Positions 1 through 64,000 of a stretch of 64,000 nucleotides of DNA are shown piece after piece (position 1 is the first letter of the stretch; every line of letters begins with the position of its first letter). The notes beneath the pieces are model-generated. The model was not told where the DNA came from. It ran no database searches and saw only the letters and a program-made list of their open reading frames with translations. The position numbers and the translations under genes were made by a program. Source of the DNA: Boothiomyces macroporosus (Eukaryota; Chytridiomycota; Chytridiomycetes; Rhizophydiales; Terramycetaceae); contig JADGKB010000004.1 in the NCBI GenBank assembly GCA_027604185.1, positions 124,001 through 188,000 of the forward strand, given 5' to 3'.

Positions 1-611
1 AGAAAAATCAATCCGGAAGGAACTAGAGCTGTATTCATGATTAATATTTAGGAATGCGACCATGAATATATCCAAGATAAATTGGAAAAGTTTAATGACA
101 ATAAGCTTCCAAAAGACGGCGATAAAGTGGTGTACGTAGATGGATCGTTTGACATGTTCCATGCCGGGCATGCGGAATATTTAAAACAGGCTAAAGAACT
201 TGGTGATTTCTTGATTGTGGGAATCCAGGGCGACGACCTAGTTAGGCAAATCGAATCCACATATCCTATTCTAAACCAAGAGGAAAGGGCTTTGAGTGTG
301 CTGGCTTGTAGAGTAATTTTGATTTCTAATCATAGTACGCGGATGCTATCATTCTCGATTCACCTCATCAACTAACCGACGAATTCATTTCAAAGCATAA
401 TATCAGCATCGTAGTTGGTGCTGACCAATCAATCATTAATAGAACTAAAGCAGAAACCAAAATCATTCCTAATCAAGATATTGGTTCCAAGTCGATCATT
501 GCTCGCATTCTGGCTGACTTTGAAATCTACCAAGAGAGAAATAGAAAGAAGGGCGAAAAAGCAATTCTAGAAGCTGAAATGTTGGCAAAGGAAAAGGCAT
601 CTTTGCAATAA
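1..611 (+). CDS. PCYT2: Ethanolamine-phosphate cytidylyltransferase, C-terminal part (5' end outside window)
   Basis: Converts CTP and phosphoethanolamine to CDP-ethanolamine in the Kennedy pathway. The window holds the second cytidylyltransferase domain: VDGSFDMFHAGH carries the nucleotide-binding HxGH motif, and IESTYPILNQEERALSVLACRYAD followed later by VVGAD is typical of the C-terminal half of ECT enzymes. Two introns are needed, 31-51 (21 nt) and a 23-nt one after the LACR codons near 311. With both removed the frame runs to the TAA at 609-611. The tail (ERNRKKGEKAILEAEML) is helical and charged, as in the family. The first cytidylyltransferase domain must lie upstream. A choline-type enzyme is less likely because of the ECT-like C-terminal signature. 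Confidence 0.88.
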
Positions 612-653
612 ATTTTTTAACCCATCACCTACAAATTTTTTATCTCTAAAAAT

Positions 654-3176
654 ATGAAGCGAATACAGAGAGGATTCAAATCGTCCTGCATCACTCTAAA
701 ATTAACAAATCAAGACAAGCCTAGAATATCCTTGAAGGAACGAATGGCGGCTGCCAATCAGCAAAAGAACGCACCAGTAAATTCCTCATTCAATGTGCCA
801 AAGTTCTATGTCAAACCAAAGGATTTACCTGCAGTGGATTCAACGAATACATCACTCGGAAATAATGCAAAAAAGCCGGAATTTCAAGCACCGTCAATAG
901 TTGATCAAAATGCTGCATCTGCAAATACACAAAAGATGGATCCTTCAAAATTCAGACTGCCAAATATCAAGACGAATTTCCGGCCTGCTGGAAAATCTGA
1001 AAAGAAACCAGGTCCAGAAGCAGACAGTAGGAGTAAAAGACCTCAGAAACCAAAGCATAAATCTGGAATTAATTCAACTGTAAAACCAATTGATAAAACT
1101 GATAATATAAATGAATCGGAAGATGATCTAGATAGTGGAGCTGTAGCTGAGGATACCCCAATCACAATTGTGGAAGCAGTAGATGACGATTTGGATACAA
1201 AAAAAGTACACAAAAAGGATTTACTGAGAGACAAGGAAAAAAGGCTGAGGGAACTTGAACGAAAGGCTGCAGCCAAGGCAAATGCAAAGACGGTCAAAGT
1301 TAAAGCAAAGAATATCAATATTCCAAACTTTATCACCGTTGCCAACCTTGGTAATTTGCTTGGTGTCAATTATTGTAAATATTTCTAATTTAGTGCACCT
1401 TTCAAAGAAAATGAAAGAGCTAGGATTTGATGACTACCCGCCAGACTATGTTTTGAATTCTGAATTAATTAGTATGATTGCGCTAGAGTACAACTTCAAT
1501 CCTATCATTATGAAGCAAGAAGTAGTTACTGCTGAACCAAGGTTTTAAATTGCTAATATAGACCTGAGCCGGAAGATTGGTCGATATATCCTACACGTCC
1601 GCCTGTCATTACTATTATGGGACACGTAGACCGTAAGTTTCAATTAACATAAGATGGAAAAACGACGCTTTTAGACTCTTTGCGAAAAACATCGGTAGCT
1701 GCTGGAGAAGCTGGAGGTATCACTCAGCACATTGGTGCATTCTCTGTTTTGCTGCCTTCTCAAAAGCGAATTACCTTTTTGGATACTCCTGGCCATGCGG
1801 CATTTAGCCAAATGAGAGCTAGAGGTGCACAGGTTACAGATATTGTTGTTCTCATCGTCGCTGCTGACGATGGAGTCATGCCACAGACTATAGAAGCAAT
1901 TGACCATGCTCAAAAAGCAAACGTGCCAATAATAGTTGCGATCAACAAGTGCGATAAGCCAGGAGTCAATCCAGTACACTGAAACTAAAATTAGAAAAAA
2001 ATCAAAGAAGATTTATTGAGATATAATATCACTGTCGAAGATTATGGCGGGGAAATTCCAGCTGTAGAAATTTCTGGAAAGACAGGAAAGGGGTTGGCAG
2101 AGCTGGAAGAAACTATATTGGCAATTGCAGAAGTGAACGATTACAGAGGAGATCCAACTGGACCGGTTGAAGCGACAGTGGTTGAATCCAAAATGACTAA
2201 AGGTTTTGGAAATGTTGCAACAGTGATTGTTAAAAGAGGAACTTTGGTTCCTGGAGCAATTATAGTTGCCGGGGAGTCCCTCTGCAAAGTCCGAAAAATG
2301 ATTGACGAACATGGCAAAACTGTCAAGAGTATCGGTCCATCAGGTCCGATTGAGGTTTTAGGTTGGAAAGAGCTTCCTTCTGCTGGAGAATTAGTTCTCC
2401 AAGTAGAGTCGGAATTCATTGGAAAGAAGGTTATAGAAAGTCGAAAGAGGCTGGCAGAGTTTAATAGTTCATTAGAAAGCGTTGAAGCAATGAATGAAAA
2501 AGCAATCAATAAATTGGAAGACACTGAAGCTGTTGAAGAGGCTCCAAAGAAAAACGAGTACAGAGTAATCATCAAAGCTGATGTGGATGGTAGCACAGAA
2601 GCAATTGCTAATGTTCTAGCGGGAATCCCAAGTCACGAAGTTTCTTGTAATATCATTAATTCAAGCGTTGGTGCATTATCAGAAGCTGATGTGAACTATG
2701 CTATTGCATCCAAAGCTGATATAATCACATTTAATATTCCAGTCCAAAAGAGTATGCTTACTTTGGCTAATCAAAACAAGATTAATATTCATAGCCACAA
2801 TGTGATATACACCCTCATCGACCAGGTAAAGGCGTCAATGTCAGAGCTGCTTCCGCCAGAAATTGTTACAAATGTTACTGGTGAGGCATCGATCGCTCAA
2901 CTTTTCAGCATTACAGTTAAAGGAAAGCAAGAACCGATTGCAGGATGCAAAGTGTTTAATGGAAAAATTACAAAGAACAGCATACTGCGTGTTGTAAGAG
3001 ATGGTGCAGTTATCCATGAAGGCAAGATAAAGACGTTCAAGCATCACAAAAAAGATATTTTGGAAGCTGCGAAAGGTCTTGAATGCGGTATTGCTGTGGA
3101 AGGCTTTCCAGCTATCCAAGAAGGAGATATACTTCAATCCATAAACATTACTCACAAGAAACGCACCATAGAATAA
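654..3176 (+). CDS. MTIF2: Mitochondrial translation initiation factor IF-2
   Basis: GTPase that brings formyl-Met-tRNA to the mitochondrial ribosome. The spliced protein is 813 aa. It has a basic, low-complexity N-terminal region (~1-220) suited to a mitochondrial leader, an IF2_N-like segment ([21 protein letters not shown]), then the G domain with G1 GHVDHGKTTL, G3 DTPGHAAF and G4 NKCD, followed by the beta-barrel and C-terminal domains ending HKKRTIE. Four introns of 19-21 nt interrupt it; the smallest is 19 nt at 1375-1393, and others lie near 1541, 1632 and 1973. Without splicing the frame breaks inside the G domain. The start at 654 lies 42 bp after the previous stop. The cytosolic eIF5B family is excluded by the bacterial-type domain order. 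Confidence 0.93.
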
Positions 3177-3366
3177 TATATTAAGTTTATCTTTGCTAGT
3201 GTAAAATTAGCGCCAAACTATCGAGTAAGACCCAACTACCGCTTAATGGATACACAGCCATAACCCAAAAAATACGCTACTTTAAGAGTCGCACTATTCT
3301 GAATTTTCTTTTGTCTCGATCGCTCAAGATTTTGACCACGAGGCTGCTGTTTGTTTTTTTAAAAAA

Positions 3367-4208
3367 ATGGAGTTTCCCAGAGTGCCAGTATTCTTCTTGG
3401 TCGCCCTTCTGGCAATACTAATTGGGTTGAACGTAACTGCGTATTGATTCAAGTTTAGTGGAATATCAGAAATATTTGAATTTGAACCAAAATGGATGTA
3501 CCCAAAAGATGATTCTACAGTCACTGCGCATGTTCAATATCTGAAAAATATACCAATAAATCCAAATGATCCTAAAGTGCCTCTGGATATTGATAGAGAA
3601 TACACCGTTGCGGATTTCAAGAAGTATTTCAATGTTCATCCATTGCATGAAGTTGTGTTTGATAACCAATTGAAAATATTTTTGGACCTCAACCATTTGA
3701 CTATAGACACAGAGTCATTTAAATTCCCGCCAGACTTGGCTGAATACGAACAGCAAATTAAAAGCTTAATTGACTCGCCACCACAAAACGATGATCGATT
3801 CGTTGTGAAATGGTCTTCAAAAGAAACTGGTTTTGGATTATTCGCAAAGAAACCGATATCAAAGGGAGATATCATTGGAATTTACACTGGAGTGGTAAAT
3901 TTGTATCCAGACAAGAATGGTGACTTTATTTGGCATATATCTCAAATCAAGTTGCCCAATGGCCAAATGTATAACCTGGGGATAAATGGCCGGAAAGCAG
4001 GGAATTATCTTCGCTTCATCAACCATATCGGGAAATCCGCAAATGTTCTAGTAATATATTTCTAATCTAGCCTTTAAGAATCCCGTACAAGGGCAAAATA
4101 CACTGCATCTACCGCGCTGTAAAAGACATTGAAATTGGGCAAGAGTTATTCACAGACTATGGAGAGGGATATTTTCAAAACAGGAAAATGATTCTTCCAA
4201 GCAAATAA
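3367..4208 (+). CDS. SET-domain protein with N-terminal hydrophobic anchor or signal
   Basis: The spliced protein is 266 aa. Residues 1-22 (MEFPRVPVFFLVALLAILIG) form a hydrophobic stretch like a signal peptide or signal anchor. The second half is a SET fold, the S-adenosylmethionine-dependent lysine methyltransferase family: GFGLFAKKPISKGDIIGIYTG is the N-SET motif, YLRFINHIGKSANV contains the pseudoknot NH motif, and GQELFTDYGEGYF carries the ELxxDY motif. Introns: 21 nt after residue 22, directly following the hydrophobic stretch, and 20 nt near 4051. Key SET residues look intact, so activity is plausible, but no substrate can be named. Most SET enzymes are nuclear or cytosolic, so the membrane or secretory targeting is unusual. 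The 190 bp before it contains no gene. Confidence 0.8.
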
Positions 4209-4262
4209 ACTATTTTCATCATATTTAATTTCAAGCATGTGAAATTACTCTGCGGTTTTTGA

Positions 4263-5990
4263 ATGGAAATCAAAAGAGAAATCATAAAATGGTTCGCCTT
4301 CATTGCTGAGCAAATTGTAATTGTGATACTGATTGCTCAAGAAATCATCTACACCCAGTTTTCGAATGTATATTCCAGTTTGAATGTAATGGATGACGTC
4401 CAGCGTTTGCAAATTCAACTCAAGGAAGCAGAGGACTATCATACCTGGGCATCGATCGCACAGCAGCTCGATGACAAGCAAGGTAACTAACTTCTTATGC
4501 AGGAAATAAAATATGGAAAGATACAGTGAAAACCGACTTGTGTGATTACCGCCTCATAAAATCAAGAATAGCAGCCTTGCAGCAAGCTCTGGTTACTGAA
4601 GATTACCCTGCAATGAAATTATTAATACGATCCGGACTGCTTCGAAATCTGGGTGGAATTATGGACCATCGGCTATTTGAAAAGACTAATTTTGGAACAA
4701 AGACGTTTATTGAAGAATATTTGAATCTGGTAACGGAATGTATTCAGAAAATATCTGATTTGCCAGCTACTGAAAACCAAAAACTTGAAATTATTAATGA
4801 TGTTTCTCAGTCGTTTGGAAATACTGCCCTTTTGCTTCATGGTGGTGCGACTTTTGGGTTGTATCACCTTGGAGTTGTCAAAGCACTGTCAGAGAATGGC
4901 TTGCTGCCTAAAATAATAAGCGGGTCAAGTGTTGGCGCTTTGATTGCTGCGTTAATTTGTACTCATAGAGAAGAAGACCTCCCCAAGCTATTTTTACCTG
5001 ATGGGATTGATCTGAAAGCATTTGCTAGAAAAGAAAGGAGCGGAAGTATTAGAAGAAAAATTACAAGATTGTTGACCCACGGTTATTTATTAGATGTCAA
5101 AGTTTTAGAAGATTGTGTCAAGGCTAATTTGGGAGAGTATCTACTCGTTAACTTAGTATGACATTTGAAGAAGCTTTCCTTGAAACTGGAATGGTGTTGA
5201 ATATCACTGTAACCTCATCGAGAAAAAACGAAATTCCTAGTGTTTTAAACTATTTGACTTCTCCAAATGTGGTAAGCTAATTGTAATCGCAGTTGATTAG
5301 AAGTGCCGCCTGTGCATCTACATCCATGATTGGTTTGTACAACTCTGTAGATTTACTTGCCAAAAACAAAGATGGTCAAATCTTTGTTTGGAGTCCAACA
5401 TCTATCAAGTGGGGCAATACTTATGCTGACAAGTTAGAGTATTTTAACGTAGTGATTCTCCAGATCAACGATTAGCTGAATTATTCAATGTAAATCACTT
5501 TATATTATCTCAAGCACAACCTTATATCGCTCCATTCCTAAGAAAAGGGCCTCGCATTACCGGAAGAAACTTTTTCCAAAAAATTCTAGCGTTTATTAGC
5601 AGTGAAATTAGATTCAGGATGACACAGGTAACCGTGTTTAATCAAAGCTGGCTAGAATCGGACTTATACCAAAGAGCGTTGGATCATTATTTGATTTGAA
5701 AATAGTGGGCCACGTCACAATTGCGCCTGCATTATCCTCATTAGATTTCTATACGATTTTCGGAAATCCTACCTATGAATCTCTTAGCTACTGGATCAAA
5801 AAGGGCGAAAAGTCTACCTGGCCGTTCCTTGAAATGATTAGATGCCGATTAATGATTGAAATGAAATTATATGAAGGTAATTTAGATTAATCTAGTCAAA
5901 CAGCAACAATCTGCTTTGATGAATGAGCTTCGTACTAATGTATTTGATCTAAAAAATATCATGAAGAAGCGAACTCAGTCCATTGGCTAA
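4263..5990 (+). CDS. Patatin-like lipase homologue (DUF3336-patatin, Tgl3/4/5-SDP1 type), catalytic Asp apparently replaced
   Basis: Family members hydrolyse triacylglycerol at lipid droplets or act as lysophospholipid acyltransferases. The spliced protein is 535 aa with six introns of 19-21 nt (near 4483, 5139, 5271, 5433, 5629, 5877). The N-terminus has a hydrophobic helix (ca. 10-30), then a DUF3336-like region, then the patatin core: oxyanion motif [12 protein letters not shown], nucleophile elbow GSSVGAL, and the conserved [23 protein letters not shown] block. In the family a Trp is followed two residues later by the catalytic Asp of a DGS/DGT motif. Here the matching segment reads [12 protein letters not shown], so that Asp is Asn (codon 5416-5418). 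The Ser is kept, the dyad Asp is not. It may be inactive as a hydrolase or have a shifted function. Confidence 0.85.
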
Positions 5991-6127
5991 TACAATTTTG
6001 TTATTTATTGTTTGCTGAGGTATGTCTTGTTTAAATCGTCCTTAACGTGAAAACAAATACCCTATTGTAACTTGAACAATATTGAATACAATTATAAAAA
6101 CTAAATACAAGAAAAATTCTATTAAAT

Positions 6128-6928
6128 TTAGACTTTGGATTCAAATTTAGTTGAAACTGCTTGGGAGCCACTACTAGATTTGGCTTTAGTCAGTAGATTC
6201 TTTGTATCATCAATAATGAGCAGCAAAATGTTGGCTTCGAAAAAGTTGACGCAGCCAAAGAACAAGGTCAACCATTTGACCAAACTGGTGATATTTGATA
6301 CCTTGGCAGCCACCAACTCCAATATGATTATCAAGAGTGTGAATATCATATTATTTACGCTCATCTTGGTCCACATTGCAGCTTCATTACGTGGCATCAA
6401 GTCAGATTTGTAGGATGCAAAAGCCTTGTAAGCAAAAGGGGTAGCGAAAAGGACATACAGTATACATCGGTTAATTAAAGTGTAGTTTTGCGGTTGGAAA
6501 TTTGCGACAATGGTGCAGTACGGTTGTGCAACTGTCAAGTTTGATGCTGTGGAAGCAACGTACATTTGAATGAACAACGAAATACAAATTTGAATAGAGC
6601 ATATACCAATGAATACCTTCTTCATCGTGTCATTTGCAACAAAAGATACAAAGACACTTGCTCGAAGTAGTAAGACTGAATCCAAAGCTGTAATCCAAAA
6701 GGCATATATAGCCATTCCTACTTCACCAAGCAGCACACATTTGATATTTGGTACAAGGAGCTCCACAATCAGTGTAGCTGCTCTAGCGGCACAAAGGAGC
6801 ACTTGTAGCAACAATCCAATTGGTGCCAGTTTACCATTTAGCTTGTTTGCCAAGTACACAGATTCTCCTAAAAGAATAGCAAGTGTGATGGAGAGCACTA
6901 CAATCGAAATGGTGGTAGTTGAATCCAT
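6128..6928 (-). CDS. Seven-transmembrane protein of unknown class
   Basis: Intronless 266-aa protein with about seven hydrophobic segments (starting MDSTTTISIVVLSITLAILLG, then near residues 35-60, 68-90, 102-125, 150-172, 190-212, 220-242) and a short Ser-rich cytoplasmic-looking tail (KSSSGSQAVSTKF). Polar loops contain potential N-glycosylation sites (SNLT, NYT). The layout suits a receptor-like membrane protein, but I see no diagnostic class A motif and no retinal-binding Lys motif, so I do not assign a family. It faces the upstream lipase gene tail to tail (137 bp apart). A role in sensing is inference only. Confidence 0.7.
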   Translation of the reverse strand: MDSTTTISIVVLSITLAILLGESVYLANKLNGKLAPIGLLLQVLLCAARAATLIVELLVPNIKCVLLGEVGMAIYAFWITALDSVLLLRASVFVSFVANDTMKKVFIGICSIQICISLFIQMYVASTASNLTVAQPYCTIVANFQPQNYTLINRCILYVLFATPFAYKAFASYKSDLMPRNEAAMWTKMSVNNMIFTLLIIILELVAAKVSNITSLVKWLTLFFGCVNFFEANILLLIIDDTKNLLTKAKSSSGSQAVSTKFESKV

Positions 6929-7828
6929 TTTAGTTGTTAAGTATTTTACACCCTTTTTTCCTTATATTGGTGGTTGGCGTAAAGGTAATTTGCGCCACCA
7001 TCAATCTTGGCATGAACAGAGGTTGAAAAACTCCAATTATCCAAAGAGAATATATATTGCATAGCTGAGCGAATACGAAATCCTCCCGAGAATTGTATTT
7101 TTATAGTTGGATTCCATGTGTTCATGATTTTGCATTTACAACATGAAACCTTTTCGTAGGCTCAAGCAAAGGAATGGCTTTGTAGTCAACCTGTTAGTTC
7201 CTCCAGACGCTGCTCATCATTGCTGAATATTAGTGGTACAAATGGTTGAAATCAAATATTTCAGCGCATTGAGCTGCAGATAAGCTCCTATTATCCTGAT
7301 TAGCCTAAAAGATGGTCACGTTAGGCTTGCCACCAGTATAATTTTACATGTGCTATAGAAATATATTGTTTGATGATTATACAGGGAGGGCAGCTGGTGA
7401 AATATTTTGTTTATGAGAACAGCCAGTAAAAGCGATATTCAATCCATTACTACTTAGTTGCTGGCACGTAGTTGGCATTTAGGATAGACTCAACTATGTG
7501 CTTGTCGCTTGTCGCAAGTAAAGACTTGACTGACCAGCTGTATCTGTGATGGTTTTTGTAACCAAAATATGGATGCATAAAAGTGAATGCATAATACAAG
7601 ATAACCGGCGGAATTTAAATAATATCTCTTTCATCGCTATTCCGGTTATGGATAAAAAACTCCGCAACAGTTTCTCCTGTCGAAGAATTCCAAGATTAAG
7701 TGAATCGCTTGTCATATGCTTCAAATCATCAGTTCCGCAACTTTCCTTTTGCGGTCGTAATTAAATTTCGCCGCAAAATTATTTTCAAGAGAAATTTAAC
7801 GAGGATTTTCACTCGAAATATAAATATT
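6929..7828. other. 900-bp intergenic region without a supported gene
   Basis: This is the largest gene-free stretch in a very compact window. Short open frames of 60-76 codons on both strands have no recognisable protein features and no exon-like continuation. I see no tRNA A/B boxes and no strong hairpin or repeat family. It separates the divergent promoters of the 7TM gene (minus strand) and GPD1 (plus strand), so it probably holds their regulatory DNA. The last 100 bases before GPD1 are AT-rich. Confidence 0.5.
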
Positions 7829-8975
7829 ATGACTAGAGCTGGAGCAAAAGAAAAGGTCTGTCTCGTTGGCTCTGGAAATTGGTACGAAATTATCTTAGAA
7901 TAGGGGCTCTGCTATCGCCAAGATTGTAGGAAGAAATGTAACCAAATACCCCGAATTTGACAATGAAGTTCGAATGTGGGTGTTTGAAGAAATAGTGCAG
8001 GGAGAAAGATTAACAGATATAATCAATACAAAGCATGAAAATGTAAAATACCTTCCAAATATTCCTCTTCCTAAAAATGTGGTTGCAGTTCCGGAATTGT
8101 TAAAGGCTTGCGAAGGCGCTACTATGCTTATCTTTGTAGTACCGCATCAAGTACAGTCTTTATCTAACAGATAGTTTGTAAAAGGGGTTTGTGAACAACT
8201 GTATGGCCGACTGGAGCCAGGAGCGAAAGCAATCTCACTAATCAAAGTAACCCAAAGTGTAATAATAGGGTGTAGATGTTGGAAATGAAGGTCTGCAGCT
8301 GATTTCCGACGTGATTGCCGATCATTTGTCTATTGATGTATCTGTTCTAATGGGCGCAAACATAGCACAAGGGGTGGCAATGGACGAGTTTTGCGAATCG
8401 ACAATCGGATATAACATTAAAGAAAATGCAGACCTGTTCCATAAAGCCTTTAATACCCAGTATTTCAGAATCAACTGTGTGCCTGATGTCGGTAATTCAA
8501 ACTTAATTGCAGCTGGAGCCGAATTGTGCGGAGCATTAAAAAATGTAGTGGCCATCGCTGCCGGATTTGTTGACGGTCTCAAATGTGGTGATAATACAAA
8601 GGCAGCAATAATTAGAATCGGATTAATGGAAATGAGAAAGTTTTGCAAATATTTTTATGAAGGCGTAAAGGATGAAACTTTCTTTGAATCATGCGGAGTC
8701 GCTGATCTTATAACTACTTGCTCTGGAGGGAGAAATCGTAAAGTCGCAGAAGCTCGAGTATTGACTGGCAAGTCATTAGAAGTATTGGAAAAAGAGTTGT
8801 TGAATGGACAGAAGCTGCAGGGATCTGGTACTGCAAAGGAAGTGCATTTGATCTTGAGAGAGAAACATCTGATTCACGAGTAAGTTATACTAATGTTAGA
8901 TATCCTCTATTTACCACAGTGTATCGTATCTGCTACGAAGGCTTGCACCCACGAGCAATTTTGGAAGAAATCTAA
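7829..8975 (+). CDS. GPD1: NAD-dependent glycerol-3-phosphate dehydrogenase
   Basis: Reduces dihydroxyacetone phosphate to glycerol 3-phosphate, feeding phospholipid synthesis and redox shuttling. The spliced protein is 352 aa, the usual size of cytosolic GPD1. The N-terminal Rossmann motif is [18 protein letters not shown]. It continues with [34 protein letters not shown], the substrate-domain block [22 protein letters not shown], and [20 protein letters not shown], ending HPRAILEEI. Four introns of 20-24 nt lie near 7887, 8147, 8249 and 8883; the first one splits the Trp codon of the GNWG motif. The ATG at 7829 puts the dinucleotide-binding motif near residue 10, with no targeting leader, so it is probably cytosolic. 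Lipid genes nearby (PCYT2, patatin homologue) are probably coincidental. Confidence 0.95.
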
Positions 8976-9002
8976 CCCTCTTTTTATTGAAATACAAGTT
9001 AA

Positions 9003-9944
9003 TCAAAGTTTTTTTGGGTCTAGACGTGTAAAACTATCTCCAATACTAACTACAGACTCTTCGACGGGACTGCTGAGACTTAAATCCAAGTCAAACTCTT
9101 GTTGCGCTGTTCGTCGTACAAGAGGATTCACAGGTGCATACTCTGTGACTGGGTTCTTTACAAAAAAGAAGAGATGAAGCGGGTTCAAGATCCCTCTGAT
9201 ATTAATACATACTAAGCTATATAAATTTAAAGTGTCTGACACTGGCCTGCTGTTGGTAACATTAAGTGCAACAAAAAATAGTGGCAGCCAGGCAATCAAA
9301 TATTGAATAATGTTGAAGCTCGAATGGATAATCAAGCCCCATTCCATTCTTTTGTTATTCTTTATACTCTCTTCTGAATCAGAGCTTGAATAGCTGATTT
9401 TCGTTGCTTTTTCTATCTTGTTGTTTAACCAATGCTGGTATCCAGTAATGTAGCCGTAGCAAAAGATTATGATCGCATAACAAGCTGCGCAAAGATATAG
9501 GAACATGGTCGCATAATCCTTGGAAATATCTGGCATCACACCACAAGATTCGGTTGGTCCATCTACAAATATTGAGAATAATATTCCTATACTCGCTGAA
9601 ACAATCCAAATACACGCTGATATAATATAATTCCAATAGTTTTGAATAATTCCAGTGAAAATAATAATCGAGAATCGTTTGAGAGAAATACTTGTTACAT
9701 GTACGATAGATGATACAGTTATCCCATAGAAAAATACTCTGAAAGCATGGCAAGCAAAATTGTTGTTTGTTATTGTTACAATGAATAATATTCCAAATGA
9801 TAGGTCTGTAATACAGTAGGATGTCATTAATGGTGAAACGTTTCTAAGATTTTTGACAAATGCATAGCTGATATAAGAGATATTGGAAATTACTACAATT
9901 ATAGATAGTATAAGAATGGGTACAGAGTGAATTAGGTCCTGCAT
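9003..9944 (-). CDS. Rhodopsin-like (class A-like) seven-transmembrane receptor candidate
   Basis: Intronless 313-aa protein. Seven hydrophobic segments can be marked (starting about residues 8, 42, 68, 105, 142, 205, 240). Features reminiscent of class A GPCRs: a Cys at the start of helix 3 (CHAFRVFF) and a Cys in the second extracellular loop (ESCGVM) that could pair; SISLKRF at the end of helix 3, where DRY normally sits; AWLPLFF in helix 6, like the CWxP region; and GILNPLHLFFF in helix 7, like NPxxY but lacking the Tyr. A Ser-rich third loop (SYSSSDSEES) and an acidic, Ser-containing tail may be phosphorylated. No ligand can be proposed; no retinylidene Lys is evident in helix 7. It converges with GPD1 (27 bp between stops). 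Confidence 0.7.
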   Translation of the reverse strand: MQDLIHSVPILILSIIVVISNISYISYAFVKNLRNVSPLMTSYCITDLSFGILFIVTITNNNFACHAFRVFFYGITVSSIVHVTSISLKRFSIIIFTGIIQNYWNYIISACIWIVSASIGILFSIFVDGPTESCGVMPDISKDYATMFLYLCAACYAIIIFCYGYITGYQHWLNNKIEKATKISYSSSDSEESIKNNKRMEWGLIIHSSFNIIQYLIAWLPLFFVALNVTNSRPVSDTLNLYSLVCINIRGILNPLHLFFFVKNPVTEYAPVNPLVRRTAQQEFDLDLSLSSPVEESVVSIGDSFTRLDPKKL

Positions 9945-10056
9945 GTCTTGGGTGAAAATTTCAAATGGTGACGTCTCGTAACTTGTTCATCATTCATGTT
10001 CCAATATTTATTAAATCATACGATTAACTATTGTTATATTAATGCCGCTTAGCAGG

Positions 10057-11205
10057 CTATGTTCTTCTTGGGGAGCGTCTTGGAGAGATATCTCGTTTAG
10101 CCCGACGTGGAGAAACAGAGCGCGATGGTGAGCGATATCTAGAGTACTTTCCCTTCTTTTCATCTCTAGAACGACTGTATTTAACGGGAGAGCGAGATCT
10201 ACTTTGTCTTGGGGAAGCGGTTCTTTCAGGGGATCTGTCTCTCTTTACAGGATGACGCCTTGGGGAGCGCGATCTTCTTCTCGGGGATCTTGACTCCTTT
10301 CTCTTTGCGGGAGATCTGGATCGATCTCTATATGACTTTCTCTCTGGCGACCTTCTATATCTATCCCTATTTGACGAAACTCCATATTTCTATATTCAAT
10401 TTCAATTACCACTGCCCCACGACCTTTAATTTTTCTACCTTGCTCATCTTTGAATTTCCTAGGCCCAGTGTACACTCTTCCACCTTTTCCCTTATCTCTA
10501 TCCAAAAATGAAAACTTTGGGTCACAGTCTTCAGGAGGAGCAACTCCAATTACATAGGGGTTAGTTTCCTCGGTTTGATCATCTGGCATATCTTCATCTT
10601 CAGATTCATTGTCACTTTCGCTATCAGATTCAACTTTTTTCTTTACAGGTTCAGGAACGATAACAGGTTCAACCTTTTTCACAATCTCTCCGCAATCCAC
10701 GATTACAACAGGGTGATACGGGCAGTCATTGTCATCCACCGGTAGCGATTCAATCTCTCTAAATACTTTTTCTCCTTCAACTATTCTGCCAAAAACAACA
10801 TGTATTCCATCCAAATGAGGCAGCGGACAACTAGTTACGAAGAATTGCGATCTGTTGGTATTCGGACCTCTGTTTGCCATCGATAGCAAGCAGCTTTGGT
10901 CGTGCTTTATAGTCAAGTTTTCATCATCAAATTCACCACCGTAAATCGAGCTTCCTCCAGTACCATCTCCGTTAGTGATATCTCCTCCTTGAATCATAAA
11001 ATCTTTAATAACTCTGTGGAATTTGGAACCTTTGTAGTGCAATTTAGGATCTACCTCACCAGTACATAGAGCTCTGAAATTTTCTGCTGTTTTGGGAACC
11101 TTGCTGAACAATTCAAAAACAATCCTGCCGGCTAAATTAATTCAGATTACCATCCTTGCCTCCAATGGAGATATCGAAAAATACTTTTTTGTTTTCTTCA
11201 ACCAT
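10057..11205 (-). CDS. SR-cyclophilin: peptidyl-prolyl isomerase with arginine/serine-rich tail
   Basis: Accelerates cis-trans isomerisation of prolyl bonds; RS-tailed members (PPIG/CYP63 type) associate with splicing and RNA polymerase II. The spliced protein is 369 aa. The cyclophilin domain covers ~1-165: [32 protein letters not shown] with the catalytic Arg, NRSQFFVT and the [10 protein letters not shown] block. An acidic linker ([15 protein letters not shown]) and a GRGAVKYG segment lead to about 100 residues of RSP/RSR repeats ending RRSPRRT. Two introns: 19 nt near 11140, and 20 nt just before the RS tail near 10400; reading through the latter replaces the RS tail by an unrelated sequence. 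Its ATG is 17 bp from the divergent VMA21 ATG. Confidence 0.9.
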
Positions 11206-11222
11206 TAAGATCAGAAAAACAA

Positions 11223-11541
11223 ATGGGAGAAGCCGAGTTGAGACAGCGAAAGCAAGAAAAGGAAGACAAAAATGACTCTATCGATAATAAACCCGAAAAG
11301 GAGGCCAAGGATGTAAATAAAGTCAAAATCGGAATCAACCATATTCCTAGGTAACCCCATACTGATCAAGAGCTTTGTGTTGGTGAAACTAATTGTATTT
11401 TCTGCCTTGGTTGTAGTAGTTCCTATCACTGTATTCTTTACCAGTTTAGACAGGTTTGGTTCCACCGTTTCTGGAATAATTGCTGCAGTGTCCGCCAATC
11501 TGGTATTGATTGGCTATATAGTAGTTGCGTTTTATGAATAA
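11223..11541 (+). CDS. VMA21: Vma21-like V-ATPase assembly factor
   Basis: Small ER membrane chaperone that assembles the proteolipid ring of the vacuolar H+-ATPase. The spliced protein is 98 aa: a charged 45-residue N-terminal arm (MGEAELRQRKQEKEDK), then two transmembrane helices, LVKLIVFSALVVVVPITVFF and SGIIAAVSANLVLIGYIVVAF. This hairpin and the ending YIVVAFYE closely resemble the yeast and animal proteins. A 22-nt intron lies near 11350 between arm and first helix. The N-terminal arm is longer than in yeast, closer to the animal protein. No clear C-terminal dilysine ER-retrieval signal is present after the last helix. It is divergently arranged with the cyclophilin gene. Confidence 0.88.
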
Positions 11542-11596
11542 AATAATAATTTGCCTAAACAAAACTTGGAATTCTTTTTATCGCGCAATCGTTTCA

Positions 11597-14500
11597 ATGT
11601 ATGTGGCAGTCGGTACACCTAAAATATTGGCAGAGAGAATATCGACAGAGGAAGGGGAGGCATTTCAACAGCCCATATTCACTGGACCAATCAATCCGTC
11701 CATCACAATGATTAAACGTAATATAGAAAAGTCATTATTCTGCTCAATCACATACAATACGATATCACTGTGGTCAATTAAAGTAGGCTGTCATTAACAT
11801 AGCCGGAAGTCTTGATATCCAAAGTCGTCAGGAATGACGATTCAATTCAATCAGAAGGCGATAATGTTGATATTATATGGAGGCCAGACGGAAATACAGT
11901 AGTCATAATCACCAATAGAGGATATATGCATTACTACGATGTGGTGAATCAACAAGGTTAGGGTTAGTTTAATCTAGGTTTCTAATTAATAATGGTAGCT
12001 CCAGTTTTGGATTTTACATTTTCAAACGTTCATCATCACTCAAGAGGACCAGGAGAAGCTGAAGGGATACCTGGATACTATCTAAGATTCAATATATCAC
12101 TGGAAGTAGAATCTGGGGTTGATTGCGGGATTGGATTGAAGGATGAATTGGTCATTTGCACAAACCAAAATCCAACACTAATGAATTTCACCTGGACCGC
12201 CGAAAAGTCAGTTTCAAAGCCTTTTAAATTGTCGGATTTGGATTTTTATCTTAATCCATCAGAACCAGTACTACTAATTAGATCAAATAAGACGGAAGAC
12301 ATATTTGGGATTTTGACTGAAACCGGAAATGTTTATCTATGCGAATACAATAAGAAATGGACAGGATACTGTATATATTCACCGGCAGAATGTCCCCCTG
12401 CAACCTGTATAGAGTTCAACCCAGCATTCAATATTCTGGCCATCGGAAATTTGGATGGTATGGTTTACCATTATGAATTAAAGAGAGAGCCACTAAGTGC
12501 GACTCTCACTCATACTTCAGCCATAATGAAACCGGATGGGAGAAATACACCAATGAAGATCAGTGCAGTTACATCTCTGTGTTGGAGCTCAGACGGATAT
12601 GCACTGGCAATGAGCTGGATTTACGGTGGGTTTTCGATTTGGAGTATATACGGTTGCCTGTTGACAAGTACAATTTCAGAAGATACGTACGTCCATGCAT
12701 CAGATGGAATTGTACATGAAACAGATGAAGTGTTTTTTACCGGTGTACAGGAGCTGTGGTGGGCTCCAGGGGATTACTTTTTGTTCATTTTGCCTTCTTC
12801 CACTCTAGAAAAAGATATTGTCCTGGATATTTATGTAATGGAGTTTGCAAAATCTTCAATTCTTACTTCGCTTTCTAATGTAAGATTAATTAATGTAGCA
12901 ACACAATAGGAATGTATGTCTGATTGCGTCAGATAGGCTTATTGTCTATGAAGGGATGGATAAGGAAGAGGCAGTTACAGGGTTAGATCCCCTTAATTGG
13001 ACAACAATACATGTAGTTTCCATCTAACCTTAGATCCCACCAATGTATTTGGTAAGCAATTGGCCAATCAAATACGTTACTTCATCCAGAAATAGTCAGT
13101 TTATTGCAGTAGCAGGGAAAAAAGGATTTGCGCATTACAATAGCGCATCCGGAAAATGGAAGCTTTTTGGCAATGAACATCATGAGCAAGGGTTTGAAGT
13201 GTCTGGAATACTTTGGTTCAACAGCTTTATCATCATATCCTGCTTTAATTTGCGGAACGGAAAATACGAAGTAACCCTTGGGCTAAATTAGGTGAGATTG
13301 TACTCTAGAGACTCCAAGTTGGACGAAGACAATATTATTCATACCGAACATTTTGTACACCCAATCTCAGCAATGAATTTGCTGGATGCGCATTTGCTTG
13401 TGTTTACCAACAACAGCTCAATCCAATCATATATTATTCATCAAAATGCAGGTACGTCATCTTTAACTTGAGATCGAGTTCCAACACTCAAATTGAAGCA
13501 AGGATTTACACTCCAAAACTTCATTTCATCTAGCACTACTTTTGTTCAGGGTATTGCAAGAATGAGGATTTTTAACGAAAAAAACGATGGCCTTTTCAAT
13601 AATCCAATTCTTTTACTCAAGAACGGCTCATTGCACATGATCTGGAGAAAGGTATTTGTTCATTAAATGGAGAATGAAAAATGGCAGGCAACTAAAATTG
13701 CTGACCGAATCGAGCATTTTTGGATATCTTCGTCTAAAACTGATGCAAATGATTTCAAAACATCGATTTGGGCATTCAACGGTCAGGGAGCAAAGATTTT
13801 AAGTGATCCGTCGCATTGGATAGAGAGTCCGGTTGATGAAAGGCCCAAGGACGCTGTATTAAGGCTTTCTTTGGACTTTTATCCATTAGGTAATAGTATT
13901 GTTAATCTAGTTGTTTTATTGAAACAAGGTGTCCTAGTTGGCATTCGACAGCAGCTTTCTCTCAATAATTCTTTGGGTATTTCTCAATTTTCTTGCGAAA
14001 TTAAGGTATCTTGTTCTAATTCAGACCCACTTGTTTGTTCATCTGATCATAAAACACTTCCTGTCTACTAATCTGTATAATAGAGCTCTCAATTTCGCAA
14101 AAAACTACCAAGATCTAGAATACTTTAACCACGCACTTGAAATGATGTTGCATAATGCGCTGGACGAAGATTCGGATTTACCAAAGGAATCTCAAGATAG
14201 AATACTTTCAAGTGTTATCGCGTTTGTCAAACAGTTTCCAAGAAGCCTGGAGATTATTGTTAATTGTGCTAGAAAGAGTGAAATGGCACTGTGGAAACAC
14301 TACTTTTCGTTGGTTGGAGATCCAATAGAGCTGTACAAGGTATTCAAAGAAATAATTTAGGTCGCTCTGGAAAGTGGTTCGTATCAAGTAGCTACATCAT
14401 ATCTTATTATTATACAAACGCTTGAACCGCTCGAAGTCAGTAGCAAAGTAAGTGGATATCTAAGTTAGCTTGCGGTCAAATTGTTGGAACATTCTCTTAA

Positions 14501-15245
14501 CGCTGATGATTTTGAAACAGCATCAGAACTATACAGATTCTTGAGATCCATTTTTGGTAATCGGTGTTGATTATAGATGAAGAAATACTAAGTGCAAATG
14601 ATAACGATATTCAGTCGCAACCATTGTAATTAATTATTTAATTGTAGAACAAAAGAGCAATTATCCCATATGCTGCTATTTGAAACTTTGATCCACAAGA
14701 AAATGAGAGATATTCTGCTTGAGGGCAGATATAGAGATTTGCTGCACTTTGGAGCTTTGTTTTCGGTTTCCATCTCACATTGGCTTAAAACTGAACGGTA
14801 AGCGTATTTTTATTATAGTGCAAATACAGAATATTTAGTAATGGATTGGGGGTTCACATTTTCAGAGCTGCATGAACAGTTTAACTGGCCGTATCCAGCG
14901 GTCATCAAATCTCCAGCCTTGACACGAAGAGACTCTAAAAACAGCGTGGATAAGGGCTGGGGAGTTGGAAGACGGCCATCACAATTAGGGATTATAACAA
15001 AAAGAACTTCTACTTTGAATCTCCGAGAATCAGAGTTGCGCAATTTGATGAACACAGCAAAAGATGGAGATTTCCCTGAATTAGCATTACTCGTGTCTAC
15101 GATGCTTCAAGATATAGATAACTGTTTAGCTATTCTTCAGCACCACCCACAATTTAAAAGTAGATGGGAAAATGCCCTGTTATCCATCAAGGAGAGTTCA
15201 TACCCATTTTATGCCCAGGCTCTGAAAGAAATCTTGAGTAAATAA
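11597..15245 (+). CDS. RIC1: RIC1 homologue, exchange factor subunit for Rab6/Ypt6
   Basis: RIC1 with RGP1 activates Rab6 for endosome-to-Golgi retrograde transport. The spliced protein is 1119 aa, close to the animal RIC1. The N-terminal half forms WD40-type propellers starting MYVAVGTPKIL. Diagnostic blocks are YLVSNWPIKYVTSSRNSQFI with GFAHYNSASGKWKLFG, and the C-terminal alpha-solenoid segments NRALNFAKNYQDLEYFNHAL and ARKSEMALWKHYFSLVGDP. Thirteen intron positions are needed; twelve are 19-22 nt, and one is 42 nt (11957-11998) that divides exactly into two abutting 21-nt GT-AG units. Removing them gives exactly 1120 codons including the stop. Start at 11597, 55 bp after VMA21. Confidence 0.92.
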
Positions 15246-15270
15246 ATCGACATTATAGATTATATATTTG

Positions 15271-16674
15271 TTATGCGTTTCTTTCCGTAGGTGGTCTATA
15301 TGGCACTCCAAGCAATTGAAATATTTCTTCTTCAGAAGACCCTGCGATTTTCTCACCCAACAAGACTTCCTTTCCAACTTTTGTAGCTTTGAACAGGCCA
15401 TGTCGGTTTAAATGATATCCTTTCCTTGCAGCCAGCAATCTAATACTCCTATTAAATAAATCGTTGCCCGTGAAATAAATCAAAGCAGCTCCCAGCTCAT
15501 CTATAGGAACCAAGAGAAAGTCTAGATGAGGTAGAGCCTACCTATTCTTCTTTGCGGTCCATTGTCAATAGAACAAATTCCTCGAACTATTTTCGAAGCA
15601 ACTATAATAGTATCGGTCATTATTTTTGCTGCTGTTAGATGGTCGCAAATCTCTGTGAATAATTCGTCAATTAATTCTATAGTTTTTGAGGTAAAAATGA
15701 GGTCTATATCCCCACATGTTTCTGCCCCACGTCTGTAAGAACCCATTATATACATATCCAAGTCTGGAAATCTGACTTTTAAAACTTTTTCAATACGATT
15801 GCCAATTTCTTCTACTTCACTCCTAGGAATCCTCTGTTTCAAATCCTGGATCAGAACAAAGTACTTGATAGTATTTTAGCCCCAATTGTTGGGCTTTGGT
15901 CAAATCCTTACGCTTTCGTACATCATCAAGAGTTCTCAATCCTTCTGTGTACCACTTTCGAGCCAGCTTAGAACCTACTCCATAGATATTGTAAAAAATC
16001 TCTAAAGTTTTTACACTCTCTGGAATTTCTTCATTCTTCTTCATGTAACCTATATCCAAGAATTCCTGAATCTTGTCTGCTATTTTCTCACCTATTCCTC
16101 TAATTAGAAGAGCTTCTTTCTTGTCCTTGATCTTTGTTGGGTATTTTTTAAGCGCAGATATGGCTGTTCGGTAAGATTTAATCCTCCATCTATCTCCTTC
16201 CACCGTGTATCTATCTAGCAGTTTCTGTAATTGATCAATTATTTCTCTATTCGGTAGTTTCTCTTCATCTTTCGTTTTACTCGAATCCATACATACGTAC
16301 TTTGTTTGATCAAACTTTCTTTTTTTATCTGGATACACTACTTCAATATCAGAGTCAGACAAGTCAGTAATGTCAGTGTCCGAATCATAGTTCCTTTTTA
16401 GTGTTGTTGCGGGTGGTTCATCTTCAATAATCACCACTTCTACTTCCGGTTTATTCAATGGCTGCTGTTTTCCTTCAGTTATTGATTTGGATATCCACTC
16501 TGCATTCACTGTGGGTTTCGCAAATGGATGATTGCTCAATACAATGTCCGCTTCTTTCAAAGTTCCTACTCTACCCCCATAAACGGTGAATCTCTCCAGC
16601 AGCAAATCCAGTAGCTTCTTATTGAAGCTCTTGCGATCCGGGTATAACACTAACGGTTTGAACAAGCTTTGCAT
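15271..16674 (-). CDS. POL4: X-family DNA polymerase (lambda/Pol4-like) with degenerate BRCT region
   Basis: Gap-filling polymerase for non-homologous end joining and base-excision repair. The spliced protein is 454 aa with two introns (19 and 20 nt near 15857 and 15533). Residues 1-75 look like a diverged BRCT domain (VYGGRVGTLKEADIVLSNH, then NAEWISKSI). A charged linker follows, then the 8-kDa and fingers helix-hairpin-helix motifs (LIRGIGEKIADKIQEF and IYGVGSKLARKWY), and the palm with GSYRRGAETCGDIDLIF, whose two Asp bind metal. The third catalytic Asp is in RIDFLLVP, split by the second intron. The end GVPYRPPTERNA is the usual family terminus. It is shorter than human lambda because the Ser/Pro-rich region is reduced. 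It converges with RIC1 (25 bp apart). Confidence 0.92.
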
Positions 16675-16690
16675 AAATTAAAAAAAGTTT

Positions 16691-16930
16691 TTATTCCTTA
16701 AATCCCAAGTCCTTCATATCCTCCTTCGCCATCAAATTCTTTTCCATTCTACATTCGAAATAATGCTTCGAAACTAATCTACAGGCTGTTGTATTGTTTT
16801 TATTCTTCTTTAGACATTCCAGATACTCTTTTACAAATTCATTACAATCGCCTTTATAGTCTAGCGGAAATGCACCTCTTTCCGGCGGTACTGCAGTCGA
16901 AAACTGCTGCCAGCTTGATCCCATTGACAT
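16691..16930 (-). CDS. COX19: COX19, twin CX9C cytochrome c oxidase assembly protein
   Basis: Intermembrane-space protein needed for copper delivery to cytochrome c oxidase. It has 79 aa and no intron. PPERGAFPLDYKGDCNEF is the family signature. The two CX9C pairs are CNEFVKEYLEC and CRLVSKHYFEC, which form the coiled-coil-helix-coiled-coil-helix fold oxidised by Mia40. The ATG at 16930 gives the N-terminus MSMGSSW. Its stop lies 16 bp upstream of the DNA polymerase start, and its ATG is 52 bp from the divergent LTO1 ATG. Implies a functional respiratory chain. Confidence 0.93.
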   Translation of the reverse strand: MSMGSSWQQFSTAVPPERGAFPLDYKGDCNEFVKEYLECLKKNKNNTTACRLVSKHYFECRMEKNLMAKEDMKDLGFKE

Positions 16931-16982
16931 TTTAAACGACAAAAAATGAAAATTTCATGCTGCAAATTTTTACTTTTTGAAA

Positions 16983-17366
16983 ATGGAGGATTTGATACAC
17001 TTGGAAGAAATGTTCCATGAATACGGACGTTTGGATGGTATCGAACAGGGGCAAAAGAGCGGATTGCTGGAAGGGAAAGTTCTGGGTCTAGAAAAAGGAT
17101 TTGATTTCGCAAAGGAAATGGGGTACTATATTGCATTTAGCGAGCATTGGATATCAATTGTAGAGCAAAACCGAGTAGCTTATCCGGAGCGAACTTTAAA
17201 GCAGCTGAACAACCTCCTTGACTTATGCTTGACTTTCCACACTGAAAATAATTTGAATATTGATCCTTTAAAGCTGATGAATAATGTGAGGGGTAAATTT
17301 AAAGCAGCATGCTCTCTACTAAAAGTGCATTACTCCTATTCTGATACCCAAGCACTCAATTTTTAA
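16983..17366 (+). CDS. LTO1: LTO1 (deca-GX3 motif) adaptor for cytosolic Fe-S protein assembly
   Basis: LTO1 with YAE1 recruits the Fe-S targeting complex to ABCE1/Rli1 for ribosome biogenesis and recycling. It has 127 aa and no intron. The deca-GX3 region lies at residues 14-50: YGRLDGIEQGQKSGLLEGKV then LGLEKGFDFAKEMGYY, with Gly at four-residue spacing. The C-terminal half is helical with no recognised motif, and the usual C-terminal Trp is not seen (the end is TQALNF). It shares a 52-bp divergent promoter with COX19 and ends 24 bp before the convergent RBR ligase gene. Confidence 0.85.
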   Translation: MEDLIHLEEMFHEYGRLDGIEQGQKSGLLEGKVLGLEKGFDFAKEMGYYIAFSEHWISIVEQNRVAYPERTLKQLNNLLDLCLTFHTENNLNIDPLKLMNNVRGKFKAACSLLKVHYSYSDTQALNF

Positions 17367-17389
17367 TTTAATAGATTTGTTATATTATT

Positions 17390-18938
17390 TCAGAAAGAGT
17401 ATTCCCATCGTTTTTCCAAGTGCCCAGCAGCGGTATCTGAAAGAAGAATCTGTCTTCTTCTGTTTACATATTCAGTTTTATCTAATACCGTTTGTCTAAG
17501 TTCTGCCGCATTTTCTGGGGTGATTTGTGTTTCCAACAATCCAGATAATGCTTCAACGGCCATCTCCAAGTCCCTTTGGTTATCCTCAAACAGTGCGGTG
17601 GCATTTGAATTTCTAGCAAGGTAGTAGGCAAGTGCATATGTCCACATTAATGTTGCTCTTGATTTCAATAATACATCGACAGCACTTTTCAAAAATTGAA
17701 CTTGTATCCATGAAAAATCAGAGGATTTCTGCATAACCTCCATCTTCTTTTCCGTTGCTTCATATAGCTGCTTGTCTAACTTGGCAGATTGATCATGATT
17801 AGCGTATCGATTATAATACTAAGTTAAACAGTAATTACGTGTAGATATCGTTCTAATGCTTGACGTGACTTGGTTTGGGCATCTCGTGCATCTACACTTT
17901 CTTTTTCTTCGTATCTACTGCAGTTGTACCACGATGTACCGTGATCAGCCCAAGGTCCTAAGCAAATCCAGCAAAACTATTGTTAATCAAGACTTACTTC
18001 ATGTTTACATTTTCGACAAGTCATATGGTTACATCCTCCGTTCTTTTCAATCATGGAAAAGCACTTGACACATTCTTTTGTGTTTGCCGCTATCCAATTT
18101 GATGTTTCAGAATCATCAGCGCATTTCTTGAGCCACCTTTTAACAACATCGCAAATAGCTGGCTGATGATCTTTTAGTCCGCATCCAAAGCAGAATCGAT
18201 GGCCAGATGAACATTCCACCGTTGGGACTATGGTATCCAGTTGAGCCTTCGTGATCAGGCACTTTACCGCATTCTCACAGTTAGGATATGGACACCAATG
18301 TAGTGATTTATGGTCATCTACAAACGCTCTTAACAGCAATATCTTGTACCTAATGTTAATGTATGTTACTTTTGATATATCTCTGGTTTCACCAACAATT
18401 GAATTGCTTTTTCGTCCACTATTAAATTACAATTTTCCGCGCAAGTGATATACCTGCTTTCCCCCTCTTTAATTTTATCAGTAAGATAATGTTCGTAACA
18501 ATCAGCGCAAAACCGGTGATCGCAAGAAAGGGCAAAAGTCAGCAAATTATCTTGATCGTTACAACAAATATCACAGCTGAAACCAGGAACGGTAATTAAC
18601 TTTGGCTCCTTCACATCCATAATCACCCCAGCTTCTTTTTTCACCGCATCTTCGTTTTCCATGTAACTTTCAATCAGCCGCTCCTTGTTCCATTTGAAAT
18701 GCCGCAATAGTGTGGATGCATTTTCTTTCGTGCATCCCAAAATATTGCAAACATGCGATATTTCTTCATTCTGGATTTTTTCAATATCCGAAGGGGAGTA
18801 GCATTTATATTCAACATCGTAGCTTCGCTTAATGTCCTTTTCTGGTATCACAGGCTCGAAAACAAAATCTTGCTCCTCGTCCTCCTGGGAATAGTCGAAA
18901 TCGTCTTCATCCATAGTGTCACTTTCGAAATCGCTCAT
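17390..18938 (-). CDS. ARIH1: Ariadne-type RBR E3 ubiquitin ligase
   Basis: RING-between-RING ligase that passes ubiquitin through a catalytic Cys and works with neddylated cullins. The spliced protein is 495 aa. It has an acidic N-terminus, a UBA-like region (~60-105), RING1 ([26 protein letters not shown]), IBR ([24 protein letters not shown]) and RING2 ([19 protein letters not shown]) followed by [13 protein letters not shown]. The Cys of GGCNHMTC corresponds to the catalytic residue. The helical Ariadne domain ends with [11 protein letters not shown]. Three introns of 20-21 nt, near 18365, 17995 and 17820. Length and every domain match ARIH1 and yeast Hel1. Confidence 0.94.
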
Positions 18939-19526
18939 TTTTGATTTGCAAGATTTTCAGCCACTTTTTCTTTATAACTTTCTGATCCTTTCTGACTCTA
19001 TTTAGTCATCCAAAGGGTACAATTTCTGGTAAATCAAGCACTACCAGATCGCCATTCTTGTATCGCTTTATTAATCAGAAACTCTGGTGCACTCCCTCGA
19101 AATTACGTCCGCAATTCCTCCACATCATTGTTGGTGATTGCATTTGTCGATTTAATTGTTTGCTGATTATAATTGTTTGCATGATCTGGGAGATCTATGA
19201 AAGATGAATACTCTGATCCTAAACATGCTGCGTTTGGACTTTTCCACATTGGTTACAGCCTCATCTGTCGAGCGACTGAACAACTGTAGAAATTCCGTAA
19301 CGAGAAAACTCCCAAGATCATAATTACAACCGTCTTTCGTAGTGATTTAATCATTCCTCCGCTCTGAAATCGCGTTGAAGAGACTGGTCTTTCGGAAAAA
19401 GTTCGCTCCCTACCGAAAATATCAGGAAACACCATATGCTTTTTCACAGACAACTCAAGGAAAGCGCATGGGAAAACGGTAGAGCTTTCTTTTAAAAGGA
19501 GCAATTGGTAAACCATTTCAATCAAA
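18939..19526. other. 588-bp intergenic region upstream of the carboxypeptidase
   Basis: No gene is supported here. One long minus-strand open frame runs from it into the carboxypeptidase gene, but it is antisense shadow of the coding region. The stretch serves divergent transcription of the Ariadne ligase (minus) and the secreted peptidase (plus). A TATA-like run (TTTTAAAAGG) sits about 30 bp before the carboxypeptidase ATG. No tRNA or repeat was found. Confidence 0.45.
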
Positions 19527-20796
19527 ATGAAGCTTAACTTTGCCACATTATTCGCTGTGCTCCAATTCGTGTCTGCTGTCCCAACCAAAGGACAATATGA
19601 AGGGGACAAAGTAATCCAATTCCAAATAGAAAACAAGAACCAACAGCAGCTTGTACAATCTGTCGTTAGAGAACATAGACTAGATGCCTGGACTGATATC
19701 ATTGTTGGTCCAACTGACATTCGCATCAAAGCTAAAGACATTCCAAAGGTCGCTGAATTGCTCAAAGATATCAAGTCCAGCGTAAAGATTGCGAACTTGC
19801 AAGTTGAAATTGATGCCGAAAGAGCTCACACTGCTGAGCACTTGAAGTCTTTTGCCAACACCAAAGCCTTGACTGCAGCTCAAGTTTTCGCCGACTACCA
19901 AGATGCCTCCACCTATGTAAAGTTCTTGCAAGGCCTTCCAGGCACCACCCCGATCAACCTCGGCAAGACCTATCTGGGCAATGACATCCTGGGTGTCAAG
20001 TTTGGCACTGGAGCAAAGCAAATCGTCGTCCATGGTGGCATCCACGCCAGAGAGTGGATAGCTCCTTCCACTACCACCTATATTGCGAATGCGCTCATCA
20101 CTGGAACCGACAGCGCCTCCGTCTCGCTGAAGAACACCTTCACTTTCCACTTTATCCCAGTGCTGAACGTTGACGGCTACCAATACACCAGGGACCCAAA
20201 CGGAGACAGAATGAACCGCAAAAACAGGGAACCTAACAGCGGAAGCGACTGTGTTGGTACTGATCCAAACAGAAACTTTGACTATGCGTGGTCTCAAGCT
20301 GGTGCTTCTAGCGACCCGTGTGCAGACGACTACTACGGCCCATCGGCTGCAAGCTCCAAGGAAGTTCAAGCAATCACTGCCTACCTCAAATCGTTAAACA
20401 ATGTTGTCTCCTACATTGACTTCCACTCGTACTCTCAACTGTTCATGTATCCATGGGGCTATTCTTGTGATGCTAGCAACCCAGATGCCAACGATCAAGG
20501 AAACGCAGCACAGGCTGCAGTTAATGCACTACAAAATGTAAACGGATTGTCATTTACTCCAGGAGATATTTGCAACACCATCTGTAACCCATTAATTAAC
20601 AATAGATCAAGCTTCTGGAAGCAGTACTGACTATGCTTATGGAACCCTTGGAATCAAATATTCATATGGTGTAGAATTGCGTCCAAACGAATTCAACAGC
20701 AACGGATTCGTTCTCCCAGCATCTAACATTACTCCTGCCGGAAAGGAAACTTTGGCAGCAGTTATTGCAGCATGGAAATATGCAGCTGCACACTAG
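19527..20796 (+). CDS. Secreted metallocarboxypeptidase, M14A family
   Basis: Zinc exopeptidase removing C-terminal residues, made as a secreted zymogen. The spliced protein is 415 aa. Residues 1-17 (MKLNFATLFAVLQFVSA) form a clear signal peptide; residues ~25-110 are the activation propeptide. The catalytic domain shows HGGIHAREWIAPS (zinc His and Glu), NVDGYQYTRDPNGDRMNRKN, DPNRNFDYAW, YIDFHSYSQLFMYPWG (third zinc ligand) and the general base in YGVELRP. One 22-nt intron lies near 20587. Codons ending in C are far commoner than in its neighbours, as expected of a highly expressed gene. AATAAA follows the stop. Exact A or B type specificity cannot be fixed by eye. Confidence 0.93.
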
Positions 20797-20803
20797 ATTG
20801 TGA

Positions 20804-20809
20804 AATAAA
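20804..20809 (+). terminator. Polyadenylation signal AATAAA
   Basis: Canonical hexamer 7 bp after the carboxypeptidase stop and 23 bp before the next ATG, so the cleavage site must lie in or next to the following gene's leader. Confidence 0.5.
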
Positions 20810-20831
20810 TATGACATCTTTTTACTTTTTT

Positions 20832-22233
20832 ATGGAATCTCTATTTATATTTCGTGACAACAGTTGCAGTGGGACTGTGGATAACAAGCTTATTCACTTT
20901 TCGCCAACGTAATATTTTCTAATTATAGAGGCGCTGTTGTTATTGTCGATGGCTGTCGATTTCTCACAAACGCTCTTCCTTCTAAATATCACCAGTGCGT
21001 TAAAGCGTTGTTGGAATTTCGAAATAGTTTCACAGATCCTTATATCCCAGAAATACTATTCAAGGAGGATGTGAAATTAATAAACAATGAACCACTTGAA
21101 TTCACTAGGTGGGAGCGGAACTCTAAACCAACCGAAAAGATCGTCAGCATAGATCGATTAGTAACATTAACATTCAATGACAAGCAGCAGTTATTTTCAG
21201 TTACATATCCTTATCCTGTCCACTTGATAGAAGCTAATCGAAAAATTCATTACACTGTTATAACACAGCTATTTTCTCCAAGTGAGATTCCACTATACTG
21301 GAAGTATCCAGCAGCTGTTTTATTGGGGCAGGATACTACAAAAATCTCAGTGGTAGGAAAATCAGATCAGTACGTGACAACTACGATTCCAACGTTCAAT
21401 TTGGCAAATACTTCTCCATCAAATTCACTAAATTCAATGTTCAATGCCAATTTCATTAATTTCTTGCAGTTTTCTGCAATGAAGCCTATCAAAGCCGTCA
21501 GAACCAAAACTGATCTCTTTCTTGTATCACCATCTGGGCAAATTCAAATTGTACTGGATAACGCGGCACTGATATCTGATTTGGAATTCAAATTTTTTAC
21601 ATTATACAACGGAACGTGTGATCTGGATGTTTATAGAGTGGATTCCAGTGTACAATGGATCACAAATACTGTGACAGGGCAAGAATACCAAATGAAGAAT
21701 CTCGTTACTACCAGCTTAAGCTTATATCAAAATTGCGTAGCTTACCAGATGAACGAACCAAAAGAGAATACTAGGGATCCCCCTCTAAATGTAAATATCA
21801 AGGATGAAGTAAGTGTACCAGAAGTTGGATTATTTACGATGTATCAGTCTGGAGGTGTCAGGGGAGCTTACACTGATGGAACTATAATCGAATTTGGAAA
21901 AGAAGTGACAGATACTTCTCCCGCACAAGTTACAGATAATTCTGGCCAAAAATTTCAAATTAGGGTACTGAATCCAATCGGCTACGAAGAGTAACTTTTA
22001 CCTAATCTAGTAAAATCAAACACCTATTGGATTTCAAAAAGTGGTTTGAATTAGATGAACAGACAAGGAAACGAGTTACCATTCAGCGAGAATACGAAAG
22101 AAATTATTATCAAAAATTGATTAGCCGCTCCCAAATGTCCACCAGTATGCCGTTTGAGAAATCCATAACCGAGCTATTACTGACAATGCAGAAACGAAAC
22201 TTGGAATTTCTGGAGCAAAGTAAAACATGTTGA
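20832..22233 (+). CDS. C5orf34-like protein (DUF4524/DUF4520-type)
   Basis: The spliced protein is 453 aa with two 20-nt introns (20909-20928 and near 21990). The N-terminal part (VVIVDGCRFLTNALPSKYHQ then LEFRNSFTDPYIPE), the central YWKYPAAVLLG, and the C-terminal VPEVGLFTMYQSGGVRGAYTDGTIIEF resemble, in order and spacing, the animal C5orf34 protein (compare its LDFRNSS, EWKYPLSLAL and VGRFLAYSDDKVHAIFLDGITL). The last exon is a charged helical tail (FELDEQTRKRVTIQREYERN). The molecular function of this family is not established. No membrane segment is seen. Resemblance is from recall of the human sequence, so a profile search should confirm it. Confidence 0.65.
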
Positions 22234-22669
22234 ATTTTTCATTGTTGGCATGTGAAACTACCCGAAAGTGTACCACAACCATATAATTTGTGAATATCAC
22301 ACAAAATTATTCTTTAGAAATGGTAGAGATTATTGTTAATATATATTTGATTGTAGCTTTATCATCTCAAATGCGAGTCGTTTAATAATGGCGCACTGAC
22401 TTTCCAGGTTCTGGCCGCCTCCATTGGTGTAAAGCCCGTTGCCACTATGCAAAAACTCTACTTGCAATCCATTAGGAAATTTGATTAACATATAATCTGG
22501 TAACCACGGATAGGCGGGCCAGATTCGCACATTATACTTGGTATTTGTGAATTATTGCGGTGATACTAGTCATTATTAATCACATGACAAATGTTAAAAG
22601 GGACTAACAAAGTGGCTTGATACGCCACTTTTCCACTTTAAATCTTTCGCCAAAAACAAAAAAACACCA
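22234..22669. other. Intergenic region with an unassigned minus-strand open frame
   Basis: A 64-codon minus-strand frame at 22336-22530 contains WPAYPWLPDYMLIKFPNGLQVEF and LHSGNGLYTNGGGQ, which look protein-like, but no upstream exon joins it in frame with a plausible GT-AG intron and its first Met sits in a short AT-rich context. It may be a gene relic or a small gene whose first exon I cannot find. The remainder, up to the ATG at 22670, looks like promoter sequence. Confidence 0.3.
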
Positions 22670-24880
22670 ATGCAATTGACCAATAACGATACTATTGCAC
22701 AACAGGTCGTAGATCAAGTCAGGTATACTTGAATTAATCGTAGTGATGCAAAGCCAGAAATAACGTAATTTGAATTTTGACATTTAGATCACAGCCAGCG
22801 CCAGAACCAAAGCACAACTTGTTGGCAGGCATTAAAAAGTAAGCAAATGGTAACCATAGGCTGTTAATGAAGAAGGAAAGCGAGTCCGAATTAGAAAAGG
22901 CCGAAGAAGCCCAGATGACAAAGAGGTATTTATCTATTTACATAGCAAATCATTCTTGACCATTCCTAGAAAGCAAAAGAAGGAAGAAAAGAAATTGTCT
23001 TTGGATGAAGCTCGTCCAAAGTTCAACTGGCATATTCCATTCATGCACAAGGAAAAGAGCGAAGAAACTGTTGCTGCTGAACCTGAAACTGCTGAACCAG
23101 CCACTGAAGCAGCTGCACCAGTTCAAGTCCAGGTTGTTGAATCTGTAGAAAATGTTGTTGAAGCTTCTGAAGAAGTAAAGGAAGAAGCCAAAGAAGCCCC
23201 AAAAGAACCAGTAAAGGAAACTAAAAGGTAAACTATTTCTAAAGCAGATTCTCTTTCTTTACCTTGTCTAAAGGCAAGAAGGCTCCTGTTGATGAAAAGA
23301 TTGAAGAAGCTGTCAAATCCTCCAAAGTTCAAAAATTCTTTGGATTAGCAAAGAAAGAAAAGGCTGTGGAAGAACCTGCTGCTGCCTTACCTTCCGCCAA
23401 AGCTTATGATGAATCTGTTGAAGATTCCTCTGAACCACTAGCTGAAGCTGCTGCTTCCGAAGAAAAAGTTGAAGAAACTGTTGAAGAAAAAGTTGAAGAA
23501 ACTGTTGAAAAAGTTGAAGAAACTGTTGAAGAAAAGGTTGAAGAAAAGGTTGAAGAAACTGTTGAAGAATCTGTTACTGCTGAACCACAAGCTGAAGCAA
23601 CTACTACTGAAGAAAAGGCTGAAGCAACTGCTACTGAAGAAAAAGCTGAAGAAACTGTCGCTGAAGAAAAAGCTGAAGAAACTGTCGCTGAAGAAACTGT
23701 CGCTGAAGAAACTGTCGCTGAAGAAAAAGCTGATGAAACTGTCGCTGAAGAAAAGGCAGATGTTACCGATGCTGCAGAAGCCGTTACCGAAGAAAAAATT
23801 GAAGAAGTTGTAGAAAAGGTTACCGAAGCTGCCGAGAAGCTTGAAATTGAAGATGTTGAAAGAGCTGCAAAGAAGGCTAAGCGCAAGTCAGTGTTTGGAA
23901 TGTTTGCAAAGAAGGATAAAGTAACCAACGAAATCGCTACACAAACTAATGAAGAACCTGAAGAAGCTACACCAGAAGAACGTGCTTCTACTCCAGAACC
24001 AACCTCTCCTCTAAAGAAGAAATTCACTCTCAAGAATCTATTTAAAAAATCCGAACCTGAAGCTGTAAATGATGTTGATATTCCTGCTACTGAAGAAACT
24101 CCAGGCACTGAGGAAGTTGCACAAACTGCTGAAGATGCCCCTGCACAAGAAGAAATAGAACCATCAGCTGAAACTGAAGCCCCTGTTCAAGAAGTAAAAG
24201 TTGAAAGCCCTAAACAGAAAAGATTCTCTTTCAAGTTCCCTACTTTTGGTAAAAAAGCAGAAACACAAGAAAAAGTAAGTGAAAAGGAAGAAGAGGCAGC
24301 TGAGGAAGCTGAGGTTAAAACTGATGAACCTGCTGAAGAATCTGCCAAAGAGCCTGTTGTTGAAAAAACCAAAGAAATTCAAGTAGCCGAAGAAGCTGTT
24401 GCTGAAGAAGAAAAGGAGGTTGTTGAAGAAAAAGCAACCATTGAACAAGTCGAAGAGCAAAAAGAAGTTCCAGAAGTCAAGGAAGAAAAGAAAAAGAGAT
24501 TCTCGTTGAATTTCTTCAAGAAATCTCCTGCTAAAGCAGTTGTTGACGCTGATGCTCCAAAAGTAGAAGTTTCATTGCCAGAGTCTGAAGAATTTGAAAA
24601 GGCTGTTGAAGAAGCTGTTGAAAAGGCTACTGAAACCGTTGAAGAAGCTGCTGAAGAAGCTCCTGCAGTAGCAGAAGTCGTTGAAAAGGTTACTGAAAAG
24701 ACTGCCAAGGTTTCTGAAAAGAAGCTGTTTGGAATCAAACTGCCAACTTTGAAGAGAAAGAAGGATGTCCCACCTGCTGCCGAAGTTCCTGAAGTTGTCG
24801 AAGCTCCAAAGGAAGAAGCTGCCCCATCCGAAACTGTAGAACCTGCCAAAGAAACCTTAGAAAATGAAACTGCTGCTTAA
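22670..24880 (+). CDS. Acidic, Glu/Ala-rich protein with about ten basic-aromatic (MARCKS-like) motifs
   Basis: The spliced protein is 701 aa with five introns of 20-23 nt, all in the first 600 bases. Long Glu/Ala/Val/Thr stretches alternate with short basic, aromatic motifs: LLAGIKKLLMKK, KSFLTIPRKQKK, KRFSFFTLSKGKK, KVQKFFGLAKKEK, KSVFGMFAKKDK, KKKFTLKNLFKK, KRFSFKFPTFGKK, KKRFSLNFFKKSP and KKLFGIKLPTLKRKK. They resemble the effector domain of MARCKS or the polybasic sites of AKAP12, which bind acidic membranes and calmodulin and are phosphorylated at Ser. No catalytic domain or membrane helix is visible and the protein should be mostly disordered. I do not recognise an orthologue; membrane-scaffold function is inference. 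Confidence 0.8.
23461..23765 (+). repeat. Coding minisatellite of GAA-rich units
   Basis: Imperfect tandem units built on GAAGAAACTGTTGAAGAAAA and later GAAACTGTCGCTGAAGAAAA encode EETVEEKV and EETVAEEKA blocks. Near-identity of adjacent copies at the DNA level indicates recent slippage or unequal exchange within the acidic protein gene. Unit lengths are mostly multiples of three. Confidence 0.75.
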
Positions 24881-24896
24881 TTGATTAATTGCTTTT

Positions 24897-24902
24897 AATA
24901 AA
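24897..24902 (+). terminator. Polyadenylation signal AATAAA
   Basis: Canonical hexamer 16 bp after the stop of the acidic protein and 35 bp before the next ATG. Confidence 0.5.
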
Positions 24903-24937
24903 GAAACTCCTGAAAATTTTCTTTGCTTGAATCTGGA

Positions 24938-25348
24938 ATGAGTGCAAAAAAACAAAATTACAAGTCCAGACAGGGATTACAATTTCAGGCAGACGTCCCA
25001 GACTTTTTAAAATTGATGCAGAATGCAGCACCTAAACAGGCGACAATCGAAGATAAAGTAATGTCGTCAGAATACAGACATAGACTAAATGAAAAAGATG
25101 ATCAAGATAATGAGGAGGAAAAGCCTCAAATTGAGCTACAGGATGGAGTGACTCTAAAGGAAGCTCAGGACCTGCTTGGGATAGAAGCTGACCAAGAAAA
25201 AGAAATAGATACCCCAGAAAAGAAGGAGATCGCCTCCGTATTGAAAGGGAAACCAAAATCCAAAGTAGAAAAGAAAACCAAAGAGACTCTGTCAAAGAAG
25301 GAAATCAAAAAACTGAAGAGCACCAAATTACTGTCGTTTGATGACTGA
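24938..25348 (+). CDS. KIAA1143/DUF4604-like small charged protein
   Basis: 136 aa, intronless, hydrophilic. The layout fits the DUF4604 family (human KIAA1143): N-terminal KSRQGLQFQADVPDFLKLM, an acidic middle (EEEKPQIELQDGVTLKEAQDLLG), a Lys-rich stretch, and the terminal STKLLSFDD, which matches the conserved C-terminal LLSFD box. The function of the family is unknown; nuclear RNA-related roles have been suggested by association only. Its stop is 7 bp from the convergent WD40 gene stop, so the two transcripts must overlap. Confidence 0.7.
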   Translation: MSAKKQNYKSRQGLQFQADVPDFLKLMQNAAPKQATIEDKVMSSEYRHRLNEKDDQDNEEEKPQIELQDGVTLKEAQDLLGIEADQEKEIDTPEKKEIASVLKGKPKSKVEKKTKETLSKKEIKKLKSTKLLSFDD

Positions 25349-25355
25349 ATATATA

Positions 25356-28057
25356 TTATCCAACTTTTTTCTTGTTCACCTTCAATGCACGCTTGCCGCC
25401 CCTGTTCTGTTTTTCTGTGGAATTTAATGCAATATCCAAATCGTTCAAGGTTTGTCGGAGCTCTTCCTCCAACGCGCTCTTTTCAAGATTTTCCTCAATA
25501 TCTTCATCTTTGGCTGGAGGCTTTTCAAGAACAAACTCTTTAACGAATAGCGGTTTCGACAGCAGCTTGGGAACGATAAGTGGATTCAACTCGGAGTATG
25601 ACATTGGTTGCTTTTGATTAGTGCGCCTTACCTCTTCTTCTTCTGCTTGGAATTTCATTGTAATCTTTGCCATTTTCCTCTGCCCTTTCTTGAGATATGC
25701 TACTATTAACTGGGGTTACCATTCCAGATTCTGACAGTGTTATCCCAAGAAGCAGACACGTACTGGTTTCTAGATGGAATATGTATGAGTGATCGAATTT
25801 CATCTGTGTGACCCATATTCTTTTGAACAATCTCATCCTTCTTTTCCATGTCGAATACTCTAATTATTTTGTCTTGCGATCCAGTCACTAAACAGCCATT
25901 GACCGAATCTACGCACAAGGCTGTGACAGGACCATCGTTGTTGATCACCCTAATACAGGGAATACCTTCTGCAGGCTAGATATTAAAGCAGAATTACCCA
26001 GATTCGAACTGTTCTATCTTCGGAGCCAGTAATCCACTGAGACGCATGTTTATTCCATTTGATTTGAGTAACCTCTGCTTCATGACTGTGTCAATTTAAT
26101 TAATACCCTTGTAGCACTGCCATCAGTTTCATCTCGCTGCCATTGGCAGAAAACTTTCTTATATATGCCAATTTATCTGAACTGCAATAGGCAAATTCGT
26201 TTCTTTCGTAGCTATAATCCATCCCCAAAATTATCCCGTCAGCAGCTAGTTCTTCTTTAGATTGAAGCATTGAATTATTTTTAAATATATCTTGCATTCT
26301 AAGAGTGCTCAAATTCCACAAAATTATTCTCCTATCCCAACCTGTGCTCAACTAAAGTTAGTGATGGTTACCAGCCAGTGATTGTTGTCCCTTTTAACAC
26401 ATACTAGAGCAGTCACAGAATCCTTATGTTCACTCAGCGTTTCCTTTAATGTCATACCCGCCACTCTACTTGTAACTGCTTCATCTTGCACATTTTTAGG
26501 ATCAATCAAATCATTGTCCATGCTAACTCTTGGGTCTTGGTACAAAATAGTTTCTTCATTGTATCCCCAAATTCTAATTTTGCTGTCTTCGTATCCTGAT
26601 ATTAAGTAGTCCAACTCTTCATAGTAGGTCATTGAAACCACTCCTGGTCGAACTGCTTTATGTTTTGTTATTGGCGGTAAGATAGGAAAGTCATTCATTC
26701 CCTTCCTGGCGACTGCCTTTCTTTGTTTTAGATATTTTAGAGTGGGATGCTTCAGCAACTTTGATTTTTTGCCCTCCTCTCCTTCTTTTGCCTTCACGTC
26801 TTCCTTGTCTTTGAATTCCTCTTTCGGTAAAACATACGACTCTTGACTATACATGAACGTGATAAGCTGCAGACGTTCCCATTTCCTTATTATTCCATCA
26901 TCCCCACCACTAAATATCAATATTGGCTCTTTTGAATCTAAGCTAAATAATGCAATTACTAAATGCTAAGCATTCTACTATATCACTGTGACCTGGCAAT
27001 ACAGTAAGTGGGGCTACAGAATTGTATCGCCACACTACCACTGATCTGCGGTTCGAAACTGCAATGACTTCATTAGTTTCAGGAACAAAAATCATAGTCC
27101 TAAATCCAATCGATCCTCCTCGAAGGTGAAATCTTTCATCGTCTGTCTGAACAAAATCTGACACATTTATTCCACTTCTAGGATCATATACTACTGGGGC
27201 AGGGGAGTTGGCAGTCACCCATAGTGTTTGAGTTGGAATTACATAGCATATAGATGTGATTGTATCATTAAAGCCATCGACTCTTTGCATCAGATTTCCA
27301 TCCAAAGACCATAATTTCACAACTCTATCAATAGATCCTGTAATCAGCCTAATATTAAAATGGTAATACCAGCTGTTATCGGCATCCTTCCCATATATCA
27401 TGCATGAGATTGAAGCATCGTGGGCTTCTTTTATTGAATTTGTTACCCTAAGCTTCAGGTCTCCATGGTGTGGAACATCATAGATGACAATCTTTCTATC
27501 ATATCCAGCAGAGTAAAACCTCCCTTCACAAGAAACTATGCAACTTACAATATCGTAATGTTCAGAGCAAGAAACACTCTTCTTTTCCAACACATCGGTG
27601 GTTGTATGAGTATCCTCTCCAATTAACTGAAATAGTCGAACTTTCTTATTTTGCCCTGCCATTATCTGCTGTCTTCTAAAGTTGTAGGCCAAACAGTAAA
27701 CTGGCCCTCCAGTCTATATTAGCTCCGATTACTTGAATTTTTTGTAGTATCTTTCCACTGGAACCCCACGCAATGATATTGCCATCAATTGAACACGAAA
27801 ACAATACTTTAATTTCCTTGCTGTACTTAGCAATTATAGGTACCAGTAAAGCAAATTTGTTATCCATCCATAGTGTTCTAACCAAACAGTAAGGAGCTTT
27901 CCCGACTCAGACTCCCAAACTTTTATCGCCGCATCTTGGTGAATTATCAAATACCCTCCCCAGCCGTGTATATTTCTCTTCTGAAAGGGTTATATTGCAC
28001 ACACAAAACATGCTTTGGATGGGCGTCCAAAATTGTATTTCTGTATTCCATAGCCAT
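25356..28057 (-). CDS. Large WD40-repeat protein
   Basis: The spliced protein is 837 aa with nine introns of 19-23 nt; removing them leaves exactly 838 codons with the stop. Two beta-propellers are likely: YRNTILDAHPKHVLCVQYNP, LFSCSIDGNIIAWG, RLITGSIDRVVKLWSLDG, LIFSGGDDGIIRKWE, QWITGSEDRTVRIW, CLVTGSQDKIIRVFD and YVSASWDNTVRIWNAYLKKGQ. A Lys-rich insert (~residues 350-420) separates the propellers, and a Glu/Lys coiled tail ends KRALKVNKKKVG. The last 21-nt intron (25611-25631) is a multiple of three with no stop, so retained and spliced forms are both readable. I suspect a flagellar or axonemal WD40 family but cannot name it. It starts 34 bp after the PCID2 stop. Confidence 0.85.
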
Positions 28058-28091
28058 CCTGACAGTTAAAAAAAGTAATACGCGCTTTATA

Positions 28092-29341
28092 TTAACAATT
28101 AACATTATATGGAGATGGAAAGGTATCACCACTCTTTCTAAACACGATAATCTTTCTATCAGGCGATAGGTAGCCTTTTATAAACCCCTATTGTCAAACT
28201 TTAATTACCTGGTCTATCAGGGACACAAATATTGATTCAACGTCAGAAAAGGTAAGCTCTTCAATTTTCAAATTCAGTATCACTTGAAAAAACATATCAA
28301 TTGGTAGATTGGTGGTAGGAGTGCTGGATATGCTCTGCAAGCAACTGAAAATTCTTTGAATCAAGCTTCTGTACAACAAACAAGTAACTCTATGTTTTAA
28401 AATCATATAGAATCCATTTTTCATGAAATAATTTCTTTGCAAGTCCAATTCCATTTGGTAGTGCGTGATATCGCCTTTGACAAGTGCATTAATCAGAGGA
28501 ATATAGTAAGTATGTAGTTGATATTTTTGGAGTAGCTGTGGGGAGGGCAGTTTACCTCGCACTACACGAGCAACAACCAAATACTTTAGAATCGACCTAT
28601 GATTTAAAAAAAAGTACTGCTTGTTATGATAGTGAGATGGCAAGCAATTATCCATTGCCAAACTAAGAACTTTATCAGCCTAGATAAGCAAGCAGCTACC
28701 TTGTCAAACTTGTGGAAATAAATATACAATCTACCAACGTAGTAATTGAACGTGACCTGATCAGATTTCTGGACAATTATAGTTTCTGGAAGATAATTAT
28801 CAGTCTGTTCCACAACTTTGAGCGCTTGATGCATCTCCTTCATTCCAAAGTACATTTTCAAAGACGCATTAGCAACAGCTAGTAAATTTGCCTTCATTTC
28901 ATCTGTATCCTTTAATAGCACTGCCCTTAACTTTGCCAACTCTGATTGCGCTTTTACACGATTATCTGCACTATTTCCAAGCATATCTGCATTGACCGAC
29001 CAATAAACTAAACCTCTAATTAACGATTTCATTATTGGTACCAGCCAGGTGATTATACAGAGTCTGTTTCCAATGAAAGTGCTAAACATCTGCAGATATG
29101 AATCAAAATCCCGTTTTCCAACAAATATAAGGTAATTAATAATAAATGGCAAGAAATCCTGATTAATATAGGACTGACAATGACCTTCCATCTGGTCGTA
29201 ACTAAGATTTAGCTGCGTCCTTAAATGATTTGGCATAACCGCCTCTATTGATTCCCAACGCACTAACTCCAACAGTTGGTTAGAGTTACGAGTCTGTATC
29301 GCATGGGAAATTGTTTGAAGATATTCCTGAACAGAGTTCAT
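28092..29341 (-). CDS. PCID2: PCID2/Thp1, TREX-2 mRNA export complex subunit
   Basis: PCI-domain protein that with Sac3/GANP couples transcription to mRNA export at nuclear pores. The spliced protein is 395 aa, the usual length. It starts MNSVQEYLQTISHAIQTRNS. The diagnostic region is QSILKYLVVARVVRGKLPSPQLLQKYQL followed by YIPLINALVKGDITHYQ, and the winged-helix end IKGYLSPDRKIIVF with FPSPYNVNC. Three introns of 20-21 nt lie near 28690, 28610 and 28200. A CSN12 paralogue is a less likely alternative because of the KLPSP motif. Only 40 bp separate its ATG from the condensin stop. Confidence 0.9.
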
Positions 29342-29381
29342 TTTCGAGATTTATAATTTCAGCAGAAAATAACAAAGAAAT

Positions 29382-32300
29382 TTATTTGAATTTTGGCCGA
29401 GCCAATCGGGATACTACTTTAGGAGTGGCTGTTAGATCATCTGGTTCAGAAGTAAGTCCAAACGATTGTTTAGGTCTAGATGGTTTTTTGAGCAAACTAG
29501 GCTTCACCGATTTCAATACTGGAGCTGCAGTTAATTCATCTTCGTCCTGATCAAGCAATTCATCTCTCCCGCTGACAAACAGTTCGCTTGGTCTAGCGAT
29601 TCGTGATTTGATAGATTTTTTGACAGACATTTTACCAGAAACAAGTTCATCTTCACTTTCATCTTCTTCCACAACGGGAGTCTGGATTTTTGCTGGCTGA
29701 ATGCGCATTTTTTGAACTCCTGTAATCAATTCATCTTCAGAATTTTCCGTTGCATCACTATCAGTGTGAGTAGGTGTGTTTACTGAAATTTTCATTGAAG
29801 GGGCTACAGGAGTCTGATGAATATCTGCAGGTAGTTCTAGATAGTCCTCAACTATAGGCTGAACAGTGACTTTCGCCTCTACATCCTTGTTTTCTTTTAT
29901 CACCTTTGGTTTTGCAACACCAGAGGATGATTTTAACCCAGGTTTGACCAATTTTGATTTAAGATCATTTGTGCTAGACTTTTTTGGCAGTGAGGATTTA
30001 ATCGCTGGTTTGACCTCTGCTTTTACATTCACCTTTGGCTCGGGTTTGTCAGCTTTAGAAGCCAATGATAACCTAGACGAAGATATTGTGGGTTTGGATG
30101 ATAACCTTGAAGTAGGAGCTTTGGATACTGGAATGATGGTTTCTTCCGCCTTTCTACTGGCAATTCTAGAACTAATTTTAGTGTCAGGTTTTGAAGTTGG
30201 CGCTTCTTTAACGTCCAACGCCTTGACAACTCTTGCTGGCTTAGCGTCGATCTTTGTGTTCCGGGTTGAACTAGAGAGAGGTTTTCTTTCAATTTCAGGA
30301 GACGTTTTGGTAGCAAGTGGCTTCTTTACAGTATCCTTTTCAATTTTGCTCAATGCACTAGGTGTTCCTAATTTAGATAATCTAGTTGATCCGGATTTTG
30401 TTTCTTTCAACTGGTCAGATGCAGTTTTCAATGTTCTAGATGATAATGAGGATGTCCTAGGAGCAGATGGTACGGTCTTGGTCAAGGAACTAGTTTTAGT
30501 GGTTTTAGCAGAAATTGGCTTCAATGCTTTCAGTTTAGCGGGTTCTTGTACTTTTTCTATTTCCTTTTGGTGTGATTCAGGACTAGACGGAGGATTAATC
30601 TCTAGCATTGGAGAATCGCGGCTATTAAGAGTTTCATTATCATCATGCATTAGAGCATCATCCTCATCATCCTCGAGATTGCCACCTAAATTGGCAATTT
30701 CCTCGGTATTTGAGAAAATTGCATCATTTTGCATGGCATCTTTGCCGTAGTTATAGTCCATATGCACGCTCCTGCTTTCATCTACCTCCATATGATTTTC
30801 TATCTCTTCGTCACTTTCAACTATTCTATTATTTGACATTGAAGCAGCTTTTCGCTTAGTTGGGGGCGATTCCAACTTTAATGTAGAAATGTCAACTCTA
30901 GGTGGAACACTAGGCATTTCTGGTTCATTATTTTTAATATCCACAAATTTAGAAATATCTTCTTCACTTGCACTATCAATATTATCTGCTTCAAATAGAT
31001 CATCAACATCTGCCACCTTTTCAATTTTAGGTTTCGTTTTTTCTGCCTGCTTTGATGCTTCCAATCCAGCTTCGTGATCTTCAATGGCTTTATCATGGCA
31101 TTTAACAAGTGTTTCCCTAAAATCTTCGATTAGTGGTTTAAAGTCAACTTTTTGCAAATTCTTTCCAGTCTAAAAATTAGTCAAGCTTACCTTATTAATT
31201 ATTTCCAACAGATATTTGTACAGAGTTTCTTCATACAATTTATCTTTGTAAAGTGGTAGATGTTCTATCAATTTCTTGAAGCTCTTTTCATTTCCATAAT
31301 TCAATAATGTCAAGCAGAAACCAATATCCCTCCATTGCCTCTCTGTAGATGCGTGTTTGAATCTGAGACACAGTTTGTCGGCAATAATTTCATTCTGACG
31401 CTCACCTACAGTCTTAATTCCAATCTTTGATTTCTCTGCTGTTCCATCTACCTTCTTATCCTAATGTTAATGGTCCATCACCTTGATTATAAATGCAAAT
31501 AGGAACTTGATAATGCTCTTGTACTGATCCTCATCAGTAGTACTCAAGTTACTGATAATATCCGGCAAGTTATTGTAAATGGCATTATCTTTTGTTGCAA
31601 GCTCTTTGAAAAACAGCTTTGCAAGGCCTTTAATTCTTTCATCTGGATCTTGAGTACATTTAGCCATTTCGCTGATTTGCCCTTTTACTTTGATCATGCC
31701 GTTTAAAATTAAGAAGGTCAGCACCATTAAAGCGTTCTTTTTTGTGTGGAAATCTGTATCTTTCAGCCTGTTGTACAAATAGATGATATTTTGATCTATC
31801 AAAGAGTTGAAACAGATCGCCAAATCGCCAAGCCCGATAATAATATTTGAACGGATTGTAGGGTTCTTTGATCGTTCAAGTATTGTGAATAACAGCTGCA
31901 AATGGGTTTCACAAAACTCTGAGGATACACACATGAATTTTGAAAGTGAGATGCTTGCAACCGTTTGCAGCATAAAGTCTTTGTACTTGAGATTATGAGT
32001 GCAAATCCGAACAATTAATGGGCCAAATTTAGCTAGCAAAGACTTTACACCAAATAACAATTCCCGCTCCCTAACATATGATACGCATTCCTGGAATTCA
32101 TCTTCTGCTGTCCCAGTTACCATGTCCATCTCGTTCGCTTGCTTGTTTGTGTCAGACTTTTGCATTCTCCTCCTTTTCCATTCGCTTTCAATATTTTCCA
32201 AGTGAACAATTTGACGAATAGCAACATGACCCACTACGAATATCAACTGACTTAATTTCATGGTATCCGTGACTTTCAATGATTTGTTTTGATTCAAGTT

Positions 32301-34888
32301 CAGTGACTCTTCCATTTTTTTCGAGATTTCATCAACAGGATCTTCTGGTGGTTGAACTGCAAATACTCTATTGGACAATTCCGAGATGATACCAGCGCAC
32401 AGTTTATCAGGATGTTCACTGATGGTGTATAGAGCATTTATTCCTTGTTCAGCAAAGCTGAACCAGTTTTTGCTATTTGTGAGCGACAAAATCAATGCGA
32501 CTATTCTTTCACAAGTTGGATGATCCATCGGCATGCGCTCTCTAGATGCAGCTAAACTACCTAATATTAAAAGTTTTTAACCTCTTTGTCTTTTAATTGC
32601 GTATAACTGTAACAGTGCAATACAACTATACTTTGGAATTTCATAATTACTGGAGTGTCCATTATGCAGCCCATACTTGGTTAGTATGTCAAGCTTATCA
32701 GCAATTATGTCTTTGCAGCTGTTGCTCTTTCCGATCATTCCCAAAATTATCAAAGCGTTTCGCCTAGCTTTTACGTCATTTTCGACAGTGCTGAAAGATT
32801 TCCAGAGCGAATTTGGTAAATGTTCTGGTATTTTATCAGTTTCGGACATAATTGAGAGCAATTCCTCCAAAGACGTAAGTTGTGCCAGATCCATGCAGTC
32901 AACCAAGTGCAACAAGTTTTCTAGCACTACTTGTTCCTCTGGGATATTTGATTCTGGGGGTTCCATGTAAATGTTGGAGAAGCAATTAATCAGTGTTTCA
33001 CGGACACTCCCGGTTTCCTTATCGTTAACATCCTTGTCCCAAATGTTATGAATCATTCTTTTCACTGCCCCTTCTGCTGTGTCAATTTCATAGCGATATG
33101 CCACCGATATAAATTTCATTGCAGCAATAACTTCTGATTTGGTACTTGAAGAAAGAAGTTCAGCGATCGTGCTACAGCTTTCGTTCATAAGTTGCGCAAA
33201 TTTGATCCCATCGCTATAATAATTTACAAAGGATTGTAATTGTTTAATTTCAATGTTTTCTGTAGTTGAATTATCGGTAAATGGGTTTTCAAATGAAGGA
33301 GGGGCTTCAGATTCTTTGTTTGGATTTTCAACGATATCATCAGATTCTTCAGATTGTACATCTGGAGGCAATCGCGCTTTGATAATTTCAAGCAAGTTTG
33401 CGTGCAATTTTTCAAATTTTTTCAGCGATAAAGATCCCATATCCTGCTCAACTGCGATAAATGGAGATGTTTCCATGAAAGCAGAGAGTAATTCAATAGC
33501 CTTCTTTCTTACAAAACTGTTTTTGTCTTTTACGCGAAGCACTGTTAGCTCTACAATTGACTGCCTAATAGAAATTGGAATATCCGTCATACTTGGTGTA
33601 TCTTCATGACGTCTAGATTAAATCAGTTTCATACTGTGTGAGTTTAATCAGAGTGTTAAGAACTCGAAGCCTGACAAATTGGTTGGTATCGAGGAATCTT
33701 TGCTTCAAAATGTCATAAAAATTGGTCAAATTGGTTGCGGACGACGGAGAATCATCTTTTACCAGATAGTTGTGTATTATATTCCCAATCACTTCAATTA
33801 AAGAGCTTCTGATATTATAAGACTAAAATCAAGTCTGATCTACCTCGGAATCAAGCAGGCCTTGTAAATGTACAAAGTTTTTGAAAATGTCCTTTGGCTG
33901 AAGTTCTGAATAATGTATCAAGAACTTGGAAATGGCTTTTGGCAACTTGACATCAGTTTTTCCATCCTGGTCTTGCTTTTCTGAATATTGTTTATCACTA
34001 ACCATTCTATTATTAGGTGAAACTCACTTGAGCACTCTTTCGGTCATGGCTGAAAGTTGAAAAGTATTGATTGCATTGCTGAGAATTTCAGACAAATATT
34101 CTGAAAGCCTTTCTTCTTTCAAAAAGTCATCCATGTAGGTGAATAATACTTGTTAGCTATTTCATACCAGAGTGCACTTGAGGATAATTGGCCATCACAT
34201 GGCAAATAATGTCAGAAATAGCTTCCTTGCTTGCAGACTGTTTGCCCACATCTCCTTCAAGAACGATACAAATGCCCTTGAGAATCATTCTATTATTAGT
34301 GGAAGCATACTCTATTACAAAGTAATCCAAAGAGCAAGTGAACAGTGAATTGAGATTCAAAAGCAACAGTTTGTGAAATGCTTCAAAAACTTGATTTCTT
34401 AAACCACCTTCTTTCTTATCTTCCCAATTCCATCCCTTCTTTTTTTCGGTTTTTGCCAGGTCCTGCTTGTATTCCTGTTCTGCCAGCAAAACCAGCCAGT
34501 ACAACAGGAATACGTATAATTCGATACATTTTTTATCCACGTCAAAGGAATGCTGCTGCTCTTCAGCCAAGTCCGTCTTTGTGGTTTCAATCATCTGATC
34601 AAATGCTGCTAGTAAATCCTTCACAAAAGCGCCTTTAACGTCAGAAATAGAGTCGTAATGCCTAAAGATTAATAAAAGATTACTTTAAAAACGATCGCAA
34701 GTCGTCAAAGCAAGAGAGGATCCCAGTAGGATCTTGAAGTTTAAACGACAGTTCTACATCAGTGTTCACTTACCTTTAACTGCTTTTTTCAGTTCTGTTG
34801 GACTGCAAGTTGAGAGTATGATTTCATTTTCAATGGAGTAAGATTGATCTTGCAGGTATAGCAACTGCTGTTGGATTTCAAAGTCCAT
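29382..34888 (-). CDS. NCAPD2: Condensin complex subunit 1 (D2 HEAT subunit)
   Basis: HEAT-repeat subunit of condensin, which compacts mitotic chromosomes. The spliced protein from this ATG is 1772 aa with nine introns of 19-22 nt. Matches include the N-terminal GWNWEDKKEG segment, KDKNSFVRKKAIELLSAFME, SFAEQGINALYTISEHPDKL, FVVGHVAIRQIVHLENIE with EWKRRR, and the conserved C-terminal HEAT block NPTIRSNIIIGLGDLAI. The last ~600 residues are a disordered Ser/Lys/Pro/Asp-rich tail, longer than usual, ending SRLARPKFK. The preceding coding-like residues ELKFPKIVRNHLE suggest the true start is further upstream; a 53-nt intron would join an exon starting at 35070, in frame. It heads a co-oriented run with PCID2 and the WD40 gene. 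Confidence 0.9.
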
Positions 34889-35164
34889 TTCCAGATGGTT
34901 TCGGACAATTTTTGGAAATTTCAATTCTAAAAATTATGAGAAATCGTTTTTCGACTTTTATGCTAATTGAATAAGTTACCCCAGCGTGCTCCTCTGATCC
35001 CAAATGTACCGGTTGCGCTTTTGGGTTGCGAGCACCATGGAAATGAATATAGGCTAACTTGCTTATCCATTAGCAGAAATGGCTTTAAATGCGATACAAG
35101 AATATACTGATCTGCTTGGCAACCTTTAGTGTCAAAAGGCGACTAGAAACGCGTTGAAAAAAGT

Positions 35165-36016
35165 ATGTATCCCAGACTAAAATCACTACCACAAAAGAAA
35201 ACACATACACTGCCCTTGAACTTGTACGAGCCGCTGCCGTTTCCTTACCAATGTCCTTTCCCGCAGTACATATTCCCCCAAGGTTTCTACGATGCCCAAG
35301 CTACAGCGATACAAAAAGTGTTTAAAGGATACCAGACCAGGAAAAGATATGTGAATACAAAGCTTAACCCAATAACCAAATCAAAAGAACCAGATCAGTA
35401 TTATACAGAGGTGATATTGTTTGAAATCATCAAGGAATTCAGTGAAGCAGCCTTAGTTGAACTGTGTTTAAGTTCGTATTATCCAATCTCAAATACCAGA
35501 GAAATGAAAGCTTTGATAATGCTGGAGCACATTGTAAAAGAAATTATCCATGATACTTGTGGTTCCATGATCAAGCGCGTTGAAGCAATTGACATCTACG
35601 ATGATCTAATTTCAGAAATAGTACTAGAGACTATAGATGAAGCACTTTATGACCAAATCAAAGGATACTTGACTGATACAAAAATGGACATGATCATGGA
35701 TATTGTTTTTCAAGACTTTATCAAAGATTGCACTTTTGACAGTTTGAATGATATATCTGCAGAAAATGAATTGGAAGAATTTATTAATGAGAATATACTT
35801 GAAACTGTGCAAGAGTTTCTTACTCGGGATACAGGGAAATCAATTACCACAAGGCGCTCGAAACCAAAATCTGCCTTTTTTGATAGAAATATGGATGATC
35901 TCTTGGAAAAATTCTTGATGGAAGAGCTAACCAAGCATTTAGTACCGCAAAGCAAGAACAAGCTGGAGGATGAAATGGACATGTTAATAATGGAAGCATT
36001 GTTCAAGTCACTGTAA
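35165..36016 (+). CDS. IQ-motif protein of unknown function
   Basis: 283 aa, intronless. The N-terminus is rich in Pro and aromatics (YEPLPFPYQCPFPQYIFPQG), followed by an IQ-like calmodulin-binding motif, AIQKVFKGYQTRKRY, at residues ~46-60. The rest is acidic and helical (EIIKEFSEAALVELCLSSYY, DDLISEIVLETIDEALYDQI). No catalytic motif or membrane segment. Such IQ plus acidic helical proteins are common among axonemal or cytoskeletal proteins, but I do not recognise this one. It ends 25 bp before the convergent insulysin-type gene. Confidence 0.7.
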   Translation: MYPRLKSLPQKKTHTLPLNLYEPLPFPYQCPFPQYIFPQGFYDAQATAIQKVFKGYQTRKRYVNTKLNPITKSKEPDQYYTEVILFEIIKEFSEAALVELCLSSYYPISNTREMKALIMLEHIVKEIIHDTCGSMIKRVEAIDIYDDLISEIVLETIDEALYDQIKGYLTDTKMDMIMDIVFQDFIKDCTFDSLNDISAENELEEFINENILETVQEFLTRDTGKSITTRRSKPKSAFFDRNMDDLLEKFLMEELTKHLVPQSKNKLEDEMDMLIMEALFKSL

Positions 36017-36041
36017 ATTGTATGCAAATAAACAAATTATA

Positions 36042-38861
36042 TTACAATTGTTCTTTTCCTGATGCTAATATTGAGCTTTTCCTGTTGTCTCGTAGTAACT
36101 TTTGAGCAAATTCAATAACATCAGCAAATTGATAGCCTTCAAAAATGGCGATTCTCCTTTGCAGGGCACCAAAGTCTTGATTTTCCTTGAATGCCATGTG
36201 ATAGTAGTAATCATTCTTTGCTGATAATTGGTCGAATGGAGAACGTAGCCGCTTTAAACACGACTCTCGAATTGATTCTAGATTAGAATTACGATTACCA
36301 AATCTATGTCTATTAACTTCAGTATCTATATTTAGAAGGAAGTCATTGTGAAAGTCTTCAATCCTATCATACAAGTCTTGAGCTGAATAAGTGTTAGACT
36401 GAATATATGCGGTGAGCAAAAACTGCTTGTCGATTTGTATAGCACCAGAGCTAACAATATAACCAGTTTGCTGCTGTGTTCGCAGTGACGAATAAAAAGG
36501 CTCTTTGATTAGCTTTGAAAATATTTCCCAGTCACATCGAACTTTATCACTTTTCTTTCCAACATACTGGGACCAAACCACAGCATTACCATTCACTTGG
36601 AGATTAATTGGCTTGATAACGGTTTCGTTGTATGGGAGTAGTTTTGCATCTGTAACCGCTAAAGGGTCGCATTGATTTCCTTCAAGTCGAGATAATACTA
36701 AGTTCAGCATTTCCAAAGATTCAGATTGAGTGCAGTTACCACCAGCAAATGCCTCAATAATTCTTTTTTCATAAATTCGTTCTGTGAAATCTTGTAAATC
36801 ATTTAAACTAATATTTTCAAGTGCAAGAGCCAATTCTTTCCCAGTGACATATTGATCTATCACTAGCTTGTAAAAACTTTCATTAGCTTGTTGTAACGGC
36901 GAATTTTTGACGTAATTGTTGTATCTTCGGGATAGACTAGCCTTAAACAATCCAAATTTCGATTCTGAAAGTTCGGGATTCTTCAACACCAACAAAACTT
37001 CTTCAAGTAATAGTTTTAAATTTTGACTATATCCATCGACTGAAATGCCAATTCCTGTGTTATCATCTATCCAAATTGAGTAATGCAAGCCTGCGAGCGA
37101 TGCGTTATATGAGAGTTCATTCAACTTTTCCGCCACAAATCTGAATGAAAAGTATATTACCTTGTATACAGAGAGGCTAGGCATACAGTCCTTGGATCAT
37201 TTGGTCTGATTAGTGGGGTCTTTATGGTGAATACAAATTCTGACTTTGGAATCCTAAACTCTGAATCTGAGAGGTAATACATTGTTGCACCACTGTTTTC
37301 ATAAATTTTAGTAGGTATCGCCTGAATTGCAGGATGAACTAGAACATCAAGTTTTGTCGGCACTAGAGTATTTGGTTTTGGGTATTTAACCTCATTTGGT
37401 GTTGGTTGGGCGAGTGTATTATTATATGAAAATACTGTATATTTCGCACCCATCCATTTTTCCTTTCTATCAAGTGTGTGAGGTGAATTGTTGGCCATAA
37501 TTTCTACAAACGCCTTGTCAACAGTTAGCGAATAAAGTAAATTCTTGATTGCGACATCATCAAATCTGTCAATGTTAAATGAATACATAGGAAAAGTTTC
37601 CAAAGATTCTCTTCGCATGGCTTTTGCGTAACTTGTTGCGATGGTTGGCGACCGCTGTTGATATTCGTATGCAATTTTAGACATGAGGTTTCGCTCGGTA
37701 TATATGTACTAAGTTAAATTCCAAATACCTTTGGGAAATCACAGGTTTTGAGAGATTCAATCGCACTCATGATTTTCTCTACTACAGATTTCCACCTCAC
37801 TAATCCTTTCTCGGTTAGCATTACAGATATTTCATATAAAACATTCTTTTGTCCCACAATTTGCTGTCCTGCAGTAATTCCTTCCACTAAATCCAGTTTT
37901 TTCAAAGAGGAAAGTAACGAGTGTTCCCCCTCGTGACCCAAGACAAATGATAACAATGAAGCCGGTTTTGAAGTTATATCGCAATATTCAAATGGTATTT
38001 CCCAGACTATTGACAACTCTTTAAGATTCTTTAAAGGCTCGATCCAGACAACTTTTCCTTTCAGATCTGGAAAAAGTTCCATTTTTTGCAGCCTATTTGT
38101 ACTGCTGCGTTTGATTATTGGTGAAAATTGTTCATTTACTATACCTTGTAATTCTGCAATTGGCTCTTTGCCCACCACCACCAAATTCATCAAATTTGAA
38201 TTATAGTGGGTGCTGAACCAATTTTTAAGGTACTGCTGGTCAATTAGTTTCATAGTCTCCAAGTTTCCCGTATTAAACCCAGCTAGATTAGAATAAATAT
38301 ACCGAAAGGATGGTCAGGATTTGACAATTCTTTCCTAACGTGCAACGCTCTCCACCCATCGGATAAAATATTCTTTTTATATTCTTCATCCACAGCTGAA
38401 ATTAATCCGATTTTACCAATCATTTCTCTCTCCACACAGTTTTCGTTGAATAGTGGTTCATAAAAGAAACGCGAGAATCTGTCAAGTGCACCCACCAACT
38501 TGTTTGGATTGACATTTTGAAAGTAATAGAGAGAGTGATCATTTGCGGTATATCCATTGAGGGAGCCATTTGCATCAGAGATGTACCGTTTATATTCGCT
38601 CTCTGAAGGGTATTTTTTTGTCCCCAAAAATAGCATGTGCTCCAAAAAGTGAGCAGTTCCTTCATATCTTCCATCATGCCAACTTCCAGCATCAACGCTC
38701 AGTGCGGCACTTGTAATTGGGGTGTTTTTATCACTAATCAGCACCGCATTCAATCCATTTGATAATCTAATTTTCCCCATTTCCATATCTTGCAATTGAT
38801 GTGATTTCAGCTTATATTTGAAGTGATTCTTGATATTCAATATTGTATTTTTTCCCTTCAT
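36042..38861 (-). CDS. STE23: Insulysin/Ste23-type M16 zinc metalloprotease
   Basis: Clam-shell protease that degrades small peptides and processes a-factor in yeast. The spliced protein is 919 aa with three 20-nt introns (near 38270, 37705 and 37150). The inverted zinc motif is HFLEH in the block GTAHFLEHMLFLGTKKYPSE, and NGSLNGYTANDHSLYYF follows. The distal zinc-ligand region is CVEREM. Three further M16 domains follow, including the QQTGYIVSSG segment near residue 730. It lacks a signal peptide; the 25-residue lead before the first domain is basic. Length is close to Ste23 and a little shorter than human IDE. Catalytic residues look intact. Confidence 0.94.
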
Positions 38862-38926
38862 TTCTTTTTTTCGAAATTTTCACATGACTGGTTTGACGTG
38901 GATTTGCACAGCACTTTGAAATTTCA

Positions 38927-39664
38927 ATGTCTGTCAAACTAATTGAATCACAAAGCCCAGATGGAATACGTGACAGGCTATTACAGAATCAACAGGCTCG
39001 AAGAATTGCTCGTGCAAAAGGGGATGCGCGAGTTGTATATGCACCGCTACAGTACCCGTCATTTAAACTGCCACCAATTAAGGTAGAGCGAGACCAACCT
39101 GCATTAAAGAGCAACATAGACACATCTAGCGATAGAACTAGCATCAGATTTTCTAAACGAACACACAGATTACCAAAGAGGTCTAGTCTTGTAATCAATA
39201 TGAATCCTAGCAAGCTAAAGAAGATGCTGGCAGAACAAGCTATAGAAAAGCGTATGCATGGATTGGGGTTTGCTAACTATCTTAGCACAAAAAGAAGGAG
39301 GAATCACCACAGTGCAGACAGTCTCCGTCAATCAAAACTTGCAGGTCACAATGACCTTCAGAATCATTCCGCAGCAGTGGAATCGCTTGCAAAGTTGAGC
39401 ATATCTAAAATACTACCACCATTAGATATCAATTTCAAAGCAATCAGAAAGTCAGAACTCCTGGAGAGCAAAATCATGTTTGAAAAGCTAAAGAACCCAA
39501 ACGAAAAAGATTTAGCTTTGAAAAAGAAACTAAACAAAGCTGTTGTGGGCCCAAGAGAAATCCTGTCTGTTGCACCACGAAAAGAATCTCCTCGATTCAA
39601 ACCTCCTAGAAGAACGATCTTTACAGTTTCCAATAACAGTGGAAAAAGAACTACGAATCCATAG
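38927..39664 (+). CDS. Basic protein of unknown function
   Basis: 245 aa, intronless, strongly basic and low in hydrophobic core. Features: LLQNQQARRIARAKGDARVV near residues 18-38, Arg/Lys/Ser-rich stretches (RTHRLPKRSSL, TKRRRNHHSADS), a helical segment SKLKKMLAEQAIEKRM, and a basic tail (RFKPPRRTIFTVSNN). No known domain. Nuclear or cytoskeletal location is possible from composition alone. It diverges from the insulysin gene (65 bp between ATGs) and ends just 5 bp before the next ATG. Confidence 0.65.
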   Translation: MSVKLIESQSPDGIRDRLLQNQQARRIARAKGDARVVYAPLQYPSFKLPPIKVERDQPALKSNIDTSSDRTSIRFSKRTHRLPKRSSLVINMNPSKLKKMLAEQAIEKRMHGLGFANYLSTKRRRNHHSADSLRQSKLAGHNDLQNHSAAVESLAKLSISKILPPLDINFKAIRKSELLESKIMFEKLKNPNEKDLALKKKLNKAVVGPREILSVAPRKESPRFKPPRRTIFTVSNNSGKRTTNP

Positions 39665-39669
39665 TGACC

Positions 39670-40968
39670 ATGTATATTAATATAGTCCGCTCCGAGATAT
39701 CAATAAACATTGCATTGTCCCTTTTAATTTTTCACCGCGCGTCGATTTTAGTAAATAGAATGTTGGAAGTAGTCGCAGGAGTATGGATCGTGGCCGAGGT
39801 ATGCTTTATTTGGTCAACTGCTTGGAGATATGGAAAGAAACTACCAAATAAATCTCATCTTCCAGATATCGATGAAACAGTGTACAACCAGGTACTCACG
39901 GAAATATGTAATACTAATTCTGTTACTGATCCAAAATCATTTATTGAAGGCTGGTTTTTCGGAAAAGATATTTCAGAAATTGGACGCGAAGATATTTTGG
40001 AATGGATAGCAGGAATGTTTTTCAACAAGACAACTGAGCTGGATGAAAATCAGCAGCTATTAGTTTTAGATGCGCTTGAGCAAATGGAGGCAAGATTAGG
40101 ACACAGGTTTGAAGAAAAGGAAAGGAAAGTCGACAAGATGCTGTTGACGTGTGATTCTGTGAATATGCTCTTCCGCCCGATGGCATTTTACGCATCAATA
40201 AGAGGATTTGACTTTTACGTGCAAATGAAGCTATGGAGAATAAACTTTGTGTACAACAAAGAAAGCGGCATGGTTTCGTATTTTCGAAGGGGAACAAGCA
40301 CCAAGCCCAATATCGTTTTTTTCCACGGCATAGGGATTGGAGTAGCTGCGTACATCAGGTTTATCAACGCACTGGTAAAAAGATTTCCAAAAAGAACAAT
40401 CATCTTGTTTGAAATGCCATCCATTGCAATGAAGCTCAATCTGTCTTACTGCTTACCAAAAGAATATTCTGAAAAGGTGGCTAGCAGGCTGAATGAGCTG
40501 GGATTGAGGAATAATATTCTTATTGGACACAGCTTAGGTACTATGTGCATTAGATGGATGGATCTCTATTACCCTGAATTGGTTCAAGCGCGAATCTTTA
40601 TCGATCCAGTGTGTTTCGCATTGTGGACTCACCACATTGCCAAGAATTACATTTACAGGGACCCAAAAACTATAGGAGAGAGGGTAATGCTATACTTGAC
40701 AGCGATGGAACCTGGAATTGCGACATACTTGAGAAGATACTTTGTATGGTTTGAAAATACTTACTTTTCTTCGCATCTCCCAAAGAACGCTTCCATTTTT
40801 CTGGCTGAAAAGGATGAAATTGTCGATTCCATGTACGTAAAGGATTACCTGTACAGGCACAGTGAAGAAGGGAGAAATGTCAGCATTGTCAACGATGCTA
40901 CCCACGGGCAAATGATGTTGGCAGGATGCTACAACGATATTTTCAATGACATTATATCTTTTATTTGA
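39670..40968 (+). CDS. Membrane-anchored alpha/beta hydrolase
   Basis: 432 aa, intronless. The N-terminus has one or two hydrophobic helices (IALSLLIFHRASILV and VVAGVWIVAEVCFIW). The hydrolase fold spans ~205-430: IVFFHGIGIGVAAYIRF (oxyanion HG), nucleophile elbow IGHSLGTMC, a possible acid in AEKDEIVD, and the catalytic His in NDATHGQMM. All triad positions are present. The substrate is unknown; lipase or acyltransferase activity at a membrane is plausible. The ATG at 39670 is 5 bp after the previous stop on the same strand, leaving practically no intergenic space. Confidence 0.8.
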   Translation: MYINIVRSEISINIALSLLIFHRASILVNRMLEVVAGVWIVAEVCFIWSTAWRYGKKLPNKSHLPDIDETVYNQVLTEICNTNSVTDPKSFIEGWFFGKDISEIGREDILEWIAGMFFNKTTELDENQQLLVLDALEQMEARLGHRFEEKERKVDKMLLTCDSVNMLFRPMAFYASIRGFDFYVQMKLWRINFVYNKESGMVSYFRRGTSTKPNIVFFHGIGIGVAAYIRFINALVKRFPKRTIILFEMPSIAMKLNLSYCLPKEYSEKVASRLNELGLRNNILIGHSLGTMCIRWMDLYYPELVQARIFIDPVCFALWTHHIAKNYIYRDPKTIGERVMLYLTAMEPGIATYLRRYFVWFENTYFSSHLPKNASIFLAEKDEIVDSMYVKDYLYRHSEEGRNVSIVNDATHGQMMLAGCYNDIFNDIISFI

Positions 40969-40975
40969 TAAATAA

Positions 40976-42332
40976 TTACTTTTTCTTCTTTTTGACTTTG
41001 TTATCCTCTCCCTACATTAGCACAGCTTACCTTTAGTATGGCCTGCTTTTGTTTTTGGATTCTTTTTTTACTTCCAAAGTCCTTGTCAATAAGCTGCATA
41101 GAAGCCTCCCTCTTTGCTAGGTTCACTTGGTTCAAAAGCTCCAACACTGGGTTTTCTGGTACTGTATACTCTACCATCTTTTTTTCTAAATATTAATCCC
41201 CAGTTACTAGTCTTTTCTTCGATGTTGAGCAAAATCTGAATGTCACGTTCAGTAACGATAGAAATAGATAAACCACCTCTACCTGCTCTCGCGGTACGAC
41301 CAATTCTATGGATATAATCAGTCGCGTCTGCTGGTAATTCATAATTTATCACGACTTGCACAGTTGGAATATCAAGCCCACTGACATTAAAAACAACTCA
41401 CCGTGAACCCACGTCTGTCGAAATCAAAATAGGAACAATTCCACTTTTGAACTTTGCCAGTGATCCAAGTCGCTCATTTTGAGACATTTGAGAGTGGAGC
41501 GCAGTTGAGCGTAACCCCATTTCCTTTAGCAAAATTCTCAAGATTTCACAACCTCTTGGCTTGCTTGCGAATATAATGACAGTTTTTCCTGCAAAGTCGT
41601 TCTGCAGAATGTAAGATAAATAAGCTTCTCTGACTCCAGAGGGGATAAATAAGTATTTCTGATCCAGGTTGTCCACCGTATCATATCTGTGTTAAATAAA
41701 ATCTACCTAGATGCACAGCTGTACACGAATGGCTTCTTTGCTGAGGAAAATTGAATTTCTTCGATTTCAGGTGTCATTGTCGCAGAAAACAACAAAGTCT
41801 GTCTCTTCTTTGGTAGCGTATCGAATATAACTTCCAAGTCCTCAGCAAAATTATCTGTCAGCATTCTATCCGCTTCATCCAGGACCAAAAACTTTATCCT
41901 CTTAAAATGGATCGCATTGGCGCTATTCTTTATATGATCAACTAGTCTTCCTGGTGTTGCCACTACAATATGTGGTTTTTGGGCCAGCTCAATTGCTTGA
42001 GACATCATGTCCAATCCACCAACAATTACACTCTGTTTTAGGCCAATTGAAGTCCCCAGCACTCTAAACTGTTCCGCAATTTGAAAGGCCAATTCCCTTG
42101 TAGGAGTTAATACAAGCGCAAACACTCCAAATGGGTCTTCCCCCAGCTTTTGTAATATTGGAAGGGCAAAAGCTGCTGTTTTACCAGACCCCGTTTTGGC
42201 AGACCCAATTACATCCTGTCCATCCAAAATTGGTGGTATACATGCGCTTTGAATTTCTGATGGTGCTTTGATGGATAATTGATCCAGGGCTGTTATTAGC
42301 CAAGGTTTAATGCTTATGTCCTGAAAATTCAT
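40976..42332 (-). CDS. DDX49: DEAD-box RNA helicase DDX49/Dbp8
   Basis: Nucleolar ATP-dependent helicase for 18S rRNA maturation. The spliced protein is 424 aa with four introns (20, 21, 22 and 19 nt). The Q-motif [13 protein letters not shown] precedes motif [12 protein letters not shown], Ia PTRELAFQ, Ib TPGRL, II DEAD, III SAT and [15 protein letters not shown]. The signature [17 protein letters not shown] with [15 protein letters not shown] is diagnostic for DDX49. The C-terminus ends [20 protein letters not shown] followed by a Lys run, reached only by splicing the 22-nt intron near 41190; reading through gives an unrelated tail. It converges with the hydrolase gene, with 7 bp between stops. 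Confidence 0.93.
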
Positions 42333-42376
42333 TTCAAAAAAAAATAAAAAATGACAGGTTCGTTTCAAGGCTTTTA

Positions 42377-44532
42377 TTAGTAGCCTCCACGACCTCTACC
42401 TCTTGCACTTCCTCTACCACGAGAGGCTCCTCTGGAAGCACCTCTACCAGTGCCCCTACTTCCTCTACTGGAACTGTATCCACCCCGGCCACCATAACTG
42501 TTATTCGAATAGCTGGATTGCTGAGTGCCATAATTGGCTTGAAGCTCTGGTAGTTCCTTTGGAATTTCTAATGAAACTCCCTTTCCATCCTTCCATATTT
42601 TCCCACCCAAATAAATACTACCATCCTCGACCTTTACTTTTTCTTCATTAACATCAACAACCACACCACAATAGTCTGCAAGCATTCTCCATGCAATAGT
42701 ATCCTCATATGCAAGGCCAGGATATGATTTTTGGATAATGGATTTAATATAACCAACATTGCGAATAGAATTTTCAGTCTTGAACAGCAGTGTAATGTAG
42801 CCATTATTAGCAGTCAATAAAGATCTCGAAGGCAAAGGCTTGGTGGTGTTACATATCATTGCCATTGCACATTCTAGCGCTTTAATAGCATCTCCATCAA
42901 ATGCTTTCAATAGTTCGGTAGCAGCTTGGGTAAAATACGGAAACACAGCTGGATCAACCAATTTCAACTCTTCAATATTTTGTGAGGCTCTTGCAGAGAC
43001 AATATCAGCAGGCTGAGGAGCTCCAATTTTGATAAAATCTACTCCAGCTCTTTTTGTAATATTCTGGATGAGATATTCTTGCGCTTGCTTGTAAAATGTG
43101 ATACAGATACCACTTTTTCCTGCACGTCCAGTTCTCCCAGACCTATGAATATACGATTCAACATCTGTAGGTGGTTCACAGTTAATTACCAAATCAACTT
43201 CGGGGATATCAACACCTTATTTAAATAAGTATTACCTCTCGCACAAACATTGGTTGTGATCAAGCATGTAAACTTTCCTTCTCTAAAACCTTGCATAGTT
43301 GTCTCTCTTTGTTTTTGGGCAATGTCACCATGCAACGCCTGTGCTCCCATGGCGACTAATTTTTCATTCATAGCCAGTTCACTGGCCTCAGCCTTTGTTT
43401 CCACAAATATGATAGTTCTACCAGAGTTGCCTCTTCCATATACCGCGACAATATCTCCAAGAATATCTGTTCTGTTTTGATATCTTGAGGGTAAGCTATA
43501 ATGGGTGACTGTAGCAGAAGTTTTCTGCTTGTTTGTTCCTATTAAATCCAAAGTGACTTTATCCTTCTTCATGTACTTTTCCACTGCTTGTTTAATCCAA
43601 TCAGGCATTGTAGCACTAAATAAAAGCACTTGATGGTTAGGTGCGTTGGGTTCTTCAGCTTTTTGAGTATTGATCAAGTTCAATATTTTGTCCATATCTT
43701 CTGCAAAACCAATATCAAGCTATATTAGTGGGTATTACCATTTGGTCAGCTTCATCCAGACAAACAAATCTCAAATCTTTTAATTTCAAATTTCCTCTTT
43801 CAATATGGTCAATCAATCTGCCAGGTGTGCCAACAATCAAATCAAGCCCATCTTTCATTGCATAGTATTGATTGTCATATCCTGTCCCTCCGTAGACACA
43901 AGTAGAGACAAGTTCACCAGAGCAAATTTGATCCATTTCCTTTTGAACTTGAATAGCAAGTTCTCTAGTAGGAGCCATAATTAAAACTCTTGGGTATCTC
44001 CCTCTTTTGCTAAACTCTTTGGGATTTTCGGCTTTTTGTTTTTTCAATGATTCAACCTGAATGAGAAATCTCTTACCATTGGCAAACTGAAAGCTAAAGT
44101 TTTACCCGTGCCAGTTCTTGCTCTTGCGAGTAAATCTTTTCCTTTCATTACATGGTCAAATGCAGCAGCTTGGATGGGAAAGAATTGCTTGACGTTCCTT
44201 TCCTTTAATGACTTTAGAGTGGAAGCAGATAAAGGTAACGCTTCCAAACGAAGACTTTCAGGAATATTATCCTCTTCTTTTACAGCAGACGGACGGTAGT
44301 CATCAATGTGCTGGTCTTCAACGACGATAACTTTTTCCTTTTCCACATTGTCCTCAACTTTGGATTTCTTTGATTTCTTTTCTTTTACTTGGTCCTGAGA
44401 ATCTTCATTCTTTCTCTTCTTGGATTTTCGTTCATCTTTATCCGCGTTTTCAGCTTGGCTTGATTTCTTTTCCTTTTTTTCTTTCAATTCTTCTTCCTTT
44501 TTCTCTTTCTTTTCCTTCTTTTCCTTTGCCAT
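42377..44532 (-). CDS. DDX21: DEAD-box RNA helicase DDX21/DDX50 (Gu) type with GUCT domain
   Basis: Nucleolar helicase of rRNA processing and R-loop control. The spliced protein is 698 aa with three introns of 19-20 nt (near 44070, 43730 and 43225). A Lys/Glu-rich N-terminal tail (~1-90) is followed by FFPIQAAAFDHVMKGKDLLA, motif I ARTGTGKTLAF, PTRELAIQ, DEADQM, SATMPDW, CARGVDIPEVD and HRSGRTGRAGKSG. The GUCT domain (LLTANNGYITLLFKTENSIR to the ISLEIP-like VSLEIPKELPEL) and an RGG-rich tail (RGASRGASRGRGSARGRGRG) complete the plan. It lies 44 bp upstream of DDX49 in the same orientation, so two nucleolar helicases sit side by side. Confidence 0.94.
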
Positions 44533-44780
44533 GAATTCTTGTTGCTGTAAAAAAAGAAAAAAAATATATAACTGATATACTATAATTAGGATAATTTATA
44601 CATAAGCAACCTAATTGATTGATAGTCATGCGCATGGATTGGCCGCTACCAACCACTATATCTTGAAATAGTTCTGTATTTCACTATGGTTGAGACTAAA
44701 GGAATAGAGTATGAAAATGGCCATGTGAGTATAGCCTAAATTTGATTTGAAAAAGTGTTTGATTTTCTTGAATCTAAAGA

Positions 44781-45827
44781 ATGTCTGTTCAACAAGCCTC
44801 ATACGTAGCCGTTGCTGGACTGTTAGCCTACCTTTCATATCGATATATAGTACCAACTGATGCTCAATTTATGGGGTCGCTGAAGCTGTCCAAAAAGAAG
44901 CCAGTTCATTTCAATGAGGACTACTGGCCAGAGCACGGATATATAGACTTGCCTCAGGGGAAAACACACTACTACCTGATTGGACCAAAGGATGGAATCA
45001 AAGTTGTGTTTGTTCATGGATTAGGCACTCCTCCTCCAGCTCTCTCAGGGTTTTTGGATCAACTGGCTGAAAAAGGATTCAGGATTCTCACTTTTGGTAA
45101 TACATGGTTAATCCAGAATCTTATGGGCGTGGATATTCAGATTCTCCAGGGACAGAATATAACGAGCAACTATTTGTAAATCAGTTAGCCCTTGTATTAC
45201 TGAAGTTTGGTTGGACGAATTACAACATCATTGGATACTCTTTAGGTGGTGCGGTTACCGCTGGATTTGTTTCAAGATTTCCAGAGAATGTAAAGAGTGT
45301 CGTTTTCATTGCCCCAGCAGGAATAATGAAGGTGCTCTATCCTAATTCAGAAATTGCCCGCAATCACGATTTTGATGAAAATTCCAATCATTGGAAAACT
45401 ATTTACTCATACTGTTGGCAGAGGCATTTTGAGAAAGGTGAGTACCTCTGGCACTGTTCCCGGTTTTAGAAATGAGGCATTGGTAGATTAAACTTTATTG
45501 TAGGACACTTTCAAAAAAGTTCAGGGCGAACATGTAGCCAACAACCCTGGATTTATGCGAGCCTTCAGATCTACTCTAATCCATTTCCCTTGGGGTGGAT
45601 TCAGACAAGCATACAAAACTATTGAAGAAAGCCATAAAAACAAAATCTTGGGTCTTTGGGGAGCTCTAGATGTTGTAGTCCCTGCTCAGCTCGCATCTGA
45701 GTTATTGCAGCTAATGCCTTCAATGAAGTTGGAGTTCAAAGACGGTGTTGGACATGAATTGATTTTGGAGGACACTGAACACTGTGTCAAAGTGATATCA
45801 ACTTTTTTCAAAACTAAATCAGAATAA
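44781..45827 (+). CDS. Alpha/beta hydrolase with N-terminal membrane segment
   Basis: The spliced protein is 328 aa. An N-terminal hydrophobic helix (ASYVAVAGLLAYLSYRYIV) precedes the hydrolase core: VVFVHGLG (oxyanion), FESYGRGYSDSPG, nucleophile elbow GYSLGGAV, LWGALDVVVP with the acid, and the His in GVGHEL. Three introns of 20, 19 and 21 nt; the 19-nt one (45332-45350) and the 21-nt one near 45483 restore MKIPIIGKLFTHTVGRGILR and SGTVPGFRNEALDTFKKV, typical of ABHD cap regions. Reading through the introns gives a false early stop. Substrate unknown. Confidence 0.85.
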
Positions 45828-45954
45828 AACTGTGACATACTTCAGAAAGGAAAATTCAAGTGATTCCAGTCCCACGAATTCCGAGAACCGCTTGGTTCGT
45901 GGTTCACTGGGATCTGAGTTGCATTTAAAAAGAAAAAATAATGAAAGGCCAATC

Positions 45955-47091
45955 ATGATAATCTTTCTCCTGTACACTTGGGTTATTGCGGTGTCTATAT
46001 CCCACCCGGTATCCGTGTCAATCCGTCGCAGAGCAGTCTCAAAGGACAAACTTGATAATATTCTGATTGGAATGCAGCACACTTTGAGCAAAATCAATCA
46101 AGCAGTTCTACAAACATCCTCAGTAAATAATTACAATAATGATAATACCCTATACACTTGTGCGATCAAAGTAGCCCATCAAACATTTGTCATCGATATC
46201 GATACTGGATCTGCCGATACGATATTCAGACATCCAAATTGTACTTCAATAGATGATTCATGTAACAAAGGCACCAGACTGAATGTAAACGATTCAGGAA
46301 TAACAGATATGAAGAAGCGATTCAATATCAACTACAATAATGGCGCATTCGCAGTTGGAAAGATTTACTTTGGAGTGCTATCTATTGGCAAATTAGAATC
46401 TAAAATTCCGATAGGTGCAGCAATCAAGCTATCAAATATCAATATCCCTGGTGGAATCCTTGGCTTGGCTTTTGACAAGATTTCACAAATATCTGCCATA
46501 ACAGGCATGTCTGCCAACTTTCTCGATGGAATGGGGCTAAACGTGAACATGTTTTCGTTGTACTTGTCAAATTCAAACGATTTCGGTTCTGGGGAAATTA
46601 TTTTTGGAGGAATAGATTCTTCCAAAGTGACCGGTGGTATAAGCTACTACTCGTTGGTTGATTCGGGATTTTGGCAGTTTAGTTTAGATACATTCCAGTT
46701 TACTGTTAGCAGTTTAAGCGGAAATGCCAGCATCAAAGTTAAGCAAATCATGGTTGACAGTGGTACTTCAATGATCCTGCTAGAAAAGAGTGTTGCGGAT
46801 ACTATAAACGGACTTATTGGTGGTGCGTTTGATTCATCTAAAGGCATCTATCGAATCGACTGCATAGCACAGTTAGGTCCAGAGCTTGTCTTTTCTATTG
46901 GCAAAGACCAGTATAGGATACCCGCCTCGGTCTATATAATGAATGTGGCTAATGGGTGTATTAGTGGAATATCGTATGGTGCCGATGTAAGCGAAACAAT
47001 CATCTTTGGCGACATTTTTATCCGCCAATACTATACTGTTTTTGACAAGACGAATAACCGGATTGGATTTGGACTAGCGGTTCACAATTAA
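45955..47091 (+). CDS. Secreted pepsin-like aspartic protease (A1 family)
   Basis: 378 aa, intronless. The N-terminus MIIFLLYTWVIAVSISHP is a signal peptide, followed by a short basic prosegment (SIRRRAVSKDKL). Catalytic Asp motifs are FVIDIDTGSADTIF and IMVDSGTSMIL, the first with DTG and the second with DSG. The flap region lacks an obvious YG Tyr; it reads FNINYNNGAFAVGKIYF. The C-terminus GDIFIRQYYTVFDKTNNRIGFG is typical. Potential disulphides: CTSIDDSC near residue 90 and CIAQLG to NGCISG. It may act in the vacuole or outside the cell; the carboxypeptidase at 19.5 kb is a second secreted protease in the window. Confidence 0.92.
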   Translation: MIIFLLYTWVIAVSISHPVSVSIRRRAVSKDKLDNILIGMQHTLSKINQAVLQTSSVNNYNNDNTLYTCAIKVAHQTFVIDIDTGSADTIFRHPNCTSIDDSCNKGTRLNVNDSGITDMKKRFNINYNNGAFAVGKIYFGVLSIGKLESKIPIGAAIKLSNINIPGGILGLAFDKISQISAITGMSANFLDGMGLNVNMFSLYLSNSNDFGSGEIIFGGIDSSKVTGGISYYSLVDSGFWQFSLDTFQFTVSSLSGNASIKVKQIMVDSGTSMILLEKSVADTINGLIGGAFDSSKGIYRIDCIAQLGPELVFSIGKDQYRIPASVYIMNVANGCISGISYGADVSETIIFGDIFIRQYYTVFDKTNNRIGFGLAVHN

Positions 47092-47112
47092 CTGTAATAT
47101 AATCAAGATTTA

Positions 47113-47845
47113 TTATTTACGGTGCGAGGATAAGTAGGATCTTTGTTGCATCTTTTCGCCCACGCGATCTGAATTCCTTTCCGGTGGTAACGAGGAGAGA
47201 ATATTCTTCAACTCTTTTTCATATTGCTCTTCGTTTTCCTTGTTTATCTTTACAGTTTCAGCTACGTTTTTGATTTTGTCATCAATCATGGTAATAATTC
47301 GTTCAGTTTTCTTTGCCCTAGGATTAACAAGGAGTACCAATGAGCTAATCCTTCAAGCAGCTTGTTGATATCTTTGAAATCTCTGCCAATTGCATATTCC
47401 ACCATCAAGCATTCCTAATATCAGGAGAAATTACTCTCTTTTGATCCATCTTGCCAGAAATGATATCGGAATAAATGGCGGAGATAATCAAGTCTTCCAA
47501 CTCTCTGACATTATTGATCTGTAGCTGCTCCAATAGTAATTGGTATGGAAGAATCTTTTTTTCCGATAAACTTACTAATGTCAAATACTTTAGCTTCAGT
47601 AATTGCTGGGGATTCAATTCCGGTAATCCTTGATAATCTCGTAAAGTTCCATAGCAAAATATTTCCAATTGCTTGAATGCATAGGAAAGAGTTGGATGAC
47701 CGGCCAATTGCTGAACGTTTGGTGTTTCCAGTAGCTCTAAAAATGAATATACACCTGGTGCAGATAAAGCATCTTGAATCAGCTGTGCGAGGGCAGCTCC
47801 TTGAGCATTCTTTGCGAGCAATATGAAAGGTTCGATCTTGGACAT
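47113..47845 (-). CDS. CSN7: COP9 signalosome subunit 7 (PCI protein)
   Basis: CSN7 is a scaffold of the complex that removes NEDD8 from cullins. The spliced protein is 230 aa with two 20-nt introns near 47415 and 47340. It begins SKIEPFILLAKNAQGAALAQLIQDALSAPGVYSFLELLE. The PCI winged helix shows LKLKYLTLVSLSEKKILPYQ, INNVRELEDLIISAIYSDII and GKMDQKR, joined across the intron to VEYAIGRDFKDINKLLEGL. A C-terminal helix (KTERIITMIDDKIKNV) enters the CSN helical bundle. Functionally it pairs with the Ariadne ligase of this window through cullin-NEDD8 control, though they are not linked. Confidence 0.88.
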
Positions 47846-47868
47846 TAGATTTTGAAAAAATTGAAATT

Positions 47869-49146
47869 TTATATTTTGGTCAAGTTCACAATTCTCTCGA
47901 TGAATTTGGGATCAGAAGAGAAGGAATTTTCGGGAAAGATTAGCTGCTCCTGTCCTCGGTATTTTACTGGTTTCCGAACTTCCTCTGCGACCTTTTCCAC
48001 TTGTTTTTGGTATGGACCATACAGGATTTGTGGAATTGGCGGTAGTGGAAATAACGGGCTCATCAAATTTGGATGCGGTGTGTGCTGCATATAAGTATCT
48101 TTTTTTAGGCCATGTCTTGGTTTCGGTTTCAAAACAATTCGTCGTTTGACGATTGGTGCTGCTTCTTTCCTTTTATCTTTACTTCCCACCTGTGGCAGCA
48201 GTTCAATTTTGTTCTCCTTTGAGTGAAAGGCGGCGTTGATATCCATTATGCTATCATTACTGGGCGAGATTCCCAGCACATCTAGCACGCTATCTTTTTT
48301 GTCTTCGCTTGGAGCAACATAAGGCTCCAAAGTAATTTTAACTCCAACTGCGGTTGATAATTTCAGCATTTCTTCGTTAATTAGAAATGCTGCATAAACT
48401 GGCCCAGTCTTCTTTCCAGAATCAGGTTTAAAAAACGACTTGCTACTACCTGATCTAGTTCGAGAGGTTGGCTTCTTGCCCTCGGTGAAATCTTTGAATG
48501 AATCAGTCTTTTTCAATTTCTTCTTTTTCCTTTTCCCCTTCTTTTTCTCTGCAGATGGTGCAACTCCTGGTGCATCTGGCGGTTTCTCTAACAAGTGTAC
48601 TATGCCATTCCCAGATCTAATCCATAGAGATGGGATCTTAAGATCATCTTGGGCCATCGGTGAATCTTCCTCTACAACAATCTTGTTTCTCTTTTTTGCG
48701 GATCCTTTTCCAAATATTGCCACTGAACCTGGCTTGTCCCCTTCTAGTATCTCTTCAGCTTCAATCTCCTTTTTGATCTTCTTTTTACTTTCATAATCTT
48801 CTTTTTGGAATAATTTAGAAGCTCGCTGTTCTCTCTCTTGCCTTTTATCTTTTGGAATTGTGCTTTCTCTTCGTGTTGTATCTTTAGGAGGCCGTGAAAT
48901 TGGGGGTTTTAGCACGTTATTAGCTTCATTTCTTTCTATTTCTTTCCTTCTGTCCTTTGCGGAGGCTGGTTTGTCTTTTCTTGTTGGTTCTTTTGGCGTA
49001 CTAAGTCTTTTAGCGGGAGCAGGTTCTTTGGGCAAAGTTTCAATTGGTGCTTTTGGCTTTGGTGCTGTTGATTTGATTGATGGTGCTAGTGTGCTCGAGT
49101 TGCTATTGATGGTGGGCGTATCTAGCTTTTTCTTCTTTGGAGGCAT
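47869..49146 (-). CDS. Lysine/proline/serine-rich protein of unknown function
   Basis: 425 aa, intronless. The first ~200 residues are Lys/Pro/Thr/Ser-rich and probably disordered (MPPKKKKLDTPTINSNSS, KPKAPIETLPKEPAPAKR, RRKEIERNEANNV). A more ordered core reads SLWIRSGNGIVHLLEKPPD, and another is GPVYAAFLINEEMLKLSTAV and VKITLEPYVAP. The C-terminus (KYRGQEQLIFPENSFSS, PKFIERIVNLTKI) also looks folded. Basic clusters such as KKKGKRKKKKLKK could be nuclear localisation signals. I recognise no family. A nuclear role is inferred from composition. Co-oriented with CSN7, 23 bp away. Confidence 0.7.
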   Translation of the reverse strand: MPPKKKKLDTPTINSNSSTLAPSIKSTAPKPKAPIETLPKEPAPAKRLSTPKEPTRKDKPASAKDRRKEIERNEANNVLKPPISRPPKDTTRRESTIPKDKRQEREQRASKLFQKEDYESKKKIKKEIEAEEILEGDKPGSVAIFGKGSAKKRNKIVVEEDSPMAQDDLKIPSLWIRSGNGIVHLLEKPPDAPGVAPSAEKKKGKRKKKKLKKTDSFKDFTEGKKPTSRTRSGSSKSFFKPDSGKKTGPVYAAFLINEEMLKLSTAVGVKITLEPYVAPSEDKKDSVLDVLGISPSNDSIMDINAAFHSKENKIELLPQVGSKDKRKEAAPIVKRRIVLKPKPRHGLKKDTYMQHTPHPNLMSPLFPLPPIPQILYGPYQKQVEKVAEEVRKPVKYRGQEQLIFPENSFSSDPKFIERIVNLTKI

Positions 49147-49298
49147 TTGACAAGAATAATCTTGACAATGAAAACATAAATTTGAATCACACTGACTGAC
49201 AGACAGTATTTCATAAGCTTTAATGGAAATAAGTGCGTGGAATGAATAAATTCTTTGCAGGTTTTGTCATTTTTTTGACGTTCCATTCAAAATTCAAA

Positions 49299-52106
49299 AT
49301 GATGGAGCAAAGCTTACAAGTGAAAGAAGTACGGTCCAATGCCAGTCCTTCACTTCGCTCATTTCCTCCAGACGCACTCGCAAATACTCAATTACCTCCT
49401 ATTCCATATACACAAAAACCACTTTTAGTTACTCCTCTGGGTGCCAATCCTCAAGAGCAGTATAGACTAAAAGCAGATTATGGGAGTGTTGGAAGTATAT
49501 GCGATTTACCAGAAACAGAAATACCACACAATCCAGAATCGCTGGCATTTAAAGTGTGTCAGCATTGCCAAACTTCCTTACTTGGCGCGTTCGAACATTG
49601 CCTAGCAAAGAATGGAGAACCAATTAATTTCGCATCGTCCCATCAAATCAATGAAGAAGCAGATGGAGTCTTATCAAGTGAAATGCCATATTTCGACATC
49701 ATCAAAGATCCAACGCAAGGATTCCAAAAACCATTGTTCAATAACCCAAAGGAACAAATAGAGAGGGACAGCTGGGTGTTACACCAAAGTAAGCAGAAGA
49801 ATACCAAACTTGATATCCGAGCAGGAGGCACAGTAAAAGGATTAGGCATACAAAGTGGGAAGAATTTTTCAGGAACACTGTACAAAAGAATGCTAGATGC
49901 TAAAGACAAGGAAATCAACCAATTAAGGGCTCATTTGTACGAGACCACAAAGAGAGAAAAAGCAGAGAGCGTAAATGTCAAGAAACTAAAAAACGCTCTG
50001 AGCAAGTCAGTAAATTACTATGTCTTTGCTGAAGAATGGCAGAAGAGTGAAAGTGCCAGGCTTCAAGACGATATCAGGCACCTAAAATCGGAAATTTCTT
50101 CATTGATGGCATTCTTGATCAACTCTGAAGTTGAAAAGCAAGCGGTAAGGCGAGTTTAACTATAGCTATTGAAGGGAATCAAAGATTTGAATGCAGTAAT
50201 TAAAGAAAAAGAAGACGAAGCAAAGAAATCTTTAGCAATTGCCGAAGAAATGAAGGGAAAGCTTCAAGAGTCATTCAAGGAGTTTATTGCTATGGATGAG
50301 ACAATGGTGCAGCTAAGAAAAGAAGCGCAAAAGGGAACTGATGCTGTCGAAGCTAGGAATATCATGCTTCAAAAGAATCTAGCGAGGCTGACTGGAGACT
50401 TTGAAGTATCTGCCAAAGATTTGCGATTATCAAACAGCAAATGCCGAGAATTGGAATACGAACTGGAACAAATGACAACTGAGCTGAATATCAAAGGAGA
50501 TTCTTTGAAAGTCGCAACTGCAACCAACGTTACTTTAAAAGCAAATCTTGAGGCTACAACAGTTGAACTGAGAGAGTTGAAGAAAGAACACGACCGGATT
50601 ATTCTAGCAAAAGCAAAAGTGGAAGCTGATTTCCGTGCAGATACAGCAAAGAATGAAGCTACCAAAGCAGAGCTAAGGAAGTCTTTGGCAAAAGTATCTT
50701 CAGATCTGGACACTGTTACAAGCCAAAAAATGGATTTGGAAATATATATGAAGGCAAATAAGCAAGAGATAGAAAAGCTGACCAGAGATCTCCAGTCTAT
50801 GACAGAAGCCCGTAACGGTCTTCAGCAATCCCTTGACAAAGCCCAGTCTCAGGCTAGAGCTGAGATATCAACCAGAGACAATCAAATTCAGGAACTAAAC
50901 AAGAAAATCACAAAGGATGCCCAGACTTTAAAACAAGTCCAAGAGAAAAAAGAGCAATTAATGTTTGAAGTGACAGATTTACAAAACAATCTGGAGATGG
51001 AGACTTCAAATGCAAAGCGATACTTGGAAGAACTCACGCTAGTTAGAAGAACTGCTGAAGAAAGAAACAATCTGCTTACTGAACAAGTTGAAAAACTGAA
51101 TGCAGCAAAAATTAATCTTTCAAATGACAAGAAGCAGCTCACTGAAAAAATAAAGACATTTAGACAGGATCTAAGACAGAAAGAGGAAGAATTGGATGAT
51201 GTAAACAAGCGATTTGAAGAGTACCAGACTGAAGCAATGTCCGAGCATGACAAATTGGATAGAAAGTTAAAATCCCTTCAAGAAGATCATAGACTGTTAA
51301 ACAAGACACACGATAGCCTGAAAGAATTGCATACTGATACAGTTAAAGATAACTTGGCGCTGAAAAAAGACAAAGAAGCACTCTTAAAACGACAAAATGA
51401 GTTAAATTCAGATATCCAATCCGCAAAACAGATGATTGGCTCGCTGACCAATGAAAAGGATAACCTGCTGAATGAATTGCTAAGATGGAAGGCTGAATAT
51501 TCGGAACTCGAAACCAAATTCATCAAGTCTGTTGAGCAATATGACGCAGTAACAGAAGTCTTTGAAAAATACCGACAGACTTCTGAAGACACTATCTTGG
51601 GAAAAGATAAACAAATTCAGCAGCTAACTGAAAATTTAATGGATGCTCAAGCCCAGATCCATAATCTTACAGCCAAAAATACTGCACTAGAGAACACACT
51701 TGGTGACACTGAACACAAACTTGCAGACACGATTAATAAGCTTTTAGCGGAAACTTCAACCCGAGAAATCCTTGAAGACCAGCTGAACACGAACAGGTTG
51801 CAATTCCACAACGAAAAGCGAATGAGAAGCGAACTAGAAAGATTACATTCTCATTTGAAATACGGCGATACTTCTAGGGCAATGAGTTCATTCTCGGAGT
51901 GGAGAATTAGGGATAGAAAGCTAGCTGATTTGGCTTCAGGGTTAACTAATGAAGCCAAACGGCTGAATGAGCTAGTGAACCTACTACCAATCCAGAATGG
52001 TTTTGGAAATGAAAATGATTTCAATTGGCCGAATGATGTACCTGGCAAAAAGAAGCAATCAAAGCCTCCAAAAACACCAGAGCGAAAGGTCAGACAGCTG
52101 CTTTGA
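49299..52106 (+). CDS. Long coiled-coil protein of unknown function
   Basis: The spliced protein is 928 aa with one 21-nt intron near 50140. Residues 1-190 are non-coiled (SFPPDALANTQLPPIPYT; CQHCQTSLLGAFEHC forms a possible metal-binding CxxC..C segment). The rest, ~200-880, is almost continuous heptad coiled coil (KDKEINQLRAHLYETTKRE, LEYELEQMTTELNIKGDSLK, VEKLNAAKINLSNDKKQL), with a short Pro/Lys tail (KKKQSKPPKTPERKVRQLL). No motor or kinase domain is present. It could be a centrosomal, basal-body or axonemal structural protein. An upstream in-frame ATG at 49239 would add 20 mostly hydrophobic residues; I prefer 49299. Confidence 0.8.
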
Positions 52107-52219
52107 CCCTATTATTGTAATCTATTTGTTTAACGGTAATAAAATACATTTCCGAAATTGGTTATGTGAATAAGATTTTGTGCTCTGGAAGAGTTAGTAT
52201 TTTTGTGGAATCTCGTAAA

Positions 52220-53069
52220 ATGCAAGACATGTTTAATCACCTGATTCAAATCCTTGATTCCCAAGAATTAAAGTAAACCTTATTAACAAAAGCGGGGATT
52301 TGGATTTCCTTGTAAATAATTCGGATTATCCAATTTGCATTGGCGGAAACCTTGGAATTCCTGGTAAAATTATTAAAGAATTGTACAATTATTCATGGAC
52401 AAGGTACCTTTCGGGAGATTTAAATTCAACCTGGATCTTGGTTTTAATCAACCCGGATTGCTATACTGCTTGGAACAAGAGAAAACAGATGGTACTAGAA
52501 CACAATTTGGATCTGGTTAAAGAATACCAATTCACTAATTTACTGCTTACCAAACACTGTGCAAAGTCTATGCTTTGGGCTCATAGGTTCATCTTGTTAA
52601 TTATAGACTGTGGTTAAATCAGAGACTTGATACAACAATCACGCTAGAACTGGATGAAAAGATTTGTGAATTGGCGGCGGACAGGTACAGATGCAACTAC
52701 CCTTGTTGGCAGTTTCGTCGTGCTGTATTGGGAAACAAGTCGTGCTTGGATACAATTTTAAACGAACTACAATTGAATAGAGAGTTTGTGAAATATCATA
52801 TTAGTGATAGCAGTGCATGGAGTTTCAGAATTTACCTGTTGAACAACAAGTATGATATGAAAAAGATTTTGGAGGATGAGACTAGTTGGGTTAAGGAATT
52901 GATAACCTGTTATCCAGGCCATGAATCATTATACATTCATTTACGAGGAGTTTGGATTCTGAGTTCAAAGTATGGGGTAAAGCCTGATTTACATTTCTTG
53001 AATCATCTGGATTCTAACCATGGGAAATACCCCCTCATGCTTGTGAAATATTTTGGCAGATTAATATAA
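52220..53069 (+). CDS. PTAR1: PTAR1-like prenyltransferase alpha-subunit repeat protein
   Basis: PTAR1 is the alpha-like subunit of geranylgeranyltransferase type III, which prenylates the Golgi SNARE Ykt6. The spliced protein is 269 aa with two 20-nt introns near 52276 and 52590. Alpha-subunit repeats are visible: NPDCYTAWNKRKQMVLEHN, LTKHCAKSMLWAHRLWL across the second intron, and RCNYPCWQFRRAVLG. GNLGIPGKIIKELYNYSW near the start is like the PTAR1 N-terminus. It is shorter than human PTAR1. FNTA or Rab GGTase alpha are less likely because the repeats are few and degenerate. Its stop is 9 bp from the convergent PIP5K stop. Confidence 0.75.
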
Positions 53070-53078
53070 AATTAGTAT

Positions 53079-54753
53079 TTATTGATGCTGTATAAAAGAA
53101 CCTGATGGTATTGCTAATACTTCGTTCAACTGTTTGTTTTGTGAGTCTGACAGTTTTGCAGATGTGCCTTGAATAGCAGCCATCATGAAATCCAGGAATC
53201 TAGTTCCGTATAATTGGGGGTCTACAGCAGAGATGGTATTCTAAAATTAGCACTGAAATACCTTCTTGTGACCGATGGATTTCCACATGGTCTCCATTCT
53301 CTTTGCTGGGCTATAATATGTAAAGATATCTATAATGCCAATGTAATAGATTTGCTTTGATGGACAATTCTTTTCATCAGTGCTTCTAAAACCACCCTCA
53401 TCGGCGTAAAAGAAACAATATCGTCGCCTGGAATTAAAAATGCTTACTCTGTAGGCACTTGGTCCGGCAATTTTGAGGTAGAAGGTCCCAACTGTACAAT
53501 ATCTGACAAGACACTAGAATCTCTCATAATTTGGGCTTTGGACAAACGATTAGGAGCAGTCGCACGCCGGCTTAAAGTGTCAGCATTTGGTTCAAAAACG
53601 GACAGTGTTTGGTCACGAATATGATCCTGGTTACCTCTGACCAAGTCGTGAATACCAACTAGTAGAGAGTAATCCATGATGCCTTGCAACATTAAAAACT
53701 AGAGTTAAATATGAAATACTTTAACGTCGATTTGCATTTGCTTTTCAAACAATGCCCTTTTTTCAGGTCCCAATTGGAGCCTTCTATTTCGGTTCATCCA
53801 ATTCTTGTCCTTCATTACAGCACGTGGATTCTTTGCCTCTTCTTCGCTAATTTCACGGCCAAGAGTAGAACCTTTCAAATCATAAACTTCATGAATATCC
53901 TTGTTTGGAGGGAAAACATTTCCCATCACAACAAAGTGAATCTTTTTGTTTCCAGGAAGCTTTACTCTGTGTAACCCAAATATTCTGGACAATAGCGTGT
54001 GCGGATGGTTTTTTACATGACTATAATAATGATTAAGTATTTTCAGCATAAATTTATGTTCAGAGTGGTGTATGGTTTTGATGATAAAACGATAGTCTTG
54101 GGAATAGTAAAAGAAGGACCCAGATTTACCAGAGCTAACAAGTTCTGAAAGCACGTACTTTCCAGTTAGCGATAGTAAATATTCATTTGCGTCGACGTGG
54201 AAACATTCTCTAATCATTCTAAAAACCCAAGGGCAGTAATCTTTGAATTTAAAGTCGTATTTAGAGGAGGGAGTCATTTCATTACCGGTTCTACGTTAGT
54301 AAATGCTTACACATCGAACGCTAACTTGTGAGCGGCCGTGTAATCGGCTTCCACTAAATCCCTAGCAGGTTTAGCGTTACAACGCGACACTGAGATTCTG
54401 ATTCCAGTAAGCATATCATACATGAGCATATAGTTGGCATGCCCCTCTTTTACAGGTGTTCCAACCAATACTTCTCTATCGGATTTCTGTCTAGGTAGTC
54501 TTGCGTTTTTTGTAGGAGAATTTCCAGGTGAATATGTCTCTGCTCTTGCCACTGGACTTTCTTGGTATGAAGCAGCTGAATATGGCTCGTTTCTCTTGTG
54601 GGATTTTTTCCGTGACATTGAGTCGTTTAAAGGTAATATTTCAGGGTGTTTGCGAATGTCTTCGATTTCAATAGCTCCAGGGACAATGTGGTCTTTTGGT
54701 AGCTTGTCGACTACTTGGTCGGCTACGTTTTTGTTGTCTGTTGAAACTGCCAT
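53079..54753 (-). CDS. MSS4: Phosphatidylinositol 4-phosphate 5-kinase
   Basis: Makes PI(4,5)P2 at the plasma membrane for endocytosis and actin control. The spliced protein is 530 aa with four introns of 20-21 nt (near 54303, 53695, 53435 and 53260). After an N-terminal Ser/Lys-rich region, the kinase domain shows DYCPWVFRMIRECFHVDANEYLLSL, GKSGSFFYYSQDYRFIIKT (ATP-binding Gly and Lys), DLKGSTLGRE, the catalytic MDYSLLVGIH, and IYYIGIIDIFTYY with the IID metal Asp. The activation loop (KRMETMWKSIGHKK) keeps the basic specificity pattern of type I kinases. The C-terminus YGTRFLDFMMAAI is conserved. Confidence 0.94.
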
Positions 54754-54849
54754 GAGAAATGAGGTTTAGTTTAAAATGAGGTTTTTGGTCAAAGAATTCC
54801 CGCTTGAAGCATAGCGTGGCTTAAGTTCGGCTTTCAAGCTTGGAAATTC

Positions 54850-55309
54850 ATGATTAAAAAATTATTTAAAAGTAACCTGGACTCTGCAAAGTTGTTTATA
54901 TGTAGCGGATCACTAGTGTTGTTGTTTTTGGGGAATATCGCAGAAATTTCTTACATCGAGGGGCCGTCAATGATCCCCACAGCGAATTCAGGAGATTTGC
55001 TGGTGTGGGATAAAATCTCTGTATTATGGAAGCCTTACGAGATTGGCGAGCTTGTAGTATACCGCTCGCCGATAGACAAAAATCGAGTGGTGTTGAAAAG
55101 AATATTGGGCTTACCTGGAGATACTATATACAAAGATCCAACGAAATCAAACGAACGAATTATTGTAAATATCATTAATACAGGTTCCAGAAGGACACGT
55201 TTGGGTTCAGGGCGACAATTATGACATGTCCAGAGACAGCAGAGAGTATGGAACATTTTCGATGGGACTGCTTTTAGGCAGAGTACGGTTCCCAGTAATT
55301 ACAGACTAA
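54850..55309 (+). CDS. IMP1: Mitochondrial inner membrane protease subunit 1
   Basis: Type I signal peptidase of the mitochondrial intermembrane space, cleaving leaders of Cox2 and other proteins. The spliced protein is 146 aa. A transmembrane helix (LFICSGSLVLLFLGNIAEI) precedes the catalytic-Ser box EGPSMIPTANSGD; the catalytic Lys is in RVVLKRILGLPGD; VPEGHVWVQGDNYDMSRDSR is box E. A 19-nt intron (55165-55183) splits the region after RIIV. Length and motifs fit IMP1/IMMP1L; IMP2 is less likely because of the short ends. AATAAA lies about 45 bp downstream of the stop, in the next gene's leader. Confidence 0.92.
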
Positions 55310-55406
55310 AGTAGCTCATCAAAAACCTAATGTTTATGAATAATGTTGAATACAAATAAAAACCAAATATTTTTTGAACGAAATCCAGTTTTTGAAATTC
55401 GTCGAG

Positions 55407-56071
55407 ATGCAATCTATACAAGTCGATTTCGATTACTTTCTGCAGGTGTACATTCTTTTTATTTCTCTAATTTTCATTGTTTATTTGTTGAAAACTTTAA
55501 TCACGTTTGTATCTAGTCATTTGGATAAACAGGATGGACAGGAACGGAGAATAATGGAAATGGAGCAGAGAATGGAAGATTGCTTTAGCCAGTTGAATTA
55601 CAAGATAGATGCGTTGATAAAGAAACAGTTGCGGCCACCAGTTGAACTTTCTCTACCAAGTACAGCACCAGCAGCAGAACCCACACTAAGCTGTCCACCA
55701 CCTCCCCCACCTCCTCCGCCAATCATAAATACAGATACAAGCATTAAAATAGCTAAATCAAATAAACCGCTACCGGCACCTAAACAAGAATCTGGTATGG
55801 GAACAGTATTGCAAGAGCTATCTTCACGCAGTGCAACTCTAAGAAGAAGTGCAAGAATACTACAGTACTAATTACTAATATAGGTCACCAAGCAAAGAGG
55901 AAACACTTCGTCCGCTGTTAAAAAAGACGAATATCCCACTAAGCCCAGGAGGAACCATACATTTGCCAAAAAAGAAATCAGAATCAAACTTGCTTGGTAC
56001 TCTATGCTAATATAGGCTCAACATTACGACGACAGTTTAGAAAGGCTTATGATTTACCAGAAGAAGAATAA
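55407..56071 (+). CDS. Single-pass membrane protein with coiled coil and polyproline run
   Basis: The spliced protein is 208 aa with two 19-nt introns near 55865 and 56015. A transmembrane helix (YFLQVYILFISLIFIVYLLK) is followed by a short coiled coil (QERRIMEMEQRMEDCFSQL), then CPPPPPPPPPI at ~110-120, and a C-terminal helical, basic region (GTVLQELSSRSATLRRSARI, LGSTLRRQFRKAYDLPEEE). Polyproline next to basic helices is a layout found in profilin/actin-binding regions, but I see no formin or WH2 consensus. Unknown family. The ATG at 55407 is the first in the frame. Confidence 0.7.
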
Positions 56072-56161
56072 AATTGTCTTTTGTCTAGAGCTGAAATTGA
56101 TGGTGCCCAATCGTTTTAATGAAATGTTTATTTGCCGTGTGAGATAATTGGGAGATGCTGC

Positions 56162-56469
56162 TCATTGCAATCTGAGCCTTCTGTATACACCATTACTGAT
56201 TTTAACCATTCCTTCAACCGCGATATCCGTGTCTATTAGACTGAATACAAAGTGACAACTGATGTTTGTGCCATGTCCTATCTTTGCTAATTCCATTCAA
56301 TATGAAGCGGAAGAGAGAAAAATTGACCAGTTACGTGTGAACAGAGTGTGTATTCTGGGATTAAAAACACTCGGTCAAAACAGTGTAATTGCCATGGAAC
56401 TGAATTTCCGAATTCAATTAGTAATAAACTCGCTTGGATGTGATAAGCACTTTCCGAAATGGTACTCAT
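56162..56469 (-). CDS. Possible small gene, two exons
   Basis: A minus-strand ATG at 56469 opens MSTISESAYHIQASLLLIEF, and a 53-nt GT-AG intron (56334-56282) would join it in frame to IGHGTNISCHFVFSLIDTD and AVEGMVKISNGVYRRLRLQ, giving 84 residues. An AATAAA lies 25-35 bp after the TGA. The parts look protein-like, but the intron is longer than nearly all others here, and no family is recognised. A competing plus-strand open frame of 84 codons (56262-56516) has no supporting features. Confidence 0.35.
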
Positions 56470-56524
56470 TCTGTAATCGAGTCATCCTGTTCAACTTGAA
56501 ATTTTTTCAAAATTAAAATCACAA

Positions 56525-58248
56525 ATGGCAAATGAATTCGAATATCTGGTCCCAATTTTGAAGGAAATAAGGCAAAGTAAGGACCAGGATCTTTCTAGAA
56601 AGGTTTATAACTTCGTTTACGGACTAATCCAAACCCAGCATTTGAATCCTGAAATCTTGTCAATATACCTTGACCTGTACTTGGAAAAGAACCCTCAGCT
56701 GCATTCTATTTTCCCATTATCAAGTTATGAAGCTGAAATCGAAAGCAGTTTGAATGAAATCAGAATGTACAATAAAAGGCAAGCAAAAGGAAAAGCGAGC
56801 TACAAGAAAGAATTGTTATATCATTGCGCTATTTACAAGTATCTGGTAATCGCATGTCATGCAGACTTTTCAATGGATTTGCTAGAGACGTATTCTTCAA
56901 GTAGCAAGCAGGATTTGGAATTGAAAGAAACAATACTCAATACATTACACAATTATTTTGAAATCAAATATTTTAAAGATTTCCATGCACTGGATAGTTC
57001 AACAGACACTCTGTCCCATGATTATTCCGAAATGATAGGTGGCCTATGTGATTTTGTATTGAATTTATGTCCAGAGATTGAAGGACAAACAGAATATTTA
57101 GGAGATGCACCACTGTTATTAGATTTTGAAGTCAAGTACAGGTTATCTGCAAAGTTATCGGAATTAAAAAGCTTGTTGGATGTAGATCCTGTTCGAATTG
57201 ACTATATTATTACCAGCATTGAGCATTTAGTGACATTTAGCGGAAACTTGCAAAATTGGAATGACGCTAATGGGAAGTGGAAACAGGAGCAGATAGTGCA
57301 AATTAAACCGCAGCAGGAAACTTTCCAAGACTCTGCAATGATTGAAAAGATATCCATGATACAAGATCTTTTCCCTGACCTTGGGGATGGATTTATACAG
57401 GTACAATTTGCTTATGTAGGCATGTATTGTAGGGCTTAAAGATACTGAATTGATAATCATGAAACTCTTGGAAGATGATTTGCCAGACTACCTGAAAAAG
57501 ATGGATAGATCTTTAAAACGGTCGAGTGATATTCAACCTGAACCTATTTCTGTTCCAGTTATAAAGCCACAGGAAATATTTGAGCCAAAGCCAGAAATAC
57601 TTTCAACAAGAAGGAACATCTTTGATGGGGATCAATTTGATGTTTTCGCACACACGGTTGATCCATCCAAAGTTCAAATCGGGAAAAAAGAACCAGTTGA
57701 AACTGAACATGATCGATTAGAATTTTTGAAATCCCAAAGAGAAAAGATTTTGGCTACTCAGTATGACGATGACGAATACGATGATACATATGATTCGGTT
57801 GATTTCCTACCAGCATCAAATGAGGATGTACCTGCAGACAGAGTTGATAGCAAACCAGATCCAATAGAAAAGAAACTAGTAGAAATGTATAATATCAATG
57901 AAGCTATTTTCCACCAAAGTCAAAGGAAATCTTTGGCCAGACAGGCACTGGTTAAACAAACTGGATGGAGTAACGAGCAGATAGAAGGGTGGTATATCAT
58001 GCTGAACCGAAATGTAAGTAATTTGTTGATGTTAGCCTAAAAAAGATTTGGTGTTGCAAAAGTATGAGTTTAGAGGAAACAAGCACGTGGAAGATGAATC
58101 CACATCAGATGAAAAGGTACAGGAACCAGTTGATGTGCCGGCTACCAGTAGTCCAAGTAGCAGCCCGAAACGAGGACGAGGTGGGTATCGTGGTCGTGGA
58201 AGAGGGAAAGATGCTCGCTTGAAGAAGCTTTCCAAGGGAATGAACTAA
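56525..58248 (+). CDS. ASCC2: ASCC2-like CUE-domain protein
   Basis: Ubiquitin-binding subunit of the ASC-1 complex (with the ASCC3 helicase) acting in alkylation repair and ribosome-quality control. The spliced protein is 560 aa with introns of 19 nt (near 57401) and 22 nt (near 58014). The N-terminal 260 residues are helical. The CUE domain is MIEKISMIQDLFPDLGDGFIQ joined through the first intron to GLKDTELIIMKLLEDDLPDYL. The C-terminal blocks SLARQALVKQTGWSNEQIEGW and YEFRGNKHVEDE match the conserved ASCC2 tail, and the end is RGG-like (RGRGGYRGRGRGKD). Shorter than human ASCC2. Confidence 0.87.
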
Positions 58249-58372
58249 TATATCCATTCTTGATTTGATTTACTTGCTCGTTATGCAGATGCGCTTGTTT
58301 AACAAAGTGTCCTGATCGATGGGGATCTTGACCTTGAGAGTCACAGTAGCTCATTTTTGTCCAGCAAATCTC

Positions 58373-61300
58373 ATGCAACCGCAAGAAATCACAGAAACCG
58401 CTTTCGAATTGTTCACCAAACAGACTCTAGTATTATTTCAGCAAAAGGAAAGCGAAGAGAACTGGCAGAAATTCGAAGCCCAAATTAACAAAATTCATCA
58501 AATCACTTTGGGATCGTATCACATTTCAAACTTTCTGTACATTATGAAGACAAAGTTGTTCAAGATTATAGTTCAATGTTTAATTACGGAGCGTACGAGG
58601 TTAGCTAGGAGTGCAATGAATTTAGTTGCTTGCTTGGCTGAATGCTTGGGACAGGATTTCAACCAATTATCCGAATTGCTGTTGCCATCAGTACTGAAAT
58701 TGACCACTAGGGCAAACAAGTATGATTTATTTAACTGATAGGGTATATGTATCCTCTGCAACTGCGACTTTAAAAGCTTGCGTGGAATATGCAGGTTGCT
58801 ATAATTTAATACCGCATTTGGTAGAAGGAATGAAGAATCCTTCAAAATCGCTTCGACTGGCTGCTGTAGACGTACTGGGAGGAGTAGTATACTATGGAGA
58901 TGCGGAGCAATTGCATGGATATTCCAATGTTATAGAAAATACTATTGCTACAAGTGCATTAGACAGTGCAACAGAAGTGAGAGAGCTTACCAGATCCTTA
59001 TTTGATAATTACAAGGACAAATTTCCGGATAGGCTACCAGTTTTTGTTTCAGGATTAACCGAGCAAGTAAAGAAATATCTCAAAGTGGACACTCAAAAAT
59101 CATTTGCAATTAGTACACGACCTATCAGAAGGGAAGATTTTGAGGAAGAACCGAAAAAGATATTTGAAAAACCAATTAGAGTGCAAGAAATAGAAAAAGC
59201 AAAACTGGAGCAGACTTTAGATAAACCGGTTCGCATCCAAACCGAGCAGCCTGAAAGACCGATAAATACCCGCGATATATTTGGCAAACCTGTTGCAGTC
59301 ACAAAGGAGGAACCTATTCATGTTCTTGGGAAACCTATAGCAGTTAAACCAGAGTTGACAAGCGTTGAGAAACAAGACGAAAAACTGTCAAAACGAGAAA
59401 GCAAATTACCGCTAAGGGAGGGTTCGGGATTGCCTCAACGTATACCAGTTCCACATTTCGACAGTTCCGGGCCACAGAGGGTTGCAAAAGCTCCTTTAGA
59501 ACAAAAGAGCAAACTCAGACCTCCGCAAAGAGTCATGTCTGGAGAACTAATTACTGAAGAGAGACAACCCTTGAAATCCAGATCCAACTCGGTTAAAGGT
59601 GGTTTATCCACCGCTGAGTCTATATACAAACCGAAAAATACAGTGAAAACCATTGCACAAAAATGGGCAACGATTACATCTCCACCCAAGGACAAGCAAA
59701 TCAACTTTCAGCAACTACAGTTTGATGCTTCGAATTCTGATTGGGCCACACGCTTGCTAGTTTATCAGCAACTAGAAAAATACTTTCAATCAGTCGGAAG
59801 TGAAAATATAGACTACAAATCCATTCCAATTGAAAGAAGCTTCAAGATCATAAACATTGGACTCAGCGATGCTCATTTCAAAGTAGTACAATCTTGTTTG
59901 TCATGTATTCCTGCTTTTATCACCTCTTCGGATTTGCCACAGGCAATGTTGGATCAAATATTACCCAAAGTTTTTTACCAGGCCTATCTTCCTAAGCAGA
60001 AACCTGGAATATTGGAAAAGAGTAAAGTAATTATCGACATGGTAAGGCAAATGATACCTGCACAGTTGTTGGGCCAGACTATAGCCAATGCATTGTCTAG
60101 TCCTGCATTATTACCAAAAGTTCGATATGGCTGTGTGGGATATTTGACATCGCTTGAAGATTTTGAACTGACGAATTTGCTATCTAAACCATACAGTAAT
60201 CGAATACTAATTGTAGCCTGCAGAATTGTCGTATGCAAGTTGGTTACATTTCTGTCAGATAATGACGCACAAACAAACAAGACGTTAAAGTTGCTCTTCA
60301 ACAGAATCAATCTATTATTGCCACAAAACTTCATTTATAGTGCAAGTGCGTTAACATCGTCAGAAAGACGTCTATTGAACAATGTACTTGGCAGAGAGGT
60401 GGAGTACTATAGCAGTGGTAGGAGTACTCCTGGAAGAAACACTCCTAGTCCAACAGTAAGTTTTGACTTAAACGAAGCGATCTCGCAGCCGGGCAAATAG
60501 TGTTTCTAGTACCAGCTCTTCAAAATATTCAAGGGGATCTCCTACTCCAATTATTATGGGCGAACGCTCTCCAAGAACTTTAAAGCGATCAACCCCTTCG
60601 AAAAATAAGCAAACTCCTTTATACAAAGTACGTAATTGCTGATTATAGGGTGTTGATGAAAGGCAAAATATTGAAAGTCCTACAAAGAATAGACTCAGCA
60701 ATTCCTTTGTTCGACCTGATTCTACAAACTCTGAAATTACGGAGAGACCGAGATCAAACACTCCTCTACAAGAATCTAAAGTGGATGAAATCAGAAAAAC
60801 ATTTATGGGTCGCTCAGTCACACCACCTCCTACTATGAATAGTTTTGAATTAGAAGTGGTGGGTAAAAGTATTTCTACAGAGCCAATATCAAAGTCTCCT
60901 GATTCCAAAACTATCTCGAATGAAGATGAAATTACACCCACTGAAAATAATATCACTCCAACAAATGCTACAAATATAGAAAGTAAATCTGTTTCGCCTC
61001 TCAGTGATACTAATGTGAATAATCTTGACGACGAGCTTGCTCCTCCTGGAATTGACGATAATTCAACAAAGGATTTGGAAGATGAGCCAGTCCCAGAAAA
61101 CTTTGTTCCTCCGTCAATATTTGGGGAATCAGTAATCACCTCAAGTGGAATGCATGCTGCAAAGAACAATGAATCTCCCAACTGCAACGGAAAAACAACT
61201 ATAACACCAATTGATAAAGATGGAAGGGTGGAAAATACGACAGATATAGAAGTGGTAGTATCAGAAAGTTCAACTAACGAACCTGCTTTGCAAAAAGAAG

Positions 61301-62091
61301 TGGTTATTGAAACCCAAGTTTTGAAGGAAAGTGAACTTCCAACTATTTCTGTTTCTCCTTCGCCCATTCCATCGGAGCCTCGTTATCGAAAACTGTCCGT
61401 GTCAAACAATTCTAGCAGACGGTCGTCAATAAAGTCGGGACGGTCAAGAAGCTCATCAATTGGAAAAGCCACGGCTTCATTTGATGTCGTATTAGAAACT
61501 CTGAAAACCGAAAATGCAGATAGTCAAGTGATCAGGAGTAATATTTTCCAATTGATTACCCATATGAATCAGCATGTGCTAGGAAGTGACTTGGCAACGT
61601 CATCTTTGCTCTTGAAGACTGTACTCGGACTTGAAGGGAAATTGGTATTTTTCATTTAATTTTAGAATGAGCAGGTGTATATAGAAGTTGGTAGTGCTGT
61701 TGATGCCTTTGTTGCTCAGTTTGAAGCCCACTTTCCACCTTCAACGATAATGCATTGTGTTGTGCTTTCTTTAGACCAAGATGTTTCCGTCAAAATTTGT
61801 TTCGACATTATAAATCGAACTATACCTAAAATATCACTAGAAGATTTTGCAGCGTTCGAACAATTGGTGGTGTCTCACATTGTGAAAGCATTAAATTCAT
61901 CCAAAAGTGCAATTAGGAAGTGCGCTTTTGATGCATCGTTTACTCTCCTGCAGCTGAAAGGAGAGGAATGGAGTGAACAGTTTTATAAAACTGTTAGAGC
62001 TGGGGCTGGTGTACCTCGAGAAAATGTAATGAGAAGTATGATGGCTACTCGTTTGGCAAGAATCGCAAACAATCAAAATACGTCTAGTTGA
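58373..62091 (+). CDS. CLASP: CLASP-family microtubule-stabilising protein
   Basis: TOG-domain protein that rescues microtubules at plus ends and kinetochores. The spliced protein is 1210 aa with four introns of 21-22 nt (near 58720, 60455, 60630 and 61645). The first TOG (~1-220) has ERTRLARSAMNLVACLAECLG and VSSATATLKACVEYAG; a second TOG-like array starts SDWATRLLVYQQLEKYFQSV. Between and after lie long Ser/Pro/Arg/Lys linkers with SRSNSVKGG and GRSTPGRNTPS, rich in SP/TP sites for CDK and GSK3; SRSRAN-like sequence continues past intron 2. The C-terminal CLASP HEAT domain fills the last exon. An in-frame upstream ATG at 58319 would add 18 residues. Confidence 0.9.
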
Positions 62092-62111
62092 ATATAATAC
62101 ATATTGAATAT

Positions 62112-63521
62112 TTATTGCCTTCTTTTTTGCAACATCACGTAGAGCAGAATAGAAAGGGCAAACGAAATGAATTGAGTGACTATAGCGATTATAAAAGAGG
62201 TTTGAAGACACTGCTTTCCATAGCAATAATCCGATGGGCCTCCTGCAGAACGTTGATATGATAATTGGTTATCATAAACCAGCCCAAATATCAAATTTGA
62301 AGTAATGAACCCTACAGGCACTCCAATCATTACATAGGATGATGCTGTACCATAGTATTTGGACCCAAACATACCGCGGGTAAGTAGAGGGAATAGAGCA
62401 CCGTTACCACCAAACCCTAGCCCAATTAGTGCTGAGCAGAGAGCCAGGTAAATATCTAAAGATAGCAAACTTGTATCCGCAACACCCAGAAGCAAATGCC
62501 CCACAAAAATGATACCTTGTGCAAAAATTAAAAGGATTGATCTGTCAATACCTTTTGCCAATACGATATCTGAAATAGTTCCAGCACCAACCCTTCCTAT
62601 ACTTTGAAATATGGAAACGATTGTCAATTGTATGGTTGTGCCGGTGATCAAGTCGTTTGGATTTGCGTTTTGAGATGCACTGCTCCTAATAATAATGTTG
62701 ACGTTTTGCATAAAAGTTAAACCTTGGGTTAAGACCATCAGCGTTTCGTATATCCAGAACTTTGGCGACGCTAGTATTTGTAAAGGTGTCATTAATATTT
62801 CCTCACTATTCAAAAGTTGAGTGTTTTCATTTGGCCTAATGGGTTTGTCGGCTACAGCAGTCAATGGAATATCCTCTGCAATCAAAGGAACTACGTCCTT
62901 TCTGAAGGGATACCTTTTAATGAAAAGGGCCCCAATTGAATAAACCACGAAATTCAGTATGGTTAAAAGTACGAAAAATTTCCCAAGTCCATCTGTAAAT
63001 GAAAAGGCAATATTATATATCTAAGAGTTAATCTCGTTTACCTGGGAAAATATCATGCCTGCTAAGCCATAGAACAGCAACAATGTGCCTGTCACCATTC
63101 CGATATACCTTTCTGGATAATTGGAGGTATTCGTCCCAATTGTGGCCAAGAAGCTTTACATTAAGTAAAGATACCTTGCCGATGAGGCATAGCCAACTAC
63201 AAAAAAGAGGATTGACATCCCAGTTACCCCAGTATTGAAAAACCCAAGATAACTGAGGCAGATAAACAAATAAGACGCTGTACCTGTAAAAATAGCAGTG
63301 TACATGGTAATGGTGACACCGTACTTGTCAAATAATGGTCCGATAATCATATACGTAACATAAAGCGCTGCCAAACCTGCGGAGCCTATAATATTCACGT
63401 CCGACAAACTCCATCCGTACTTTGCACGCAATCCATCTGACATTATGGAAAAACTTGAGAGTGTTCCACATGTGACCATTACTAAACTTGATACTACAAA
63501 CGATAGTCTCTTTAGTGCCAT
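62112..63521 (-). CDS. Major facilitator superfamily transporter (Mch1/nodulin-like type)
   Basis: Twelve-helix transporter of 455 aa after removing two 21-nt introns (near 63160 and 63030). The first half starts LSFVVSSLVMVTCGTLSSFS and continues LRAKYGWSLSDVNIIGSAG; GPLFDKYG is the loop 2-3 MFS signature. A polar loop (NENTQLLNSEE) precedes the second half, which contains ILASPKFWIYETLMVLTQG and FGGNGALFPLLTRGMFG, seen in monocarboxylate- and nodulin-like carriers. The substrate is not deducible. The ATG at 63521 leaves a short cytosolic N-terminus. It converges with CLASP (20 bp apart). Confidence 0.85.
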
Positions 63522-63795
63522 TGATTTCCTAGCAAAAGTTTGACATGAGGTTTATTGTTAGGGTGTGGATGAAACAGACACATGATTTTTAATAGTAGAA
63601 CACTCGAGAATTATATAGTTACACTCATAGTGCAAAGATGGTATTTGACAACCAGTGCAAATATAATGGAGCTGGTGCACGGCAAATCCCAAATACTCCG
63701 ACTGTCGCACCAACTGCTATTACGGGTTAATTAAATATGGTATCCGTTGGATTTTTTTGAGAGGTTGCGGCTTAATTAGTTGGAAGAAAAACCAA
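63522..63795. other. Intergenic region between the MFS transporter and the terminal gene
   Basis: Divergent promoter region. It includes two overlapping short open frames on the plus strand (from the ATG at 63638, and from 63670) that I could not link into a convincing gene; one may be an upstream part of the terminal gene. Confidence 0.3.
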
Positions 63796-64000
63796 ATGCT
63801 GAATGGAAAGAATTTGGTAGTATGCAGACGATTGAAAAAAAGAGTTGAAAATAAACCATTAATAACCGCCATTCCTCAAACTTGTTTGTCAGAAGTTGGT
63901 CAAAGCACTGCCCAACATTTGACAGACCTTAGGAATTTGAAACAGGGCTTCAAGGTAAATTCAACTAACGCAGTCAAAGAACATTATCCTCAGTTTGCAA
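63796..64000 (+). CDS. 5' part of an unidentified gene (runs off the window)
   Basis: An ATG at 63796 opens MLNGKNLVVCRRLKKRVENK, rich in Arg/Lys with few acids, compatible with a mitochondrial leader. The frame continues TCLSEVGQSTAQHLTDLRNL to a GT-AG intron of 19 nt (near 63955-63973) and resumes SKNIILSLQ at the window edge. The frame is also open upstream of this ATG to about 63670, so the start is uncertain. No family is recognisable from ~60 residues. Confidence 0.45.
   Translation, partial: MLNGKNLVVCRRLKKRVENKPLITAIPQTCLSEVGQSTAQHLTDLRNLKQGFKVNSTNAVKEHYPQFA

What the first reader, a model, noticed from the sequence alone, without database searches (positions are those of the whole stretch)
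1375..1393. Genome-wide ultrashort introns: about 100 introns of 19-24 nt
Every intron I could resolve with confidence except one is 19-24 nt, with mode 20-21 nt. Examples: 19 nt here in IF-2, 55165-55183 in IMP1, 45332-45350 in a hydrolase. Consensus is GTA... then a TAAT/TAAC or CTAAT motif about 3-8 nt before the AG. Each complete gene model becomes an exact multiple of three and restores family motifs. This is near the lower physical limit for spliceosomal introns, matched only by a few lineages such as the Bigelowiella nucleomorph and some ciliates, and it is striking in a gene set of opisthokont type with diverse metabolism.
Basis: partly seen in the sequence, partly recalled or inferred. 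Interest (0 to 1): 0.85.

Follow-up and report, generated by a model that had tools for sequence, protein, structure and literature searches.

The report
Genome-wide 20-nucleotide introns in a chytrid
The genes of this chytrid fungus are interrupted by very many introns of only about 20 letters, close to the smallest that the splicing machine is known to remove, although every splicing part that was looked for is present.

Summary
The window is part of a held 15.2 Mb genome. Its PIP5K protein equals, over all 530 residues, a deposited protein of Boothiomyces sp. JEL0838 (Chytridiomycota, Rhizophydiales). My gene finder places 100 introns in the window, all 19-24 nt, and 311 in 264 kb, 310 of them 18-24 nt. 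The peak appears with a flat length prior in 200 kb of held-out sequence: 66 of 136 GT..AG introns are 17-25 nt, against 7-18 for 11 other boundary pairs. Without gene models, GTAA-N7,8-TAAT-N2,3-AG occurs 79 times against 3 in reversed sequence. In five genes, 23 of 30 junctions are crossed without a gap by more homologues than not. The branch A lies at position 14-15, 5-6 nt before the intron end, in most introns. U1, U2, U6 and seven of seven splicing-protein families searched are present, including Slu7 and Prp18, which a study of Stentor's 15-nt introns did not find. This is a new fungal member of a known kind. No RNA evidence was available.

The parts
654..3176 (+). mitochondrial IF-2 gene, 5 exons, 813 aa when spliced
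1375..1393 (+). IF-2 intron 1, 19 nt
   Evidence: gapless across junction in 110 of 120 homologues, gapped in 1
1542..1561 (+). IF-2 intron 2, 20 nt
   Evidence: gapless in 87 of 120, gapped in 30
1633..1653 (+). IF-2 intron 3, 21 nt, inside the GTPase P-loop GHVD/HGKT
   Evidence: gapless in 117 of 120, mean flank identity 0.94
1974..1994 (+). IF-2 intron 4, 21 nt
   Evidence: gapless in 120 of 120
11597..15245 (+). RIC1 gene, 15 predicted introns of 19-22 nt, 1112 aa
   Evidence: 47% identity over 100% to Globomyces RIC1 of 1117 aa
11783..11802 (+). RIC1 intron 1, 20 nt
   Evidence: gapless in 16 of 17 homologues
11957..11977 (+). RIC1 intron 2, 21 nt, directly abutting intron 3
   Evidence: gapless in 6 of 17, gapped in 10; score falls up to 2498 if kept
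11978..11998 (+). RIC1 intron 3, 21 nt; with intron 2 perhaps one fused 42-nt intron
12880..12898 (+). RIC1 intron 4, 19 nt
   Evidence: gapless in 12 of 17
13013..13033 (+). RIC1 intron 5, 21 nt
   Evidence: gapless in 9 of 17, gapped in 8
13271..13291 (+). RIC1 intron 6, 21 nt
   Evidence: gapless in 13 of 17
13452..13472 (+). RIC1 intron 7, 21 nt (weak homology support)
   Evidence: gapless in 4 of 17, gapped in 13
13652..13672 (+). RIC1 intron 8, 21 nt
   Evidence: gapless in 8 of 17, gapped in 9
13890..13910 (+). RIC1 intron 9, 21 nt, in frame without stop
   Evidence: gapless in 16 of 17
14006..14024 (+). RIC1 intron 10, 19 nt
   Evidence: gapless in 9 of 17, gapped in 8
14340..14360 (+). 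RIC1 intron 11, 21 nt
   Evidence: gapless in 16 of 17
14448..14468 (+). RIC1 intron 12, 21 nt
   Evidence: gapless in 16 of 17
14557..14576 (+). RIC1 intron 13, 20 nt (weak homology support)
   Evidence: gapless in 3 of 17, gapped in 8
14626..14647 (+). RIC1 intron 14, 22 nt (weak homology support)
   Evidence: gapless in 1 of 17, gapped in 7
14798..14818 (+). RIC1 intron 15, 21 nt (weak homology support)
   Evidence: gapless in 3 of 17, gapped in 3
36042..38861 (-). insulin-degrading-enzyme-like gene, 4 predicted introns plus 1 missed
38283..38302 (-). IDE intron, 20 nt
   Evidence: gapless in the best solved-structure alignment, read by eye
37709..37728 (-). IDE intron, 20 nt
   Evidence: same
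37141..37160 (-). IDE intron, 20 nt
   Evidence: same
36278..36298 (-). IDE intron, 21 nt
   Evidence: same
38396..38416 (-). 21-nt in-frame stop-free intron GTAAAATCGGATTAATTTCAG missed by the gene finder
   Evidence: exact 7-residue insertion against insulin-degrading enzyme 3cww
40976..42332 (-). DEAD-box helicase gene, 4 introns (41687-41706, 41381-41401, 41186-41207, 41012-41030)
   Evidence: 3 of the 4 junctions lie inside the best solved-structure alignment and are gapless, read by eye
53079..54753 (-). phosphatidylinositol-4-phosphate 5-kinase gene, 4 introns
   Evidence: spliced protein 100% identical over 100% to a Boothiomyces sp. JEL0838 record
54291..54310 (-). PIP5K intron 1, 20 nt
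   Evidence: gapless in 118 of 119 homologues
53699..53719 (-). PIP5K intron 2, 21 nt
   Evidence: gapless in 119 of 119
53428..53447 (-). PIP5K intron 3, 20 nt
   Evidence: gapless in 81 of 119, gapped in 9, not covered in 29
53241..53261 (-). PIP5K intron 4, 21 nt
   Evidence: gapless in 113 of 119, gapped in 3
   Evidence: spliced protein matches PF00561
55165..55183 (+).

Best explanation
These are ordinary U2-type spliceosomal introns shrunk to about the smallest length the machine can use. Each has a 5' splice site (GTA, most often GTAA), 7-8 nt, a branch site of the type YTNAY with its A usually at position 14-15, 2-3 nt, and an acceptor that is nearly always TAG, CAG or AAG: 19-22 nt in most cases. 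There is no room for a polypyrimidine tract. Shown here: sequence, geometry, homology across junctions, presence of the snRNAs and proteins listed. Inferred: that U1 then U6 pair with bases about +1 to +6 and U2 with bases about 11-16, so the two pairing windows almost abut and set the lower limit; that the lariat loop is 14-15 nt with a 5-6 nt tail; that the state arose by genome-wide deletion within Rhizophydiales while the spliceosome stayed complete; and that the fixed spacing, rather than strong splice-site sequence, gives specificity.
For: Flat-prior peak with 11 dinucleotide controls; self-trained decoys; gene-model-free spacing scan 79 vs 3; 310 of 311 introns 18-24 nt in 264 kb; branch A at position 14-15 in 255 of 310 and 5-6 nt from the end in 266 of 310; more homologues gapless than gapped at 16 of 23 junctions of IF-2, PIP5K and RIC1, and at 4 of 4 IDE and 3 of 3 covered DEAD-box junctions by eye; keeping any one of the 23 introns lowers the alignment score to each of three homologues per gene, by 74-2637 in 22 and by 17 in the in-frame one; removing ultrashort introns lifts U2AF65 from 230.7 bits, below the family cut-off of 310.3, to 342.7 and joins two Slu7 pieces of 154.6 and 94.7 bits into one full-length match of 293.9; deposited PIP5K identical over 530 aa; U6 ACAGAGA, U2 GUAGUA in the copy read, U1 ACUUACCUG; Slu7, Prp18, SF1, U2AF65, Yju2/Saf4, Isy1, Cwc25.
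Against: No RNA was examined. My genome-wide pattern search showed no excess (1037 against 1006 control); it was mis-specified, asking for 9-12 nt between GTAA and TAAT where the real spacing is 7-8, and it fits only 9 of 311 predicted introns. At 7 of 15 RIC1 junctions (2, 3, 7, 8, 13, 14, 15) gapless homologues do not outnumber gapped ones. Decoy training still yields 28-72 false introns per 264 kb, so some of the 311 are wrong. The kept-intron test stops at the first stop codon, so it shows that a correction is needed there, not the exact boundaries. U1 scored 68.8 bits against a gathering score of 69.5. U4, U5, U2AF35, Prp8 and most other splicing proteins were not searched for. Branch sites were placed with weights I set by hand over a limited range, although the spacing scan agrees.
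Confidence: 0.95

Rival explanations
1. Artefact: assembly indels or an over-flexible gene model invent short gaps that restore reading frames.
For: Any GT..AG finder can bridge frameshifts; decoy boundary pairs ended at 28-72 introns of 17-26 nt after self-training.
Against: GT-AG gives 310 and a far higher total score. The motif geometry exists without any gene model, 79 against 3. Homologues cross 23 of 30 tested junctions with more gapless than gapped alignments, and splicing lifts U2AF65 over its family cut-off.
Confidence: 0.01
2. Short introns are only the detectable class; a considerable number of longer or UTR introns exists beside them.
Against: Counts for 44-150 nt under the flat prior (57) are below those of the 11 control pairs (72-86); in the spacing scan, branch distances of 11-150 nt give fewer hits than the reversed control for all three motifs.
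Confidence: 0.06
3. The segments are removed otherwise: as DNA (internal eliminated sequences), by ribosome bypassing, or by a non-spliceosomal RNA mechanism.
For: Their uniform small size resembles ciliate IESs and translational bypass elements (recalled).
Against: GT...branch...AG structure, strand-specific, with intact U1, U2 and U6 pairing sites and branch-site and 3' splice-site factors.
Confidence: 0.01

Closest known systems
Ultrasmall introns of chlorarachniophyte nucleomorphs (Bigelowiella, Lotharella, Amorphochlora)
   Same: GT-AG, 18-23 nt, commonest length 18, 19 or 20 by species, 1.6-3.2 introns per gene; rare 40-41 nt introns read as fusions of two ultrasmall ones (PMC4494063, passages), like the 21+21 nt RIC1 pair here
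   Different: Those are relict nuclei with 793-1,028 introns, about 300 protein genes and no U4 gene found; here a 15.2 Mb fungal genome with an extrapolated 17,900 introns (bootstrap 14,200-20,600)
Heterotrich ciliate introns (Stentor coeruleus)
   Same: Fixed geometry, GUA start, canonical U1 and U2 pairing sites, 5-nt tail after the branch A
   Different: 15-16 nt with the branch A at 10-11; 18% of genes have introns (99 of 128 models here); Slu7 and Prp18 not found and the Cwc25 glycine plug missing (PMC9505925, abstract, section 4 parts 1-2, section 10, passages); here Slu7, Prp18 and a Cwc25 MGGG are present
Mikrocytid introns (Mikrocytos mackini)
   Same: Very narrow size range, conserved sequence
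   Different: 16-17 nt, 224 introns, only 17-19 spliceosomal proteins found (PMC10245619, section 7 and passages)
Paramecium introns
   Same: Only ultrashort introns, and many of them
   Different: About 25 nt; 3n introns rich in stops and under strong selection (PMC5014332, passages); no clear sign of that here
Short branch-to-acceptor introns of Yarrowia and other yeasts, Giardia, Trichomonas
   Same: Branch site locked a few nt before the AG, no polypyrimidine tract
   Different: Yarrowia introns as a whole are long, and these genomes are intron-poor with a strong branch consensus (PMC2483917, passages)

Membership tests
U2-type (major) spliceosomal introns | GT..AG boundaries with a branch-site A upstream of the AG | tested here: met
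U2-type (major) spliceosomal introns | U1, U2 and U6 snRNA genes with canonical pairing sites | tested here: met
   U1 lies 0.7 bits below the gathering score; one of two U2 copies was read
U2-type (major) spliceosomal introns | U4 and U5 snRNA genes | not tested
U2-type (major) spliceosomal introns | Excision from RNA as a lariat | not testable with these tools
   no RNA data
Ultrashort-intron genomes (nucleomorph, heterotrich, mikrocytid type) | Nearly all introns within a few nt of one length under about 25 nt | tested here: met
   310 of 311 at 18-24 nt; 297 of 305 with lengths to 500 allowed
Ultrashort-intron genomes (nucleomorph, heterotrich, mikrocytid type) | Reduced spliceosome (reported for mikrocytids; for Stentor the step-2 factors Slu7 and Prp18) | tested here: not met
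   7 of 7 protein families searched were found: Slu7, Prp18, SF1, U2AF65, Yju2/Saf4, Isy1, Cwc25. A frequent companion, not a defining feature; most other factors were not searched
Paramecium-type retention control | 3n introns depleted or enriched in in-frame stops | tested here: inconclusive
   77 of 83 21-nt introns carry a stop, but phase use does not differ from non-3n introns (p 0.23; 0.62 with hidden candidates) and stop-free 3n introns escape the gene finder

The most novel reading that the evidence does not exclude
A fungus with an unreduced spliceosome, including the second-step factors Slu7 and Prp18 and the Cwc25 plug, runs genome-wide on 19-22 nt introns. The lower size limit would then be set by the abutting U6 and U2 pairing windows and not by loss of proteins, and a whole genome's introns would have contracted to that limit within one order of chytrids.
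Probability: 0.5. Interest if true: 0.75.

Novelty: new member of a known kind. Interest (0 to 1): 0.66.

Why it matters
Uniformly ultrashort introns have been discussed as an outcome of extreme reduction (nucleomorphs, mikrocytids), with free-living heterotrich ciliates against that trend (PMC10245619, section 7). [quoted passage not shown] A fungus with an estimated 18,000 introns of about 20 nt gives a system closer to the yeasts in which to test what the smallest intron is, whether Slu7 and Prp18 matter when the branch lies 5-6 nt from the end, and what U2AF65 binds without a polypyrimidine tract. In practice, gene finders that require longer introns will break these genes.

Tried and rejected
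Considered and dropped. (1) That the TAA in the branch motif doubles as a stop guarding against retention, which would favour phase 0 among 21-nt introns: phase use of 3n and other introns does not differ (p 0.23). (2) A U1 changed to match GTAATT: U1 keeps ACUUACCUG, so the missing +5 G (55 of 310 have it) is not compensated there. (3) Loss of Slu7 and Prp18 as reported for Stentor: both are present. (4) A diverged Isy1 N-terminus as in Stentor: homology to solved Isy1 starts only at residue 37, but the first exons of my model, with a 1-nt exon between two introns, are doubtful, so undecided. (5) 18S rRNA for identification: the machine did not answer four times; a protein search identified the genus instead. 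(6) Rfam and tRNA scans of the window: nothing. (7) A hidden excess of stop-free 3n introns inside predicted exons: 11 candidates at score 0 or more against 65 for four decoy donors together (about 16 each); 9 against 22 at score 1, 4 against 7 at score 2, so at most a few.

Literature. Ten full-text searches of the held library; no listed paper described ultrashort introns in Boothiomyces or another chytrid, judged by titles and abstract beginnings and by passages in PMC10608142, PMC8476143, PMC9926174, PMC11649378, PMC13391722 and PMC3569864, so a report inside an unread paper is possible. Intron lengths of close relatives (Globomyces, Kappamyces, Batrachochytrium) could not be measured: the tool says the genome has no relatives in its set.

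Full report
WHERE IT IS. The window is bases 124001-188000 of contig 4 of a held genome of 15,203,306 bases in 216 contigs. The spliced product of the gene at 53079-54753 (four introns removed) is 100% identical over all 530 residues to a deposited phosphatidylinositol-4-phosphate 5-kinase of Boothiomyces sp. JEL0838; next named hits are Globomyces pollinis-pini at 79% and Batrachochytrium dendrobatidis at 73%. Boothiomyces is in Terramycetaceae, Rhizophydiales, Chytridiomycota. The genus is safe; the strain rests on one protein, and the record's contig is given as 190,917 bases while contig 4 here has 320,488, so this may be another assembly. The identity also means that the depositors' gene model removes the same four ultrashort introns.

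IS IT REAL. I wrote a codon-usage Viterbi gene finder with GT..AG introns. With a flat length prior of 12-150 nt it already placed 24 of 47 window introns at 19-23 nt. Run unchanged on 200 kb from ten other contigs, it placed 66 of 136 introns at 17-25 nt; eleven other boundary pairs, same procedure, gave 7-18 in that band, and GT-AG had fewer than any of them at 44-150 nt, 57 against 72-86. After self-training on window plus those 200 kb (264 kb), gene models scoring over 15 held 311 introns, 310 of them 18-24 nt: 1, 64, 126, 83, 29, 4 and 3 in order of length, and one of 105. Self-training on the control pairs ended at 28-72 introns of 17-26 nt and total scores of 7955-8297 against 10138. 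Allowing lengths to 500 nt with 20% of the prior on a flat tail left 297 of 305 at 18-24 nt; the other 8 are 105-443 nt. The window itself has 100 introns, 19-24 nt.

WITHOUT GENE MODELS. In the 264 kb, GTAA-N(7,8)-TAAT-N(2,3)-AG occurs 79 times on both strands and 3 times in the reversed sequence; with two looser motif pairs 184 against 29 and 228 against 43. Other spacings: for the strict motif with an AG 1-5 nt after it, branch distances of 9-10 nt give 17 against 12 and 11-150 nt fewer than control; at 7-8 nt an AG 6-15 nt after it gives 63 against 38, which I take for a second AG behind a real intron. For the looser motifs every spacing outside 7-8 nt is below control, except close to equality at 7-8 nt with a far AG (159/168 and 256/240). 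The reversed control thus runs higher than the true background. My genome-wide search used a wrong spacing (9-12) and gave 1037 against 1006; in the sample that same pattern gives 15 against 15, so it says only that wider spacings are at background.

HOMOLOGY. In IF-2 the third intron splits the GTPase P-loop, and 117 of 120 homologues cross it without a gap at mean identity 0.94; the other three IF-2 junctions are gapless in 110, 87 and 120 of 120. The four PIP5K junctions are gapless in 118, 119, 81 and 113 of 119. The fifteen RIC1 junctions are gapless in 16, 6, 6, 12, 9, 13, 4, 8, 16, 9, 16, 16, 3, 1 and 3 of 17 homologues, many of them distant (24-31% identity); at seven (2, 3, 7, 8, 13, 14, 15) gapless ones do not outnumber gapped ones. 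Keeping any one of these 23 introns lowers the alignment to each of three relatives per gene, by 74-2637 points in 22 cases and by 17 in the one that is in frame and free of stops; as the translation ends at the first stop, this test does not fix exact boundaries. Read by eye, four of four junctions of the insulin-degrading-enzyme gene and three of three covered junctions (of four) of a DEAD-box gene are gapless against solved structures. The deposited JEL0866 IF-2, 94% identical over 70% of the query, crosses junctions 2-4 without a gap.

A FURTHER CHECK FROM THE GENOME. Unspliced, U2AF65 reaches 230.7 bits with four stops inside, below its family cut-off of 310.3; with four introns of 19-20 nt removed it reaches 342.7. 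Slu7 matches in two pieces (154.6 and 94.7 bits) and, with its introns of 21, 20 and 23 nt removed, over the full profile at 293.9.

WHAT THE GENE FINDER MISSES. Introns that are a multiple of three and hold no stop can be read through. The IDE model shows a 7-residue insertion against insulin-degrading enzyme (3cww) that is exactly a 21-nt GTAAAATCGGATTAATTTCAG (38396-38416). The Prp18 model shows a 7-residue insertion against solved Prp18 (1dvk) matching GTATTCCTGTTTTAACTGTAG (sequence). A scan of predicted exons found 11 such candidates with motif score 0 or more, against 65 for four decoy donors together, about 16 each; 4 against 7 at score 2, so their number is small but unknown.

ANATOMY. 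By hand-set motif weights the branch A is at position 14 or 15 in 255 of 310 introns and 5 or 6 nt from the last base in 266 of 310; acceptors are TAG 220, CAG 60, AAG 28, GAG 2. The donor carries information in GTA and weakly in +4 and +6; +5 G is present in 55 of 310, near intron background, although U1 begins AUACUUACCUG. Intron cores are 72% A+T. Genes average 2.43 introns; 99 of 128 models have at least one. Extrapolation gives 17,900 introns in the genome (bootstrap over 11 stretches 14,200-20,600), not corrected for false or missed ones.

MACHINERY. Found: U6 with ACAGAGA; two U2 copies, the one read with GUAGUA; U1 just under its gathering score; Slu7; Prp18; SF1 with its helix-hairpin, KH and zinc-knuckle domains; U2AF65 with three RRM stretches; Yju2/Saf4; Cwc25; Isy1. 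The Cwc25 model holds MGGGDLNLKKSW at residue 44, behind what is probably a wrong start. The U2AF65, SF1, Slu7, Prp18 and Isy1 models themselves carry such introns. The contrast is with Stentor, whose study found no Slu7 or Prp18 and no glycine plug in Cwc25, and warns that BLAST may miss distant ones (PMC9505925), and with Mikrocytos, with 17-19 spliceosomal proteins (PMC10245619, section 7). U4, U5, U2AF35, Prp8 and others were not searched.

HOW IT MOST LIKELY WORKS. Inference from anatomy: U1, later U6, covers roughly bases 1-6; U2 covers roughly 11-16 with the A bulged; 4 or so bases link them; the acceptor lies in the next 5 bases, too near for a polypyrimidine tract and near enough that, from yeast biochemistry as I recall it, Slu7 and Prp18 should matter little. 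Their presence is therefore the most interesting loose end. How U2AF65 contacts such a substrate is unknown.

DEPOSITED ANNOTATION. The RIC1 search listed no Boothiomyces protein among its 17 hits, and the 120 listed IF-2 hits (of 7,998) had JEL0866 but not JEL0838. Since only proteins of 0.55-1.75 times the query length are considered and lists are capped, this suggests, without proving, that some deposited genes are broken up.

VERDICT. It is a new member, in fungi, of the small set of genomes with uniformly ultrashort introns, with every splicing factor present that was searched for. RNA data would settle it.

Noticed in passing
window 11957-11998: Two 21-nt introns of RIC1 stand back to back with no exon between, like the 40-41 nt fused introns reported for nucleomorphs (PMC4494063, passages); the first contains GTTAGGGTTAG, a telomere-like repeat.
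   Followed up: partly
G000 C2 288328/330924 and 305031/347627; C3 202919/224537; C20 74242/119309; L045 and L046 (C49, C100): The same matches recur at fixed offsets of 42,596, 21,618 and 45,067 bases, and two 3,111-base loci on different contigs are identical: segmental duplications or uncollapsed haplotypes in the assembly.
   Followed up: no
Boothiomyces sp. JEL0838 deposit, RIC1 and IF-2: Full-length RIC1 and IF-2 of this strain were not among the listed database hits, though PIP5K was identical; ultrashort introns may have broken some deposited gene models.
   Followed up: partly
310 introns in 264 kb: Most 5' splice sites lack the +5 G (55 of 310 have it) and GTAATT is the commonest hexamer (43 of 310), although U1 keeps the sequence complementary to GTAAGT.
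   Followed up: partly
window 22670-24880: A protein of about 700 residues made largely of EEKVEETV-type repeats, read only from the gene model.
   Followed up: no
L044 1434-1560: Isy1 N-terminus: two predicted introns separated by a 1-nt exon, and no homology to solved Isy1 before residue 37; either a model error or a diverged N-terminus as reported for Stentor.
   Followed up: partly
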